Assembly: GCF_015709455.1 (NCBI RefSeq)
Contig: NZ_JADNQW010000008.1
Coordinates: 1-64,000 of the forward strand
Reading direction: 5' to 3'
Source: Methylosinus sp. H3A
Lineage (GTDB): Bacteria; Pseudomonadota; Alphaproteobacteria; Rhizobiales; Beijerinckiaceae
Length of the DNA stretch: 64,000 bases
How positions within the stretch are numbered: position 1 is the first letter of the stretch; the number at the start of each line of letters is the position of its first letter. Below, piece by piece: positions 1-64,000 of this stretch. The position numbers were made by a program, and so were the translations under genes. Under the pieces are notes generated by a model. That model ran no database searches. It was not told where the DNA came from and saw nothing but the letters and a program-made list of their open reading frames with translations.

Positions 1-659
1 TCCACGACGGATATCGTATCGAACCTCGTCCTTCAACGCGTGTTGCCAGGCTTCAATTTGCTGCTGGGACCGGAGGCGCAGCCTCATGTGGTGCTGAACG
101 CGTTGACAACGCTGACCAGCGTCAAAGTGCTGTCCTCCCCCTCGCTCGTCGTATCGGACAATCAACCGGCGCTCCTGCAAGTGGGCCAGGAAGTCCCGAT
201 TTCGACAGGATCGGCGACGGTGCTGTCGACTTCCAACACCATCGTCAACTCGATTCAAATGCGCGACACTGGCGTCATTCTAAAAGTGTGGCCGCATGTG
301 CATGCCAATGGCGTTGTCCAGCTCGAGGTCGAGCAAGAAATTTCCAATCCGGTGAATTCGAGCCTGACCCCGACGATCTCGCAGCGGCGCGTGCATTCGA
401 CGGTCTCGGTCCGGAGCGGGCAGACAGTTCTGCTTGGCGGCCTGATCAGCGAGCAGGAGAACAACACCAAGGACGGCATTCCGGCCTTCGGCATCTCGCC
501 TATCTCGGCGATCTATTCGGCAGCACGACCCGGAACAAGGATCGCTCGGAAATCATCATTTTCATCAAGCCACGCATTATTCGTGACTCGCTCGACGCGC
601 AAGGAGTCGCCGAGGAGTTCCGTTCACGCCTCGACATGATGCGTGCGGCGAGTCATTAA
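1..659 (+). pseudogene. gspD: GspD/secretin family protein, C-terminal part, frameshifted
   Basis: This is the 3' end of an outer-membrane secretin gene, cut by the window start; frame 1 is open from base 1. The secretin C-domain is visible: a hydrophobic stretch around SPSLVVSDNQPA, then SVRSGQTVLLGGLI, typical of type II secretion GspD and related secretins. At about 484-490 the frame breaks. The expected continuation (LGDLFGSTTRNKDRSEIIIF, followed by IKPRIIRD) lies one frame away and ends with TAA at 657-659. One extra G in the CCGGCC at this point restores a normal GIPGLRHLAYLGDLFG sequence, so an assembly error is more likely than a true pseudogene. No other secretion gene is in the window, so the secretion system it serves is unknown. 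The following 214 bases hold nothing I can call. Confidence 0.75.
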
Positions 660-873
660 CCGGACGCGGCCGCACAGCGACCGATCAGTGGTATCTCAGG
701 CGGCTGTCGTCACGGCCCTCCACGCCGCCATCTCCCTGAGGAGATGCAGACGGATGGCGAGACGCGCCTCGCACGAAAACGAATTCGTCCCGACTTTGTC
801 ATCGCATGGTCGCTATGGCGACGAGCGCATCAAGCCGAAGCGCGGCGAGCTCATTTCAAAAACAACTGTAATG

Positions 874-1642
874 CTAGGCTGTCAGTACGGCGCCGCCATC
901 GACGACAATGTCCTGCATGACGATATGGCTCGCGAGATCCGACGCCAGAAAGGCGATGACATTGGCGATCTCCTGCGGCGTCGCGATCTTGCCGAGTGGA
1001 ACGCCGAGCTTGAAAGCCTCTGGAAAGCCGGCGACGACGCGTTGCTCGGCGTCCGGCGCGCGCCACATGGCGCGCTGCATGGGCGTGTCGGTCGAGCCGG
1101 GAGAGACGAGATTGCATCGCACCCCATAGGGCGCCAGCTCCAGCGCGACGCAATGCGTCAGGCTGGCGAGCGCAGCCTTGGAGGCGCAATAGGCGGTCAT
1201 CGACAGGCGCGGAACATGCGCCGCATTGGACCCGACCGTGACCACGGCGCCGGAGCGTTGGCGCTTGAATTGAGCGATCGTGTTGCGGAGCAGATGAAAG
1301 GCCCCGAGACATTGACGTCGAAAGAGGCGCGCCAATCCTCGAGGCTCACCTCCTCCGTCGCGCCGAGACGCAGAATTCCCGCCGCGTTGACGAGCACATC
1401 CAGCCGCCCCGCTTCGTCCAGCAGATGCGCGCAGGCGCGCTCCGCCTGCTCGTGATCGGCGATATCGACGATGAGCGTGCGAAAAGGATAGCGCGCTTCG
1501 GCGAAGGCTTTGTCCAGCCCGACGACATTCGCGCCGAGCGCGACGAATGTCGTCGCAGCGCAAAGGCCGATCCCCTGCCCGCGCCCGTCACCCAGACGCT
1601 CTTGCCGGTGAAGCCCATCTGCGGGCTCTGCGCAGAATTCAT
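874..1642 (-). CDS. entA: 2,3-dihydro-2,3-dihydroxybenzoate dehydrogenase (EntA-like SDR), two apparent frameshifts
   Basis: Short-chain dehydrogenase expected to oxidise 2,3-dihydro-DHB to 2,3-dihydroxybenzoate, the last step of the catechol precursor. The start at 1642 has a very strong ribosome site (AAAGGAGGGG). The N-terminus carries the Rossmann glycine motif (WVTGAG), then LVNAAGIL, the active-site region with YCASKAAL (Tyr and Lys of the YxxxK motif), and the C-terminal VVDGGA typical of the family. These parts lie in three different frames. Breaks near 1576-1580 and 1301-1304 are each healed by one additional G/C in a short G/C run, so the gene is probably intact in the organism. It is the last gene of the siderophore operon, 28 bases after entB. 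Confidence 0.85.
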
Positions 1643-1670
1643 CTCGCCCCTCCTTTCGTGACGATGATGG

Positions 1671-2540
1671 TCACGCCGCTGCGAGCTTGCGCTCGATCAG
1701 CGCCCACCAGCCGTCGAGCGTCGGATTATCGGCGAGATCGACGAAGCCGATCTCGACGCCGAGCTTGCGCCACTCTGTCACCAGCGTCATGACGCGAATT
1801 GAATCGAGCCCATAGTTCATGAGATTTTCGCTTGGATCGAAAGTCTCCCCATCGAGCGAGACGAGGGATCGCACGCGCGCCTCGACTTGCGCGCGCGTCA
1901 GGCGCGGCGCCGGCGCGCCGATCAGCGCATCCGCTGCGACAACGACGCCGCAGCGGCCGGCGACATGTCGCAACGTCATGTCGTGATCCTCCGCCGAGAA
2001 ATCGGCGATGGCGTCGCCGACGACGAAGGTCTCGAAATCGCGCATGAAGGAATCGAGCGCTGTCGTCAGGCATCCGATATGCCCATAGACGCCGCAGATC
2101 ACGAGCTGATCGCGGCCCCAGTCCTTCATCATCGCTTCGAGCGGCGAACGCTGAAACGCGCTGTAGCGCCATTTGACGAGCACCGTATCATCGCTGTCAG
2201 GCGCCAGCGCCGCGGCTATGTCCTTCAGCTGCGGATGCGCATTCAGCCCCGGCCCCCACATATCGTTCAGCAGGCCGCGATCCTTCGGGCTCTGGTCGAT
2301 CGGCTGGGCCGTGTAGACGATTGGAACGCCGCGCGACTTGCAGAAGGCGCGCAGCGCCGCGACATTGGCGACGAGCTGCGCGACGAGCGGGCTCTCCTCG
2401 CCGAAGAAATGCAGGAAATAATCCTGCATGTCGTGAATGAGCAGCACGGCGCGCTCGGGCGCGAAAGTCCAGCCGACCTTGTTCCTCGGAAAATCCTCGG
2501 GCCGCGGCAGGGAATAGGTCGGAAGCCGGGGAATGGCCAT
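1671..2540 (-). CDS. entB: Isochorismatase with aryl carrier domain (EntB-like)
   Basis: A 289-residue bifunctional protein. Residues 1 to about 205 are an isochorismatase hydrolase that converts isochorismate to 2,3-dihydro-2,3-dihydroxybenzoate; the hydrolase signature is visible around LLIHDMQDYFL (catalytic Asp region) and VICGVYGHIGCL (nucleophile loop region). The C-terminal 80 residues are an aryl carrier protein with NYGLDSIRVM, whose Ser should take the phosphopantetheine arm. EntE would load the carrier with DHB and the NRPS would take it from there. The start has a good GGAGAGG site 9 bases upstream. Length and order match enterobactin-type EntB. No phosphopantetheinyl transferase gene is in the window. 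Confidence 0.93.
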   Translation of the reverse strand: MAIPRLPTYSLPRPEDFPRNKVGWTFAPERAVLLIHDMQDYFLHFFGEESPLVAQLVANVAALRAFCKSRGVPIVYTAQPIDQSPKDRGLLNDMWGPGLNAHPQLKDIAAALAPDSDDTVLVKWRYSAFQRSPLEAMMKDWGRDQLVICGVYGHIGCLTTALDSFMRDFETFVVGDAIADFSAEDHDMTLRHVAGRCGVVVAADALIGAPAPRLTRAQVEARVRSLVSLDGETFDPSENLMNYGLDSIRVMTLVTEWRKLGVEIGFVDLADNPTLDGWWALIERKLAAA

Positions 2541-2560
2541 TGTCGTTTCCTCTCCACGCA

Positions 2561-4177
2561 TCAGGAAGCGGGTCCGCTCGAGACGAGATCGCGCAAGGCG
2601 CGCTTGTCGATCTTGCCGGCGGCCGTGACCGGCAGCCGCTCGAGAAATTCGAATCGATCCGGCAGCTTGAATTCCGCGACGCCGAGCGCGCGCAAATGCT
2701 TGCGCAGAGCGAGCGGCCGCACATCGCCGCGCGCCACGACGCAGGCGCAGCTCTTCTCGCCCATCAGCGCGTCGGGCGTCGCGACCAGCGCAGCGTCGGC
2801 GACTTGGGCGTGCGTCAGCAGCAGAGTCTCGAGTTCCTCGGCCGCGAATTTCTCGCCGCCGCGGTTGATCTGATCCTTCTTGCGCCCGACGACTTGAATA
2901 TGTCCCGTCTCCGTCATGCGCACGAGATCGCCGGAGCGATAGAAGCCCTCGGCGTCGAAGGCGCGGGCGTTCTCCTCGGCGGCGCGATGATAGCCGCGGA
3001 ACGTATAAGGCCCGCGCGTCAGCAATTCGCCGATCTCGCCGGCGCCGACCGGCGCGCCCTGCGCATCGACGATCTTCACCTCGTCGTCCTCGCACATGGG
3101 CCGTCCCTGCGTCGTGAAGATCGTCTCCTCGTCATCGTCGAGGCGCGTATAATTCACCAGCCCTTCGGCCATGCCGAACACTTGCTGCAAGCGGCAGCCG
3201 AGCGTCGCGGGAATGCGCCGCGCGACCGTTTCGCCGAGCCGCGCGCCGCCGACCTGCAATAGGCGCAGGCTCGAAAGCGGCGCCTCATCGGCCACGGCCT
3301 CCAGCCAGAGCATGGCGATCGGCGGCGCGACGGCGGCGATGTCGACGCCATGGCGGCGGACGAGATCGAAGCAGACGGACGGGCTCGGGTCCGGCGCCAG
3401 CACGACCGTCCCGCCCATGTGAAACACGCCAAGCGCGCCCGGCGAGCTGAGCGGAAAATTATGCGGCACCGGCAGCGCGCAGAGATAGCGGCTGTTCTCG
3501 GTCAAGCCGCAAATCTCCGCGCTGCGGCGCAGGCTGTAATAATAATCGTCATGCGTGCGCGGGATGAGCTTGGGCGCCCCCGTGCTGCCGCCCGACAATT
3601 GCAGAAACGCGACCTCTCCCGGCGCGGAGCCGCGCAACTCGTTGGCCGAGACGTCGTAGCGACGCTCGGCAAAAGGCGCGAGGCTTTCCGCATAAGACGT
3701 CTCGCCGAGAATCTGCACGACGCGCAGCGCCGGAATGGCGATCTGCAAGGCTTCGACATAAGCGCCATTCGCGAACAGCGGATGCCGCGCGCAGGCGACA
3801 AGAAGCGCGGGCCGTATCTGCTCCGCATAGGCCGAGAGCTCGAGGCGATTATGGCTGAACAGCGCATTGACGGGCGCGACGCCGATTTTCAGCAGAGCGA
3901 AGAACACCGCGTAGAATTCGGCAACATTCGGGAGCTGAACGAGCGCCGTGTCGCCGGCGCGCAGGCCTTGGCGCGAGAAGCCTATGGCGAGGCTCGTCGA
4001 CCAGGCGTCGAGCTCGGCGTAGCTGAAGCGGCGCTCGCCGCAGAGAAGCGCCGTCGCGTGCGGAGCGATCTCCAGCCGCTTCGCGAGGAGAGCGGTCAAA
4101 GGCTCGCCGCGCCAATAGCCCTTCTCGCGATAGCGGCGCGCGAAATCTTCGGGCCAGGGAGTGAAATCGACGCTCAT
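2561..4177 (-). CDS. entE: 2,3-dihydroxybenzoate-AMP ligase (EntE-like)
   Basis: A 538-residue stand-alone adenylation enzyme of the ANL superfamily, expected to activate 2,3-dihydroxybenzoate with ATP and load it on the EntB carrier domain. Visible core motifs are LQLSGGSTGAPKLIPR (phosphate loop), VFGMAEGLVNYT (A5 region with the aryl-acid MAEG pattern), YRSGDLV (A7), GRKKDQINRGGEKF (A8) and the C-terminal Lys in TAAGKIDKRAL (A10). The start at 4177 overlaps the entC stop in an ATGA, which indicates translational coupling and rules out the longer upstream reading. The MAEG motif and the entC/entB neighbours make an aryl acid substrate near certain; DHB rather than salicylate is inferred from entA and entB. 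Confidence 0.93.
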   Translation of the reverse strand: MSVDFTPWPEDFARRYREKGYWRGEPLTALLAKRLEIAPHATALLCGERRFSYAELDAWSTSLAIGFSRQGLRAGDTALVQLPNVAEFYAVFFALLKIGVAPVNALFSHNRLELSAYAEQIRPALLVACARHPLFANGAYVEALQIAIPALRVVQILGETSYAESLAPFAERRYDVSANELRGSAPGEVAFLQLSGGSTGAPKLIPRTHDDYYYSLRRSAEICGLTENSRYLCALPVPHNFPLSSPGALGVFHMGGTVVLAPDPSPSVCFDLVRRHGVDIAAVAPPIAMLWLEAVADEAPLSSLRLLQVGGARLGETVARRIPATLGCRLQQVFGMAEGLVNYTRLDDDEETIFTTQGRPMCEDDEVKIVDAQGAPVGAGEIGELLTRGPYTFRGYHRAAEENARAFDAEGFYRSGDLVRMTETGHIQVVGRKKDQINRGGEKFAAEELETLLLTHAQVADAALVATPDALMGEKSCACVVARGDVRPLALRKHLRALGVAEFKLPDRFEFLERLPVTAAGKIDKRALRDLVSSGPAS

Positions 4178-5362
4178 TGCACGATCCCCCGCTCGACGCC
4201 GAAAGCGCGCAGCATGGTGGCGAGCTTGGCTTCCGTTTCGGCCCATTCGGCGCGCGGGTCGGAGGCCTCGACGATCCCCGCTCCCGCGAACAGGCGCACG
4301 ACCATCTCGTTCACCGTGCCGCAACGAATGGCGATCGCCCATTCGCCATCGCCGCTCTCATCGCACCAGCCGACGATTCCAGCGAAGAATCCGCGATCGA
4401 AAGGCTCCAGCCGCTCGATCAGCATGCGCGCCTGCGCGGTCGGCGACCCACATATGGCCGGCGTCGGATGCAGCAGGCTCGCGAGCTGCAGCGCGGAGAG
4501 ACGTCCGTCGGCGAGTTCGCCGGAGATGGAGGTCGAGAGATGCCACATGGTCGGAGTGTTCATCAGCGCCGGCTCGTCCGGGATGCGCAGCTCGGCGCAT
4601 AAGGGCTCGAGCAGACGGCGGATTTCGTCGATCACCAGCCTATGCTCGAAATTGTCCTTGCTCGATTGCAGGAGACAACGCCCGATGCGCGCATCCTCTT
4701 CCGGCTCTGCGACGCGCTTCGCCGAGCCCGCCAGCGGATTGGAGCGGATGGAGCCGCCGATCTTGCGGATGAGCAGCTCGGGGCTCGCGCCGAGCAGAAC
4801 GCCGCCGTCGGGCAGCGGCGCGTGGAAGTGATAGCCGGCGGGATTCTGGCGCCGCAGAATTTCGAGAATCGCGACGGCATCGACGCGCTCGGCGAATTCG
4901 ATCTCGAGAATGCGCGACAGCACCGCCTTGCGCGCATGGCCGTCACGAAAATTGGCGACGGCCTGGGCGACGGCCTCCTCGAAACCGCTCTGTCCCGGCA
5001 CGCTGCGATACCAGAGCGCGGGAACACTGGCCTTCGCCTCTGGCGCGCTCATCGCCATGCGTGGCGCGCTGATGCGATGCGTCTTCGGCGCGAAGAGGAA
5101 GGAGGGCTGACGCGAGTCGAAGGGGATCGCGCCGACGACGATCGGATGATCCTGTCCTGCGCGACGCGCTCTCGCCAGCGCAGCGTCGACCGCCGCCTGC
5201 AGAACGCTGTCTGCGCCCCCGCCGCCGACCGCGGGCGTGCGTATTCGCTCGAAAACGCCATAGGCCTCTATGGCGAAATGGGGCGAGCTGAACAGAAACG
5301 ACGGGCGTTTCGGCCTGCGCCGAAATCTCTCTGGAAGGTCTCTCTGCGACAATCGCGTCCAT
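4174..5362 (-). CDS. entC: Isochorismate synthase (EntC-like), one apparent frameshift
   Basis: Chorismate-binding enzyme that makes isochorismate, the entry reaction to DHB. The body carries the family signature: VGAIPFDSRQPS, the SPELLI motif, NPLAGSAKR, and the C-terminal FDRGFFAGIVGWCDESGDGE with the catalytic acid region. The true start is ATG at 5362, with AAGGAG eight bases upstream and an N-terminus MDAIVAERPSREISAQAE. That start is in a different frame from the body. One additional C in the CCC run at 5303-5305 joins them to read AETPPSFLFSSPHF, matching the family, so the break is probably a consensus error. It overlaps entE by four bases and follows entS by 122 bases. Confidence 0.88.
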
Positions 5363-5484
5363 CGGAACGCTCCTTTGTGGACGAATGAAAATCGGTCGAG
5401 CGGGACGCGCGCTCCCGGCCGCGGCGGCAAGCGCCGTCGCGTTAGCGAAGAAAGCGGTCCTCGTTTGGTTCTGAGCGTCGCGCC

Positions 5485-6819
5485 TCAACCGGAGGGCGCG
5501 AGGCTCTGCTTTTCCTTTTCGATCGCCACGCCTTCGGCGGCGGATTCGGCCGGCGATCGGCGCAGCGCGCCGAAGGCCCCCGCCATCGGCAAGAAGGAGA
5601 AAAGAGCGGCGAGGCCGAAGGCGCCCACCGCCAGCGCGGGCGGGAAAATCCCCCCGAGCAGGCCGAGCAGAAGCGCGCCGAGCGCGTCGCCGACGATGAA
5701 TTGCGCGGTCCAGAGTCCATTGACGCGCCCACGCAGCCGGTCCGGCGTGTTCTTCTGCACCAGCATGAATTGCAGCAGCGAGACGATGGACCCGAGATAG
5801 CCATAGACGACGAGGACGAGCAGCGCCGGAACCAGTCCGCCGACGGCGCCGAGCGCGGCCAGCGCCGCGAATGCGGCCGCGGCGCAGGCGAGCAGAGCGA
5901 GGCCCGGACGCGCGAGGCGCGTGACGAAGCCGCTCGTCGTCGCGCCGAGCATCGCGCCGAGCGGAACGGCGGAATACATGAGCCCCGCATCGGCCGGGCC
6001 GTCTCCGTAGGCGCTCGCGAGCGCCGGAAACAGCACGCGCGCGCCGCCGGCGAGGCTCGCCAGCGTCCCCACTGCGACCACGGCGCCGACGATGCGATTT
6101 TCGAAGAGATAGCGCACGCCCGACAGAAGTGCGCGCGCCGGCGTCTCCAGGCTCGCGCCCTTGGGCGGCGGCAGCGGCGGCAGGCGCATCAGCGGCACCA
6201 GCGTCGCCAGCACGCCGGCCGCGGCGCAGGCATAGGCCCAGCCGACGCCTACCGACATGATGAGCAGCCCGCCGAGCGCCGGCGAGGCGACGCCGCCGAG
6301 CCGCATGGCGATCATATTGAGCGCGCCGGCGGCCGCGAGATTTTCGCGCCCGACGATGGCCGGCGTCGCGGCGAGCAGCGCCGTCACGCCCAATGCGCTG
6401 AAGAAGCCGTCCCAGGCCGCGAGCGCATAGACGACGGCGAGCGAGGGCGCGGCCGCAAGCCCGTTGAGGGCGAGCGCGACGAAGCCGAGGCCGCAGGTTC
6501 CGCGCGCGAAGAGGATGAGCTTGCGGCGATCGTGGCGATCCGCCAGCACGCCGCCCGTGAGGAGGCCGACGAAAGCCGCGACGCCGCCGAAAGCGACGAC
6601 GAATCCGGCGGCGGCGGGTGAGCCGGTCAGCTGCAACGCCTGCACGGGAACCGCGACGGTGAGCAGGCCGAGCGCGAATAGCGACAGCGTCCGCGCCACG
6701 AACACAACGCGGAAATCGCGATTGTCCCGCAACAGGCTGAAATCGGTCAAAATGCGAGGTTGGGTCATGTTGGTCCGATCGCTGGAGAATTTGCAGAAGA
6801 AGCGTGCGAGAGCGCTCAT
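5485..6819 (-). CDS. entS: MFS siderophore exporter, EntS-like
   Basis: A 444-residue, 12-helix major facilitator that should export the finished catecholate across the inner membrane. It resembles EntS throughout: VAVPVQALQLTGSP near the N-terminus, the loop motif GGVLADRHDRRKLILFARGT, LGVTALLAATPAIVGRENL, and GRVNGLWTAQFIVGDALGA near the end. The ATG at 6819 overlaps the NRPS stop as ATGA, so translation is probably coupled. A second ATG at 6768 begins closer to where E. coli EntS starts, and I cannot decide between them. The C-terminal ~30 residues are charged and variable. Confidence 0.9.
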   Translation of the reverse strand: MSALARFFCKFSSDRTNMTQPRILTDFSLLRDNRDFRVVFVARTLSLFALGLLTVAVPVQALQLTGSPAAAGFVVAFGGVAAFVGLLTGGVLADRHDRRKLILFARGTCGLGFVALALNGLAAAPSLAVVYALAAWDGFFSALGVTALLAATPAIVGRENLAAAGALNMIAMRLGGVASPALGGLLIMSVGVGWAYACAAAGVLATLVPLMRLPPLPPPKGASLETPARALLSGVRYLFENRIVGAVVAVGTLASLAGGARVLFPALASAYGDGPADAGLMYSAVPLGAMLGATTSGFVTRLARPGLALLACAAAAFAALAALGAVGGLVPALLVLVVYGYLGSIVSLLQFMLVQKNTPDRLRGRVNGLWTAQFIVGDALGALLLGLLGGIFPPALAVGAFGLAALFSFLPMAGAFGALRRSPAESAAEGVAIEKEKQSLAPSG

Positions 6820-9800
6820 TTGGGACCTCGCTTCGCGTCGATCGCGACGAGAATCTCGTTCAGCGCGGGGCCGAGCTCCCGCAGCATGCGCGGCGAGATG
6901 ATTTCTGTGTGCGGACAATCGAAGGCGACGAATTTCAGCGCGCCGACATAGGGCCGCCACGTCTCCTCGACGTCCATGCCCGCCGGCAAAGTGCGCAGCG
7001 CGACGAAGAGCGTCGCCTCGCCCTCGTAGCGAGGGGTCTTCGCGGAGGCGAGCAGCCGGACCGAGTCCTCGTAATTGGCCATGATGTGGCCGAACATCTC
7101 GGCCTTCTCGCGCGCGAGCGTCGAATCGAGCGCCTCTTGCGAGGCGTCCATGAACAGCGCCTTCTCGCGCTCGATCTCCTCTTCGCCAGCCGCGTCGAGC
7201 GGCTTGGTCCAATCCTGGATTTCCGAAGGATAGGTGTCGAGCAGGCCGAGAAAGGCGATCTCCTCCCCTTCGGCCGAAAGACGCGCCGCAATGGCCTGCG
7301 CCACGACGCCGCCGAGCGAATAGCCGAGCAGCCGATAGGGACCGTGGGGCTGGATTTCACGCAGAGTCGCGAGATGCCGATCGCAGACCTCTCCATATTG
7401 CGGCAGGAGGCGATCGGTCCGAAGGCCGCGGCGATTGCAGCGCGATCACCGGCCAATCGCTGCGCAGATAGCGGGTGAGCGCGCCGAATTGCCAGGAGAA
7501 GCCCGAGGCCGGATGGATGCAGACGATCGGCGGCCCCTCGCCCGCGCGCAGACGCAGCGTCTCGGCGAAGCCGGCGCGGCGATCCTCCTCGCGCCGCTCC
7601 GCGAATAATTCGCGCGCGAGGCTCTCGACGCTCGGCGCGGCCATCAGCTGGCCGACCGAGACGGAGACCTTCATCTCGCGCTGAATATCTGCGGCGAGGC
7701 GCATCGCCAGCAGCGAATGTCCGCCGAGCGCGAAGAAATCATCGTCCGCGTCCAGCTGATCGACGCCGAGCGCGCGGGCGAAGAGATCGGCGAGCGCGAT
7801 CTCGACGCCGGGCGTCGGCTTGCGGCCGGCGCGGCGCGGCGCAGCCTCCGGCTCCGGCAGCGCCTTGCGATCGAGCTTGCCGCTGGCGGAGAGCGGAAAT
7901 CCCGCAAGGCCGACGATCGCCGATGGCGTCATATGGGGAGGCAGCCGCAACGCCAATGCGCAGCGCAGCGCCTCGAGGTCCAGTGCGGCGCCCGCAGCCG
8001 CGACCACATAGCCGACGAGCCGCCGTTCATCGGCGCCGGCGATGCCACCCGCCGCGGAGGCTCGCGCGACGACGGCCGCCTGTTCCACGCCGGGCAGCTC
8101 GCGCAACACGCTCTCGATCTCGCCGAGCTCGATGCGCTGGCCGCGAATCTTGATCTGATCGTCGCTGCGCCCGAGATAGTCGAGCGCGCCGTCGGGCCGT
8201 CGGCGGACGATATCCCCGGTGCGATACATTCGCTCGCCCACGGCCTGCGGATCGGCGACGAAGCGGCTCGCCGTCAGCGACGGCCGCCGAAGATAGCCAT
8301 CGGCGAGCTGGACGCCAGTCAGATAGAGATCGCCCGCGACGCCGATCGGCGTCTCGCGCAACCAGGCGTCGAGCACGCGAACGCCCGTGTTCCAAACGGG
8401 TCGGCCGATCGGAACGCCCGCTGTCTCGAGGCTCGCGAGCGCCGCGCCGAAGGCCGGCTGAAAGGTCACATCCACCGCCGCCTCGGTCGGCCCATAGAGA
8501 TTGTGCAGCGGCGCGCCGAACAGCGCCTCGAAGTCCTCCGCCAGCTCGCGTGACAGCGCCTCGCCGCTGCAGAACACGCAGCGCAGGCTCTCCGCCTCGG
8601 CGGCGCGCGCGGCGTCGGTCGCCGCCACGAAGGCCGCGAGCATGGAGGGGACGAAATGCAGCGTGGTGACTCGATGCGCGCGGATGAGCCGCAGAATCTC
8701 CGCCGGATCGCGATGCGCCTCCGGCGGCGCCATGACCAGAGCCGCCCCGGCCATCAGCGGCCAGAAGAATTCCCAGACCGAGACGTCGAAGCTCGACGGT
8801 GTTTTCTGCAGCACGACGTCGCCCGCGCCGAGGCCATATTCGTGCTGCATCCACAACAGGCGGTTGACGATGGCGCGATGCGAGACGACGACGCCCTTCG
8901 GCCGGCCCGTCGAGCCGGAAGTGTAGATCACATAGGCCGGATCATCGGGCGTGGCGGGAGAGGCGAAGCCCGCCTCCTCCGCTTCGCCGATTTGCGGCGA
9001 GCGGTCGAAGGCGAGCAGCGGCGCCAGCCCCTCGAACCGGCTTCGCGACGCCTCGTCTGTGATGATGAGGCGCGGCGCTCCATCCTCGACCATGAAGTGG
9101 AGACGCTCGTCGGGATAGCTCGTGTCGAGCGGCAGATAGGCCGCGCCGGCCTGCTGCGCCGCCATCAGCGCGATGGAGAGCCGCGCCGAGCGCGGCAAAG
9201 CCACCGCGACGAGATCGCCGCGGCCAACCCCGGCCTCGGCGAGCGCGCGCGCCAATCGCGCGACCTGCCGACGCAGCTGCGCATAGCTCAGCTCATGATC
9301 GGCGTCGATCAGCGCGGGCGCCTCGGGCGTGCGCCGCGCCTGCTCCTCGAGCAAGCCGCAGAGCGTCGCCGCCGGCGTCTCGACGTGCGTGTCATTGACG
9401 GCCGCGATCGTCTCGCGCTCGTCCGGCGTGACCAGATCGAGCGACGCGAGAGGCGTTTCCGGCGCATCGACGAGCTGCTCGAGCAGCTGGACAATGCGGC
9501 GGCCGAGACGCTCCGGCTCGGCGACTCCCTCGCGATATTCGAGCCGCAGCTCCAATTCGCGGCCGGGCAGCGCCATCAGCGTCAGCGGATAATGCGAATA
9601 GCTGCGATTGCGCGCGCCGACGAGCTGCAGGCCCCCGAATTCCTCGGCGTAGAGCCGCGCGTCATCCGGATAATTCTCGACGACGAGCAGAGTGTCGAAC
9701 AGCGTCGAGGCGCCGGCGAGGCGCTGGATCTCGCCGAGGCCGAGCCCGTCATGCTCCATGAGGGCGATCTGCCGACTCTGAAGCGCGGCGAGCTGCTGGG

Positions 9801-12800
9801 CGAGCGGCAGATCGGACCGCAAGCGCACGCGCACGGGCAGCGTGTTGGTGAAGAGCCCGATATGCGCGTCGAGCCCGGCTTCCGCCTCCGAGCGGCCGGA
9901 AACCGGCGCGCCGAAAACGATATCGCTGCGCCCCGTCATCGCGCCGAGAACGGCCGCAAAAACGCCCTGCAGGAGAGTGGCGAGGGTCAATCCGCGCCGG
10001 CGTCCGAACGCCTCCAGCTCCTTCGCCAGACCAGGCCGCAGTGCGAGCGGCAATTCGCGCGTCTCGCCGAATGCGGCGGCGGGATCGAACAGCAAGGTCG
10101 GCGCGGCGCCGGCGAGCGCCTCCCGCCATGCGGCGCGGGCGGGCTCGGGGTCGCGCGCGGCGAGGCGGCGGACGACGCTCGGGTAATCGGGAAGGATCGG
10201 CGTGAGCGCGGCGCCGGCGTAGGCGGCGAGAAGATCGCGCAGCATCACGCCGGAGGACCAGCCGTCGCCGATGAGATGATGGCAGACGAGGAGAAGCGCA
10301 TGGCGCTCTTCCGCCAGCCGAAGCAGCAGGGCGCGCGCCAGCATGCGGCGGCCGCCGCTCTCGGCCAGAAGGTCGCGGGCGAGTTCCTCGCGCTCGATTT
10401 TCTCGAGCGCGGCGGCCTGCTCCCGCGGACCGAGCTCCGCCAGCAGACGCTCGCTCCAGGGCCAGCGGCGCAGCGCCTGCGGCCCCTCGACGAGCGGCAG
10501 AATTTGGAACGCCTTGCCCTGCTCGACGTCGAAAATCGCCGCGAGCTGCGGATGGCGGCGCAACAGCGCCTCGAGCGCGTCGCGCAGCCGACCGACGTCG
10601 AGCGGCCCGTCGAGAGTGAAGCGCGAGACGGCGTTGTAGCGGCTCGCGCTGTCCCCGAGTCCGGCGTGGAACAGCAGTCCCTCTTGCAGCGGCAGCGCCG
10701 GCAGAACGGCGGCGATCGCGCCATGGCGCGCCCGCAGCGACTCGACCGTCGCGGCGTCGACGCCGTCGTCGCGGAGCGTCGTCACGCCTTCCTCGGCTCG
10801 GCGCAGCACGGCCGCCATTGCGGCGACGCTGCGCCGCTCGAAGACGTCGCGCGGCCGCAGCCTATATCCGCGCTTGCGCAGCGCAGCGCAGAGGCCGATG
10901 GCGGAAATGCTGTCGCCGCCGAGAAAGAAGAAATCATCCTGCGCGCCGACCGTCTCGAGCCGCAGGACCTCGACGAATATTTCCGCGAGCAGCGTCTCCA
11001 GTCCGGGCGCCGGCGAGCGGGCCATCGGCGCATCCCCGGACGGATCGGGCAGCGCCTTACGATCGAGCTTGCCGCTCGCGCCGAGCGGGAAGGCCTCGAG
11101 CACGACAATGGCGACCGGCGTCATATAGGCCGGCAGGCGACGCGCCAGAGCGGCGCGCAGCGCCTCCGGATCGAGCGCGCCCTCCGGCGCATCCGGCGTC
11201 ACATAGGCGACGATCTGGCGCGCGTCGCCCTCCGCCGCGGCGGCGCCGAAGAGACGCGCGACCGCCGCCGCCCCACCGACGCCGGGCTGCTCGAGGAGCG
11301 CGCTCTCGATCTCGCCCAATTCGATGCGCTGGCCGCGGATTTTGAGCTGATCGTCATTGCGGCCGAGAAAATCGAGAACGCCGCTCGGCAGCCAACGGGC
11401 GATGTCGCCGGTGCGATACATTCGTTGGCCGTCGCCTTCTGGATCGGCGACGAAACGGCTCGCCGTGAGCGACGGCCGCCGCCAATAATATTGGGCGAGC
11501 TGCGCGCCGGTCAGAAAGAGGTCGCCGGCGACGCCGATCGGGACCGGACGCAACCGTGCGTCCAGCACGCGCAAGCCGCAATTCCAGAGCGGGCGTCCGA
11601 CCGGCACGCCGACCCCTTCCGCCGCCGCCAGCGCCGCGCCGAAAGCCGGCTGATAAGTGACCTCCACCGTCGCCTCGGTCGGGCCGTAGACATTGTGCAG
11701 CGGCGCATGGAACGTGCGCTCGAAAGCTTCCGCGAGCTCGCGCGGCAGCGGCTCGCCGATGCAGAAGACGCGCCGCAGCGCGGTCTTTTCCGGCTCGGCG
11801 CCCGGCGTCGCGCGCGTGGCCGCCACAAAGGCGGAGAGCAGCGAGGGCACGAAATTCAGCGTCGTGACGCGATGCTCGCGAATGACGCGCAGCAGTTCCG
11901 CCGGATCGCGATCCGCTTCCGGCGGCGCCATCACGAGGCGCGCGCCCGCCGTCAGCGGCCAGAAGAATTCGCCGACCGAGACGTCGAAGCTGCAAGGCGT
12001 CTTCTGCAGCACGACGTCATCGCTGGTGAGGCGATATTCGTGCTGCAGCCAGAGCAGGAGATTGACCACCGCTCCATGCGGAACGACGACGCCCTTCGGC
12101 CGTCCCGTCGAGCCGGACGTGTAGATGACATAGGCCGCGTCTTCTGGCGACGGCGACGCGACGCGCGCAGGCGGCGCATCCGCTTCGATGGCGGCCAGCG
12201 CGTCGAAGATCAGCACGGAAGCCATCATCTCGAAACGCCCGCGCAAAGCGCTATTGGTGACGATGAGCCGCGGCGCCGCATCCTCGACCATGTAAGCGAG
12301 ACGCTCGTCGGGATAGCTCGTGTCGAGCGGCAGATAGGCGGCGCCGGCCTCGAGCGCCGCCATCAGCGCCAGGCTCAAATGGACCGAGCGCGGAAGCGCC
12401 ACGGCGACGCGATCGCCGCGAACCACTCCCGCAGCGGCGAGCTCCCGCGCCAGCCGCGCGACTTGGCCGCGCATCTCGCGATAGGCCAGCCTATCTCGGC
12501 AATCGATCACTGCGGGCGCGTCCGGCGTGCATTCGGCCTGCGCGTGCAAGAGATCGCACACAGAAAGCGGCGGAATGACGCGCCGCGTGTCATTGGCCGC
12601 TGCGATCAGCGCCGTTTCGCTCTCGGTCATGAGCGCGATTTCGCCGATCGGCGTCTGCGGGCTTTCGGCGAGCCGACGCGCGAAGCGCGCGAGTCGCGCC
12701 GCATGCAGCTCCAGCTCGCGCTCCCCGTAACGCGCGCCATTGGCGACGAGATCGACAATGAGCTCGCGCTCGGCGAGATAGAGGTCGAATTCGATATCCT

Positions 12801-14001
12801 CGACGGGGCCGGACGCGAGCTGATGCGTGATCCCTTCGACACCCGCGAAATCGAGGCGATAGTCGAACATTTTGAAATTCAGCAGCGGCCCATGGAGCGC
12901 GCGTCCGGAAGCGAGGAAGCTAAGATCGCGCCGCAGCAGCTCGACCTCATATCGCTGACGGCGACGCACCATTTCCAATTCGCGCCCGAGCGCGGCGGCG
13001 ACGTCGAAGAAGCACATATCCGCGTCTATCGCGATCTGCAGCGGCAGGACATTCACCACCGGCCCGATCGCATGCAATGCGACCGAGCCCATGCGCCGCA
13101 TGAAATGCGCGCCCACCGAGAGACGCGCCGCGCCGGTCATGCGGCGCAGATAGACGGCGACCGCAGCCATCGCCATCACGCCGACAGAAACGCGCCCGGC
13201 CGTCGCATGCGCGGACAGAAGCGTGGTCGTTTGCGCGTCGAGCACGATCCGCTCGCGCAATGGGAGCGTGAATTTTCCGTCCGCCGGCGCGCGCCGCGAC
13301 GACAGAGTGACAGCCTGCGGCAGATCGCGCGCATGCTCCGCCCAAAATCGCCGATCGGCGGCCTGCGCCGGCGAGCCGTCATAGGCCGCATATTCCTTCA
13401 CCACCTCGGCGAAGGAGACGAAAGGCGATGGAGACGGCGCCAGTCCGCGACGCAGCGCGGTGTAGATTTCGCTCACGCGTCGCGCTATCGCCGTGAAACC
13501 ATATCCGTCGACCGAAAGATGGTGATAGCGCTGAAACCAGAACCAGCGTTCGGCGCCGCCGGGAACCGACCCCTCCGCGCTGAGACGAAACAACATATGC
13601 CGGTAGAGCGGCGCTTCGCCCGCGAGCGTCCGAGGCGTTTCCAGATCGTCGCGCATCAGTCGCCGCGCGGCGCCGGCCGGATCGGCTTCGCCTGTCAGAT
13701 CGACGAGCTCCGGCTCTGGCAGATCGACCGCCTGCACATTGTTCGGCACGAGCTGCGCAGGCCCCTCCTCCGTCTCGACAAAGCGCGCATGGACAAGATC
13801 GGCCTCCGCGAGCCCGAGACGGACCGCGGCGCTGAAGCAGGCAACGTCCAGCCTGCCGTTCAGCTCGACATATTGCGCGACAACATAAGCGTTGGAGGCG
13901 GCGGCGAGCTGCTCCGCCATCCATATGCCGGGCTGCGCCGCGACGAGCGGAAGCGTCTGCGCAGCCGCGAGCGGCCGCTCTGGAGCGATGTCTGCGAGCA
14001 C
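6816..14001 (-). CDS. Two-module siderophore NRPS (C-A-T-C-A-T-TE), EntF/DhbF-like, one apparent frameshift
   Basis: About 2395 residues once a frame break near 7430-7440 is healed (two G missing from a GGGG run). Domains by approximate residue: C1 1-440 (YHHLSVDG at ~160), A1 450-950 (TSGSTGRPKG at ~627), T1 with FFLGGDSIS at ~1030, C2 1090-1500 (HHLIGDG at ~1246), A2 1530-2020 (TSGSTG at ~1693), T2 with GGHSLLAM at ~2097, TE with GYSLGG at ~2228. C1 would accept DHB from EntB; TE would release or cyclise. By alignment to EntF I read A2 specificity residues as D-V-W-H-F-S-L-V-D-K (serine) and A1 as about D-V-G-N-F-I-V-V-E-K, which I cannot assign. There is no epimerase domain. The GTG start at 14001 has AAAGGA upstream and aligns with the EntF start; the open frame continues upstream to 14148 but is not needed. 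Confidence 0.93.
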
Positions 14002-14059
14002 GATCAGTCCTTTGAAAATCGAGACGTCACACGAAACAAAACAGGCGCGAAAAGGCGCG

Positions 14060-14269
14060 TCAGCCAGCCTCTGCACGTGGGCGCATGTCGATCCAATGAT
14101 CGTCGACATATTGCATGCATTGCAGGCGCGTTCCCGGACCGAAGACACGGCGCCATCCTTTCGGATCAGCGGAGAAATCGGGCCACAGGCTGAATTGCGC
14201 GCGTGCGTTGACGAGAACGACGAAGCTCAGCCGCTCGTCGTCGAAAGGATTGATCTGCGCATCATCCAT
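14060..14269 (-). CDS. MbtH-like NRPS accessory protein
   Basis: A 69-residue MbtH-family protein that binds and activates NRPS adenylation domains. It has the family pattern NPFDDE, then SLWPDF, GWRRVFG and YVDDHWIDMRP; the conserved tryptophans are all present. The start at 14269 follows AAGGAG; a further in-frame ATG at 14302 lies inside the upstream PepSY gene and has no good site. It overlaps that gene by eight bases and precedes the NRPS by about 60 bases, so co-expression with the NRPS is clear. Confidence 0.95.
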   Translation of the reverse strand: MDDAQINPFDDERLSFVVLVNARAQFSLWPDFSADPKGWRRVFGPGTRLQCMQYVDDHWIDMRPRAEAG

Positions 14270-15923
14270 GGATGTCGTCTCCTTCACCAGCGCCGACCGC
14301 AACGGCGCATCTGCTCGAAGAAACTGGAATTGGGGCGCCTGGGGCCGGCTCCTGCCGTCGCGTCGACCAGACGCTGTCTGTCGGCCCCAGCTCGGCGCGG
14401 CGCGCCGTCACGCGCGCCAGAGCCGCAAAGCAGAGCGCTGCGCACAAAGCGACGATATCGACACAGGCGCTGATCGAATCGGCCGCCGCCCACGGCCCGA
14501 GGCCGGGCGCCGCCAGAGCGATCGCGCTGGTGAGGGGAAGCGAGAGAGCGCCGACCGCCGCGAGATAGGCCAGCTCGACTCCAGCGCGCGCCGCGCCGCG
14601 CAGAAACGCGAAGGCGAGAGCGCCCAAGAAGACGGCGTGATAAATTCCATGTCGCCACGCCTCCAGGTCGTCGACATGGCCATAGAGCCATTTGGTCGAG
14701 ACGATGGCGAAAGAGAGCGCGCAGACGCATCCCGAGCACACGCCGATCGACGCCGCCGCCATGAGGCGCGAGGCCGTCGTCTGCACGACCTGCTCCCCAT
14801 GGCGGCGCGCGGTCCGCCGACGCGATTCGATCCACAAGAGATTGCCGGAATAGAACAGGAAGGCGCCGGCGAGACCGAGAAAGAAATAGGCCCAGCGCAC
14901 GGGCTCGCCGCCATAGCTGCCGAAATGCAGCGCGAAGAATGGCGACACGGCGGCCGTCCAGCCGCTCTGCTTCTCGGGAAGATAGTCGACATTGACGAGT
15001 TCCCCAGTCGCGCCACGCACGACGGCGAAGCCGCCGCCGCGCGACAGAAAGCGCTGATCCTCTCCGACGACGCGCACGAACGCGCCACGCGTATCCGCAT
15101 CGCGATAATGCAGGCTGATCGGCGAGAACTGCGGCGAGACGGACGCCACGGCCGCGACCAATTCCGCGACCGGCTTCATCGGCGCCTTCTGCTCGTCGCG
15201 CTTTGCGCCTCCGAAAGGGCCGGTCGCGCGCATGATCGTTGGCAGCCTGCCGTCATAGACGACATGATCCAATGCGTCATAGATCGGCTCGTGCAGGCCG
15301 AACACAACCGCCGTCAACGCAATGACGAGATGGAAGGGGAAGCTCGCGACGCCGACGAGATTATGCGCATCGAGCCACATTCGCTTCAAATTCGCGGTGA
15401 GTCGTAGCGCCAGAAAATCCTTGGCTAGCGAGGGGAGAACCAGGATGAGACCCGAGACGAGCGCGACGGCGTAGACGGCGCTCACGACGCCCATCACTGT
15501 CGTTCCCGTTTCGCGATCGAGAGGAAGGCCGGCGGTGCGATGGATCATGTCCACAAAGGCGCCGACGCCAAAAGCGTTCGAGCGCTCGATGCGCAATTCG
15601 CCATCCGCGCCGAGCGTCGCCGACCAGACGACATCGTCGCTGCGGCTCTTGCGCCAAGTCAGACGGGCCGGCTCGTTGGCCGTCGCGAGACGAAGCGTGA
15701 AGTCTTTGGCCGCCTCGGGCCGCACGGCCAATGTCTTCTCGATGAGGCGATCGGCGTTGTCGGTCGAAATGGAGCCGCCGGTCGGCGGCGAAGCCCAAAG
15801 GGAGAGCGGCTCCGCGAAGACGGTGAGCGCGCCGGCGTAGAAGCAGACGAAGAGCAACATGCCGGTCACAATGCCGGTCCATGTGTGAACGCTCTTGTAG
15901 AGCCGCAAGATCTCGCCGCGCAT
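14262..15923 (-). CDS. PepSY-domain inner-membrane protein, probable ferric-siderophore reductase
   Basis: A 553-residue PepSY-associated transmembrane protein. It opens with LYKSVHTWTGIVTGMLLFVCFY, the first membrane helix with the conserved His typical of the family, and has several further hydrophobic helices, including four near the C-terminus. Proteins of this type (FoxB/FsrB-like families) are known beside TonB siderophore receptors and are thought to reduce ferric siderophores or process them in the periplasm. Here it sits between the small membrane genes and mbtH in the siderophore operon. The assignment to iron release is inferred from family and context. Confidence 0.8.
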   Translation of the reverse strand: MRGEILRLYKSVHTWTGIVTGMLLFVCFYAGALTVFAEPLSLWASPPTGGSISTDNADRLIEKTLAVRPEAAKDFTLRLATANEPARLTWRKSRSDDVVWSATLGADGELRIERSNAFGVGAFVDMIHRTAGLPLDRETGTTVMGVVSAVYAVALVSGLILVLPSLAKDFLALRLTANLKRMWLDAHNLVGVASFPFHLVIALTAVVFGLHEPIYDALDHVVYDGRLPTIMRATGPFGGAKRDEQKAPMKPVAELVAAVASVSPQFSPISLHYRDADTRGAFVRVVGEDQRFLSRGGGFAVVRGATGELVNVDYLPEKQSGWTAAVSPFFALHFGSYGGEPVRWAYFFLGLAGAFLFYSGNLLWIESRRRTARRHGEQVVQTTASRLMAAASIGVCSGCVCALSFAIVSTKWLYGHVDDLEAWRHGIYHAVFLGALAFAFLRGAARAGVELAYLAAVGALSLPLTSAIALAAPGLGPWAAADSISACVDIVALCAALCFAALARVTARRAELGPTDSVWSTRRQEPAPGAPIPVSSSRCAVAVGAGEGDDIHG

Positions 15924-15932
15924 TTGTCGTCC

Positions 15933-16217
15933 TCAGTACAGAAGTCGCCGACAGAGATAGAGTCCGCCCAAGGCGAGAAGATTGGCGCCGCCGAGCCACA
16001 GAAAGGCGGCGCGTCCGCTGCGAAACAGAAAGACGAGGCTGGCGACGCCAAGCCAGATCGGCGCGACGAGCCACATGACGAATTGATATTTGTTGCGCGC
16101 CTCGAGGCCGCCGGGGCCGGCGACGGCGAAGAGGCCGGCGAGAGCGACCGCCAAAGTGAAGCCCAGCACAGAGCCGGCGACGCTTTTGCTCAGCCAATCG
16201 GAGCGAAACTCGGCCAT
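15933..16217 (-). CDS. Small membrane protein in the siderophore operon (DUF3649-like)
   Basis: A 94-residue protein with about three hydrophobic helices (LGFTLAVALAGLFAVAG, VMWLVAPIWLGVASLVFLF, AAFLWLGGANLLALGGLYL). The start at 16217 has a strong GGGAGG site; an upstream extension in the same frame runs through the next gene and is not credible. It resembles the short iron-uptake membrane proteins of the DUF3649 type that accompany PepSY reductases and TonB siderophore receptors, but this is from pattern only. It lies 9 bases before the PepSY gene and 2 bases after the next small gene, so it is part of the operon. Confidence 0.75.
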   Translation of the reverse strand: MAEFRSDWLSKSVAGSVLGFTLAVALAGLFAVAGPGGLEARNKYQFVMWLVAPIWLGVASLVFLFRSGRAAFLWLGGANLLALGGLYLCRRLLY

Positions 16218-16219
16218 GC

Positions 16220-16483
16220 CTATTTCCTCCCTTTCAGCGCCACGAGGCTCGGCAGCGCGATCAGCAGCGGCATCAGCGCGGCGAGCGTCGCGAAGAAGGC
16301 GGTCGAAGACTCGAGACGAATCGTCCAGACCATCCAAGCGGCGAGGAGAAAGACCGCGGCAAAGAGGCCCGCCTTCCGCCACCGAAGGCGCAAGAGCGAT
16401 TGGCGCGGCGAGGCGAGATAGAGACAGGCTGCGCCGGCGACGACGAGCGCGAGAGCCGATGAATGGACGAGCGCCGCCGACAT
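16220..16483 (-). CDS. Small membrane protein in the siderophore operon (DUF3325-like)
   Basis: An 87-residue protein with three hydrophobic segments (ALALVVAGAACLYLAS, AGLFAAVFLLAAWMVWTI, AFFATLAALMPLLIALPSLVAL) and a basic loop RLRWRK. AGGAG stands six to ten bases before the ATG. Size, helix pattern and position between a TonB receptor and a PepSY protein match the DUF3325-type proteins of siderophore loci; the exact family is a guess. It starts 10 bases after the receptor stop codon, in the same transcription unit. Confidence 0.72.
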   Translation of the reverse strand: MSAALVHSSALALVVAGAACLYLASPRQSLLRLRWRKAGLFAAVFLLAAWMVWTIRLESSTAFFATLAALMPLLIALPSLVALKGRK

Positions 16484-16493
16484 TTCTCTCTCC

Positions 16494-18869
16494 TCAAAAA
16501 TCGACGGTCGCGGATAGGAGAACCGTTCGCGGCGAGCTCAAAGTGACGATGCCGTCCGCGAAATAGGATCCCGCCCAATAATTATGATCGAGCAGATTAT
16601 TCGCGTTGGCGCGGAAGGTGACCTTCTTGTCGAAGAACTGCGTCGAATAGCGCAAGCCCGCGTCGAGGCGCGCCCATTCAGGAATTTTCTGCGTGTTGGC
16701 GGAGTTGACGAATTGCGCGCTCGTATAGACGACACGTCCCTCGAGCGTCAGCCCCGGAATGAAAGGCGTATCCCATTCGCCGCCGAGATTGACCTGCCAT
16801 TTCGGCGTGCCATAGGCCGTCTTGCCGTCGAGCTGGCCATTCGCCGTCTTGGTGAGCACGCCGATCGTATAGGCCGCGCCGCCGAGAATGCGCACGCCTT
16901 CGACGATCTCGCCGAACACGTTCCACTCTACGCCTTGATTGCGCTGGCGTCCGTCGGAATTATAGACATTGCCGCTCTTGATGAGGCTCGGCTTCTCGAT
17001 CTCGTAGAAGCTCAGCGTGTTGGCGATCGTTCCGGCGTCCCATTTGACGCCCGTCTCGATCTGCCGCGACTTATAGGGCGGAAACATCTGATTATAATTC
17101 GTCGCCGCCGTGTCGGTGACACGGTCGCCCTGGGTCAGTCCCTCGATGTAATTGGCGTAGAGCGACATGGATATCGGCAGAGGTTTGATGATGAGGCCGA
17201 AAGCGGGCGTCACCGCGCTCTCGTCGTAATAGGTCGTCTCTGCGCCCGTCGTCGTATTGTAGCTCTTCGTCTGAACACGCTGCGCGCGGAGGCCGAGAAT
17301 GAGCTGCGCCCGATCGTCGAAGGCGGAGAGCGTATCGGCGAGGGCGATGCTCGAGAGCGTCGTATCGGTCGACTTCGGCGCTTCTCCTGGATCGCGCGCG
17401 ATGAGCGGCGTGACGGGGAAGTAGATGCTCGACACATAGGCCGAGCTGCGTTGAAAGGCCGAGCCGATCTTCGATTCGAGATTGGCCGCGCTCAAAGACA
17501 ATCGATGGCCGATTTCGAAAGTCCGGAAATCGGCGCGCAGGCCGCCTTGAAACGAAATCGTGTCTGTATAGCCGCGCAAATCGATGGAGGTTCCGCTGTA
17601 GCGGCCGAGGACATTGACATTGGTCGCGACGGTCGAGTTCGTCAGCCCGTTGAAGCGCGCGTCGATCGCGCCGGCGCTCGCGAACAGAGTGACATTGTCG
17701 GCGAGATCATATTCCACGCGCCCCATGGCGCCGGAATTGTTCATTCGACCAGAGAGACCGCGGAAGATATTGTTGCTGGAATCCGGCGCGGCGGCGACGC
17801 CGGTTCCGGTGAAGCTCGCCATCATCGGCACGCCGCCGCGCGCGATCTCCTGGTTGAAATAGGCGTCGAGCGCGATGCGCAGCTTCTCGCCGCGATAGTC
17901 GAGCGCGAGCGCCTCGAGGCCACGTTCGCGCGATTGATAATCGAGCGTCGTGTCGCCGCCGCGATAGGCGCCGTTGAAGCGAATGCCGAAGGCGTTGTCC
18001 TGGCCGAAACGCCTGCCGACATCGATATGCGTTCCGAATTGCGAGTTCGATGTATAATCGGCGGTGACGCTCGTCACAGGCGTGTCGCCGGCCTGCTTGG
18101 TGACGAGATTGATCGATCCGCCGACGGCGCCATAAGGAGCCATGCCGCTCAACAGCGCAGCCGGCCCCTTCAACACTTCGACGCGCTCCAGAAACTCCGT
18201 CGGCACGCGGCCGTCCGGCGCCACGCCATAGAGTCCGTTGAGCGCCGTCTCGCTGACGAGGACCGAAAAGCCACGAATGCGGAAATTCTCACGGACCTGA
18301 CCGGAAGACACGGTGAAGCGCACGGAAGGATCATTCTCGAGCACATCGGAGAGCGTGCGCGCCTGCTGGTTCTCGATGAGCTTCGAGGTGTAGCTCGTCA
18401 TATTGAAGGGCGTGTCGAGAAAATCGCGATTGCCGAGCATGCCGAGACGCGCCCCGCGCGCCGCCTGACCACCCGCATATTCCTTCGGCAGATTGCCGAG
18501 CTCGGCTTGCAGAGGAGACGGAAACAACGCGGGCGCCGCCGATGATGCTGTGGCCGCGAAAGGCGATGATGCGCGGTTCTGCGCTGGCGTTATCACGGCG
18601 CGCGTTCGCTTTCGCCCGACGCGTGCGGCGGCCGCGCTTTGCCGAACGATCGCTCGCGGCCTCTCTTTGGGCGCGTCGACGGTGACAGCAGGCAATGGCG
18701 TGACGCCCGACTCCGCATGCGCAGGAGGGCCATCGGCGCCGAGAAGCAGAAGCGCGGCGGCGCTCAGCAATCTGCTCCCATCGATGCGGCTATCTGACCG
18801 CGTTTTCACTTGAGACGGACTTGATATCTGGGGCCGACGAGGGCTGCGCATTTCTATATATACCTTCAT
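16494..18869 (-). CDS. TonB-dependent ferric siderophore receptor
   Basis: A 791-residue outer-membrane receptor, first gene of the siderophore operon. It has a signal peptide ending near GPPAHA, then a plug domain (YTSKLIENQQARTLSDVLEN, FRIRGF, VEVLKGPAALLSG) and a 22-strand barrel ending in the aromatic SATVDF needed for outer-membrane assembly. It resembles FhuE/FpvA-type receptors. There is no N-terminal STN signalling domain, so it should not signal through a FecR protein. It presumably imports the ferric form of the siderophore made downstream. The start is uncertain: ATG at 18869 and at 18851 both lack a clear ribosome site. Confidence 0.92.
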   Translation of the reverse strand: MKVYIEMRSPRRPQISSPSQVKTRSDSRIDGSRLLSAAALLLLGADGPPAHAESGVTPLPAVTVDAPKERPRAIVRQSAAAARVGRKRTRAVITPAQNRASSPFAATASSAAPALFPSPLQAELGNLPKEYAGGQAARGARLGMLGNRDFLDTPFNMTSYTSKLIENQQARTLSDVLENDPSVRFTVSSGQVRENFRIRGFSVLVSETALNGLYGVAPDGRVPTEFLERVEVLKGPAALLSGMAPYGAVGGSINLVTKQAGDTPVTSVTADYTSNSQFGTHIDVGRRFGQDNAFGIRFNGAYRGGDTTLDYQSRERGLEALALDYRGEKLRIALDAYFNQEIARGGVPMMASFTGTGVAAAPDSSNNIFRGLSGRMNNSGAMGRVEYDLADNVTLFASAGAIDARFNGLTNSTVATNVNVLGRYSGTSIDLRGYTDTISFQGGLRADFRTFEIGHRLSLSAANLESKIGSAFQRSSAYVSSIYFPVTPLIARDPGEAPKSTDTTLSSIALADTLSAFDDRAQLILGLRAQRVQTKSYNTTTGAETTYYDESAVTPAFGLIIKPLPISMSLYANYIEGLTQGDRVTDTAATNYNQMFPPYKSRQIETGVKWDAGTIANTLSFYEIEKPSLIKSGNVYNSDGRQRNQGVEWNVFGEIVEGVRILGGAAYTIGVLTKTANGQLDGKTAYGTPKWQVNLGGEWDTPFIPGLTLEGRVVYTSAQFVNSANTQKIPEWARLDAGLRYSTQFFDKKVTFRANANNLLDHNYWAGSYFADGIVTLSSPRTVLLSATVDF

Positions 18870-19277
18870 TTCTCATATATCATTGCTATATTTATAGTAT
18901 GAACTACAACATTGAAGGTCAATTGCGGCCGCGCTCAGGTTGAAACATTTACAAATTGCAGATTCATTATCTAATATAAATAGATACACCGCGCTTGCCG
19001 CCAAATGTGGAATTGTTTTACTTGTAAACAAGCGCGATTGTCGCGCTCGGCCCGCGTCTCCGATGAGTCTCGCCAGCGCCTCGCGTGGCAGCGGATCGCG
19101 CACGGTGAAAACCGCGGCCTCGATGTGGCTCATCGGGTTCTGGTGCAAGCGGCCCGCGAGAGGCATAATCGCATGGGCGAGGCACGACGGCGCTGGGGCA
19201 AAGGACGATGCTGAACGTAGACGATCTTTTCAATGGCCGACCGAGAGTGAAACAGAGCCCGTAAAATTTGTAAATTT
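18870..19277 (-). promoter_or_regulatory. AT-rich promoter region of the siderophore operon, with an IS-end relic
   Basis: Noncoding. The part next to the receptor gene (18855-18985) is markedly AT-rich and should hold the operon promoter; TATAAATATAG-like runs are seen on the minus strand. The segment 18961-18976 reads GATTCATTATCTAATA, which resembles half of a Fur box, but this is weak. At 19240-19259 is the reverse complement of a 20-base IS-type end that recurs at 58925-58944. Open frames in the middle of the region look like chance. Confidence 0.4.
19240..19259 (-). repeat. 20-base IS-end-like repeat, copy 1
   Basis: Read on the minus strand this is GGCTCTGTTTCACTCTCGGT, identical to 58925-58944 on the plus strand beside transposase fragments. 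It is most simply the terminal inverted repeat left by a transposon that has otherwise decayed or been deleted. No transposase reading frame is recognisable next to this copy. Confidence 0.6.
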
Positions 19278-20492
19278 CTAGAGCCCCCTTCGCTGTCGTC
19301 GTACGCGCATAGCGCGCCGAGCGCGCTTTTTTTGAAGCCAGCGAATGACCCCCGTGACGAAAACGAGCGGCCAGCTCAGGCCGAAGAGAAAGACAGCGAT
19401 GCGGCCCGGCCAGCCGTAGACATAACCAGAATGCAGCGGCCATTGCCATTGAATGAATCCATCGCCGTCGCCTGCGAGCGGGTCGCTCACATGCAGCACG
19501 CCGCCGGTAAACCGATCGACATAGATCGTCCGGCGGCCTTCGACGCCCCAGCCGATCGGAAACAATTGATTGAAGACAGAACGGCCGCTACGGTGGTCGA
19601 CGCTGAACGACTCCGTTCGGCCGTCGGGAAACTTCTCCGCGGCGACGGCGAAGGCTTCGTCGAGCGTCACTCGCCGATCGCCCTCCGGCGAGGACGGCAG
19701 TTGCTCCACCTTGGTGAGCGGCGAAAACAGCTCGACGATCGCGTTGAACTGTTTCGGCAAGTTGAAATAGACGCCCGAGACGATCACGGCCAAGGCGACC
19801 GGTAGGAGGAATATCCCGGCGAGCCGATGAATGTCGTAGTTCAACCGCTCCTGCTTCGCGGGCCATTTCACAGAGAAGGCGTTGCGCCATCGGCCGTTGC
19901 GCGGCCACCACAATACGGCGCCGGTCACTGTCGAGATCAGCGCGAGAATCGCGATAACGCCCGCGATCGTCGCCCCCGTATCGCGGAGCAGCAGCGAGTA
20001 ATGGAGCTTGAACAAAAAGCCGGTCAGGCTGTTCGTAAAAGGATTGCGGCCAGAATAATGCAGCCGCGTTCCCGTGACCTTCGCCCTATAGGGATCGACG
20101 AAGACGTTCAGCACATCGGGCGGCGAGTCGTCCGTCCGCTCGACGACATAGAAGAACCAGAATGCTTTGCGCGCGTGATTTGGATAGTAGACGAAGCTCG
20201 CAGTCGGCTCTCTGGAAATTGCCTTGCGCGCCGCCGCGGCGATCTCCTCCAGCGGTCGTCGAGCGGCTAGTCCTTCCGGCGGGGCCTCCACGATCAGAAG
20301 CGCCGGATTCAGCCATTCGTCGATCTCGTGGAAAAACACCAGCGCCGAGCCGGTGAGTCCGATAGCCGACAGGAACAGCCCCAGAGCGAGGCCCAGCCAA
20401 AGATGGGTCTTCAGCCAGACCTCGCGCCAACTCCGAAAAGCTATCCGCCCGGATGCAAGAAGCTGCCGTCGACGAAGTTCGATTCCGCTCAT
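19278..20492 (-). CDS. PepSY-domain inner-membrane protein (siderophore utilisation)
   Basis: A 404-residue PepSY-TM protein with at least four membrane helices: a first helix after VWLKTHLWLGLALGLFLSAIG with the conserved His, one near TIAGVIAILALISTVTGAVLW, one near IHRLAGIFLLPVALAVIVSG, and a C-terminal GRIAVFLFGLSWPLVFVTGV. The chosen start (MSGIELRR) has GGGAGG upstream; the frame is open further upstream without support. It lies 277 bases downstream of the TonB receptor at 20770-22983 on the same strand, so the two probably form one uptake unit, with this protein handling metal release from the imported chelate. Confidence 0.82.
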   Translation of the reverse strand: MSGIELRRRQLLASGRIAFRSWREVWLKTHLWLGLALGLFLSAIGLTGSALVFFHEIDEWLNPALLIVEAPPEGLAARRPLEEIAAAARKAISREPTASFVYYPNHARKAFWFFYVVERTDDSPPDVLNVFVDPYRAKVTGTRLHYSGRNPFTNSLTGFLFKLHYSLLLRDTGATIAGVIAILALISTVTGAVLWWPRNGRWRNAFSVKWPAKQERLNYDIHRLAGIFLLPVALAVIVSGVYFNLPKQFNAIVELFSPLTKVEQLPSSPEGDRRVTLDEAFAVAAEKFPDGRTESFSVDHRSGRSVFNQLFPIGWGVEGRRTIYVDRFTGGVLHVSDPLAGDGDGFIQWQWPLHSGYVYGWPGRIAVFLFGLSWPLVFVTGVIRWLQKKRARRAMRVRRQRRGL

Positions 20493-20769
20493 CGCGAAGC
20501 CTCCCTGGCAGAGTCGCATTTTGATCGACCCGACGAATGTTCCAATGAGCCTCATAGGCGAAACGAGATCTCCAAGTATCATTGATACCGCCACGAAACG
20601 TATCGGCGAGTTTCATCATCCCGATAGCAATCCATGTGATTCTTTCATCACACGCCGGCATGAGAAGGTGTCGGCAGGCGCACTTCGCCAAAGCGCCCGC
20701 CGGCGATCTCGAAATTCGGCTCCGATTTTCACTGCGCCGCAGTCGCTCTCGGAGCGGGAAACCCTGCGG

Positions 20770-22983
20770 CTAGAACTCGGCGCGCAGCGACGCGAGGAAC
20801 GCGCGAGGCGCTCCGGGAACGACGCTGAATCGATCGAACGACCCCTCGTAATAGGTCGTTCCGGCGAGGTTCTTCACATTGATCTGAAATGTCAGATCCG
20901 GCGACCAAGGCAATAGGGAAGCCTTGAACCTGTAGGACGCCATCGCATCGACACGTGCATACGCCGGAAGCTCGAAAGTGTTGGCGTCATCGCCAGGCCG
21001 TATGTCGACATAGACGACACCAGCGCCGAGCCCCAGCCCCTTCCACACGCCATCGGCCTCGTATTTCACCCAGAGATTGGCCGAATTGCGCGGAACGGCG
21101 GCGAGACGCTTGCCGGTGAGGCCGCCCGTTCCGGATGCGTCCTCGTCGCTCGTGACGACGGCGTCGATATGGCTGTATGTGGCGATGATGCTCCAATTCT
21201 CGTTGATGCGGCCGTTGAGGTCGAACTCGACGCCGCGACTGTTCGCCGCGCCGATCGGCCGTACGAATGGCGTCCCAGGCACGGGACGAGTAATGTTTTT
21301 CTTGGTGATGTCGAAATAGGCGAAAGTCGCGGTCAGCCGCCTATCTAGCAGCTCGGCTTTGACTCCTCCCTCGAATTGCGTCCCTACCTGCGGGGGAAGA
21401 TGCGCGTTCTGCGAGCTTACGCCATTGCTGGAGCCGTAAGAGCGCGTGTAGTTTCCATAGACGGACAGCCAGGGAAACGGCTGCAGGACGACGCCAACTC
21501 TTGGGCTGTTCGCGCTGGTCGGCACGACCACGCGACCCATGTCCGTATAGGCTAGAGGCTCGCCGCCGAAGTTTCTCTTGACGCTCGATTCGGCCCAATC
21601 ATGCCGGCCTCCGATGAGGAGATGCACGCGATCGTCCCAGAAGGAAATCTGATCCTGAGCGTATATTCCTCTCCATTTGTCCTTGTCGACAAATGAAAAA
21701 TTGCTCGTGAGCTGGTCACTGCTCGGCGTGTAGACAGGAGCGTAGATGTTGATGGCGGAGATGTCATTGCAGCAGTGCCCGACCATCTTCCCTTCGTAGT
21801 CGAAATAATCGAACCCCACGAGGGTCTGATGGGAGAAAATCCCTGTCTCGAATTTTCCTTTGAGATCGATATTCGTGGCGACTGCACGGCGATAGGAGAC
21901 TGGATACGACGAATTCGGCCCTGGCACGAACCACACAGAGCGCAACATATTCCCGGTCGCCTCGTCGAGAGAATATCCGCCGGTAACCGCCTGGCGATAG
22001 TCGACATTGTTGTAGCTCAGGCGGTTGGTCAGACTCCAGCCGTCCGTAAATTCGTAGGTCCAATCATAGGCGAAGAGCACCCGCTCCTGACCGTCGCGAT
22101 ATTTGGTCGTGAGATTCGGATCCCCGAGATATCGGCTGATCGAGATATTGGCAGGCCGGCGCCCCACCGCCGGAATTCCCAAGTCGCCCAGATCGTCCAC
22201 CCAGCTCGATTTCTGGAACTCGCCGTCGACATTCAACGTGAAACGTTCGGTGGGACGCCAACTGACCGTGGGCGCGATAAAAAAACTCTCCGTATTGACG
22301 AAATCTCGGAAAGAATTCTTGTTGAGGTAGGAAAGGTTCACCCGATAGGCGAGCGTCTTGTCCTCCGTCAGCGGTCCCGTGGCGTCGAGCAGCGTCCGCG
22401 TGTGGCCGAACGAGCCCGCCTGCTCCTGAATGGAATAGTAGGGCGTCGATTGCGGGCGCTTCGGGACGAAATCGATGAGACCGCCGGGCTCCACACGACC
22501 GAACAGCATCGCGGCCGGGCCTTTCAACACCTCGATCGCCTGCAAATTCGCGGTTTCGAATCCACTGGTGTTCATCTGCCGAAGGCCGTTGCGATACAGG
22601 CTGCCGCCGGCCGGAAGGCCACGTATGTTGAACTGGTCGTAGTACTGCACGCCGATCGAAACGCTGCTGACATTCTCGAGCAAGGCGTCCTTGACGCTCA
22701 CCACTTGGCGGTCGTCCATCGTCTCTCGCGGCACGACCTGCACCGCATATGGCGTCTTCAGGATCGGAATGTTCGTCTTCGAGGATGTCGGCGCGCCGAC
22801 CGAATTGTAGCCGGTCAGACGCCCGCCGAGTTCGGCCTGCTTGTCGGTCGCCTCCGCCCCCGCTCGGCCGGTCGCGGACCCGATGTCGATGGTAGGAAGC
22901 GCCTCTTGCGCGAGCGCCGGATAGACCAGAGTGAAAGACAAGGCGCCTGCGGAAGCGCAGCGCGTCAGCATCGAATATTTCAT
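20770..22983 (-). CDS. TonB-dependent receptor (siderophore type)
   Basis: A 737-residue outer-membrane receptor. Signal peptide ends at VYPALAQ; the mature protein opens with ALPTIDIG (a TonB-box-like region), then the plug (LKTPYAVQVVPRETMDDRQV, FNIRGLPAGGS, IEVLKGPAAMLFGRVEPGG) and barrel ending in ASLRAEF. It has no STN domain. AGGAG precedes the chosen ATG; the longer frame upstream is unsupported. It resembles the plug and barrel of MbnT at 33545-36097 (same GRVEPGGLID and ENW/DNWSVIA patterns), so the two are related receptors, but the substrate is unknown; a DUF2946-like gene upstream hints at a metal other than, or besides, iron. Confidence 0.9.
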   Translation of the reverse strand: MKYSMLTRCASAGALSFTLVYPALAQEALPTIDIGSATGRAGAEATDKQAELGGRLTGYNSVGAPTSSKTNIPILKTPYAVQVVPRETMDDRQVVSVKDALLENVSSVSIGVQYYDQFNIRGLPAGGSLYRNGLRQMNTSGFETANLQAIEVLKGPAAMLFGRVEPGGLIDFVPKRPQSTPYYSIQEQAGSFGHTRTLLDATGPLTEDKTLAYRVNLSYLNKNSFRDFVNTESFFIAPTVSWRPTERFTLNVDGEFQKSSWVDDLGDLGIPAVGRRPANISISRYLGDPNLTTKYRDGQERVLFAYDWTYEFTDGWSLTNRLSYNNVDYRQAVTGGYSLDEATGNMLRSVWFVPGPNSSYPVSYRRAVATNIDLKGKFETGIFSHQTLVGFDYFDYEGKMVGHCCNDISAINIYAPVYTPSSDQLTSNFSFVDKDKWRGIYAQDQISFWDDRVHLLIGGRHDWAESSVKRNFGGEPLAYTDMGRVVVPTSANSPRVGVVLQPFPWLSVYGNYTRSYGSSNGVSSQNAHLPPQVGTQFEGGVKAELLDRRLTATFAYFDITKKNITRPVPGTPFVRPIGAANSRGVEFDLNGRINENWSIIATYSHIDAVVTSDEDASGTGGLTGKRLAAVPRNSANLWVKYEADGVWKGLGLGAGVVYVDIRPGDDANTFELPAYARVDAMASYRFKASLLPWSPDLTFQINVKNLAGTTYYEGSFDRFSVVPGAPRAFLASLRAEF

Positions 22984-23062
22984 GAGATGTTCTCCTGAGA
23001 CGGCGCAAAAGCCGCCCGCATCGAGGAAGCCTGGAAAGGCGCAGCCGCTCGGCCGCACGATG

Positions 23063-23497
23063 TCAGGAGAAGGCAGGCGGCGCGCGAGACGACCAGGAAC
23101 TGGTCCAGCCGGTTATGATCGGGCGAGCCGCGCATAAAGAAAAGCAGGCCGTCGTGACGATTGCTCTTTGCGCCGGATGTCGCCGGTCGGACGGCGGAGC
23201 GGCGAGCACATCGACGACGCGATCACGCTGCGCGCAGAGAACGCAACACTGACCTTGGTCGCCCTCGTGGGACGGCTCGTGACGATCCGAACTCGCCGTG
23301 CAGATCCGACCCCCCGACCCGAGAGCCGAGGAGGTCGATAGCCGGTCGCGAAATGGTCGATGATCAGCAGAGGATCCGATGGAGGCGACGCCCAGCAGAA
23401 TGAGGACCAGACCCACGAGACATGCGATCACCCCACGGACGGCCGAGCGCCATTGCCCCTCGCCGCAGTTCAGCTCACGGTGTTTCATGCGCGTCAT
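23063..23497 (-). CDS. DUF2946-like Cys-rich membrane-anchored protein
   Basis: A 144-residue protein with one N-terminal hydrophobic segment (AVRGVIACLVGLVLILLGVAS) and a Cys-containing downstream part, with ICTAS followed about 20 residues later by QCCVLC. This pattern is that of DUF2946-type proteins, which are often found beside TonB receptors for copper or other metals; a metal-binding role is inference. It lies 80 bases upstream of the TonB receptor and is probably co-transcribed with it. A second protein with the same IC...QCC(L/V)LC pattern is encoded at 38250-38972. Starts at 23497 and 23488 are both possible. Confidence 0.65.
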   Translation of the reverse strand: MTRMKHRELNCGEGQWRSAVRGVIACLVGLVLILLGVASIGSSADHRPFRDRLSTSSALGSGGRICTASSDRHEPSHEGDQGQCCVLCAQRDRVVDVLAAPPSDRRHPAQRAIVTTACFSLCAARPIITGWTSSWSSRAPPAFS

Positions 23498-23757
23498 TCC
23501 GACCGAAGGCGTCGATTACCGACATAGGATTTATGTCATACACAGGCGATCCATTTGTCTTTTCATGGCAATTCTAATCGGAAAAGCTCATGTGAGCCTC
23601 ATCGCCCGAGAGAGCGAGATAAAAAAGAGCGGCGCGGCGTCGACCGCGAAAGCTCGTCCCGGCCTATTGCCAAGAACCCGCCTTTGGTTATGAATGGCCG
23701 AGCGACGGGTTTTCTGACAGGAGACGCCGAACGCAGGACCAACTGGGAGCGGCGCCC

Positions 23758-24447
23758 ATGCGGATTCTGTTGGTCGAGGATTATGCGGAGCTCGCAGGCG
23801 AGATCGCCTGTCGAATCGAGCGGGCGGGCTTCGCCGTCGATCGGGTCGGCTCGATCGAAAGCGCGTCCGCGGCTCTCGACAACGGGGCCTATACTGTGAC
23901 TCTGCTGGACCGCAGATTGCCGGACGGCGACGGACTCTCGCTGATTTCGCAGATCCGCAAGCGGCAGCCGACGAGCCGCATCCTCGTGCTGACCGCGCTC
24001 GATTCCGTCGACGACAAGATCGAAGGACTGGACGCAGGCGCCGATGATTATCTGACCAAGCCCTTCAACCTCGACGAGATGATGGCTCGCGTCCGCGCGA
24101 GCCTGCGACGGCGCGGAGGCGATCGAACGCCGCCGATCATCGTTGGAGCGCTCTCCTACGACCTCGACGCGCGGACGGTGTCGATCGCCAATCGCCCCGT
24201 TTTGTTTCTCCGCCGAGAGTTAGCGCTCCTGGACGCTCTTTTGCGGCGCGCGAATTGTGTCGTTCCGAGAGAGAGGCTGTTGACCGGTGTCTACGGATTC
24301 GACGCGGAGGTCAACGAGCATGCGCTGACCGCCCTAGTCTCGCGTGTTCGCGCCCGCCTCGCCGAGCTCGACTCCGGCGTCGAGATTCACGCGGCTCGCG
24401 GCCTGGGCTACCTCATCGCCAAGTCGAAATCCCGACCGCCGAAATAG
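23758..24447 (+). CDS. OmpR/PhoB-family response regulator
   Basis: A 229-residue two-component response regulator. Receiver domain 1-115 with acidic pocket (VED), phospho-acceptor Asp in VTLLDRRLPDGDG and Lys in DYLTKPFNLDEM. C-terminal winged helix, residues 130-225, with LSYDLDARTVSIANR, LRRELALLDALLRR and the recognition region VNEHALTALVSRVRARL. It is transcribed divergently from the DUF2946/TonB receptor unit, with 260 bases between that may hold both promoters, so it may control that unit. It is followed two bases later by its kinase. The stimulus cannot be read from sequence. Confidence 0.92.
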   Translation: MRILLVEDYAELAGEIACRIERAGFAVDRVGSIESASAALDNGAYTVTLLDRRLPDGDGLSLISQIRKRQPTSRILVLTALDSVDDKIEGLDAGADDYLTKPFNLDEMMARVRASLRRRGGDRTPPIIVGALSYDLDARTVSIANRPVLFLRRELALLDALLRRANCVVPRERLLTGVYGFDAEVNEHALTALVSRVRARLAELDSGVEIHAARGLGYLIAKSKSRPPK

Positions 24448-24449
24448 GC

Positions 24450-25838
24450 ATGGCGCGCTCCCTCGCCAATCGCGTTGTCGCCTATCTGGTCGTTTCGCAA
24501 TTCATCGCATTCGCGGCCGGCTGGCTCGTCACTCTCGTCCTCGGCTTCGCCGGCTTCGGAATCTTCGAAGGATTCGGCCGAACGGCCGATGAGCTCGCCT
24601 CCACGCGAATGATCGGGCTCGTCCTGGCGTCGCTGAAGCAGGACGACGACGGCGCTCTGCGCCTCCAGCCGATACGCGAGCTTCGCGCCGAGGCGCGCGA
24701 CACGCCACGCCTGAAATTCGCGGTTTTCGACGCGGCTCGAAACGTGGCGGCGGCCGGCTCCTCTCCGGAATTGATCGCGGCGTTGACCGGCGCGATCAAA
24801 GTCAATCCGACGCATACCCACTTCATCCTTCCCGGCGATCCGATCGAGTCTCCGCAGGGGCTGGTCGAGCCCGTGCGCACACCGTTCGGTCGGCTGCACG
24901 TAGCGGTCTATGCGATGAAATTCGTCTCGGCGGACCTGCTCTACGCGATCTACGAGGATTTCCGGCATCTGGTCGGCTTTTTCGTCGTGACCGCCCTTAT
25001 CTCGGCCGGCGCGGCGATGTTCGCCGTGCGCCGCGGGCTGACGCCACTGCGCGCGGTCGCCGACGAGGCGGCCCGCATCGACATGAACGAGCTGCAACAG
25101 CGCCTGCCCGTGGGCAATGTTCCGGCGGAGGTCGCTCCGCTGGTTCACGGAATGAATGTCGCGCTGGAACGGCTCGCCGCGAGCGCGGTGCGGATCCGCC
25201 GTTACGCGGACGATGCGGCGCACGAGTTGCGCACGCCGATCGCGATTCTACGTGCGAGACTCGACAATTTGGAGGAGCTTCCGGTCAAGGGCGCCCTACT
25301 TCGAGACGCGAGCCGCTTGCAGGCGATCATCGAGCAGATGCTCGCGGCCGCGCGTTTGTCCGGGCGGCAGGACACGCTCGATCAGGAGATCGATCTCGTG
25401 AGCTCGGTCCGTGAAGTCGTTTCACTGCATTTACCGCTCGCCATCGAATGCGACCGGATGATCGAATTCGACGCGGCCGCGCCGGTCATTGTCGCGCGCG
25501 GCAATTTTCGGGCGGTCGAGGCAATCGTCGCGAACCTCATCGACAACGCCCTGCGAGCCGAGCCGCCGGGGGGGACTATCATCATCCGCGTGGGGCCTGG
25601 CCCAGTCGTCTGCGTGATCGATCATGGCGAAGGCGTCGCCCGAGCCGAGCGCGAGATGATTTTCGAGCCATTCTGGCGCAGGAGCGAGGCGACGCCAGGT
25701 ACCGGGCTAGGCCTCGCCATAGCAAAAGAACTCATGGAAAAGTTGCGGGGCTCCATCGCTATCGAGGAAACGCCGGGTGGCGGAGCAACTTTTGAATTGA
25801 TTTTCTCAGAGGGTGAATCGGCGCGACCTTGTCAGTGA
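24450..25838 (+). CDS. Sensor histidine kinase, C-terminus altered by IS3 insertion
   Basis: A 462-residue inner-membrane sensor kinase. TM1 near residues 12-35 (AYLVVSQFIAFAAGWLVTLV), a ~130-residue periplasmic sensor, TM2 at VGFFVVTALISAGAAMFAV, HAMP, then the H-box DDAAHELRTPIAILRARLD, N-box LIDNALRAEPPGG and G-boxes VIDHGEGV and TGLGLAIAKELM. The stop codon TGA at 25836-25838 coincides with the probable left end of a decayed IS3 element, so the last few residues after FELIF are likely insertion-derived. Catalytic regions are complete, so it may still work. It is paired with the response regulator upstream. Confidence 0.9.
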   Translation: MARSLANRVVAYLVVSQFIAFAAGWLVTLVLGFAGFGIFEGFGRTADELASTRMIGLVLASLKQDDDGALRLQPIRELRAEARDTPRLKFAVFDAARNVAAAGSSPELIAALTGAIKVNPTHTHFILPGDPIESPQGLVEPVRTPFGRLHVAVYAMKFVSADLLYAIYEDFRHLVGFFVVTALISAGAAMFAVRRGLTPLRAVADEAARIDMNELQQRLPVGNVPAEVAPLVHGMNVALERLAASAVRIRRYADDAAHELRTPIAILRARLDNLEELPVKGALLRDASRLQAIIEQMLAAARLSGRQDTLDQEIDLVSSVREVVSLHLPLAIECDRMIEFDAAAPVIVARGNFRAVEAIVANLIDNALRAEPPGGTIIIRVGPGPVVCVIDHGEGVARAEREMIFEPFWRRSEATPGTGLGLAIAKELMEKLRGSIAIEETPGGGATFELIFSEGESARPCQ

Positions 25839-25885
25839 ACCGCCCCGGGATTGCCGGAGGCCCGAACTCTTGAGAGGATGGGCCG

Positions 25886-26222
25886 ATGGATACGAAGAAG
25901 AAGACATCGAACAGATTTTCACCTGAGGTTCGAGAACGAGCGGTTCGGATGGTGCTGGAGCATCGAGGCGATCATGCGTCGCAATGGGCGGCGATCGCCT
26001 CGATCGCGGCGAAGATCGGCTGCACGAGCGAGACGTTGCGGAACTGGGTTCGCCAGGCGGAGCGCGATTTGGGCGCCCGTCCGGGTGCGACGACGGATGA
26101 GCGCGCGAGGATCAAGGCGCTGGAGCGGGAGAACCGCGAGTTGCGTTAGGCCAATGAGATCCTGCGCAAGGCGTCGGCTTATTTTGCGGCGGCGGAGCTC
26201 GACCGCCGCTCGAAACCATGAT
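25886..26222 (+). pseudogene. IS3-family transposase OrfA, nonsense mutation
   Basis: HTH-type OrfA ([17 protein letters not shown], then [14 protein letters not shown]). The frame is stopped by TAG at 26147-26149, where the family has a Gln codon (ELR-Q-ANEILRKAS), a C-to-T change; the rest, through AAELDRRSKP, follows in frame to TGA at 26220-26222. In this element the change looks like real decay rather than a sequencing slip. Confidence 0.8.
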
Positions 26223-26838
26223 CGCCTTCATCGACGCTCATCGGGAGGCGCATGAGGTCGAGCCGATCTGCGAGCTTTTGCCGATCGCCCGTCGACCTAT
26301 CGGGCGCATGCGACGCGTCGGCACGACCCCGCGAAAGCGTCAGCCCGGGCGCGTCGGGATGTGACCGTTCGCAAGGAGATACGGCGCGTCTTCGACGAGA
26401 ACTTCCAGGTTTACGGCGCACGCGAGGTGTGGCGGCAGATGAAGCGGGACGGAGAGAGCGTAGCGCGCTGCACGGTCGAACGGCTGATGCGGGGCATGGG
26501 CTTGCGCGGCGCCGTGCGCGGCAGGCCCGTGAAGACAACAGTGAGCGATCGCAAGACGCCCTGTCCGCTCGATAAGGTCGACCGGCAGTTCCAGGCGCCT
26601 CGGCCGAATACGCTGTGGCTGTCCGACGTCACCTATGTCGCCACTTGGCAGGGCTTCGTCTATGTCGCCTTCGTCATCGACGCCTTCGCTCGGCGGATCG
26701 TCGGTTGGCGCGCCTCGCGCACGGCGCATGCGGGCTTCGTGCATCATAGTGATCGCGGCGTTCAATACGTCTCTATAAAATACACAGCGCGCCTCGCCGA
26801 GGCCGGCGTCGAGCCCTCGGTCGGCAGCGGAGCCCGTG
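26219..26838 (+). pseudogene. IS3-family transposase OrfB, truncated
   Basis: DDE transposase remnant starting MIAFIDAHREAHEVEPICEL. A frame break lies near 26287 (one C short in GCCC before GTCG). The integrase core shows the first Asp (LWLSDVTYVATW), then FVIDAFARRIVGW, and an internal deletion of roughly 60 bases joins AHAGF to VHHSDRGVQYVS. The protein stops at EPSVGS, before the conserved Glu and the C-terminal quarter, so it is non-functional. Confidence 0.82.
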
Positions 26839-26855
26839 CGACCTGGGACGCGGCG

Positions 26856-28160
26856 TCAGATCGCCGTCGATGTTTCGGGGCCGGACCGCGGCCGCGCGGC
26901 CCGCGAGACGAGAGGCGCCTGCTTCCAGAAGCGCAATGCGCCGAGACCTTCCGGGACGATCAGCGACAAATAAGCGACGAGAGGCGAATCGATATAAAGT
27001 CCGAGCGCGACGAGAGGCAAGGCGACGAGCCAAAAGACCGAGCTATCCGTTCTCGCCACCGTCCCGAACGACCCTCGAGCCTGCAAGACGGCTCTGAGGA
27101 TCGACGTCATGTAGCGCAGCGGTATCGACGCGGCCAAAATTTCGACCAAGGTCGTCCACCAAGGACCATGCTGACCATATAATCGCCCGAGTGCGTCGGT
27201 TCCGGCCATGAGCAAGATCGCGACGCCCACGGCGAAGGGAGCGCCTTGCAGCGAGATCGTTCTGATCGAATCTATGAGGCGTTCGTCGGTGAGCCCTGCG
27301 AGGCGAAACGCGAGAAAGCGCATCAACGTGACGAGCGGCGTGAAAACAATCAACATCAACGTCTGACCGGCAGCGAAGCAATTCAGCCGCCCGACGTCAT
27401 AATTGCCGAGTCCGGGCGCCGCGAACATGGTGAGGCATGCGAGCATAGCGAGATGCATGGCGACGCCGCGCTCGGACTCCCAGAGCGCCGCATTGCCGAA
27501 GCGGCGCGCCCATGAAGCGCCGGGCAAGGTCAGCCAATCGACGCCATGCCGCAATAGAGCCCAAATTCCCCAGATCGACGAGCCGACGCAGATGACGGCC
27601 CCTATCTGGAAGCAGCTGGAAAACCCCAGCCCGAAAATCTCCATGGCCAAAAAATTGCCGATGGCCTTGGCGGCGAACTCCCACAGCTTCCATTTCACGA
27701 CTCCGGCGCCTTGGTCGAGCGCATGGAGCATGAAGGCCGAAGTGCTGCTGATGAAGCGGAACGGCGCGGCGAACGAATACCAGAGCACTCCGTCGCAGAT
27801 CAATCCGGCGATCGCATCATCGCCGACGAGCAGCTTCGCCAATCGGGGATAAGTCGCCGCTCCGAACGCCGCGCAACACAGGCCCGCGAGCAGCGAGAGC
27901 CATAGGATCGCTCCAATGACGCGCGGACTCGCCCCGTTTCGCCGCGCCTCGCCGATCGCGGTCGAAGCGACGGCGCCCATCGCGCTCAGCAAGATCACAT
28001 CGACGACGACCAAACGCGTCGTCATCGCATAGGCCCCCGGCGCGCCGCCGCCCAAATGGCCGACCATTATGACATCGGCTTGCTGTGCGAGCTGTCCCGC
28101 CACGATCACGAGGAGCAAAGGCCAATAGCCTCGCCAAAAGCCCTTGTCGTTCTCGATCAT
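26856..28160 (-). CDS. mbnM: MATE-family efflux transporter, methanobactin exporter MbnM
   Basis: A 434-residue multidrug-and-toxin-extrusion type transporter with 12 predicted helices. Family features seen are QQADVIMVGHLGG near the N-terminus, a second matching half after VTLMRFLAFRLAGLTDERL, and many hydrophobic segments. In known mbn operons MbnM exports the mature chelator. Here the start (MIENDKGFW) overlaps the mbnC stop as ATGA, so it is co-translated. The longer frame upstream lies inside mbnC and is not used. It is the last gene of the cluster: a truncated IS3 lies 18 bases beyond its stop, so any mbnP/mbnH once present downstream is not here. Confidence 0.9.
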   Translation of the reverse strand: MIENDKGFWRGYWPLLLVIVAGQLAQQADVIMVGHLGGGAPGAYAMTTRLVVVDVILLSAMGAVASTAIGEARRNGASPRVIGAILWLSLLAGLCCAAFGAATYPRLAKLLVGDDAIAGLICDGVLWYSFAAPFRFISSTSAFMLHALDQGAGVVKWKLWEFAAKAIGNFLAMEIFGLGFSSCFQIGAVICVGSSIWGIWALLRHGVDWLTLPGASWARRFGNAALWESERGVAMHLAMLACLTMFAAPGLGNYDVGRLNCFAAGQTLMLIVFTPLVTLMRFLAFRLAGLTDERLIDSIRTISLQGAPFAVGVAILLMAGTDALGRLYGQHGPWWTTLVEILAASIPLRYMTSILRAVLQARGSFGTVARTDSSVFWLVALPLVALGLYIDSPLVAYLSLIVPEGLGALRFWKQAPLVSRAARPRSGPETSTAI

Positions 28161-28747
28161 AGAGGTATGGGGCGCCACCCCGGGAAATGATCGAGCTCGT
28201 AGCCCGGCGTCCGAAAGCATCCGAAATTGCCTTCTGGCGCCGGAAGCTCGCATTCGAACTCGACCTGTTCGACTTCGATGAAGCGTGTCTCTATGCTGCT
28301 GAGCTTCCAGCCGGCGACAGCCTTCGTCGGCTCGATCAGGCGGCTCGCGATGACGATCCCGCAATAGTCGAGATCACGGTCGCGCCCCGACCACCGCGAT
28401 GCGGCCGCAGCCATGAGCTTCAGAGCGAGGTCTGCTCCGACGCGCTCACGAAACTCCGATTGCAGCAGCCATTCCGCCGCCCAGATATGATAGGCCCAAT
28501 CGAATGTGAGGTTCTTCTCCTGCGCCCATTGCATGAACGGCAGGAAAATCGCGCGCCCGTCGGGGCCCGAAAGCTCCAACAATTGCGGAACGGCGTCGAA
28601 CAGCACATGCCAATAGGCCCGATAGCTGATGTCGAGACGAACATGACTTCGTGACTCTCGCGCGAACGCGTCGAGCCGCGAAGGATTCATCATGTCTTGA
28701 TAGAGATCGGCGTCGATTCTAGCCGGCGCAGGCGACAAGAGACTCAT
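28157..28747 (-). CDS. mbnC: Methanobactin biosynthesis protein MbnC
   Basis: A 196-residue protein that in characterised systems forms a complex with MbnB and helps turn MbnA cysteines into oxazolone/thioamide groups. Recognisable features: MMNPSRLDAFARESRSHVRLDIS near the N-terminus, YHIWAAEWLLQSEF in the middle, and the C-terminal EFECELPAPEGNFGCFR. The start at 28747 lies 29 bases inside mbnB, and the stop overlaps mbnM as ATGA. A longer frame upstream is antisense to nothing useful and is the mbnB shadow. Identification rests on position between mbnB and mbnM plus overall resemblance to MbnC. Confidence 0.88.
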   Translation of the reverse strand: MSLLSPAPARIDADLYQDMMNPSRLDAFARESRSHVRLDISYRAYWHVLFDAVPQLLELSGPDGRAIFLPFMQWAQEKNLTFDWAYHIWAAEWLLQSEFRERVGADLALKLMAAAASRWSGRDRDLDYCGIVIASRLIEPTKAVAGWKLSSIETRFIEVEQVEFECELPAPEGNFGCFRTPGYELDHFPGWRPIPL

Positions 28748-29549
28748 TCGTCGTGTCCTCGGCGTGGGGGAATATCTCGCGCAGACGTTCGAGATCGATC
28801 GCGATCGAATCATATTCGATCTCGAAATCGCGCTCATATGTGATCGTCGAGCCCGGCTTGTCGAATGCCGCGCGCATGGAGCGAAGGAACTCCAACGTAT
28901 CCGGCGCCATTTCCCTGTCGTGCGAATCGACGATGACTCGCGGATCCAGAAACGAAGGCCCATATCCCGCGACATGAAAATGTCGCGTCGACGAGATGAC
29001 GTCGTTCCAAGCGTCCAGCGACGCGCCGCAATTGTGTCGGGCGACCACCGCATTGGAGGCGTCGAAGAGGACGCCCGCTCCGGTCTCTCGGCAGAGCTTT
29101 CGAAAAAACTCGGGCTGCTCCCATCCGCCGTCCATGATGGATGGGTAGTTTTCGAGATGGAGTTGGACGCCGAGCATATCCTGCCATTGCTCCACGCGAT
29201 TGCGCACGGGGTCATATTGGGCGTAATCGATTTCGCCGAGATAGAAGAGATTCCGTCCGTTCGGCGCAAAGCGCAGCAGATGGTCGGACACATAGACCGG
29301 CTGTAGCGCATCGATGAAAATGCGAATCTGCTTGGCAAGCTTCTCGAGCGTCTCTCTATCATTCTCGAGAAACTTCGACAGCATGATATGGAACCCGACC
29401 GGACACTCGAACGCATCCGCCAGCTCTTTGACCGGAACATTCAAGAAATTGTCGATGAGCAGCTCGCAATAGTCGATCTGCCGCTCTCTGAGCATGCGCC
29501 GAACCATGTCCAGCGTGCCGTTCAAGGTGAAGTTGAATCCGATTTGCAT
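28719..29549 (-). CDS. mbnB: Methanobactin biosynthesis iron enzyme MbnB (DUF692)
   Basis: A 276-residue DUF692 TIM-barrel enzyme. With MbnC it uses a non-haem iron centre and O2 to convert peptide cysteines to oxazolone/thioamide pairs. Counting from MQIGFNF, likely metal ligands are visible: His54 (GFHIMLSK), Asp89-His90 (SDHLLRF), Glu133 (LHLENYP), Asp163 (FDASNA), His192 (HFHVAGYG), Asp208-His210 (VDSHD) and Glu239. I chose ATG 29549 because conservation begins at MQIGFNFTL; an in-frame ATG at 29576 adds nine residues and cannot be excluded. It follows mbnA by 84 bases and overlaps mbnC. Confidence 0.95.
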   Translation of the reverse strand: MQIGFNFTLNGTLDMVRRMLRERQIDYCELLIDNFLNVPVKELADAFECPVGFHIMLSKFLENDRETLEKLAKQIRIFIDALQPVYVSDHLLRFAPNGRNLFYLGEIDYAQYDPVRNRVEQWQDMLGVQLHLENYPSIMDGGWEQPEFFRKLCRETGAGVLFDASNAVVARHNCGASLDAWNDVISSTRHFHVAGYGPSFLDPRVIVDSHDREMAPDTLEFLRSMRAAFDKPGSTITYERDFEIEYDSIAIDLERLREIFPHAEDTTNESLVACAG

Positions 29550-29633
29550 CTGGAAAGCTTTCGACGATGTCCGCATGGAAGCTGGAAAGCCGCCCCCGGC
29601 CGTATGAACCGGGGACGACGCTGCCGAATAAAA

Positions 29634-29729
29634 TCAGCAGGTGCCGCACCACGGCGGGTTGCACGCGCACATGGCCTGAACGCGGCCGATCACGGGGAGG
29701 ATTTCCTTCTTGACTACTTTGATGGTCAT
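29634..29729 (-). CDS. mbnA: Methanobactin precursor peptide MbnA
   Basis: A 31-residue precursor, too short for routine gene calling. The leader ends in the family motif LPVIGR followed by VQA (compare the known OB3b leader ending LPVIGRAAA). The core, if cut at the same place, is MCACNPPWCGTC, with Cys at core positions 2, 4, 9 and 12. In OB3b the core cysteines are at 2, 5, 8 and 10, with 2 and 8 becoming oxazolone/thioamide groups. Here I infer modification at Cys2 and Cys9 and a possible disulfide between Cys4 and Cys12. GGAG stands seven bases before the ATG. It lies directly upstream of mbnB. Confidence 0.95.
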   Translation of the reverse strand: MTIKVVKKEILPVIGRVQAMCACNPPWCGTC

Positions 29730-29842
29730 TGCTTGCTCCATTCGGCGTTTGATCTGTCGCCACGCCGTCGCAACCGGCGACGTGACGACTCGCTCTTCCG
29801 CAACGCCCCAGCGGAAGACGATTCCGTGTCGCGTATCGCTCT

Positions 29843-30988
29843 TTATGTCGAAAGACCCGAAGATTCGCGGCTCTCGGCGGACGACAGTGATGCGAGCGCT
29901 TCGAGGAGCGCATCGTTTTCCGACGGCGTCCCGACGGTGATGCGCAAATGTTTCCCGATCCGAGAGGTCGGAGGAAACGCTTTGACGAAGATGCGAAATC
30001 TCTCTCTCAATTCCTCCGCGACGCTCGCGCCGGCCCGCGGCGTCGCGCAAAAGAGGAAATTGCCTTCCGAACGAAAGGGGGAAAAGCCCGGCATCGCAGC
30101 CAGTTCCTCACGCAGGCGCTCGCGCTCGCGCTTCACTTGGTCGATGAGCGGCTGGAACAGAGCGGCTTCTTCGAGAAAGATTCGCGCGACGCATGCGGTC
30201 ATCGCATTCACGCGGTAAGGGAGCGAGGCGCGTTCCAATTCGCGAATGAGCGGCTCCGATGCGACGAGATATCCCAATCGGCACCCCGCGAGTCCGATCT
30301 TCGAAAATGATTGCGCGACGATTACATTGTGGCGATCGATCGCATCCGTCGCATAGGAGACGCCGGCATAGGCGGAATATGCCTCGTCCAGGCACAGCAG
30401 GTCGCTCGTGGACGCCGCGAGCCGCTCGAATGCGGCGCGATCCAGGGCACGGCCGGTCGGATTATTGGGATTGCCGACATAAAATATCTTTGCGCCCTCC
30501 ACCACCGTCATTTTGTCGGCGACCTCCGTCGACAAGGCAAATGCGTCGTCGAGCGGAATGGTGACGAAGCCTTTGTCGTTGAGAGCGGCGAAATGCCCGT
30601 AGAGCGGGAATGTCGGCGTCGGAACGACCACCGCGTCGAACGGCCCCCCGAAAGCACGACAAACGAGATCGAGCATTTCCGTCGAGCCGACGCCGAGAAG
30701 AATATTTTCGGCGCGCACGCCGATATTCGCTGCGATCTCGGCCTCGAGCGCATCGATCTCCGTCGCATCCGGATAGTGTCGAAAGTCGATCGCCGAAATC
30801 TCTCGCGCGACACGCGTCAGGAATTCGTCCGGGAGAGGAAAACGCATCTCATTGGCGTCGAGACAAAGGCCGTCGCTCCGCGGAATCGAGCCGTATATCG
30901 GCGTCGCTCCCAAGCGTCTCTTGGCTTGCGGCCTGGCCGTCGCAGAGTGTGGCGCTGGTTGCTCAAGAACATCGATCAGGTCCGACAA
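29843..30988 (-). CDS. mbnN: PLP-dependent aminotransferase, MbnN-like
   Basis: A 381-residue class I/II aminotransferase of the HisC type. Seen are the ring-stacking region GSTEMLDL, YVGNPNNPTGRAL, LDEAYSAYAG (Asp for the pyridine N) and the PLP lysine in SFSKIGLAGCRLGY. In OB3b, MbnN transaminates the N-terminal residue exposed after leader removal; here this would act on Met1 of the core. The start is TTG at 30988, with AGGAG upstream; the first in-frame ATG is too far inside. It lies 113 bases upstream of mbnA, whereas in OB3b it lies downstream of mbnM. A histidinol-phosphate aminotransferase is the main alternative by sequence, context favours MbnN. Confidence 0.85.
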   Translation of the reverse strand: MSDLIDVLEQPAPHSATARPQAKRRLGATPIYGSIPRSDGLCLDANEMRFPLPDEFLTRVAREISAIDFRHYPDATEIDALEAEIAANIGVRAENILLGVGSTEMLDLVCRAFGGPFDAVVVPTPTFPLYGHFAALNDKGFVTIPLDDAFALSTEVADKMTVVEGAKIFYVGNPNNPTGRALDRAAFERLAASTSDLLCLDEAYSAYAGVSYATDAIDRHNVIVAQSFSKIGLAGCRLGYLVASEPLIRELERASLPYRVNAMTACVARIFLEEAALFQPLIDQVKRERERLREELAAMPGFSPFRSEGNFLFCATPRAGASVAEELRERFRIFVKAFPPTSRIGKHLRITVGTPSENDALLEALASLSSAESRESSGLST

Positions 30989-31347
30989 GGCGCGTCTCCT
31001 GTTCTACCGATGGTGAAAGCTATCGTGGCCATGCCTGCGCTCGCTCTGTGTGCTTCATCAAAACATGTGACGATGGCGTCTCGCGCGTCGGCGAGTCATT
31101 CACGAAACATGTCGGATCATTCACTCGTGATGAGAGACGCGCAGATGCGATCGAATCCGACATGGGTGGAAAAAAATTTTCTCGTGATGCCGAAAAATTC
31201 GTTCGATCGATCTATGTCACGATGATCGACTAGAAGGAGACATACGTCGGCGCTGGAACTTATGCGCGAACCGTGAACGAATGCCCGCTCGAGCCGAAGA
31301 TGTGGAAGCAAACGACCTCGCAGCGGCGACGCCGTTCGTCATGTTTC
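30989..31347 (-). promoter_or_regulatory. Region upstream of mbnN with a 10-base inverted repeat
   Basis: Noncoding, 359 bases between the DUF4189-like gene and mbnN; probably holds the promoter of mbnNABCM. It contains CATGTCGGAT at 31110-31119 and its exact reverse complement ATCCGACATG at 31155-31164, with 35 bases between. ATTCACTCGTGATGAG lies in the spacer, and a related GTCATTCACGAAAC stands just upstream. Such symmetry may be an operator or a hairpin. No clear sigma-70 promoter is visible. Confidence 0.4.
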
Positions 31348-32037
31348 TTATCGGGCGGCCGTGTCGGGGAGGCTCAGCTCCAGCGCTTTCGACAATCGCG
31401 TGCGATGCGCCTCAATCTTATCGCTTTCGGAGCGAGGAATTTGTGGAAATGCGAGCGCCTGCGCGCAAGCATTAGTCGCGGCGGCGATCGATGTCGGCGA
31501 ATTCGGCTTTTTGAAGCATTTGCGCCAGCTCTCGATATATCTCGCCATGCTCGGATCGAAGGGCGTCGCCGATCCGGCGCGATGCGCATCCGCGTCGACG
31601 CCCTCATCATTTTCGCAGACTGTTTCGATGATCTTGCAGGGATCTTTCGCGCGGCATTCGGTGTCGGCTTTGTCTCGGGCGTGAGCGAGACTGTCGCCGA
31701 TCGCCGCTGCGTAGCGAGATCCGTCGAGACTCGCCGCGACGGCGGCGCAGCCGTCGTGAAACGACTGCACGACCGTGCAGGCGCTTCTCTCGCCGCCGCA
31801 GACATAGACGGCGAATCGCGCGGCCCCGCGCGGGTCTGAAAAGCCGCGAGCGGAGCCCGTCAGCCATTCCCCATTGTCGCGTCGTCCGAGCGCGAGAGCC
31901 GACTCCGCCCGAGAGTCGGAAGAGGCTCCCGATATGAGCAAAATCCACGTCGATAGGATGTATGCGGCGCTGCGTCCGAGGCGCACTCTCTTCGGCCTGT
32001 GGGCATGAGCATGAAATAGTGAGATTGGTTCGGTCAT
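31348..32037 (-). CDS. Secreted DUF4189-like protein in the mbn locus
   Basis: A 229-residue protein with a hydrophobic export signal (AAYILSTWILLISGASSDSRA) and a mature part rich in Cys. The centre resembles DUF4189 (AVYVCGGERSACTVVQSFHDGCAAVAASLDGSRYAAA), a domain of unknown role in secreted or periplasmic proteins. Further Cys residues follow (ECRAKDPCKIIETVCEND, WRKCFK). It lies between the extra ECF sigma factor and mbnN on the same strand, so it may belong to the regulon. I do not know a function; a role in metal binding or envelope response is only a guess. Confidence 0.7.
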   Translation of the reverse strand: MTEPISLFHAHAHRPKRVRLGRSAAYILSTWILLISGASSDSRAESALALGRRDNGEWLTGSARGFSDPRGAARFAVYVCGGERSACTVVQSFHDGCAAVAASLDGSRYAAAIGDSLAHARDKADTECRAKDPCKIIETVCENDEGVDADAHRAGSATPFDPSMARYIESWRKCFKKPNSPTSIAAATNACAQALAFPQIPRSESDKIEAHRTRLSKALELSLPDTAAR

Positions 32038-32106
32038 GAACGAGCTCGATTGCTGATGAGTCGACGCACGCTCGACGAGTCGACGAATGCGCGCGCCTGT
32101 CGGAAG

Positions 32107-32616
32107 TCATGCGGGATTCGACGATTGAAACGCCATGCTGTGGCGTAAATCGCCACGGGCTTTGGTCAAGTGCCTTTCCACCGTTCGTGTCGATACGCCG
32201 CAACGGTCGGCGATTTCGGCGTTGGTGGCGCCGTCGACCACTTTCAAGAGGATGATCTGCTTGCGCAATGGCGACAGCTGTTCGAATGTCGAGGAATAGT
32301 GGTGGAGCTCGGCAACGTTCGGCGTGTCGGAATGAATGGGAAGGACGACGGATTCGTCGAAGGGCGTCGCGGCGTCGGTAAAGGCGGAGCGGAGCTTTCG
32401 CCGCCTGTGCATGTCGGTGACGAGATTGGCGGTGATGCGATATAGATAGGCGCGCGGGCAGGTTAGCTTTTCGGCTCCCTCCTTCACCAGTCGCAGATAG
32501 GCCTCCTGAACGACGTCTTCTGATTCTTCCCAACCGAGCCGACGGCTGGCGAATTGACGTAATCTGGGCGCATAGTCCCGGTAGAGCTGTTGGACCGACT
32601 TCTCCTTCGCTGTCAT
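32107..32616 (-). CDS. ECF-family RNA polymerase sigma factor without a paired anti-sigma
   Basis: A 169-residue ECF sigma factor. Region 2 shows LYRDYAPRLRQFASRRL and EDVVQEAYLRLV; region 4 shows FEQLSPLRKQIILLKVVDGATNAEIADRCGVS and RTVERHLTKA with its HTH. It is of the FecI type used with TonB receptors. The start at 32616 has GGAG; an upstream in-frame ATG at 32628 lacks one. No FecR gene follows it, so it either uses MbnR of the neighbouring system or is controlled another way. It lies 929 bases downstream of mbnT. Confidence 0.88.
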   Translation of the reverse strand: MTAKEKSVQQLYRDYAPRLRQFASRRLGWEESEDVVQEAYLRLVKEGAEKLTCPRAYLYRITANLVTDMHRRRKLRSAFTDAATPFDESVVLPIHSDTPNVAELHHYSSTFEQLSPLRKQIILLKVVDGATNAEIADRCGVSTRTVERHLTKARGDLRHSMAFQSSNPA

Positions 32617-32668
32617 GCGCATCTCCATAGCTTCGCTCGGAAGTGGTGAAACAGGCGTTCTGTGGGCT

Positions 32669-33001
32669 CTAGCGTCTATGGCGCGATCGATCGCCTCCTT
32701 CGCCGCCGAGCTTCTTCACGGATCTGGCCAACGGCCGAATATGAGAATGGCTTCGGTTCAAAGCGATCTGATTCATCGGCACGACGAAGACGGCGGAGGC
32801 GTTCGACGCATCCGCGAGCGCGATCCGGCACATGAGTCCGAACTGTTCGCCAGCGTCGAAGACTTCGATCACCGTGAGGCGGGGCGAGCGTCGGACATCG
32901 ATCGAACGACTACGCAAGAAGGACAATAGCGCGGGTCGGCCTTGCGCCGCGAAAGGCAATTCGCGTCGCAGGCGAGCGATGAGCTCTCTTTCTCTTTGCA
33001 T
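32669..33001 (-). CDS. Hypothetical protein
   Basis: A 110-residue soluble protein not recognised. It begins MQRERELIARLRRELP and has a compact central part (LLSFLRSRSIDVRRSPRLTV, IEVFDAGEQFGLMCRIALAD) with balanced composition and alternating hydrophobic pattern, unlike the Arg-rich frameshadow products around it, and so is probably real. A weak GAGGCG site precedes the start. It is on the same strand as the downstream sigma factor, 52 bases upstream of it, and may be co-transcribed. No motif suggests a function. Confidence 0.5.
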   Translation of the reverse strand: MQRERELIARLRRELPFAAQGRPALLSFLRSRSIDVRRSPRLTVIEVFDAGEQFGLMCRIALADASNASAVFVVPMNQIALNRSHSHIRPLARSVKKLGGEGGDRSRHRR

Positions 33002-33544
33002 GCCAATTCGCCTCGAATGAGATTGCGAGAAGCTAAAAAGGCGGGAGCGACGTCACGACAGATCGATCGCTCTTCGCAGAATGGAAGACGCGTTGAAATT
33101 GCGGCCGAGTCCGGTCGTCGGCTCAGGCGCGAGCTGCTTCGGCTTTCCCGAGTCGCCTGGTCAGTTGTCCGTGGGCGGCGTCCGTCGCCGCGCTCGGTTC
33201 GAGGCGGCTTCGCTCGAAGCGCGCTGGATGTGCGGCCGCGTCATGCGGTGTCGAGGCGACGAGCGCGCCACGCCACAGCGGTCGCACTCGCGCCTATGAC
33301 GCGCGTTTGATGTGATGTCGGCGCGGCGAATGTGGCCGTTCGAACGCCGAGACAGTTTGTATGTGACAGAGCGCTTCGCGCCGTCATTTCTTTCGAAAAT
33401 CGCAATGGCCGCATTTTTTCCTCTGACGATCGGTTTCAGTCGCCTCGCTTTCATCGATGCAACAGTGGGCGTCGTCGCGTGAGACGAGCGCCCGCTAGAT
33501 GAGGCCTTCCGCTCGAGGCGGGAGGCGTCCGCTTTTTCAGCTGT
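33002..33544. other. Intergenic region without a clear gene
   Basis: About 540 bases between the hypothetical gene and mbnT. A 97-residue minus-strand frame at 33161-33454 starts plausibly (MKARRLKPIVRGKNAAIAIF) but becomes Arg-rich and is probably chance. No promoter or repeat could be supported. Confidence 0.4.
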
Positions 33545-36097
33545 TCAGAACTCCCATCGGAGCGAGCCGAGGAAGCTGCGCGGCGTTCCCGTTTGAATCG
33601 TCGTCCTGCTGCTCGCCGTAGGATAATAGATGGTGTCGGTTATGTTCTTGACGTTGAGCTGCGCGGTCACCTTGTAGCCCGCGATCTCGGTCGCATAGGC
33701 GACCATGCCATTGAGCAGCGCATAGCTCGGCAGGATCAATGTGTTGGCGTTATCGCCGAAGAAATCGTCGACGACGGTGACGCCGGCTCCGAGGCTCAGA
33801 CCGCGCAATTCGCCATCGGCTGCATATTTGACCCAGAGGTTGCCGTAGTTGCGCGGGCTGCCGGGCAGCTTATTGCCGGCAACCGCGAGCTGCGTCGTCA
33901 TCAGCGTGGCGGGATTATAGGTGAGCGCGCCTTGTATCGTGCGCACATCGTCATGCGTGTAATTGGCGATCACGCTCCAATTGTCGTCGATGCGGCCCAT
34001 GAGATCGAATTCGACGCCGCGGCTGCGCGCTTTTCCGATGACCAGCGAATTGCTCGCATTGGTGGGGTCCGGCGTCAGAATATTCGTCTTTGTGATGTCG
34101 AAATAGGCGAGCGTCGCCGTCAGCCGACCGTCGAGGAGTTCCGCTTTGACTCCGCCTTCGAACTGCTCGCCTTTTTGCGGCGGAAGCGCCACTCCGAGGC
34201 TGGTCGTATTGTTCAAGCCGAAGGAACGCGTGAAATTGCCGTAGAGCGAGAGCCATGGCGTCGGCTGATAGACGAGGCCGACTCTGGGGCTGAACGCCTT
34301 ATTATAGACCGTGGTGTAGGAAGCGAGAGCGCCGGCGAGCGAGGTGACGGTCTTATTGCTGCCCGTTTCCGCCCAATCATAGCGCCCGCCCAGCAGCACA
34401 TGAACCGAGTCGTCGAAGAAGGAGACCATGTCCTGCGCATAGACGCCGGTCCAGCGTTGATCCTGCGTGATGTATTGTGGGGCGGCGAAGGGATTGTCGA
34501 GCGTCCAATAATTGGGAGCATAGATGTTTATCGAGCTCGTCGCTGCGAATATATTCGTGTACATCGGCATATGAGTGCTGAGATAATCATAGCCGACGAG
34601 GGTCGAATGCGATAGCGGGCCCGTCTCGAACTTGCCTTTGAGGTCCAAATTGGTCGCGAAGTCGAATTCGTGGAATCCGCCGCCGAGCGTGGAGTTCGTC
34701 AATGTGCGCGTGAGAACGCCGGTCGCTTGATTGATGGTCACGCCGAGCGCGTTGATCTGGCTGTCGTCGAATGTCGAATAGCTCATCCGATTGGTGAGGC
34801 TCCAACCGGGGAAGAAATCATAGGTCCAGTCATAGGCGACGCGCTTCTTGTCGTATTCGTGCGGAGAGGTCGTCGTCAGAAGCGGAGTCTGAAGATAGCG
34901 CGAGATCGGTATCGGCGCAGGATAGGAGCCGATCGCCGGCAGCACGGGATAGTCGTCGACCCAAGTGCGATGCTGATATTCGAAATCTATGTTCATCCGG
35001 AATTGCTCGGTCGGACGAAAGCTCAGCGTCGGCGCCAGAAAAATATTCTGGTCCTTCACGAAATCCCGATAGGAATAGGTGTGGTAGAATTCGCCGTTGA
35101 TCCGATATCCGAATACATTGTCCGGCGTCAGCGGACCGGTGGCGTCGACCGTCGTTCGGGTAAGTCCATAAGAGCCGTTCTGCTGCTGAACGGAATAATA
35201 AGGCGTCTCCAACGGGCGCTTCACCACGAGATCGATGAGGCCGCCGGGCTCCACGCGGCCATAGAGAATCGCCGCCGGACCTTTCAGCACCTCGACCGAT
35301 TGCAGATTAGCGGTGTCGAGATAGCGCATTCGGTATTCCATCAGGCCGTTCTTATAAGAGTTGCCATTGCTGGAAAATCCACGAATCTTATAAGATTCGG
35401 AAAAGCCTGGAGTCGTTTGCACGGAGCTGACATTGGTGACGATCGCGTCCTTGACGCTGATCGCTTGCTGATCGTCCATCAGCTGCCGCGTCACCACTTG
35501 AACGGCCACCGGCGTTTTGAGCAGCGGCGTGTCCATCTTCATGGCGCTGGACGCGTTTTCGGCCTTATACCCGGTCATGCGATCGCCGGGGCCCTGGGGA
35601 GCGCCGCCAGCGCGACGACCCGCGCGATCGGCGTTCGATTCGTGTCCGATGTCGATCGTCGGCAGCGGCGTCGCGCCCTCCGGGTTCGCGTCATTGCGCA
35701 CTTCGGTCGCCTGGGCGAGAACGATCACCACGGATTTTCCGTTGGGCGACAGCTCATATTTCAAGCCGGTTCCGGACAGAACTTCCGAAAGCGCTTCGGC
35801 GAGGCTGTGCTGGCCGGTCAGTCCTCTGGTCCGATGGGAACGGGTGAGGCGCGAATCATAGACGATGCGGACGCCGCTCGCATCGGCGACGCTGTTCAGC
35901 GCGGTCGATATGGGGCCGGCCGGAATGTCGTAGCTGCGGACGATCTCGGAGATTTCCCTCTGCGACATCTGCGCATGCGCTTCGGCGCGATCCGCGTTCG
36001 AGCCGAACGCTATGGCGCTCATCACGGACGCGATGGCCGTGGCGCTCATCATCCCACCCTTCGCCGACTTGCTTCCATTGAGAATCCGATCCGACAT
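33545..36097 (-). CDS. mbnT: TonB-dependent receptor with STN signalling domain, MbnT
   Basis: An 850-residue outer-membrane receptor. After a signal peptide comes an STN (secretin/TonB short N-terminal) domain, about residues 45-120 (REISEIVRSYDIPAGPI, VRIVYDSRLTR, LSGTGLKYELS), then a TonB-box-like LPTIDIG, the plug (LKTPVAVQVVTRQL, YKIRGFSSNG, VEVLKGPAILYGRVEPGG) and a barrel ending in GSLRWEF. The STN domain is the part that contacts a FecR-type anti-sigma, which fits mbnR and mbnI upstream. In methanotrophs MbnT reimports copper-methanobactin. The start at 36097 is chosen for the GGACGG site and signal peptide; the open frame extends 16 codons more. Confidence 0.88.
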   Translation of the reverse strand: MSDRILNGSKSAKGGMMSATAIASVMSAIAFGSNADRAEAHAQMSQREISEIVRSYDIPAGPISTALNSVADASGVRIVYDSRLTRSHRTRGLTGQHSLAEALSEVLSGTGLKYELSPNGKSVVIVLAQATEVRNDANPEGATPLPTIDIGHESNADRAGRRAGGAPQGPGDRMTGYKAENASSAMKMDTPLLKTPVAVQVVTRQLMDDQQAISVKDAIVTNVSSVQTTPGFSESYKIRGFSSNGNSYKNGLMEYRMRYLDTANLQSVEVLKGPAAILYGRVEPGGLIDLVVKRPLETPYYSVQQQNGSYGLTRTTVDATGPLTPDNVFGYRINGEFYHTYSYRDFVKDQNIFLAPTLSFRPTEQFRMNIDFEYQHRTWVDDYPVLPAIGSYPAPIPISRYLQTPLLTTTSPHEYDKKRVAYDWTYDFFPGWSLTNRMSYSTFDDSQINALGVTINQATGVLTRTLTNSTLGGGFHEFDFATNLDLKGKFETGPLSHSTLVGYDYLSTHMPMYTNIFAATSSINIYAPNYWTLDNPFAAPQYITQDQRWTGVYAQDMVSFFDDSVHVLLGGRYDWAETGSNKTVTSLAGALASYTTVYNKAFSPRVGLVYQPTPWLSLYGNFTRSFGLNNTTSLGVALPPQKGEQFEGGVKAELLDGRLTATLAYFDITKTNILTPDPTNASNSLVIGKARSRGVEFDLMGRIDDNWSVIANYTHDDVRTIQGALTYNPATLMTTQLAVAGNKLPGSPRNYGNLWVKYAADGELRGLSLGAGVTVVDDFFGDNANTLILPSYALLNGMVAYATEIAGYKVTAQLNVKNITDTIYYPTASSRTTIQTGTPRSFLGSLRWEF

Positions 36098-36371
36098 CGA
36101 TTTGGTTCCGTCCCGTCTCCTAGCGGCAGGCACAGCGCCTCCCACTCTGACAAGGACGAAGCTCTCCTCCTCCGGGGAGGTCGACGAGTTAAAAAATTCT
36201 CCTTTCCCTATGCCGCGAGCGCGAGGCCGCCGCCTTCGCCCCGACGGCGGGCCCGCTATACAACAAGACGAACGGCGGCCGCGATAGGGGACGCGGCCGC
36301 GCGGAAAAAGGGGTTGTGTCGCAAATTTTGTCTGCGGAGGTGACGCAGAGACGTGTATAGAGTGACGCGGC

Positions 36372-36570
36372 TTACGCCGCGAGGGCGTAGAAATGCTGCG
36401 CTGGACGCAATATGGTCCTGGTCTGAAACGGATCCTTTCGGATCATATGCTTGAGTTCGCTCCCTGGAAGTTTCGCGGCAGCCGATCGAAATGATTTGAA
36501 ACCCGACATCGGCCTCGTCATTCGCTTCACCGCGCGATAGTCCTATTCGACAATGTCATTGAGAAGATCA
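36372..36570 (-). pseudogene. IS6-family transposase remnant (C-terminus)
   Basis: A minus-strand reading frame ending with TAA at 36372-36374 encodes the C-terminal end of an IS6/IS26-type transposase: LLNDIVE, then a TAG where Gln is usual, DYRAVKRMTRPMSGFKSF, HMIRK, and the terminal AQHFYALAA. The catalytic part is missing. It lies between mbnR and mbnT, so it marks a past insertion or rearrangement inside the methanobactin regulatory genes. The rest of 36098-36371 is noncoding and presumably includes the mbnT promoter. Confidence 0.8.
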
Positions 36571-36583
36571 AATAAAATCTTTT

Positions 36584-37531
36584 TTATCCCGTGAGCACGA
36601 CAATATAGCCGAGATCGAGAGCCCGGAGGCCGAGGGCCTTCTCGATCGCGGAAATCGCGGCCATCGGCTCTGCCGCATCGAACACGCCGCTCACACGCCT
36701 CTCGCGGATCGACGGATCGAGAATCAAAATGTATCCGCGCAAATAATGTCCGAGGACGGAGACAACCTCCGTGAGCGGCCTGTCGTCGAAAATCAGCTTT
36801 CCGCGCCGCCATGCGGTCACATGGTCGACCTGCACCCGATATGGAGCAACCGCGGCGGCGCCCGGCCCAAAAGCGCTCTGTTCGCCTTCATCGACAATGA
36901 TCGCCGGGCCGCCCGCCATGACGCGCACGCGATGCTGCGCGACTGTGACCTCGGTTCGTTCCCCTGTGGTCGAAATGTCGAAACTGGTGCCGAGAGCCGT
37001 CACCGAGCCGCGGGCGATCAGAACGGAGAAGGGCCTGTCGGCGTCCGGCGCGACGTCGAACCAAGCCTCCCCCCTCAGGAGCGTCACGTTTCTCTTGCCT
37101 TCGTCGAAATCCAGCGAGATGGCCGAGCGAGGGCCGAGTTCGATCCGAGAGCCATCCGCGAGCCGAACCATCCGCGTCTCCGCGACGCCGGTGCGGGCCT
37201 GCGCCCATAGCATGATCCAGGCGTCGTCGAAGAAGACATAGGACAACAGGGCGAAAGCGAGCCCCGCGAGGCCGGCGGCGACGCGAGCGTGCGGCATCCG
37301 GCGCGGCGGGGGCACCTCGAACTCGTCGATGAGTGGCCGCAGGCCTTCGAGATCGCCCCAGATACGGCAAACCTTTTCGAATGCTTCGCGGTTCGACGGG
37401 TCACGTGTCAGCCAAAGGACGAACGCCTCGCGCTCCTGCGGCGTCGGGGCTCGGCAGTCGAGGCGCGTCCACCATTCGATGGCCGCTCTCCGACGGCTCG
37501 CCCGATCAAAGGGAGCGTCATCCTCCTCCAT
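36584..37531 (-). CDS. mbnR: FecR-family anti-sigma factor, MbnR
   Basis: About 315 residues. The cytoplasmic N-terminal part has the FecR/PupR pattern (AIEWWTRLDCRAPTPQEREAF, then WLTRDPSNREAFEKV), followed by one membrane helix (VAAGLAGLAFALLSYVFF), a FecR domain (RMVRLADGSRIELGPRSAI, LLRGEAWFDVA, TALGTSFDI) and a C-terminal STN-interacting region (DDRPLTEVVSVLGHYLRG). It should hold the MbnI sigma factor and release it when MbnT signals substrate binding. ATG 37531 is given; a TTG four codons upstream (37543) has the better AGAGG site and may be the true start. It lies 107 bases after the sigma gene. Confidence 0.88.
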   Translation of the reverse strand: MEEDDAPFDRASRRRAAIEWWTRLDCRAPTPQEREAFVLWLTRDPSNREAFEKVCRIWGDLEGLRPLIDEFEVPPPRRMPHARVAAGLAGLAFALLSYVFFDDAWIMLWAQARTGVAETRMVRLADGSRIELGPRSAISLDFDEGKRNVTLLRGEAWFDVAPDADRPFSVLIARGSVTALGTSFDISTTGERTEVTVAQHRVRVMAGGPAIIVDEGEQSAFGPGAAAVAPYRVQVDHVTAWRRGKLIFDDRPLTEVVSVLGHYLRGYILILDPSIRERRVSGVFDAAEPMAAISAIEKALGLRALDLGYIVVLTG

Positions 37532-37638
37532 ACGTCGCGCCAATCTACCTCTTATCGGGCGTCACCGCCGCCACTGATCCCTTACTGTAAGAGGACGTAT
37601 GTCGGCAGTGGTAAAGGAGCTCGTCTCGAGGAAAAATT

Positions 37639-38138
37639 TTAGTCGAGCGCCGCATGGCACCGCTCTAGCGCCAATCGTAGATGTTTGAGGACCATGTTTC
37701 GGGAAATGCCCAACCTATGAGCGATCTCGTCCGGCGAGAGATCATGGAAGCGGCGTAAGATGAACACCTCCCGGCACTTGGGGGTAGGCTCGTCAACGAG
37801 GCGTAGAACAAGCGGACGCTTTCCTTCGCCTCACAAATCTGCGACGGATCAAGCCCAGCCTCGGCGATCTCGGTCGGAATATCGCCTGGCGCGACGTGCT
37901 TGGCTATGCTCTTGCGGTGACGGGAGAAGTCGCGTGCGAGATTGATCGCCGTCGTTCGCAGATAGGCGTCCTCGTCGACGATCGGCCCGATCTCCCGACG
38001 CCGCAGGAGTCGCACAAAGGTCTCTTGTAGAAGATCGAAAGCATCTTCATGGCCCACGCGCCGCGTCAGACAGCCGAGAAGATCGCGCTTGTTGCGCTCG
38101 AAGAGTTTGCCGATCAAACGGCCTTTGGTCTTGGACAT
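37639..38138 (-). CDS. mbnI: ECF sigma factor MbnI, one apparent frameshift
   Basis: FecI-type ECF sigma factor, about 166 residues. Region 2 is visible in the first frame (DLLGCLTRRVGHEDAFDLLQ, AYLRTTAINLARDFSRHRKS). After FYASLTSLPP the frame breaks at the CCCCC run near 37780-37786; one additional C gives KCREVFILRRFHDLSPDEIA and HRLGISRNMVLKHLRLALER, a normal region 4 with its HTH, ending at TAA 37639-37641. The break is therefore likely a consensus error. It is the first gene of the mbnI-mbnR-mbnT signalling set and should drive the methanobactin genes in response to the copper complex. Confidence 0.85.
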
Positions 38139-38249
38139 GGGCGGGCTTCCGCTGGAGCCTCGAATTCGCGATGACAGCGAAGCGAAAGGCCGCCCCGAGC
38201 GGTTCCCGCCTCGAACGATCTCCCCGCTCTAGATCAGGGAGACGCGCGT

Positions 38250-38972
38250 TCAGGACAGAGACGGCGGAGCGCGAGCGAGGTGAGAGTTTGCCCAAGGTTC
38301 GAGGCTGCGGTCGAAGTCGTCGACCGAGGCAAGGGGGACGCCGGTCGAGGTTGGACGGGCGAAAAAATCGCAAACAACTGCGAGGAGCGAAAGCAGAGTG
38401 GGCGGATCGTCTCGTCCACCGGCCCCACAGAGAAGGCAGCATTGATCGGTCGTGTGGCGTTCATCAATAGGGACGCCTCGATCCGACTCTGGGTCGATTC
38501 GGCAAATCTCATAATTTGCAGCCGCGAATGAGGCGGAGGCATGAAATCGAAACGCCGCAGCACTACGTGCGGAGGAAATAATACCCTGCAATGCGACCAA
38601 GCAAATCACAGCGCCGATAAGGGCGCTCGCTGCTAGTTTCCGCTGAAATCCCCAATCCGCCATAAGTGATTTGTAAGCTCGGTCTCCGTCGTCGGTCAAG
38701 GCGCTGGGACATCCGACGCTTTTCCAGGCGGCAGTGAGGGGCCGCGGTGGGAATGAGATGAGATCCTCGATCTGCACGAATTCGCCCGCGCGCCACAAGG
38801 CGGCGCAGGCGTCGTGGAAATGCGCGCGAAGAACGAAGGCTTCGGCGACGGGACTGGAGCGAAGCCGCTCGTCGAGACGCGCGAGAGCGTCCGACGCGCT
38901 CTCGAAAGGCGCTTGCAGGCGCTCGAATGAGACCGAGCCGGGACGATCTAATCCCATTTTAATTCCATGCAT
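38250..38972 (-). CDS. DUF1612-like / DUF2946-like fusion protein
   Basis: A 240-residue protein of two unlike parts. Residues about 15-95 (ALARLDERLRSSPVAEAFVL, HFHDACAALWRAGEFVQIED, LISF) resemble the N-terminus of DUF1612/RHH-type rhizobial proteins. From about residue 110 there is a hydrophobic helix (LAASALIGAVICLVALQGII) and a Cys motif (ICRIDPE ... QCCLLCGAGG) like DUF2946 proteins and like the protein at 23063-23497. The fusion may be natural or may reflect a recombined gene end. It lies 111 bases upstream of mbnI on the same strand, so it may lead the regulatory operon. Function unknown; metal binding is a guess. Confidence 0.55.
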   Translation of the reverse strand: MHGIKMGLDRPGSVSFERLQAPFESASDALARLDERLRSSPVAEAFVLRAHFHDACAALWRAGEFVQIEDLISFPPRPLTAAWKSVGCPSALTDDGDRAYKSLMADWGFQRKLAASALIGAVICLVALQGIISSARSAAAFRFHASASFAAANYEICRIDPESDRGVPIDERHTTDQCCLLCGAGGRDDPPTLLSLLAVVCDFFARPTSTGVPLASVDDFDRSLEPWANSHLARAPPSLS

Positions 38973-38987
38973 ATCAATATCATTATC
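38970..38987 (-). promoter_or_regulatory. Fur-like tandem hexamer array
   Basis: On the minus strand these bases read TGATAATGATATTGATAT, three head-to-tail TGATA(A/T) hexamers, the pattern that Fur-family repressors recognise. It ends within the start codon region of the DUF1612/DUF2946 gene that precedes mbnI. Binding would block transcription or translation initiation there. Alphaproteobacterial Fur homologues vary in function, so iron or manganese control is inference. Confidence 0.4.
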
Positions 38988-39297
38988 AACTTAGTTATAA
39001 TTTAGCTTGAGTGATAGAAGATGCTTTTTTATCTTTCGCCGACAGGATCGAAATGCGTCGCCACGGCTGGCCGAGAGCAAGCCTCGGGACGGCTCCGAAG
39101 GCGCGTTTTCGGCCCGCAAATCGACGAAAATGGGCTGTTTTTCGGGCCTTTCTCCTGCTCACCACTATGTCGCGGCGGGGAACTTCGGCCATCGGATGCG
39201 TTTTTAAACGACCGTTTATTGATATTAATCTAAATCGCAATTTCGATTTTAAGCAGCCCATTGATAACATCACAGGCGATATGATACGCTTACGGCA
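38988..39297. other. Divergent intergenic region
   Basis: About 310 bases between the minus-strand DUF1612/DUF2946 gene and the plus-strand PIN toxin gene. The ends are AT-rich (38988-39005; 39204-39300), as expected for two divergent promoters. TTGATAACATCACAGG at 39262-39277 may contain a -35 element for the toxin gene. Short frames in the middle look like chance. Confidence 0.35.
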
Positions 39298-39720
39298 ATG
39301 AGATTGGTTCTGGATACGAACTCCCTGATCGCAGCGCTCCGAAGCCCAGGCGGAGCCTCCGCCGAGCTTCTCAAGCTTGTGCGTCGAGGGCAGGCCCAGC
39401 TTTTGGCCAGCGCCGCCCTCGCAATCGAATATGAGGCCGTGTGTCTGCGCGACGAACACCGAAAAGCGGCCGGCCTGTCGACGAAAGAGGTCGGTCAGTT
39501 TCTCGACGCGATCATCGATCTGATCGAACCGATCGAAATCTGGTTCCTTTGGCGGCCGCAATTGCGCGATCCGGGCGACGAGTTCGTGCTCGAGGCGGCT
39601 GTGAATGGGCGGGCCTCGACGATCGTCACGTTCAATTCGCGTGACTTCGGACTTGTGCGAGAGCGCTTTGGGATCGAGGTTCTCACGCCGAGAGATACGC
39701 TGATAAGGATAGTGCAATGA
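39298..39720 (+). CDS. PIN-family toxin (toxin-antitoxin)
   Basis: A 140-residue PIN-domain ribonuclease of the putative toxin PIN family. Acidic metal-binding residues are in MRLVLDTNSLI (Asp5), IEYEAV (Glu), and DPGDEFVLEAA (Asp), with the terminal TFNSRDFG. Predicted to cut RNA when free of its antitoxin. Its stop overlaps the start of the next gene as ATGA. Located beside a recombinase and the replication genes, it probably contributes to plasmid maintenance. Confidence 0.88.
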   Translation: MRLVLDTNSLIAALRSPGGASAELLKLVRRGQAQLLASAALAIEYEAVCLRDEHRKAAGLSTKEVGQFLDAIIDLIEPIEIWFLWRPQLRDPGDEFVLEAAVNGRASTIVTFNSRDFGLVRERFGIEVLTPRDTLIRIVQ

Positions 39721-39992
39721 AAACCAAAACAGCCGCTTACGCGCTTCGGCTCCCCGCTTCGATGAAGGCGGAAGCCGAAAAGATTGCCGCCGAGGATGGC
39801 ACGAGCCTCAACCAGTTCGTCGCTTCGGCGGTGGCTGAAAAGGTCTCGGCGTTGCGCACGGCTCGCTATTTCGCGGAAAAGAAAGGCCGGACCGATTGGA
39901 GCGCCTTCGACCAGATCATGCGCCGCGAGGGTGGCGAGCCGCCGGTCGCGGACGACGAAATTCCTGAAGCCTATCGAACGGCTCGCAAATAG
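39717..39992 (+). CDS. RHH/HicB-like antitoxin
   Basis: A 91-residue DNA-binding antitoxin. N-terminal ribbon-helix-helix pattern (AYALRLPASMKAEAEKIAAE then GTSLNQFVASAVAEKV) for operator binding, and a C-terminal tail (RTDWSAFDQIMRREGGEPP) that would block the PIN toxin. Translationally coupled to the toxin. The toxin-first order is common for this PIN family. Confidence 0.85.
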   Translation: MKTKTAAYALRLPASMKAEAEKIAAEDGTSLNQFVASAVAEKVSALRTARYFAEKKGRTDWSAFDQIMRREGGEPPVADDEIPEAYRTARK

Positions 39993-40020
39993 TCCGTCGC
40001 AGATTAGGAGATTAGGGCCA

Positions 40021-40935
40021 ATGCCCCTGATCGGCTACGCCCGCGTCTCGACCGAGGATCAGGTCACGGACGCCCAGACCGATGTGCTGAAGGCGGCCGG
40101 CTGCGTCGAGATTTTTCGCGAGCACATGTCGGGGGCGAAAGCCTCCCGGCCGGAACTGGCCAAGGCGCTGGCGCGGGTGCGCCGCGGCGACGTGCTGGTC
40201 GTCGCGCGGCTCGACCGTTTGGCCCGTTCGCTGTCGCATCTCCTTTCGGTGATCGCCGAGCTCGACGCCAAAGGCGCGCATTTCAAATCGCTCGCCGATC
40301 CGATCGACACGACGACGCCGCAAGGCCGTTTCGCCTTGCAGGTTCTGGGCGCCGTGGCGGAATTGGAGCGCGCCCTGATCCAGGAGCGCACCAAAGACGG
40401 CTTGCGCGCCGCCAAAAAGCGCGGCCGCATCGGCGGCAATCCAAAACTGCGCGCCGGCGACCGCGACGCCATCCAGCGTATCGTCGACATCAAGGCGGCA
40501 AACTATTTCGAGCGCGTCAATCGAACGGCCGAACATTGGCTGCCGATCGTCCGGCAAATGCGCCCGGATCACCGCTGGCAGGATGTCGTGCGCGTGCTCA
40601 ACGCCAAGCGCGATAGCGTCAGCGGCGTTCCCCTGCCCCAATGGACCGTCGAGCGTCTGAAGCGCGCAGTCAAATGCTTCGTCGCCGAGGGTTTGATCGA
40701 GCCGAGACTCCTCCTTCAAGCCGCCAGCCGAAAAGTCAGCAGCGAACGCCTTGTCACGCTGGTCGCCGGGATCAAACGGGCCAATCCCGATCTGACGCTC
40801 GCGCAAATCGGCGCGCAGCTCGAGGCCATGTATGAGCGCACGCCGCGCGGCGGAACCCGCTGGGCGCCCTCCTCCGTCAAAAGTCTGCTCGACCGCGCGG
40901 AAAAGCTCCGGTTGCTCAGCGTCGAAACACTGTGA
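40021..40935 (+). CDS. Serine recombinase (resolvase/invertase family)
   Basis: A 304-residue site-specific recombinase. Catalytic domain 1-140 with the active serine in GYARVSTEDQ, then VVARLDRLARSLSHLL and GRFALQVLGAVAELERALI. A longer C-terminal part carries a resolvase HTH-like stretch and additional helices (NPDLTLAQIGAQLEAMYERT). AGGAG precedes the ATG; the frame is open upstream through the antitoxin gene but that is a shadow. Likely role is multimer resolution of the plasmid or movement of a past transposon. It converges with repC, with 41 bases between. Confidence 0.9.
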   Translation: MPLIGYARVSTEDQVTDAQTDVLKAAGCVEIFREHMSGAKASRPELAKALARVRRGDVLVVARLDRLARSLSHLLSVIAELDAKGAHFKSLADPIDTTTPQGRFALQVLGAVAELERALIQERTKDGLRAAKKRGRIGGNPKLRAGDRDAIQRIVDIKAANYFERVNRTAEHWLPIVRQMRPDHRWQDVVRVLNAKRDSVSGVPLPQWTVERLKRAVKCFVAEGLIEPRLLLQAASRKVSSERLVTLVAGIKRANPDLTLAQIGAQLEAMYERTPRGGTRWAPSSVKSLLDRAEKLRLLSVETL

Positions 40936-40976
40936 CCGAGCGGATTACCGAGGCGCGTCCGAAAACACACCTCGCG

Positions 40977-42311
40977 TCACCCCGTCCTCTTGCGCTCTCG
41001 CGCCGCCTTCCCAGCCTTGCCGCGCAACAGGGCCATCAGCACGGGCCCGAGCGAGAACTCCCCTGCCCTCGCCTTTTCGGTCAGAACGCGAAGATAACCG
41101 CCGGCGCTTTTGATTTCCTCGCCGCGTTGCAGGATCGCGGCGATGACAATCGAGGCGTCATGCTCGCCCAAGACGTCCAAGGCTTGCGACCAGGCGTCCG
41201 GCGAAACGCCGAGCGCCGAGCGCACTGTCGCCGCCGCCGCAGCCAAGTCTCGCCACGACGAAACCTCGCCGCTCGGGCCGTAATCGACGATGTCCGGACA
41301 CGCCTCCAACACCATACCCAGCGGATAGGCTCGAAGCGCGGGCTTGGGATGGGTAACCCGAGAGCGATCCGAAGATGCTTCCGGCTCTCGCTCGATCGGC
41401 CACCTGGCCTGTTCGAGATTTGGCTCGGACGGATCGGCCCTGCCTTTTTGAAGGCTAGATTCAAGATCAGAAGAGTTTGTGGTTTGATTCTGTATGTGGC
41501 GCTCAGTTTGAGACTCATTGCCGCTCATATTTCGAGCTTTTATGTGCGTTTCCAGCAGCTTGTGGATTTCAGCCGCAAGCGCGGCAAGTTCGTCGGCCAA
41601 AGCCTCCAAATCGACGCGGGAAAGCCCACGTCCATAGCTCCCCGAAAGCGTCGCATAGCGCTGATGCGCGCCCTCCCAGTCGCCCGAAACGCCCTCCTCC
41701 AATCCGGTCTCGATCATTTTGACGATGTCTCGCCGGGTGATGGTGATCTTTTCTCGCAGCAGCGTGATCGCGCGGTTCTCGGCCCGCACCTCCTCGGCGA
41801 GGTTCTCGATTTCGCTCGAACGCGCCACGAGCGGCGCGAGGTCGAAGCCGAAAGCATCCTCTATGGCTCCGCCCTGCCCTTTTCTGGCGAAGCGTTTGCC
41901 GTTCGGAGAATCGCGGCGGATGATCAGTCCGGCGTCGACCAGGCAGGCGAGATGCCGCCGCAACGTCGCCGGCGCCATGCCATGAGCGCGGATCGAGAGT
42001 TCCTTGTTCGAGGGAAACACGACGATGCCGGCGCCGGCTCCGGCCCCCGGCTCGCACCGCGCGTCATTCCCTGGCAATGAGAGCGCTGTCTCCTGGTGGA
42101 AGCTCAGCAACGCGTGCAATACGGATAGCGCACGCTCGGTGACGCCGAGCGGCTCCTTGGCTTCGGTGAGCGCGCGAAATAGCCGCCATTTATGCACGAC
42201 GGTTTCGGATGCTCCCGGCTTGGCGGCGAAATTTTCGGTCGCGGTCTGGCTCGCCACCATGGCGAGCGATAGCGACCGCCGCCCGAAGGGCGTCGTTGGA
42301 CGTGTCTGCAT
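40977..42311 (-). CDS. repC: RepC plasmid replication initiator
   Basis: A 444-residue RepC, the initiator of alphaproteobacterial repABC replicons. It starts with the family opening MQTRPTTPFGRRSLSLAMVA and contains the winged-helix DNA-binding part (LSIRAHGMAPATLRRHLACL, VDAGLIIRRDSPNGKRFARK) and the C-terminal SWRDLAAAAATVRSALGVSP. In this family the origin usually lies inside the gene. AAAGGA precedes the ATG. Expression should be held down by the antisense RNA in the repB-repC gap. Confidence 0.95.
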   Translation of the reverse strand: MQTRPTTPFGRRSLSLAMVASQTATENFAAKPGASETVVHKWRLFRALTEAKEPLGVTERALSVLHALLSFHQETALSLPGNDARCEPGAGAGAGIVVFPSNKELSIRAHGMAPATLRRHLACLVDAGLIIRRDSPNGKRFARKGQGGAIEDAFGFDLAPLVARSSEIENLAEEVRAENRAITLLREKITITRRDIVKMIETGLEEGVSGDWEGAHQRYATLSGSYGRGLSRVDLEALADELAALAAEIHKLLETHIKARNMSGNESQTERHIQNQTTNSSDLESSLQKGRADPSEPNLEQARWPIEREPEASSDRSRVTHPKPALRAYPLGMVLEACPDIVDYGPSGEVSSWRDLAAAAATVRSALGVSPDAWSQALDVLGEHDASIVIAAILQRGEEIKSAGGYLRVLTEKARAGEFSLGPVLMALLRGKAGKAARERKRTG

Positions 42312-42366
42312 GTTCCTTTGCCTCGTTCAGGCAAAAGAAATCCGCTCACCAAAACGGCGCCGACTC

Positions 42367-42395
42367 TTGACAGCGATTCGCGGAAGTGGGATTCT
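42367..42395 (+). promoter_or_regulatory. Promoter of the repABC antisense RNA
   Basis: TTGACA at 42367-42372 and GATTCT at 42390-42395 with a 17-base spacer, on the strand opposite repABC and inside the repB-repC gap. The -35 is perfect and the -10 is fair. Predicted start about 42402. Confidence 0.65.
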
Positions 42396-42401
42396 CGGAG
42401 T

Positions 42402-42452
42402 GCTTAAATCAGAGAAGGGCTTCCGGGCGGCGACGTTCGGGGGCTTTTTTCT
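42402..42452 (+). ncRNA. Counter-transcribed RNA (incA/ctRNA) of the repABC replicon
   Basis: About 50 bases, from the promoter at 42367-42395 to a strong terminator hairpin. It is antisense to the repC leader. In known repABC plasmids such an RNA of about 55-60 bases lowers repC expression and sets copy number and incompatibility. Position, size, promoter and terminator all fit; the exact ends are inferred. Confidence 0.7.
42419..42450 (+). terminator. Intrinsic terminator of the ctRNA
   Basis: Stem of 11 pairs (with four G-U pairs) between GCTTCCGGGCG at 42419-42429 and CGTTCGGGGGC at 42434-42444, loop GCGA, followed by TTTTTTCTTTT. On the opposite strand the same bases would fold in the repC leader. 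Confidence 0.75.
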
Positions 42453-42461
42453 TTTGCGGGT

Positions 42462-43457
42462 TCAATCTCCTGATTCACTTATGATCTTCGTCTCCTTGAA
42501 CGCTCGATAGAGTGCGTCGAGATTAGACGAGATGTATCGGCCGAACTCACTCGCTTCTTTCGACTTGAGCGAGAGGTTGAAGCTGCTTCCGTTATTCCGG
42601 TAGCTTGCAGACACGGTCTTGCTCTCTGATTCCCAGCACGCCGGGTCGATCCTCCCCCGCGCGGACTTCCGTGGCTTGCGTCCGAGCGTCTGGAGCTGGG
42701 CGAGCAAAAAATTGAACCGCTCCATTACGTCTTTGGAACGGAATTCGTCGGACGCCACGACGATAATCGCAGCCTCCCCGGCCTTCGGCGACTTCACCTG
42801 CTTCTTGAGTTCTTCCCACCGGTCACGGCCAATGGTCTTGGCCGCGCCGATTGCTTCGATCACGGGCGCAGGAACCGTCTCCACCACAGAAAGCATCCTC
42901 GACAGCAAGCTGTCGTCGATCGTCAGCGCGGATTTGATAATTTCCTTCCGCTGCCCCATATCGAGGAGCTTCTTGGCGAACAGCGCCTTTTCGATGAAAG
43001 ACAAATTTGCTCGTGCAGTGTTCTCCTGACCTTGCGCGATAATATGCGCGATATCCTCTAGGTTCTTGATCACCGCGCGAACAGGAATACCCAGTTCTTT
43101 GGCGACGCGCGCGCGACGGTGGCCAAACACTATCATGAATCGACCCTTGCTCTGCGGATGAGGCCGCACAAGAATCGGCGTCGATTGCCCGTGCTCCCTG
43201 ATCGCCTCGCGCAGATCGGCGAAATCAGCATCGTCGTCTTCGATGCGATCCGCGACAAAAGAGCGATCTAGAACTGAGACATCGAGTTCGACGACTGTTT
43301 CCCCGGCCAGCATTTTCTTTGCGTTCTCGGCCATCTCATCGATCGAAAGCATCATCGAGCGAGACGCTCCGCGAAGCGCATAATCATGCCGCGCGGCAAC
43401 ATCGGCCTTCGGCGTCTCCGCCCCCGTGATAGTCGCCAAGAGGTTCTTACGGGCCAT
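42462..43457 (-). CDS. repB: RepB, ParB-like partition protein
   Basis: A 331-residue ParB-family centromere-binding protein. N-terminal family opening (MARKNLLATITG), ParB/sulfiredoxin-like region with HGQSTPILVRPHPQ and VFGHRRARVAKELG, and a central HTH region (LSFIEKALFAKKLLDMGQR, LTIDDSLLSRMLSVVE). It partners with RepA to segregate the replicon. AGGAG precedes the ATG. It follows repA by 78 bases, and the gap contains one copy of a parS-like repeat. Confidence 0.95.
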   Translation of the reverse strand: MARKNLLATITGAETPKADVAARHDYALRGASRSMMLSIDEMAENAKKMLAGETVVELDVSVLDRSFVADRIEDDDADFADLREAIREHGQSTPILVRPHPQSKGRFMIVFGHRRARVAKELGIPVRAVIKNLEDIAHIIAQGQENTARANLSFIEKALFAKKLLDMGQRKEIIKSALTIDDSLLSRMLSVVETVPAPVIEAIGAAKTIGRDRWEELKKQVKSPKAGEAAIIVVASDEFRSKDVMERFNFLLAQLQTLGRKPRKSARGRIDPACWESESKTVSASYRNNGSSFNLSLKSKEASEFGRYISSNLDALYRAFKETKIISESGD

Positions 43458-43510
43458 ATCAGGCTCCTCTCCCTTGCGCTAATCTCTTGAGGAATTTAGC
43501 GGTTCGGCAA

Positions 43511-43530
43511 TTCTGCACGGCTGTCAAAAG
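43511..43530 (-). repeat. parS-like repeat, copy 1 (repA-repB gap)
   Basis: The plus strand reads TTCTGCACGGCTGTCAAAAG. The 16-base core TGCACGGCTGTCAAAA occurs exactly again upstream of repA at 44936-44951. It is an imperfect palindrome around CGGCTG and agrees in part with the repABC parS consensus (C-N-GC-N-G centre with TT and AA outside). Likely a RepB or RepA binding site. Confidence 0.5.
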
Positions 43531-43535
43531 GAAGA

Positions 43536-44747
43536 TCATCTCCGCCCCCACGCTTGATGGATGAGCGCCGTGATCTCCTCATTGACTGCATTCAACGCCT
43601 CCAATGCGCGGTCATATGTTGCGCGCGTGAATTGGGCGCGCTCGACCTCGTACAACGTCTGATTGGTGATCCCCGCGTCCGAAATAGCGGTCGATTTCAC
43701 CATCGGGCTTTTGAGCATCTGCTTTGGAAACAGCGATTGCATGAAACCAACCATTTGCGCCTGCGGGCCATCGGTCGGCTCGTAGCGTGTGACAAGATAC
43801 CGAAACCATTTTAGGCGGACATCGGCTCCGGCTCCGCTGATCGACTGAAGGACGCCGCCCAGCATCAGCAAAAATTGGCTCATCGACATGACGTCCAGCA
43901 TCTGAGGATGGATGGTAATGAGAACGGCGGTGGAAGCTGCCAATGCGGTCAAGGTGAGATAGCCGAGCTGCGGGGGGCAATCGATCACCACGACGTCATA
44001 ATCGTGATCGACCTCCTTCAGTGCGTCGGTGATCCGGGTGAAGAACATCCGGCCCTCGGCCGAGGATTTGTCGGAAGCGGCGAGAGGCGTTTCATATTCG
44101 TATTCCTGCAGTTCCAAATTCGCAGGAACGATGTCGAGCCCGGGGAAATTGGTGCGCCGAACGACCTCGGAAATCGGCTTCTTCAAGCCATCGTAACGTA
44201 GGGCCTCATAGAGTGACGGATTCCGATCGAGCTCGGGCTGAATACCGTGAAGCGCGGAAAGGGAGGCCTGTGGATCGAGGTCAATTGCGAGCACGCGATG
44301 GCCGGTGAGAGCGAGGTGCTGGGCCAGATGAGCCGCCGTCGTGGTCTTTCCGCTGCCGCCTTTGAAATTGACGACGGCGATGACCTGGAGCTCTTCCCCC
44401 CCACGTCGATGCGGCACATATTTTTTGTAATCGGCTCGCCCGTGACGATCGAGATACTGCCGCAACTCTAACATTTGCTCAGCCGTGTAGCTCCTACGTC
44501 CGGACGCCGAGGTGGCGGGAGTAGGACCCTTACCTTCGAGATGGAGCTTCTTAATGTTAGATGACGTCACGCCCAGAAAATATGCGGCCTCCGCCAAGGA
44601 AAAGGAGCGAAGGCTCTTAACGGCGTCGGGCGGATAATGCTCTAGCCGGAGCATGTTCAGCTTATCCGAGATCAATTCTCCCTGTTGAAGAATAGTCTCG
44701 TAGAAGCTGAAACCGCCCGTCTCGTCGATAGCTGTCGTCACATTCAT
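43536..44747 (-). CDS. repA: RepA, ParA-type partition ATPase
   Basis: About 403 residues. N-terminal HTH-like domain (FSLAEAAYFLGVTSSNIKKL) for autoregulation, then the ParA ATPase with deviant Walker A VNFKGGSGKTTTAAHLAQHL, DLDPQASLSALHG and Walker B VVVIDCPPQLG. First gene of repABC; with RepB it segregates the replicon and represses the operon. I give ATG 44747; a TTG three codons upstream (44756) is equally open, and neither has a strong ribosome site. Confidence 0.95.
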   Translation of the reverse strand: MNVTTAIDETGGFSFYETILQQGELISDKLNMLRLEHYPPDAVKSLRSFSLAEAAYFLGVTSSNIKKLHLEGKGPTPATSASGRRSYTAEQMLELRQYLDRHGRADYKKYVPHRRGGEELQVIAVVNFKGGSGKTTTAAHLAQHLALTGHRVLAIDLDPQASLSALHGIQPELDRNPSLYEALRYDGLKKPISEVVRRTNFPGLDIVPANLELQEYEYETPLAASDKSSAEGRMFFTRITDALKEVDHDYDVVVIDCPPQLGYLTLTALAASTAVLITIHPQMLDVMSMSQFLLMLGGVLQSISGAGADVRLKWFRYLVTRYEPTDGPQAQMVGFMQSLFPKQMLKSPMVKSTAISDAGITNQTLYEVERAQFTRATYDRALEALNAVNEEITALIHQAWGRR

Positions 44748-44756
44748 CGGCGTCAA

Positions 44757-45281
44757 TTCCCGAAATAACGCTTTTCCACGCCAAACCCGCCTACAAGCGG
44801 GAATTAATCCTGATTCTCTCTGCTCCGCAACGAGTTTTTGGTTAATGACTGGTTAACGTCGTGGACCGCCCCAGCGACGAGCCTTGGCTCACTGCCTGCA
44901 CTATTTAGTTGTTTTTACGAAATTTTCTGAGATCTTGCACGGCTGTCAAAAAGAGAATGTGGGCATATCATGCGTTCGCTGGAGCAGCGAATTGTCGGCG
45001 CGCCACACCCACGCTGACGACGAGGCGCTTGCGGCGCGTGCCGGCCACGTAGCGCATGCGGAAGCAACGGGACCGGAGCAGGAGAGGGTGCCGTCATGGA
45101 ACAGTTGAAGACGTGCATTATCCGCGATTTCGCGAGCCTCTGAGTGCTAGTTCGGGCCCTAAGAGCCCGAGAAGCTCCAAACCGAAAACGCGCGCACCGA
45201 GCCTTTCGCTTGGAAAGCCCTTCGATAGCTTGGCGGATGTGCGTGGCGCCTACGCCAATTCCACTCAGCTGACACCGACGG
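44757..45281. other. repA upstream region
   Basis: About 525 bases without a supported gene. The part next to repA (44757-44930) is AT-richer and should contain the repABC promoter and operator (TAATGACTGGTTAACG region). The second parS-like copy lies at 44933-44952. Beyond 45000 the sequence is GC-rich with short chance frames only. Confidence 0.5.
44933..44952 (+). repeat. parS-like repeat, copy 2 (upstream of repA)
   Basis: Plus strand TCTTGCACGGCTGTCAAAAA. Shares the exact 16-base core TGCACGGCTGTCAAAA with 43511-43530, the two copies framing repA. A shorter related octamer, TTGACAGC, forms the -35 region of the ctRNA promoter. Confidence 0.5.
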
Positions 45282-45665
45282 TCATCCCGAGGCGAATAGG
45301 GCGCGGAGCGCGGGTCGACCGTCGGCGTCGAAATCGAGACAGTGATTGATCATCGCGTCCATCGGATCGCCGCCGCGCGTTTCGAGGAAAACGAGGGCCG
45401 CTTCGATCAGAGCCCATCCGCGCGCGCGACTGGTCTGGGGCAGGGCGATCAATCCCGGATGGATCGGTTCACGGCCGAGTAGGCCGCGAAAATCGCCGAT
45501 GTTTTCGGTGACGATGACACGATCCTCGGCGATGCAGAGATCTTTTACCGTGTGGTCGAGCTGACCGCGTCGGCCGACATGAAGCGGGTGAATTGCATCA
45601 TGGCCGAGATGGGCGAGCTCGATGGCGAAACTCGGCGACAGACACTCGTCGATGAACAATCGCAT
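45282..45665 (-). CDS. DUF5615 PIN-like toxin
   Basis: A 127-residue PIN-like nuclease of the DUF5615 (Mut7-C-like) type: MRLFIDECLSPSFAIELAHLG with the first acidic residue, AEDRVIVTENIGDFRGLL with the second, and a hydrophobic LIALPQ strand. Such proteins are the toxin half of modules with DUF433 antitoxins. It starts four bases after the stop of the DUF433 gene, so the pair is co-transcribed. Confidence 0.85.
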   Translation of the reverse strand: MRLFIDECLSPSFAIELAHLGHDAIHPLHVGRRGQLDHTVKDLCIAEDRVIVTENIGDFRGLLGREPIHPGLIALPQTSRARGWALIEAALVFLETRGGDPMDAMINHCLDFDADGRPALRALFASG

Positions 45666-45669
45666 TCGA

Positions 45670-46287
45670 TCAGGCCGCCGGCCGTCGCGAGACGTTTTGG
45701 GGGCGGCCGGAGAGCGGATGCGATCTGGCGAACAGGAGCGCCGCTTCGAGGGCTTCGCGTGGCAGATCCGGATTTTCGGCGACGATGTCGTCCATGCTGT
45801 CGCCGTGCTCGAGGCGAGCCTCGATGGAATGCACCGTGAGGCGCGTGCCTTTAATAACAGGCAGTCCTCCTTTGATGCCAGGGACGCTGTCGATCCAAGT
45901 CTCGCGCGCTCTCAGATACCGATCGGTGCGCTCGAGCGCCTCACCGGCGAGTTCCCCGATATCGGCCGTTACAGAAGGCGCGATTTCGACGTGCGCGGTC
46001 TTCAGACGCGATAGCTCGTGGCTTTTGAGAGCCTTTATCAATTTGCGCTTGCCTGCGATCGTCAGCGTGACGTCACCGGTCAGTCGACGGACCAGCGTGG
46101 CGTAGGCGACGCTCTCCACGCCGAGGAAGCGGCGCGTGCCCATCGCCTTGCCGGAGCGCAGGGCGGGAATTTTGCCGGTATGAACCGGCAGTACTTTTTC
46201 CTCGATCGCCTTTTCGATGGCCCGTTTGGGTACACCGGCGAGTTCGGCGACTTCGCGCGGCGTGAGATCGGCTGCAGTGCGGGTCAT
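45670..46287 (-). CDS. DUF433-domain antitoxin with N-terminal HTH
   Basis: A 205-residue antitoxin. The N-terminus (DLTPREVAELAGVPKRAIEK) is a MerR-like helix-turn-helix for DNA binding; the C-terminal DUF433 domain shows GGLPVIKGTRLTVHSIEARL and VAENPDLPREALEAALLFA. It should neutralise the DUF5615 protein encoded just downstream and repress the operon. Longer than simple DUF433 proteins because of the HTH part. Confidence 0.85.
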   Translation of the reverse strand: MTRTAADLTPREVAELAGVPKRAIEKAIEEKVLPVHTGKIPALRSGKAMGTRRFLGVESVAYATLVRRLTGDVTLTIAGKRKLIKALKSHELSRLKTAHVEIAPSVTADIGELAGEALERTDRYLRARETWIDSVPGIKGGLPVIKGTRLTVHSIEARLEHGDSMDDIVAENPDLPREALEAALLFARSHPLSGRPQNVSRRPAA

Positions 46288-46611
46288 GCTCGCCTCTAAA
46301 TTGGTTCCTAATTAGGGATAGGTTATATGATGGAGTGAGAAAATCCAATGTCGATCCGACACGGCGCCGTCGGAATTCGTCCGTCGGACGCCTCGCCGAC
46401 GCTATACGCATGCGCCGAGCGAGGTCTCACCGGAGGACCTCGCAACGGCGCGGCGAAGCTCGCAGAGAGCCGGCCTCGCCTATTTGGACAGCGCCCCACG
46501 AAAATAAGGTGGAATCCTGCCGGGGTTTGCCGAACGCGGGGCTTTCGCGATTTTGTCGCGGCGTCGGGAGGGCGTAGCCCGACCAGAGGCGCGACAAAAT
46601 CGTGGCGACGA

Positions 46612-47439
46612 TCATGCCGCCATCACGGTCTCTCCACGACCAAAATAAGCCTCGTCTGGCGTGCGGGCGTCGAGGCTCGAATGCGGGCGCCGCTCATTGT
46701 AAAAGGCCAGATATTCGGCGATCGACGCGCGCGCCTCGGACACGCTGTCATAGGCGCGCAGATAGACCTCTTCATATTTGACGCTGCGCCACAGCCTCTC
46801 GACGAACACATTGTCGCGCCAGGCGCCCTTGCCGTCCATGCCGATGGCGATTTTCGCATCGAGCAGCACGCTCGTAAAGTCATGGCCGGTGAACTGGCTG
46901 CCCTGGTCCGTGTTGAAGATTTCGGGTCTGCCATGCTTTGCCCGCACCTCTTTCAACGCCTCGACGCAAAACTCCGCCTCCATCGTGATCGATACGCGAT
47001 GCGCCAGCACGTGCCGGTTCGCCACGTCGACGACCGCCGCGAGATAGACGAAGCCGCGCCGCATCGGGATATAGGAGATGTCCGTCGCCCAGACATGATC
47101 GGGCCGCTCGATCTTCACGCCGCGCAGGAGATAAGGGTAGATCTTGTGCCCCGGCGCGGGCTTGCTCGTGTTGGGACGCCGATAGATCGCGGCAATGCCC
47201 ATCCGCTTCATCAGCGTCGCCACATGGCGGCGACCGACGACGACGCCCTCGCGCCGCAAAAGATCGCGCAGCATCCGCGCCCCCGCAAAGGGATGTTCGA
47301 GATGCAATTCGTCGATCCGCCGCATGAGCTTCAAATCCTCGGCCGAGACGGGCTGCGGCTTGTGGTAGACCGAGCTGCGCGCGACGCCGAGCGCTCGCGC
47401 CTGACGGGCGATGGGGAGTTCGTGGCTGCGGTCGATCAT
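46612..47439 (-). CDS. IS3-family transposase OrfB
   Basis: A 275-residue DDE transposase. HTH_21-like N-terminal part ([20 protein letters not shown]), then the rve integrase core with Asp in [10 protein letters not shown], Asp in [11 protein letters not shown] and Glu in [17 protein letters not shown], and the typical end [20 protein letters not shown]. The start codon overlaps the orfA stop, so translation is coupled or a frameshift fusion is made. Intact. Confidence 0.92.
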
Positions 47440-47744
47440 CGTTTTACGCTCAGCAATCCCGCTTTGGTGAGCGCGCCGGACAAAAAATCATTGGTCAGCG
47501 TCAGTTCGCCGATCTTGGCGTGAAGCGCCTTCAAATCGACCGCCGCTTCCTTCGCTTCCGGTTTTTCCTGACCGAAAACGCCCGCCGCACCTTCGAGAAG
47601 CTGGCCCTTCCAAGTCGTGATCTGGTTCGGATGAATGTCGAACTGCTGCGCGAGTTCGCTGAGCGTCTTCTCGCCCTTGATCGCGGCCAAAGCCACTTTC
47701 GCTTTAAACGCCGGGGAATGCGTCCGGCGGCTCTTCTTCGTCAT
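47436..47744 (-). CDS. IS3-family transposase OrfA
   Basis: A 102-residue HTH protein ([40 protein letters not shown]) followed by a leucine-zipper-like stretch ([20 protein letters not shown]), which in this family dimerises and joins OrfB. Binds the element ends. Intact. Confidence 0.92.
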
Positions 47745-47815
47745 CGAATGCTCCTGATTCGCAGCGAGAATCCTCGCCGCTGTCAGGCAGAAAATCCACT
47801 CAAGACACTGTCCGA

Positions 47816-48229
47816 ATTTCCGAGGCCGGCTCTTTTAGAACCGCCGGACGAACTGCCCCCGAAATTTGGAGCGCGGTGCTCGCCGCCTGATCCCCGGCAA
47901 AATGCCGAACCTGATCGCGTGCCCATTCCCTCAATTTGCACCGCAACCTATCAGCCCGCATCTCGCTGCGGCCTATCTGCGGGCGGTGCTGCTGCGCCGC
48001 GGCGTGCGGCGCGCATTCCGCCTTCCGCGCGACAGAGGCGGATCTCACGGGCGAACATTTCTAAATGCGATGTCGGATACCTGCTTTTCAAGCCGTACGC
48101 GAGCACTTATAGAGGTATCGGGGATCTTGGAGGCTGTCGTTTTCGTCGTGCCAGTAGGTAGCAGCTTCGTTGTAGATCACGCCCAAAAAAGACAATCGGA
48201 GCCAGCCCCTGGCATCCTTCGAGGTTATT
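47816..48229. other. Intergenic region between IS3 and the methyltransferase
   Basis: About 410 bases without a supported gene. Composition changes here from GC-rich to markedly more AT-rich toward 48230, which marks the edge of the segment carrying the methyltransferase. Candidate frames are short and Arg/Ala-rich on both strands. Confidence 0.4.
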
Positions 48230-49477
48230 ATGAAGCGCCTGTCAACTACCAAGGAAATCGATGAAATGCTCGCCGAGTGTGAGCGGGCGGCGGCCATTTC
48301 GGACAACGCGCTGAGGGACGTCTTCAATTCTTATCACTTAGCACCGCCAACCGATTTACCATCAGACCCGTTTTCCGTTGAATATCTTCGCTATCAGATG
48401 GATTTCTATCAGAGAATTTCAGGAAAAGCCTACGATCGTCAGAACGAAGTAACAAAATTTGATGTAGCTGGTGCCGTCAGGTTTCCCTACCCTTATCAGA
48501 CGAATAGCCATCTACGCGCGGGCGAACACTATCAGGCGATGGGGTTCCTGCTGCGCAGTTTGTCTCTCGGCCATCCTTCACGCATATTGGAGTTTGGCCC
48601 AGGGTGGGGAAATACCACGCTCGCGCTCGCGAGGCTTGGCCATAAAGTCACTGCTGTGGATATAGAGGTCTCGTTCTGCGAACTCATCAAACGACGCGCT
48701 GCGCTTTATGACCTTGATATCGAAGTCATTAATGACGATTTCTATTTGTCTGAACGCCTGAATCGTCAGTTCGACGCGGTTCTATTTTTCGAGTGTTTCC
48801 ATCACTGCGCTGACCACAATCGGCTACTGACGGCGCTCGACCGCGTCGTAGCACCCGGTGGCGCGATTTACTTTGGATCGGAGCCGATTTCGTCAGATTT
48901 TCCCATGCCCTGGGGATTGCGGCTCGACGGGGAGTCGATGTGGGCGGTGCGACGCATGGGCTGGATGGAGCTTGGTTTTCGCGACGATTATTTTCGCGAA
49001 GCGCTGACCCGGAAGGGATGGCTGGGCGAGCGTTTTGCTTCGCGAGACATGGCTTGGAATTGCGTTTGGAAGGCCACGCGTCGCAAAGAGTTTAAATTTG
49101 AGTTCCGCGCAACCGATCCCCGGTTAAAGACGGCGGTCGGCATCAAAAGAAACGATGGCGTCGCATTCAATCCGCAGGAGTCTGGCCTCTGTCTCTTTGG
49201 CCCCTACATCCACCTTCCCGCTGGAAATTATGCCGCGACTCTTGTTTTTGCGCCCGGCCTGGCTGGCGAAGCGCTTATGGATGTCGCCGTGGATAGCGGC
49301 CAGCGGCAAATTGCGCGGCAGAAATTAACGTCCGCATCACTGAAAGACGACTCGGCGACGCTGACTTTTTTCCTGGCAGATGAAAGCGAGATGGTTGAGG
49401 TGCGCCTCTTCTCGGAGCAAGGTTTCCAGGGGGTACTCAAAGAACTCAAGATACAGCTGGTGCCGTCGCCCGACTAG
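48230..49477 (+). CDS. SAM-dependent methyltransferase with C-terminal beta domain
   Basis: A 415-residue protein. Residues about 100-260 form a class I SAM methyltransferase: motif I ILEFGPGWGNTTLALARLG, acidic end of strand 2 AVDIEVSF, then INDDFYL and DAVLFFECFHHC. The C-terminal ~130 residues (LCLFGPYIHLPAGNYAATLV, LTFFLADESEMVEVRLFSEQ) look like a beta-sandwich of the kind seen in polysaccharide-related proteins. It could act in surface glycan modification, but the substrate is unknown. Base composition is clearly less GC-rich than its neighbours and it stands alone between IS elements, so recent transfer is likely. No clear ribosome site. Confidence 0.85.
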   Translation: MKRLSTTKEIDEMLAECERAAAISDNALRDVFNSYHLAPPTDLPSDPFSVEYLRYQMDFYQRISGKAYDRQNEVTKFDVAGAVRFPYPYQTNSHLRAGEHYQAMGFLLRSLSLGHPSRILEFGPGWGNTTLALARLGHKVTAVDIEVSFCELIKRRAALYDLDIEVINDDFYLSERLNRQFDAVLFFECFHHCADHNRLLTALDRVVAPGGAIYFGSEPISSDFPMPWGLRLDGESMWAVRRMGWMELGFRDDYFREALTRKGWLGERFASRDMAWNCVWKATRRKEFKFEFRATDPRLKTAVGIKRNDGVAFNPQESGLCLFGPYIHLPAGNYAATLVFAPGLAGEALMDVAVDSGQRQIARQKLTSASLKDDSATLTFFLADESEMVEVRLFSEQGFQGVLKELKIQLVPSPD

Positions 49478-49502
49478 CTACTTTGGCAAACTAGAGTATC
49501 CG

Positions 49503-49796
49503 TTATGGACAAGGGGCTTTTTCAGCCCAAATGCGATCATCGCGCGGTGTTGGTGCATGGATATGCTTACGCCCTCTCCTGATGTTATCGTTTGGGAGCG
49601 TCTTCGCCGTGGCAGCTTGATCTGCTTTCCGCAAGAAGCCCGGCGCGACATTCCAGTGCCGTCCACCAGCTCCAATGACGGTCACAGATTTGCGATTGTA
49701 GCGGGTCAGCGTGCCGTCGGCCGTACGCCCTTGCCCATCTTCAAACGTCACACGGTCGCTGACGTGCCCCTGAAAAATCCCACCAGTATCGATTAG
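49503..49796 (-). pseudogene. Fragment of a small-domain protein interrupted by an IS5-type element
   Basis: A minus-strand frame open from the IS edge at 49796: RVTFEDGQGRTADGTLTRYN then RKSVTVIGAGGRHWNVAPGF and LRKA. This is the small beta domain (V-x-F-x-x-x-G...G-x-(L/V)-x-R-x-N-x-K-(S/T)-V-x-V) found at the C-terminus of several small alphaproteobacterial proteins. Its upstream part is missing, replaced by the adjacent IS, so it is a gene remnant. Confidence 0.5.
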
Positions 49797-50540
49797 GGCC
49801 TGTTGGGATTCGCCGTGAGCTTATCACGGCGGCGGCGAGATAGATCATGCGGAGAAGCTCTGATCTGTCTTGTCGGCTCGCATCGCGATGCGCTTGAACT
49901 CTTTGAGCTTCCCGAAGAAATTTTCCGATCAGATGCCGCCATTTATGCGGCTGGCTGCGGCGCGGATGTTGTGAAATCACGACCTTGGCGCCGCGCTCGT
50001 CGAGATCTGCGATGATGGCGTTGCTGTCGAAGGCCTTGTCGGCGATCAGCGCCGCGAAAGACAATCCTTCGATCAACGGCGGCACATCGACGGCGTCGAA
50101 ACGCTGCCCCGGCATCAGACGAAAGCGCACGAGATTGCCGAGCGCATCGGTGAGCGCCAGAATTTTCGTGGTCACGCCGCCTCGGGATTTGCCTATGGCC
50201 TGGCTCGAAGTCCCCCTTTTGCGCCCTGACCGTGGCGATGGACCTTCACGATCGTCGCATCGACCATGACATATTCCATGTCGGGCTCATCAGAGACAGC
50301 GTCGAACATTCGCTGCCAGACATCCGCCTTCACCCAGTCGCGAAAACGCGTGTATGCAGTGCTCCAGTTGCCGAAAAGCGCTGGCAGATCGCGCCAGGGA
50401 CTTCCTGTGCGCGCGATCCACAACACTGCCTCCACGAAGAGGCGGTTGTCCCTGCCGCTGCGGCCGGGATCACTGGCCTTGCCGAGGCAACGCGGCTCAA
50501 TCTTCGCCCATTGGGCGTCCGTCAATACGAAGCGATTCAT
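49797..50540 (-). pseudogene. IS5-family transposase of element A, frame-disrupted
   Basis: The first frame (50540-50193) has the IS5 N-terminus: WAKIEPRCLG, FVEAVLWIARTGSPWRDLPA, YVMVDATIVKVHRHGQGAKG. The second frame, entered by -1 at the AAAAGGGGG run near 50215, continues with GQRFDAVDVPPLIEGLSFAA, LIADKAFDSN and MIYLAA. Near 49930 another break separates the catalytic Glu region (frame with GKLKEFKRIAMRADKTDQSF). The first shift may be programmed as in other IS427-type elements; the second is damage or an error. Confidence 0.75.
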
Positions 50541-50594
50541 CCAAAGCTTGAATCACGCCAAGCTAAAAATGGGAATCTTGAATCCCAACAGGCC
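49797..50594 (-). mobile_element. IS5-family element A (798 bp, decayed)
   Basis: Ends are perfect 15-base inverted repeats: GGCCTGTTGGGATTC at 49797-49811 and GAATCCCAACAGGCC at 50580-50594. Between them lies a minus-strand transposase in more than one frame. It separates the gene fragment at 49503-49796 from a second IS5 element that begins three bases further on. Confidence 0.9.
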
Positions 50595-50597
50595 ATA

Positions 50598-51429
50598 GGC
50601 TCAGGACTCATTGATTGAGATAGAAGGCGACAGCGGCGGCGATGCATATGGCGGAGAAGAAGGCGTGCGCGCATCGATCGTAACGGGTGGCGATGCGCCG
50701 CCAGTCTTTGAGCTTGGCGAAGAGGTTCTCGATCTTATGACGTTGCCGGTAGAGCGCCTTGTCGTAATCGAGAGGCTTCTTACGGCTCTTTGTCGGCGGA
50801 ATGCAGGGCTCGGTCCCGCGTTCCGCGAGCGCTCGCCGAAACCAGTCGCTGTCGTAGCCGCGATCTGCGATCAGGGCCGAGGACGGCGGCAGCGCGTCGA
50901 GCATCGGCCTCGCGCCTTTGTGATCGCTCATCTGCCCTTCGGTCAACATCATGACAAGCGGCTTGCCGGCGCCGTCGCAAACGACGTGGAGCTTGGAGTT
51001 CAGCCCGCCTTTCGTGCGGCCGATACAGCGGGAAAGAGCCCCTTTTTTAGGAGGCTCGCCGCCGTCCGATGCGCTTTCAGATGAGTGGAGTCGATCATGA
51101 TCCGCTCCGGCTTCGGCCCTTCTCCCGCGAGCGCGGCGAAGATACGATCGAAGACGCCGAGCCGGCTCCAACGGATGAAGCGATTGTAGAGCGTCTTGGG
51201 CGGCCCATACTCCTTCGGGGCGTCCTTCCATTGCAGGCCATTCTTGATGACGTAGACGATCCCGCTGACCACGCGGCGGTCGTCCACCCGCGGCACGCCG
51301 TGCGCCAAGGGAAAGTGAGGGGAAATTCGCGCCATCTCCGCTTCGCTCAGCAAAAACAAATCACCCATCAAAGCCTCCATTTCGGAGACCTTGAATCACG
51401 CCTCACTCCAAATTAATAGGTCCTGAGCC
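50598..51429 (-). mobile_element. IS5-family element B (832 bp, apparently intact)
   Basis: Terminal repeats GGCTCAGGAC at the left and GTCCTGAGCC at the right, flanked on both sides by TA (50596-50597 and 51430-51431), the expected 2-base target duplication of this group. It inserted into the 3' end of atpG, or just next to it, and lies head to tail with element A. Confidence 0.9.
50608..51380 (-). CDS. IS5-family transposase of element B, made by -1 frameshifting
   Basis: Frame 1 (51380-51000) has the N-terminal part: SEAEMARISPHFPLAHGVPR, YVIKNGLQWKDAPKEYGPPK and the first Asp in RIMIDSTHLKAHRTA. Frame 2 (ending at 50608) continues GRTKGGLNSKLHVVCDGAGK, ALIADRGYDSDWF (second Asp) and RQRHKIENLFAKLKDWRRIA (Glu). 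The frames join at A AAA AAG on the minus strand (complement of 51042-51048), a canonical slippery heptamer in the right phase for a -1 shift. The product would be a full-length DDE transposase of about 256 residues. Confidence 0.88.
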
Positions 51430-52321
51430 TAGGCCCGCGCCGCAAGAAGTTGGCGCGGGCTCCCTCGGAAGTTGGCCTTACGAGCTCGACGATCTCTTCG
51501 GTGATTTCCTCCTGCCGCTTTTGGCGATGCCACGCCTCCAGCTCTTCGAGAGTCTTTTGCACATTGTTGCGGGCTTCGATCATCGCGCGCATTCGCGCTT
51601 CGTTTTCTGCGGCGAAGGACAGCACCACCGCCTCGCATAATTCGGCGAAGACATATTCTTGCGCCAGGCTCTCGATGAGCGCTTCGGGCGCTAGGGTGAC
51701 GAGCGGCGGGACGAGACGCGGCGCCGTTGGAAAGCGGGCGAGATCGAGAGGAATCAGTGATCGCTCGATGATTTCGACGCTGGCGGCGCTCGGCGTTCCG
51801 TGAATGAGCGTCACGCGATCCGCGCTATGTTCGCCGAGTCTCCGATACAGCGCGTCGGCGATCCGTTCGGCGAGCGACGGCGCGTCGTCGACGCGCGAGG
51901 CCATCGGCAGCGTCCAGTCGATTGGCAAGCCTCTTTCGTGGGCGAGGGTCCCGCCACGCTCTCCGACGATGAGAACGCTCGCGCGCTCTTTGCCAGCGCC
52001 CGCGGCGAGCCGCGTCGCCGCCGTGAGAATGCGCTCGTTGAACGCGCCGACGAACCCGCGTCCCGAGCAAAAGGCCAGGATGATGTGGCCGGAAACGGGC
52101 CGATGATTGCCCGCATTGCGCAGATGTGGCGTTTCCGCCATCAGAGCGAGCGCTGCGCCGATCGCTTCGCCAAGGGCCGCCGCATAAGCGCGCACGCCAT
52201 CGAGACGCGATTGGGCCTCGCGCGCTCGAACCGCGGCCACGCCGCGCATCGCCGTGACAACGCTTTCGAGCTGACGGGTCGCGACGATATGCGCGTTTAT
52301 GTCGCTCGAGCGCTCCGTCAT
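51413..52321 (-). CDS. atpG: N-ATPase gamma subunit, AtpG, C-terminus modified by IS
   Basis: A 302-residue central-stalk subunit of the N-type F1Fo ATPase. N-terminus [20 protein letters not shown] and C-terminal [20 protein letters not shown] form the two long helices of the rotor shaft. The last residues after FLRRGP are read from the end of IS5 element B, which supplies LRTY and the stop. Gamma subunits usually end shortly after the helix, so function may be kept. The start overlaps the atpA stop as ATGA. Last gene of the operon. Confidence 0.9.
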
Positions 52322-53844
52322 GACGCCGGCGCCCCGAGCTCTGTCGCGAGGTCTCGCACTTTCGCCGCCAGATCCGCGCGTTTCGCCGCATCGAGCGGCG
52401 CGCCATGCGCGAGCGCGGCGACGCTTTGGGCAGCGACGGAATCGAGATGCGCAGGAAGTCTCGCCGTCAGCAGCGGAATGGCCGCGACGGGCAGGGAGTC
52501 GAGAATCCCCGCGTCCAAGGCGGCGAGCAGAGCGACCTGATCGGCGAGGCGCAGAGGCGTGAAACGAGGCTGCGTCAGCAGCGCGCGAATGCGTTCGCCG
52601 CGGATCATGTCGCGCTCGATCCGCGCGTTCGACATGCCGCCGAAGCGCGTGAACATTTCGAGCTCGAGAAACTGCGAGTATTGCAACCGCAACCTTCCCG
52701 AGACGTCTCGCAGCGCCTCCGGCTGCGCGCGGCCGCCGACGCGGCTGACCGATAGACCGACGTCGACGGCCGGCCGGCGGCCGGCGGCGAACAAGCGGCG
52801 ATCGAGCACGATCTGGCCGTCGGTGATGGAGATGAGATTGGTCGGAATATAGGCCGAGAGATTGCCGGAATCGGTCTCGGCGATCGGGAGCGCGGTCAGT
52901 GAGCCGCCGCCGAGCTCCTTCGACAATTTGGCGGCGCGCTCCAGCAGCCGCGCATGGACATAGAATATGTCGCCGGGATAGGCCTCGCGTCCCGGCGGCT
53001 CATGCGTCAGCAGAGCGAGCTCGCGATGGGTGACCGCGTGCTTGCTCAAATCGTCGATGACGACGAGCGCGTGACCGCCGCGATCACGGAAGAACTCCGC
53101 CATGGTGACGCCCGCGAAGGGCGCGATCCATTGCAGGCCGGGAGGCGCGGCGGCCGAGGCGACGACGAAGATCGAGCGCTCCGCGGCGCCTCGCCTCCTC
53201 ACCGCTTCGATCGCGCGCTCCACCGCGGTCATCCGTTGCCCGACGGCGACATAGACGCAGACGAGGTCCGAATGACGCTGGTTGATGATGGCGTCGATGG
53301 CGATCGAGGTCTTGCCGGTGGCGCGATCGCCGATGATGAGCTCGCGTTGGCCGCGCCCCAGAGCGAACATCGAGTCGACGACCAATATGCCGGTCTCGAC
53401 CGGCTCGGTCACGAGATCGCGCGCGATGATGCTCGGGGCCTCGCGCTCGACGGGATGAAACGCGGCGGCGGAGATCGGCTCGCCGCCGTCGAGAGGGCGC
53501 CCCAGCGGATCGACGACGCGGCCGAGTAGCCCATCGCCGACCGGCGCGCGCGCAACCTCGCCCGTGCCGAAGACGCGCGCGCCGGCCTCGATCGATTCGC
53601 CCGAATCGAGAAGCACGACGCCGATACGGTCCGCTTCGAGCGCGAGCGCAAAGCCCAGCTGGCCGCTCTCGAAACGCAGCAGCTCATTGAGCTGGACCTG
53701 AGGCAGACCGGAGACGAAGGCGATTCCGTCGGCGAAGCTCTCGACCCGACCGACTGTCTCGACTTTCGGCCCGAGATCGATCTCCGCGAGCGCCGCGCGG
53801 CCGCGCGCGAGCCATTCGCCGGAGGCCGACGAGTCATCCGGCAT
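52318..53844 (-). CDS. atpA: N-ATPase alpha subunit, AtpA
   Basis: A 508-residue non-catalytic alpha subunit. Walker [16 protein letters not shown], Walker B region [18 protein letters not shown], and the alpha/beta signature [14 protein letters not shown]. Overlaps atpF by 11 bases at its start and atpG by four at its end. Clearly of the alternative N-ATPase type by operon order. Sequence is intact. Confidence 0.95.
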
Positions 53845-54580
53845 TTTCCCGCTCCGTCAGCAAGGTTGCGGAAATGCGCTCGAGATCGGCGCGCAGGCTG
53901 TTGCGGATGCTCGTGTGATTGTTCTCCAATTCGAGGCCGGCGAGCAATGTCGGATCGACGCGAAGGGTGAATTGCAACGGGCGCCCGAGAGCGCGCTCGA
54001 ACGCGCTCCTGCAAAGGGAGTCTTCCTCGGCGGTCAACGGGCGCGGCGCGGTCAGCGTCGCGTCGCCGCGCAGACGGAAATCCACGCGCTCCGGCTCCGG
54101 CAGAGCGGCGATCGCCTCGGCGAGACCCTCGACGAAGCCTGCGACGCGCGACTCCTGCGGCAGCCTGTCGAGCAGACGCCGGGCGATGTCGACGGAAAGG
54201 AGGCTGGCGCGCTCGGCTTCGGCGCGGCGCTCCGATTTTTCGAGGCGCTCGATCTCGGCGCGCATGTCGGCCCGCATGCGATCGGCGTCGGCCTCGGCGG
54301 AGTCGAGCAGCTCCCGGCTCGCCGCCTTCGCCTCCTCCGTGGCGGCGCGGATCGTCTCCGCGCGCTTCGACGCGATCTCCTCGACGGCGGCCCGCGCTTT
54401 CTCTTCCAATGTTCGAGCCGCGGCTTCGGCGGCGGCGGCTTCGTCGAGAAGGCGCTGCGCCTCGGCCTTGCGATCGGCGAGGATCGACGCGATCGGACGG
54501 AAGAGAAAACGGGAGAGCAGCCAGATCAGCACGAGCGCATTGACCGTCTGCAAACCGAGCGTCCACCAGTCGATCTGCAT
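53834..54580 (-). CDS. atpF: N-ATPase b subunit, AtpF
   Basis: A 248-residue peripheral-stalk subunit. One N-terminal membrane helix ([18 protein letters not shown]), then a long charged coiled coil rich in Ala/Glu/Arg (residues ~35-150) and a C-terminal delta-like part ([20 protein letters not shown] and [14 protein letters not shown]). N-ATPase operons lack a separate delta gene, and this fused tail is known in that family. Confidence 0.92.
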
Positions 54581-54593
54581 GCGTGCGCGCGCC

Positions 54594-54839
54594 TTATTTG
54601 ACGAAAGGATTGGCGAAGAGAAGCAGCAGCGCGATCACGAGACAATAGATCGCCATGGTCTCGATCATCGCGAGGCCGACGAACAATGTGCGCGACAGGA
54701 CGCCAGCGGCCTCCGGTTGGCGTGCGATCGCGTCCATGGCCGCGGCGACCGCCATGCCTTCCGCGATCGCCGGGCCGATCGCGCCGAAAGACACGGCCAC
54801 GGCGGCGGCGATCACGCTGATATATTGAATATCGTCCAT
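54594..54839 (-). CDS. atpE: N-ATPase c subunit, AtpE, with Na+-type ligands
   Basis: An 81-residue rotor-ring subunit with two helices. Helix 1 has [20 protein letters not shown], with Glu27; helix 2 has [19 protein letters not shown], with Glu60-Thr61 and Tyr65. Two carboxylates plus the E-T...Y pattern are those of Na+-binding c rings; proton-type rings lack Glu27 and the Thr. Sodium specificity is therefore predicted but not proved. Confidence 0.95.
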
Positions 54840-54855
54840 TTCGCGGCTTCCTCCG

Positions 54856-55542
54856 CTATCGACCTTCGCGCGCTCGAGAGTCGCGCTCCTCGACCGCCGC
54901 GCCGATGAACACCATGGCGAGCGTCGCGAAAATGTAGGCCTGGACCGCGCCGGTCAGCAAATCGAGCGCCATCAGCGGTATCGGCACGAGCAGACCGGCG
55001 AGTGAGAGGACGATGCCGATGACGAACACGCCGCTCATTATGTTCCCGAACAGGCGAACGATCAGCGAGAAGGTCCGCGTGATCTGCTCGATGAGGTTGA
55101 GCGGGATCATGACGAAGCTCGGCTCGGCGAAAGTCGCGAGATAGCCGAGCGGGCCGCGCGTGCGCAGGCCGTGATAGATGGTCGCGCAAAAGACGATGAG
55201 CGCGAGCGCGGCGTCCGTCTCCAGCCGCGCGGTGGGCGGCTCGACGCCGGGAATGAGCGACGACCAATTGGCGCCGAGCACGAACAGGAAGATCGTTCCC
55301 AGCAGCGCTCGGTAGGGCGCCGGATCCGCGCCCAAAGTATCCCTTATCTGTCCGTCGAGCGTCTCGACGAAGAGCTCGAGCGCGGATTGCGCGGTCCCCG
55401 GCCGCAGTGAGAGCCGCCGCGTCACGACGAGGCTCGCGAGCGTGAGCGCAGCCATCAGAAACCATGTGACGACGACGGGCTTGCTGATCGGCGCTGGTCC
55501 GAGCTGAAAGCCGGGCTCTAGCGCGAGCGGCGAGGATTTCAT
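54856..55542 (-). CDS. atpB: N-ATPase a subunit, AtpB
   Basis: A 228-residue ion-channel subunit with about five or six helices. The key Arg helix is visible as [19 protein letters not shown], and the terminal [20 protein letters not shown] is typical of subunit a. Starts in an ATGA overlap with atpR. Lies 16 bases before atpE. Confidence 0.94.
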
Positions 55543-55820
55543 CGAAGGCCTCCCAATCGACGCAGAACGGCGCGCCTCGCGACGAGCAATCCCAGAGCGC
55601 CGGAGAGCAGGGCGATGGCTCCGATTTTCGCGAGCGCCGTCAACGCCAGGGCGAGGGCGCCGAAGCGCGCCATGAGCAGGAGTAAGGCCTTGGGCGTCGC
55701 GCCCCGCTCGAAGAGATCGACGTTCCAGCGCAAGGCGATGAAATAGGCGAAGCCCGCGGCGAGGCCCGCCCCCGCGCCGAGCGCGAGTTGGAACACGAGT
55801 GAGGCGGCGGGAGGGGTCAT
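55539..55820 (-). CDS. atpR: N-ATPase-specific membrane protein AtpR
   Basis: A 93-residue three-helix membrane protein (LVFQLALGAGAGLAAGFAYF, LLLMARFGALALALTALAKI, GAIALLSGALGLLVARRAVL). AtpR is found only in N-ATPase operons and is thought to help assemble the c ring with AtpQ. The start at 55820 makes an ATGA with atpQ; a start 10 codons upstream is open but less likely. Confidence 0.88.
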   Translation of the reverse strand: MTPPAASLVFQLALGAGAGLAAGFAYFIALRWNVDLFERGATPKALLLLMARFGALALALTALAKIGAIALLSGALGLLVARRAVLRRLGGLR

Positions 55821-56103
55821 TGACGCGACATCCATTTCCAGGCGAGCCACAGGCCGGCGCCGGCCCCGATCATGACGAGGGGAGCCGAGAAGAACACGCC
55901 CGTGGCGTAGGTCCTGTCGAGCCAGCGGCCGAGGAACAGTCCGGCGAGCGCCGGAAGGACAATGGTCCAGCCGAGCGCGCCGATCTGCCCCAGCCGTCGT
56001 CCGAGCGAGGGCTCGGCCTGCTCGCGCAACAGCTCGCGGCGCTCGGCGGCCAGGCGCGAAGCTTCCGCCATAGGGTCGCGCTCTCGCTCGTGGCCGGGCT
56101 CGC

Positions 56104-56107
<4 letters not shown>
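55817..56107 (-). CDS. atpQ: N-ATPase-specific membrane protein AtpQ
   Basis: A 96-residue protein with a charged N-terminus (SEPGHERERDPMAEASRLAA) and two helices (IGALGWTIVLPALAGLFLGR, APLVMIGAGAGLWLAWKWMS). It matches AtpQ (AtpI/gene 1-like, N-ATPase type). Start and stop both form ATGA overlaps with atpC and atpR. Confidence 0.9.
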
Positions 56108-58019
<1,912 letters not shown>

Positions 58020-58071
58020 TCAGGCCGAGCTCGAGCTCGGAGCTTGAGATCATACACGCAGACAGAGCACG

Positions 58072-58800
58072 CTAACGCGAAAGCGCCCATGTCACCGAGA
58101 CTTTTGCCGTGAGCCGTCGCGCGGCGGGCCGCAGAGGCAGGTTGATCGCTCCATTCGCCGACGCGGTGGCCGCAGGCGTCGACTCACGTTTGATTTCGTC
58201 GGAGGGCGCCATCTCTTCGTGATCGATTTCAATGATGCGCCCCAGCTTCGAGCCCAAGGCCTCGACATAGCTTCGCGCGCGCTGTTCCGCATTTTTGAGC
58301 GCCACGATCCGCAGCCGTTCGAGACGCGCCCTCTCGTCGCTGACGACGAATTCCACGCCCCGAACTTCATTGGAGCCGGCGTCGATGGCGCGCAGGATGA
58401 GCGCCCCGGCCTTATCGAGAGAATTCACGAGAACGCTCAACTCGTTTCGCGCTCGGAAGCCCCTGGAGACGCGCCGTCCATGCGCGCCACGCACGGCGGA
58501 GTCGTCCGACGTGACGGAGACGAGCGTCGAGCCTGCGGCGCGAATATTCTCGGTTTGTACCCCCTGGCGGACAAGATCGTCCAGCAAGGCTTGCGTCTTC
58601 TGCGCGTTCTCGCTCACGGCTTCGACCGCGGTCGGCCTTTCTGTCACGACATCCAGGAAGAGGGTCGCCTTATCGGGAAACTCATCCTCCGACGCCTCTC
58701 CCGTCACGGAAATATGCGGGAGCGTATCCTTCAAAGTCTCGGCCGAAGCGCTCGCGAGGAAGACGATGCTCGCCAGCGCAGCGAGAGATAATCGGGCCAT
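58072..58800 (-). CDS. SIMPL-domain (DUF541) periplasmic protein
   Basis: A 242-residue exported protein: signal peptide ending FLASASA, then a SIMPL domain (ISVTGEASEDEFPDKATLFL, SENAQKTQALLDDLVRQGVQ, FRARNELSVLV, KNAEQRARSYVEALG, SKLGRI). SIMPL proteins are periplasmic or outer-membrane associated, with poorly defined roles in oxidative or envelope stress. It stands 64 bases upstream of atpD on the same strand, so it could be co-transcribed with the N-ATPase genes, but no functional link is known. Confidence 0.9.
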   Translation of the reverse strand: MARLSLAALASIVFLASASAETLKDTLPHISVTGEASEDEFPDKATLFLDVVTERPTAVEAVSENAQKTQALLDDLVRQGVQTENIRAAGSTLVSVTSDDSAVRGAHGRRVSRGFRARNELSVLVNSLDKAGALILRAIDAGSNEVRGVEFVVSDERARLERLRIVALKNAEQRARSYVEALGSKLGRIIEIDHEEMAPSDEIKRESTPAATASANGAINLPLRPAARRLTAKVSVTWALSR

Positions 58801-58991
58801 CGACTCTGTCCCTTGAAGCGAACGACACGGGTCGCCGCGAAAAATGCACGCTCGGCGCTTCCGGCTCCCGCCGATTCGGCAATCCGAGGCGAGGGCGTGC
58901 GTGAAGCATTATCGACCAATATATGGCTCTGTTTCACTCTCGGTGTAGATCGTGGTCGAGTAGCTCCGCCATTCGGCTTCGCCCTCACAGA

Positions 58992-59100
58992 TCAGGACAT
59001 GTGGCTTTGCCACAGCCGCTCGGCGGCGAAGCCGATCATCTCGCGAAGGAAATCGGCGTCGGGGGACTTTTCCAGAAGCGCTCGCAGGCTCATCATCTCG
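58992..59100 (-). pseudogene. IS256-type (mutator) transposase N-terminal fragment
   Basis: The frame reads [20 protein letters not shown] then MIGFAAERL, the conserved N-terminus of IS256-family transposases, and is cut after ERL; the continuation (WQSHMS and stop) belongs to other DNA. Only about 35 residues remain. Confidence 0.65.
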
Positions 59101-59119
59101 TCGCGAGTGGCTTGCTCCC

Positions 59120-59490
59120 GAACTGCTACACCACCAGAGGGGGCACGACCCGACCGCGTGGCCGAGTTGGGCCTGAATGGCCTCGCACAGATTCTGCGCG
59201 ATATGAAATCGGTCGACGATTTGTCGCGCCTGCGGCGCGCCTTCCTGCGCCCCTTGGGCGATCGACCCGCAGCGATCGCGGCTGACAATCTCAACGCCGG
59301 GATGCCGCTTGAGCCAGTCGGCAGTCATGCCTGCGGCGCGTTCTGGAAATAGATCGAGCACTTCCCGCCGCTCCAGGTCCACCACGATGGTCCCGTAAGT
59401 GGAACCCTTGCGCCGGGCCCAATCCTCGACGCCCACGACGCGCGTCGCCTCCTCCGAGCGGCGCGCCTTTATGGTCTCTCCCCGGGTCGA
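59120..59490 (-). pseudogene. ISL3-family transposase internal fragment
   Basis: Reads [64 protein letters not shown]. This is the start of the DDE region of ISL3 TnpA. N-terminal zinc-finger part and C-terminal half are missing. Confidence 0.75.
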
Positions 59491-59531
59491 TCAAGTGCGC
59501 AACAGGAAGTGAGGAAGAACCGGCGCACGGC

Positions 59532-62405
59532 TCAATAGTCGATGACCAGTCGACGGAAATTCGCCGAGGAGATCACATCGCCGGCGATGACGCAGGATTT
59601 TCCGTCCGCAAACGCGCGCTTGGCCGCAGGAAAGCGTATCGTGACATGCTTCGGCGACGGACCTGACGAGGCCAGTTCGATCGTCGCCTTCGATTTCGTC
59701 CGGCGAGCTCGCAGATCGACGACGCCGAAGGCCGTCGGCAGATCCCGCAGAGTGATCCCGTCGCCGTCCCACCAATGGTCTGGTGCGCCGCGGAACAGCT
59801 CCAAGGCATCGCCGTTTTCGCGCAGCAGCATTCTTCGGATCGCAGTGACGAACTCCGCCCCGACCCAAGTGTGCGGCATGTCGCCGATATATTGCGGCGC
59901 GCGAGGAGGCATCCAGACCACTTCGGCCCAGTGCCGCCATTTCTCGGGCCGCCGGCGATCGAGAAGCAGATCGAGCAGACCCAATGCGTCCTCGAACCGG
60001 CCCAGCGACACGAAGGCATTCAGATTGCGCACGATATAGGGCGTGAAGTTGCCCTCGAAGTCCGGGGCGCCGAGTGATTTTGTTTGCGTAGCGCAGAGGT
60101 CGTAGGTTGCTGCAAGCAACTCGGGTGGAAGAACATCCGCTACGCGGCACGGCTCGAAGGCGATCGAGGTCGAGGTGGGATCGACATCCTCACGATCGGC
60201 GGAGCCCGCGATCGACCCGTTGCCCATGAGTTCGGACGTCATTCGGATCGAGCGAGAAAGATCCGCGGCGAACTTTCGGCCCCACGTTCGCGCCTGCGCC
60301 GCTATCTCCTTCTCGCCTGCCGCGTCGGCGAGAAAGGCGCAGTCCCGAAAGGCGCTCAATGCGAAGAAGTCGTCCCAATAGCTATAGCTCGGCTCACCAT
60401 AGCCCTCATGGCTTAGGGACGGCGGCAAGAGACCGTGGAAACGGGACGTAGGGCCATGCTGCGCGTTGGTTCGGGCGCAAAGCTCCTCTATGAAGCGCGT
60501 CGCTCGGACCACGGGCTCGAGGACCGCCGTCAGGAACGCGCGGTCTTTGGTGATCCGATAGGCCTCCGCGGCGATGCAGACGAACTCTCCCTGCGCGTCG
60601 AATTCGATATCGCTACCATAGCCCCGATTTATTGCCCCATCCTCGTCGAGAATGGGCGGGACCATTCCGTTCTCATAGATGCGCTGCGAATACCACAGCA
60701 CGAACGCCTCGGCCTCTTCGGTCAGCCCCGCCCACAGCAAGGCGAGCGCCTGAGCGGAGCCGTCGCGTATCCATATGCGATCGTAATTTCTGGGGCCGGG
60801 CTTGAAGGCGGATCGCGTCGCATTCACGAGGATCAGGGAGATCTGCGCCTCGACCGTCTCGGTGACGTCCGGGTCGCCGACCGATATCCGCCGAGGGCCG
60901 ATCTTGTTCCGCCAGCGGCGCGCGACCTTCTTGCGCAGGGCGGAGAATTGCTCGTCCGCGTCGGGCGCGACGCCGGCCCGCAGCGGCGCGGCGACGACGA
61001 TGGCGTCGCTCGCCCCGGGCGGCAGCAAAAATGCGAATTCGACTGCGGCGCTGAGCAGCCCCGAGTCCGAGCGAAGGCTGCGATCCGTCCCGCTCGCGCC
61101 GCTCTCGATCAGTCTCACCACGTCTCCATCGTCGAAGTCGGCAACCGTCACCGCGTCCGGTTCACGCGAAAACGCGGCATAGATTTGATCGTCGATCCGC
61201 GCCTCGCGTCCCACGACGGCGATGGCGTCGATCGGCGCATGACCGCCGTGCTGCCAATAGGGATTGATCTGCGCGGGCCGCACCGCCAGCACGAGCGCTC
61301 CTTTTCGAGGCGCGCGAGATGTGTTGACGATCCGATACTGCACCAGCGCCTGCCCGGCGTGAGCGAGCGCCGTCGCGCGAATTTCCAGTCCATCTATGGA
61401 CCAAATGACGCTCGGGATCGGCAGTGAGCCGCCGACGAGGGAATGGCGGATGCGCGCGCTCGCCGGCGCCCCATGCAGCTGGTCGCCTGATCGCAGCAGC
61501 GGGGTGATCTGCGGCGACCCGCGGCGGGGTTCGAGGTCGCCATATTCGTCGAAAAGCGCTTCTCCTTCTCGATCGAATTCTCCCAGCACGGTCCAATAGA
61601 CTTGACGGCCGAGCAGCGATTGCGGGTAGAGCTCGCCGCGCCCGGCGCGCGCCGCCCGCTCTAGCTGGCCGATGGGCATGCGATCGCTGTCGAGGATGCG
61701 GAGCTTGAGCTCGTCGACGACGGCGCCTTCGGGCCCGCTCGCTTCGTGCAGCGTCAGGCGAAGAAACCGACTGCTCGCGCGCGGCCACCAGAAGCTGCCA
61801 TTTCCCCCTCCGCCGGCCGTGATGCGGCCGAGCTCGCGGAAATTTTCGCCATCATCGGAGAGATAGGCCGAGAAATCCAGTCCATAGCTCTCTCCCCACT
61901 CGACGAGCGCGCCGACCACGGATCTGACGAAACGGAAGTCGACGGTTATGCTTTCGCCCGCGCGCAGGCGGACCGGCGCATGGCCGAGCGCGGCGATCCG
62001 CTCCGCTTCCAGCGTCGTCGCGGCGTCGGCCGGGCCGTAGAGATTGATTTCGACGATGTCTGGACCCGGCCGGCGCTCCGGATTCTCGGCGCTCCAGCGC
62101 AAGAAACGAGCCAGCGTCGGCGGAAAGGCGAAAATCTCCTGGCCGCCTTCGCCGTGCCCGGAGCCGCAGACGCGCATCCATCGCTTTCCGTCCGGCGAGC
62201 CCTCGAACCAATATTCGCTCGACGCGCGCCGCCCCCAGTAGATTTCCAGCCCGCCGAGCACGGCCGCCTCGCCGAGATCGATCTCGAGCCACGGCCTTGC
62301 CGACGGTTCGGCCGACCATGCGGTGGAATAGCGATCGTCGATCGCATGTCGCGGATCGCCGCAGCTGGCCGTCGCCTTCCACGCGGCTTTCGGCGGGACG
62401 TTCAT
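59532..62405 (-). CDS. Large discoidin-domain, (alpha/alpha)6-barrel carbohydrate-active protein
   Basis: A 957-residue protein without a clear signal peptide. Residues 1-130 are an F5/8 type C (discoidin-like) domain (AIDDRYSTAWSAEPSARPWL, then EIDLGEAAVLGGLEIYWG); a second sugar-binding-like domain follows at about 150-240. The middle and end (NYDRIWIRDGSAQALALLWA, YSYWDDFFALSAFRDCAFLA, PHTWVGAEFVTAIRRMLL) form a six-hairpin glycosidase-type barrel with acidic residues suited to catalysis. It is divergent from another large carbohydrate-active gene. The substrate is unknown; roles in glucan turnover or surface polysaccharide are possible. Confidence 0.75.
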   Translation of the reverse strand: MNVPPKAAWKATASCGDPRHAIDDRYSTAWSAEPSARPWLEIDLGEAAVLGGLEIYWGRRASSEYWFEGSPDGKRWMRVCGSGHGEGGQEIFAFPPTLARFLRWSAENPERRPGPDIVEINLYGPADAATTLEAERIAALGHAPVRLRAGESITVDFRFVRSVVGALVEWGESYGLDFSAYLSDDGENFRELGRITAGGGGNGSFWWPRASSRFLRLTLHEASGPEGAVVDELKLRILDSDRMPIGQLERAARAGRGELYPQSLLGRQVYWTVLGEFDREGEALFDEYGDLEPRRGSPQITPLLRSGDQLHGAPASARIRHSLVGGSLPIPSVIWSIDGLEIRATALAHAGQALVQYRIVNTSRAPRKGALVLAVRPAQINPYWQHGGHAPIDAIAVVGREARIDDQIYAAFSREPDAVTVADFDDGDVVRLIESGASGTDRSLRSDSGLLSAAVEFAFLLPPGASDAIVVAAPLRAGVAPDADEQFSALRKKVARRWRNKIGPRRISVGDPDVTETVEAQISLILVNATRSAFKPGPRNYDRIWIRDGSAQALALLWAGLTEEAEAFVLWYSQRIYENGMVPPILDEDGAINRGYGSDIEFDAQGEFVCIAAEAYRITKDRAFLTAVLEPVVRATRFIEELCARTNAQHGPTSRFHGLLPPSLSHEGYGEPSYSYWDDFFALSAFRDCAFLADAAGEKEIAAQARTWGRKFAADLSRSIRMTSELMGNGSIAGSADREDVDPTSTSIAFEPCRVADVLPPELLAATYDLCATQTKSLGAPDFEGNFTPYIVRNLNAFVSLGRFEDALGLLDLLLDRRRPEKWRHWAEVVWMPPRAPQYIGDMPHTWVGAEFVTAIRRMLLRENGDALELFRGAPDHWWDGDGITLRDLPTAFGVVDLRARRTKSKATIELASSGPSPKHVTIRFPAAKRAFADGKSCVIAGDVISSANFRRLVIDY

Positions 62406-62605
62406 CTATCGCTTCCGACGGACGTCATGCGCGTCCCGCCGCCGATTAACTCCCGACGCTGCGCCGGAGGCAAGCCTCGCCTTCGACAGCCTCGCCTTCG
62501 CGCGCCGACTGCGCTGGGGTATGGCGCTTGGAACGGGCGGCCGAGGACGCATATTCTGTTCCAAGCGGACGCAACATGCGCCGCCGAGACGAGGGTCACG
62601 CCGGC
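62406..62605. promoter_or_regulatory. Divergent promoter region
   Basis: 200 bases between two large divergent genes of related function. Both promoters should be here. The sequence is GC-rich, and I see no clear -10/-35 or operator. Confidence 0.35.
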
Positions 62606-64000
62606 ATGGAAGCAAACCCACCTCCGACAAGTCCTCGCCTGCTGAAGAGTGAGTCGGATCTGATCGTGGAAGCGAACGCCAATGGTTCGATCCGGCGCTT
62701 GCGGCGCCATGGGGTTCTGCTCAACCTGTTCCTCGGCAATGAGGTCGAGGGCGGACCCGCCAATATCTACCTGCGCGGCCTCGACGATGGGCGGGATGCG
62801 ATCGGCTTGCTCGGACCACGCAGCGGCGCGGCCGCGCAGTTCGACGATCGAGGCATGACCGTCGAGGGCGCGTGGCGAGACATTCGCTTTTCCCTGACGC
62901 TCGTTCTCGCCCGATCCGCCGCCGCATGGTTCTGGCGTCTGGCGCTCGAAAATCGCGGCGACAAAGCCCAGCGGCTGGATATGATCTATGCGCAGGACCT
63001 GGGCCTGGCCGATTATGAAGCGGCGCGATCCAACGAATATTACGTCAGCCAATATGTCGATCACGCGCCACTGTCTCACCCGGAGCGCGGCGTCGTCGTC
63101 GCCTCCCGCCAGAACCAGACCGTCGACGGGCGCCATCCATGGTGCATCATCGGCTCGCTCGGGCGAGGGATCGGCTTCGCCACCGACGCCTTGCAGGTCA
63201 ATGGTCTGTCCACGCGGGCGGGCGGCTCCCCGGAGGCGATGACGCGAGGCCTCCCGGGCAAGCGCCTCCAGCACGAGCATTCGCTGGCCGCCATACAGGA
63301 TGCGCCGTTCCAACTCGCGCCGGGAGAGCGAATCGAGCGCGGCTTTTTCGGTTGGTTCGAGCCAGACCATTCGGCGCCGACGTCGGCTGCAGACACGGCT
63401 TTCGTTGATCGAGCCTCGGCGCTGCCCGAAGCGCGCTCCGCGTGGTTTGCCTGCGGGAAGGGGGGCGCGGTCCCGAATCCGTCGAGCTTGTTCTGCTCCG
63501 CGCCTCTCCTCGACGCGCTGGAGTTGACCGAAGGAGAAATCTCGCAACTCTTCGGCGAAGATCTCCGGCATGGGGAGCGGGAGAACGGGCGGCTTCTCTC
63601 CTTCTTCTGCGGCGAACGAAGCCATGTGGCGCTGAAAGCGAAGGAGCTGCGAACGCTGCGGCCTCATGGCCAGATCCTGCGCACCGGCGGTGGCTCGCTT
63701 CCCGAGGAGGCCGCGCTGACCTCGACGGTCTGGATGTCCGGCGTATTTCATTCGCAGCTGACGCAAGGCCATGTCGGCGTCGATCGGTTCCTTTCCGGGA
63801 GCCGGAGCTACCTCGGTCTGTTCCGCTCGCATGGCCAGCGACTGTTCGTGGACGGCGGAAGCGGCTGGCGCCTACTCGACGAGCCCTCGGCTTTCGAGAT
63901 GACCCCAGACGCCTGTCGCTGGTTCTATAAGCACGAGGCCGGATTGATACGGGTCGAGAGCCGGGCGCTGACGGAAAGCCAGGAGCTGAGACTGTCTGTC
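62606..64000 (+). CDS. Large carbohydrate-active protein, N-terminal part (GH94-like?), cut by window end
   Basis: An open frame of 465 codons without a stop at the window end. Begins MEANPPPTSPRLLKSESDLI; the N-terminal beta-sandwich (ANGSIRRLRRHGVLLNLFLG, GPANIYLRGLDDGRDAIGLL) and the later RQNQTVDGRHPWCIIGSLGR and GFATDALQVNG resemble the super-sandwich domain of GH94 phosphorylases and of the C-terminal part of cyclic beta-1,2-glucan synthases. No catalytic domain is reached inside the window, so the family is tentative. No ribosome site is obvious before the ATG, and other starts nearby are possible. Confidence 0.6.
   Translation, partial: MEANPPPTSPRLLKSESDLIVEANANGSIRRLRRHGVLLNLFLGNEVEGGPANIYLRGLDDGRDAIGLLGPRSGAAAQFDDRGMTVEGAWRDIRFSLTLVLARSAAAWFWRLALENRGDKAQRLDMIYAQDLGLADYEAARSNEYYVSQYVDHAPLSHPERGVVVASRQNQTVDGRHPWCIIGSLGRGIGFATDALQVNGLSTRAGGSPEAMTRGLPGKRLQHEHSLAAIQDAPFQLAPGERIERGFFGWFEPDHSAPTSAADTAFVDRASALPEARSAWFACGKGGAVPNPSSLFCSAPLLDALELTEGEISQLFGEDLRHGERENGRLLSFFCGERSHVALKAKELRTLRPHGQILRTGGGSLPEEAALTSTVWMSGVFHSQLTQGHVGVDRFLSGSRSYLGLFRSHGQRLFVDGGSGWRLLDEPSAFEMTPDACRWFYKHEAGLIRVESRALTESQELRLSV

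Follow-up and report, generated by a model that had tools for sequence, protein, structure and literature searches.

Organization of the locus

The window, i.e., the whole stretch of 64,000 nucleotides that was analysed, carries a cluster of methanobactin genes on the minus strand, among them mbnA, the gene of the precursor peptide (29634..29729). The 31-aa MbnA, MTIKVVKKEILPVIGRVQAMCACNPPWCGTC, is encoded by the reverse complement of 29634-29729 from ATG to TGA and is composed of the leader MTIKVVKKEILPVIGRVQA and the core MCACNPPWCGTC, their boundary being set by analogy with OB3b, whereas the plus strand over the same positions gives an unrelated translation. GGAG is located 6 nt ahead of the chosen ATG and supports this start over an alternative in-frame ATG four codons further 5'. 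The peptide is above the cut-off of both precursor models, Pfam PF25751 Methanobactin (40.7 bits, cut-off 27, E 2.1e-10) and NCBIfam TIGR04071 (27.9 bits, cut-off 24), and has the general traits of a methanobactin precursor, that is, a short length, a leader rich in Lys/Arg, and an X-Cys core. A search of solved structures with MbnA gave a single chance match (E 1.5). MbnA is a real peptide; the family models together with the synteny exclude chance.

Downstream of mbnA follow mbnB, encoding a multinuclear iron oxidase (MNIO/DUF692; 28719..29549, minus; TIGR04159, 430 bits, cut-off 325), mbnC, encoding the MbnB partner (28157..28747, minus, with the start picked at 28747; TIGR04160, 224 bits, cut-off 185), and mbnM, encoding a MATE exporter (26856..28160, minus; NF045578, 473 bits, cut-off 285). 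With the mbnB start at 29549 the mbnA-mbnB gap is 84 bp; a longer mbnB ORF starts at 29576. The sequence-only reading had placed at 29634..29729 a methanobactin precursor with an LPVIGR leader, directly upstream of mbnB and mbnC, and its position, identity, leader, core, and gene order are all borne out, the gene being one of the minus strand. MbnB matches the solved MbnB structure 7tcr with a phmmer E of 7.3e-127, and residues H54, H90, E133, D163, N166, H192, D208, E239, and D241 are invariant across 24 aligned MbnB sequences; judged by sequence, these columns are the putative counterparts of the Fe ligands and the catalytic Asp named in the available text of Dou et al. 2022 (PMC8888699).

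Upstream of mbnA lies mbnN, encoding a HisC-related aminotransferase with a PF00155 domain (29843..30988, minus). It is followed by the gene of a DUF4189 protein (31348..32037, minus; PF13827) and that of a second ECF sigma factor (32107..32628, minus; Sigma70 r2 and r4), for which the OB3b-type locus L079 contains 31% and 39% matches, respectively, the DUF4189 match being located there downstream of an mbnH-like gene. Such a sigma-DUF4189 pair thus occurs near the operon both here (31348-32628, minus) and in the OB3b type (L079, 6923-8504), in different positions. Further on are mbnT, encoding a TonB-dependent receptor with an STN signalling domain (33545..36145, minus; PF00593, PF07715, PF07660; 98% identity in the genus genome G008), mbnR, encoding a FecR-like anti-sigma factor (36584..37543, minus; PF04773), and mbnI, encoding an ECF sigma factor (37665..38138, minus), in which only Sigma70_r2 was found. 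A promoter scan of 28000-31300 gave no sites against 0.8 expected, terminator-like sites in the same interval numbered three against 3.3 expected, and the repeats near the operon are short and chance-like. Genes of the PF02461 (AMO/pMMO) family are present in the genome.

In the published definition, Group I methanobactins have a core of 11–15 aa with four non-adjacent Cys and a proline (PMC3621798, available text). The core MCACNPPWCGTC has 12 aa, with Cys at 2, 4, 9, and 12, as the sequence-only reading had counted them, and two Pro. The regulatory and uptake genes of the group are represented by the STN domain of MbnT, the FecR domain of MbnR, and sigma region 2 of MbnI, the mbnI ORF lacking region 4. 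With high confidence, the operon can be assigned to Group I of the methanobactin operons and to a methanotroph of the genus Methylosinus, this confidence applying jointly to the assignment and to the mechanism discussed below. A core outside the known class was rejected on a survey of 64 mbnB loci.

Plasmid context

The 82,484-base contig with the operon also carries the replication and partition genes repABC (40977..44756, minus; RP-C, RepB, and ParA-type domains) with a ctRNA and an S-element, and the operon is therefore located on a plasmid or a plasmid-like contig. A repC is likewise found in G008, at a distance of about 6 kb from mbnT.

Several other gene groups of the same contig are worth mentioning. 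A catecholate-type siderophore gene set occupies 874-14148 (minus), so that iron and copper scavengers are adjacent; it comprises an SDR, an isochorismatase-carrier protein, an AMP ligase, a chorismate-binding enzyme, an MFS exporter, and an NRPS with condensation, adenylation, and carrier domains, two of each. The SDR and a thioesterase of this set gave partial profile matches, and some of the ORFs may be incomplete. Two further TonB-dependent receptors, each with a PepSY-TM gene in its vicinity, are encoded at 14262-23058 (minus); that at 20770-23058 shares about 49% identity with MbnT, and a signalling domain was not found in it. Genes for ATP synthase subunits of the gamma, alpha, a, and beta types are located at 51413-58007 (minus).

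Comparison with known methanobactin operons

The present operon shares with that of OB3b (Group I, core LCGSCYPCSCM) the LPVIGR leader, four Cys and a Pro in the core, MbnIRT, MbnB, MbnC, MbnM, and MbnN; its MbnB and MbnN are 65% and 51% identical, respectively, to those of the OB3b-type genome G003. The gene orders differ, T-A-B-C-M-N-P-H-sigma-DUF4189 in the OB3b type (P and H named from the published OB3b order) and T-sigma-DUF4189-N-A-B-C-M here. An mbnH-like gene was not found on the present contig, and a location of such a gene near the operon was rejected, both matches of the own genome being on contig C5.

The cores differ as well. The Cys of OB3b are at 2, 5, 8, and 10, and those of MCACNPPWCGTC at 2, 4, 9, and 12, so that CxC precedes CxxC here and CxxC precedes CxC in OB3b; this is the swapped spacing described in the sequence-only reading. 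Immediately ahead of the second ring Cys, OB3b has Pro and the present core Trp. The longer inner loop of that reading was also found, the two Cys that are likely modified being separated by six residues against five in OB3b, but the M. parvus type has eight, which makes the present loop intermediate. The suggestion that these differences from OB3b set the core apart is less well supported, as cores with Cys4 or Cys5 have been published and the loop of the M. parvus type is longer.

The plasmid operon of the M. parvus OBBP type (core FCSSCSGGGQCGCGPA), whose contig also contains repC, has a nearly identical leader, MAIKIVKKEILPVIGRVQA, and an MbnB of 71% identity. Its core is longer, with Cys at 2, 5, 11, and 13, and it lacks mbnN (PMC8788703, available text), which is present here. 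According to the same source, the M. parvus methanobactin contains two oxazolones, which absorb maximally at 340 and 390 nm; as that strain has two operons, the long core FCSSCSGGGQCGCGPA is a putative source of this product. The methanobactin of Methylosinus sporium NR3K, in the available text of PMC5947558, has two rings and a disulfide to the C-terminal Cys12, as is proposed here, but with Cys5 in place of Cys4, and its first ring is a pyrazinediol in the 2018 crystal structure.

The aminotransferase encoded at 29843..30988 is 51% identical to the product of the gene after mbnM in G003 and about 30% identical to the chromosomal HisC-like paralogues, and is therefore called MbnN; an ordinary HisC is ruled out by the same identities. 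At E 1e-15 all ten genus genomes gave a match, only three of them above the HisC level, with identities of 100% (G000, the own genome), 92% (G008), and 51% (G003), the rest being at or below 33%. Among the 21 mbnB-bearing genomes of a neighbouring genus, judged from its members to be Methylocystis, no MbnN was found at E 1e-30 in a run without a positive control, which by itself carries little weight; the M. parvus type, for which the lack of mbnN is also published, is one of the 21. The Lys of the FSKI motif, presumably the PLP lysine, is invariant in a six-row MbnN alignment. By analogy with OB3b, MbnN is predicted to transaminate the N-terminus of the methanobactin.

Distribution of the core

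The identical MbnA peptide occurs in two of the ten genus genomes, the own one and G008; a tally of seven of ten also counts looser matches. The protein database contains the peptide as one cluster of two sequences on five contigs, in a search that reaches close relatives only. TIGR04159 was detected in 28 of 397 genomes of the family, giving 30 loci. Together with 34 named loci, from a scan in which the records of the own or very near genomes may be left out, they make up the 64 mbnB loci surveyed, the two sets partly overlapping and not independent (one genome, for instance, contributes both L041 and L169). At 55 of the 64 loci an MbnA could be read ahead of mbnB. In L053, L054, L070-L073, L154, and L157 none was read, although for L053 one was found under another search pattern, and L163 gave only a spurious ORF. 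In Methylosinus sp. Sm6 (G009; L169, L041) the mbnB frame holds one TAG stop.

The survey lists 21 distinct cores, among which Cys4 occurs solely in MCACNPPWCGTC. In the MbnB tree the present enzyme falls in a clade of eight of the 25 rows (support 100/99), with the Group I enzymes of the OB3b, C49, Sm6, and M. parvus types, and five core types are found within this single clade: besides MCACNPPWCGTC, LCGSCYPCSCM (Cys 2, 5, 8, 10), MCGSCNTCKTGC and MCSSCPMCGPLCP (both Cys 2, 5, 8, 12), and FCSSCSGGGQCGCGPA (Cys 2, 5, 11, 13). Trp before the presumed second ring Cys is present in MCACNPPWCGTC alone among the cores of its clade; by analogy with OB3b, the corresponding residue in Group I is otherwise P, M, T, or Q.

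Status of the core in the literature

The class and the gene set have been described, so that the kind is already known, and the core itself probably is. Most Methylosinus cores have a Cys at four or five and a Cys at the penultimate or last position, according to the available text of Basle et al. 2018 (PMC5947558); these authors therefore knew of a core with Cys4, and MCACNPPWCGTC is the only such core found here. In the corresponding text of Kenney and Rosenzweig 2013 (PMC3621798), OB3b and LW4, the latter also a Group I strain, are the only methanotrophs whose operons contain a PF00155 MbnN. On the grounds of the Cys4 statement and of this restriction of MbnN, the core may well be that of LW4, the methanobactin of which was characterised by Kenney et al. 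2016, as mentioned in passages of PMC12538549. One point speaks against the identity with LW4: in the 2013 survey MbnN follows MbnM, whereas here mbnN precedes mbnA. We consider it likely that MCACNPPWCGTC has already been tabulated in print, and somewhat favour its being the characterised LW4 product.

That the core has been described nowhere, and would give a methanobactin of new sequence, is unlikely, although the mbnN position unlike that of the 2013 description and the single cluster of close relatives in the protein database would agree with it. The sequence-only reading had proposed searching MbnA collections for the core; it was found in two of the 55 MbnA-bearing loci surveyed, but in no paper with CNPPW. 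Neither CNPPW nor KKEILPVIGR had a match in the open paper library, which comes without figures, supplements, or the LW4 sequence, and a known strain is suggested both by what has been published on Cys4 and by where mbnN occurs.

State of the operon

The mbnI ORF loses its frame in the last third, whereas the G008 copy is intact. Either a sequencing error or a true loss that alters regulation may underlie this break, and regulation may differ here because mbnI is out of frame. At the other end of the operon an IS3-like fragment abuts the mbnM 3' end: transposase ORFs with an ALIL pseudoknot, a marker of IS3-type frameshifting, are located at 25886-26829 (plus), the second of them overlapping mbnM on the opposite strand and containing a partial integrase domain.

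The broken mbnI and the IS3-like fragment could be taken as signs of a decaying or silent plasmid copy, with intact peptide genes but normal induction blocked. This is quite improbable. Open frames are kept in mbnA, mbnB, mbnC, mbnM, mbnN, mbnT, and mbnR. The block 26830-36311, which spans about 9.5 kb of the operon, shares 94.9% DNA identity with G008, and the similarity continues to 42463, beside repC, with gaps and at 89-94.9% identity. In the seven genes for which dN/dS against G008 could be computed (mbnR and mbnI being excluded) the values range from 0.03 to 0.37: 0.03 for mbnC, 0.07 for mbnB, 0.14-0.16 for mbnT, mbnM, and the second sigma gene, 0.26 for the DUF4189 gene, and 0.37 for mbnN. 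With a dS of 0.15 in mbnB the precursor peptide is unchanged, mbnA showing one synonymous and no non-synonymous difference, which over 31 codons proves little alone and offers too few sites for a selection test of its own. The mbnI break itself is perhaps a sequencing error, and in the available text of PMC9601215 it is MbnI2 that is required for mbnT2 induction, the target of MbnI1 being left open.

Proposed pathway and product

A Group I operon with rings at Cys2 and Cys9, a Cys4-Cys12 disulfide, and transamination by MbnN is very probably the right explanation as a whole. Copper regulation, the modified Cys, the disulfide, transamination, export, and uptake are all modelled on the OB3b pathway. 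MbnA would be made under copper limitation; MbnBC would bind the leader and oxidise Met1-Cys2 and Trp8-Cys9, by four electrons each, to a heterocycle with a thioamide, and the two N,S pairs from the modified X-Cys pairs would hold Cu(I). The leader would then be removed, Cys4 and Cys12 would form a disulfide, MbnN would replace the amine of the N-terminal Met by a carbonyl, and the product would be exported by MbnM, its copper form being taken back by MbnT. With two four-electron oxidations, the disulfide, and transamination the predicted apo mass is 1273.31 Da, against 1274.34 if transamination is left out and 1284.42 for the peptide before any modification. Calculated in the same way, OB3b comes to 1154.26, in agreement with the mass of that compound.

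The choice of Cys2 and Cys9 follows the OB3b model, in which rings arise from X-Cys pairs and the Cys of the first pair bears a ring (available text of Dershwitz et al. 2022, PMC8788703), while the proposed disulfide fits the Cys5-Cys12 disulfide of NR3K (PMC5947558, available text). At least one C(G|A|S)(S|T) motif is found in each core, as stated in passages of Kenney and Rosenzweig 2013 (PMC3621798), and here Cys9, in C-G-T context, provides it; Cys2, in CAC, is without the motif, as is the second ring Cys of OB3b. This departure at Cys2 would suit a modification by MbnBC of other Cys (Cys4 and Cys9, or Cys2 and Cys4), or of more than two, giving a different chelate, as would the fact that only the first Cys of OB3b MbnA was detected as MbnBC-modified in vitro in the available text of Dou et al. 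2022 (PMC8888699), but such an outcome is very unlikely, as every Group I-type core read starts with X-Cys after an OB3b-like leader cut and Cys4 with the last Cys agrees with a published pattern in which Cys 4/5 is paired with a Cys at the penultimate or final position (PMC5947558, available text).

There is a small chance that the product is of an undescribed kind, with a second oxazolone formed on Trp-Cys and closed by a six-residue loop with two Pro, or else with another Cys pair chosen by MbnBC, and that the colour, redox potential, or release of its Cu(I) site is measurably unlike that of the OB3b type; an effect of the Trp on colour and redox behaviour had been suggested in the sequence-only reading.

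As a discovery the locus adds little, since the class, the gene set, and probably the core have already been described. The carriage of the operon on repABC plasmid contigs may help explain its patchy spread. The operon is also an instance of leader-core modularity, in which a nearly constant leader and related MbnBC enzymes go together with very different cores (CNPPW, CYP, CPM, CNT, and CSGGGQ loops), and this core diversity is useful for testing the choice of Cys by MbnBC.
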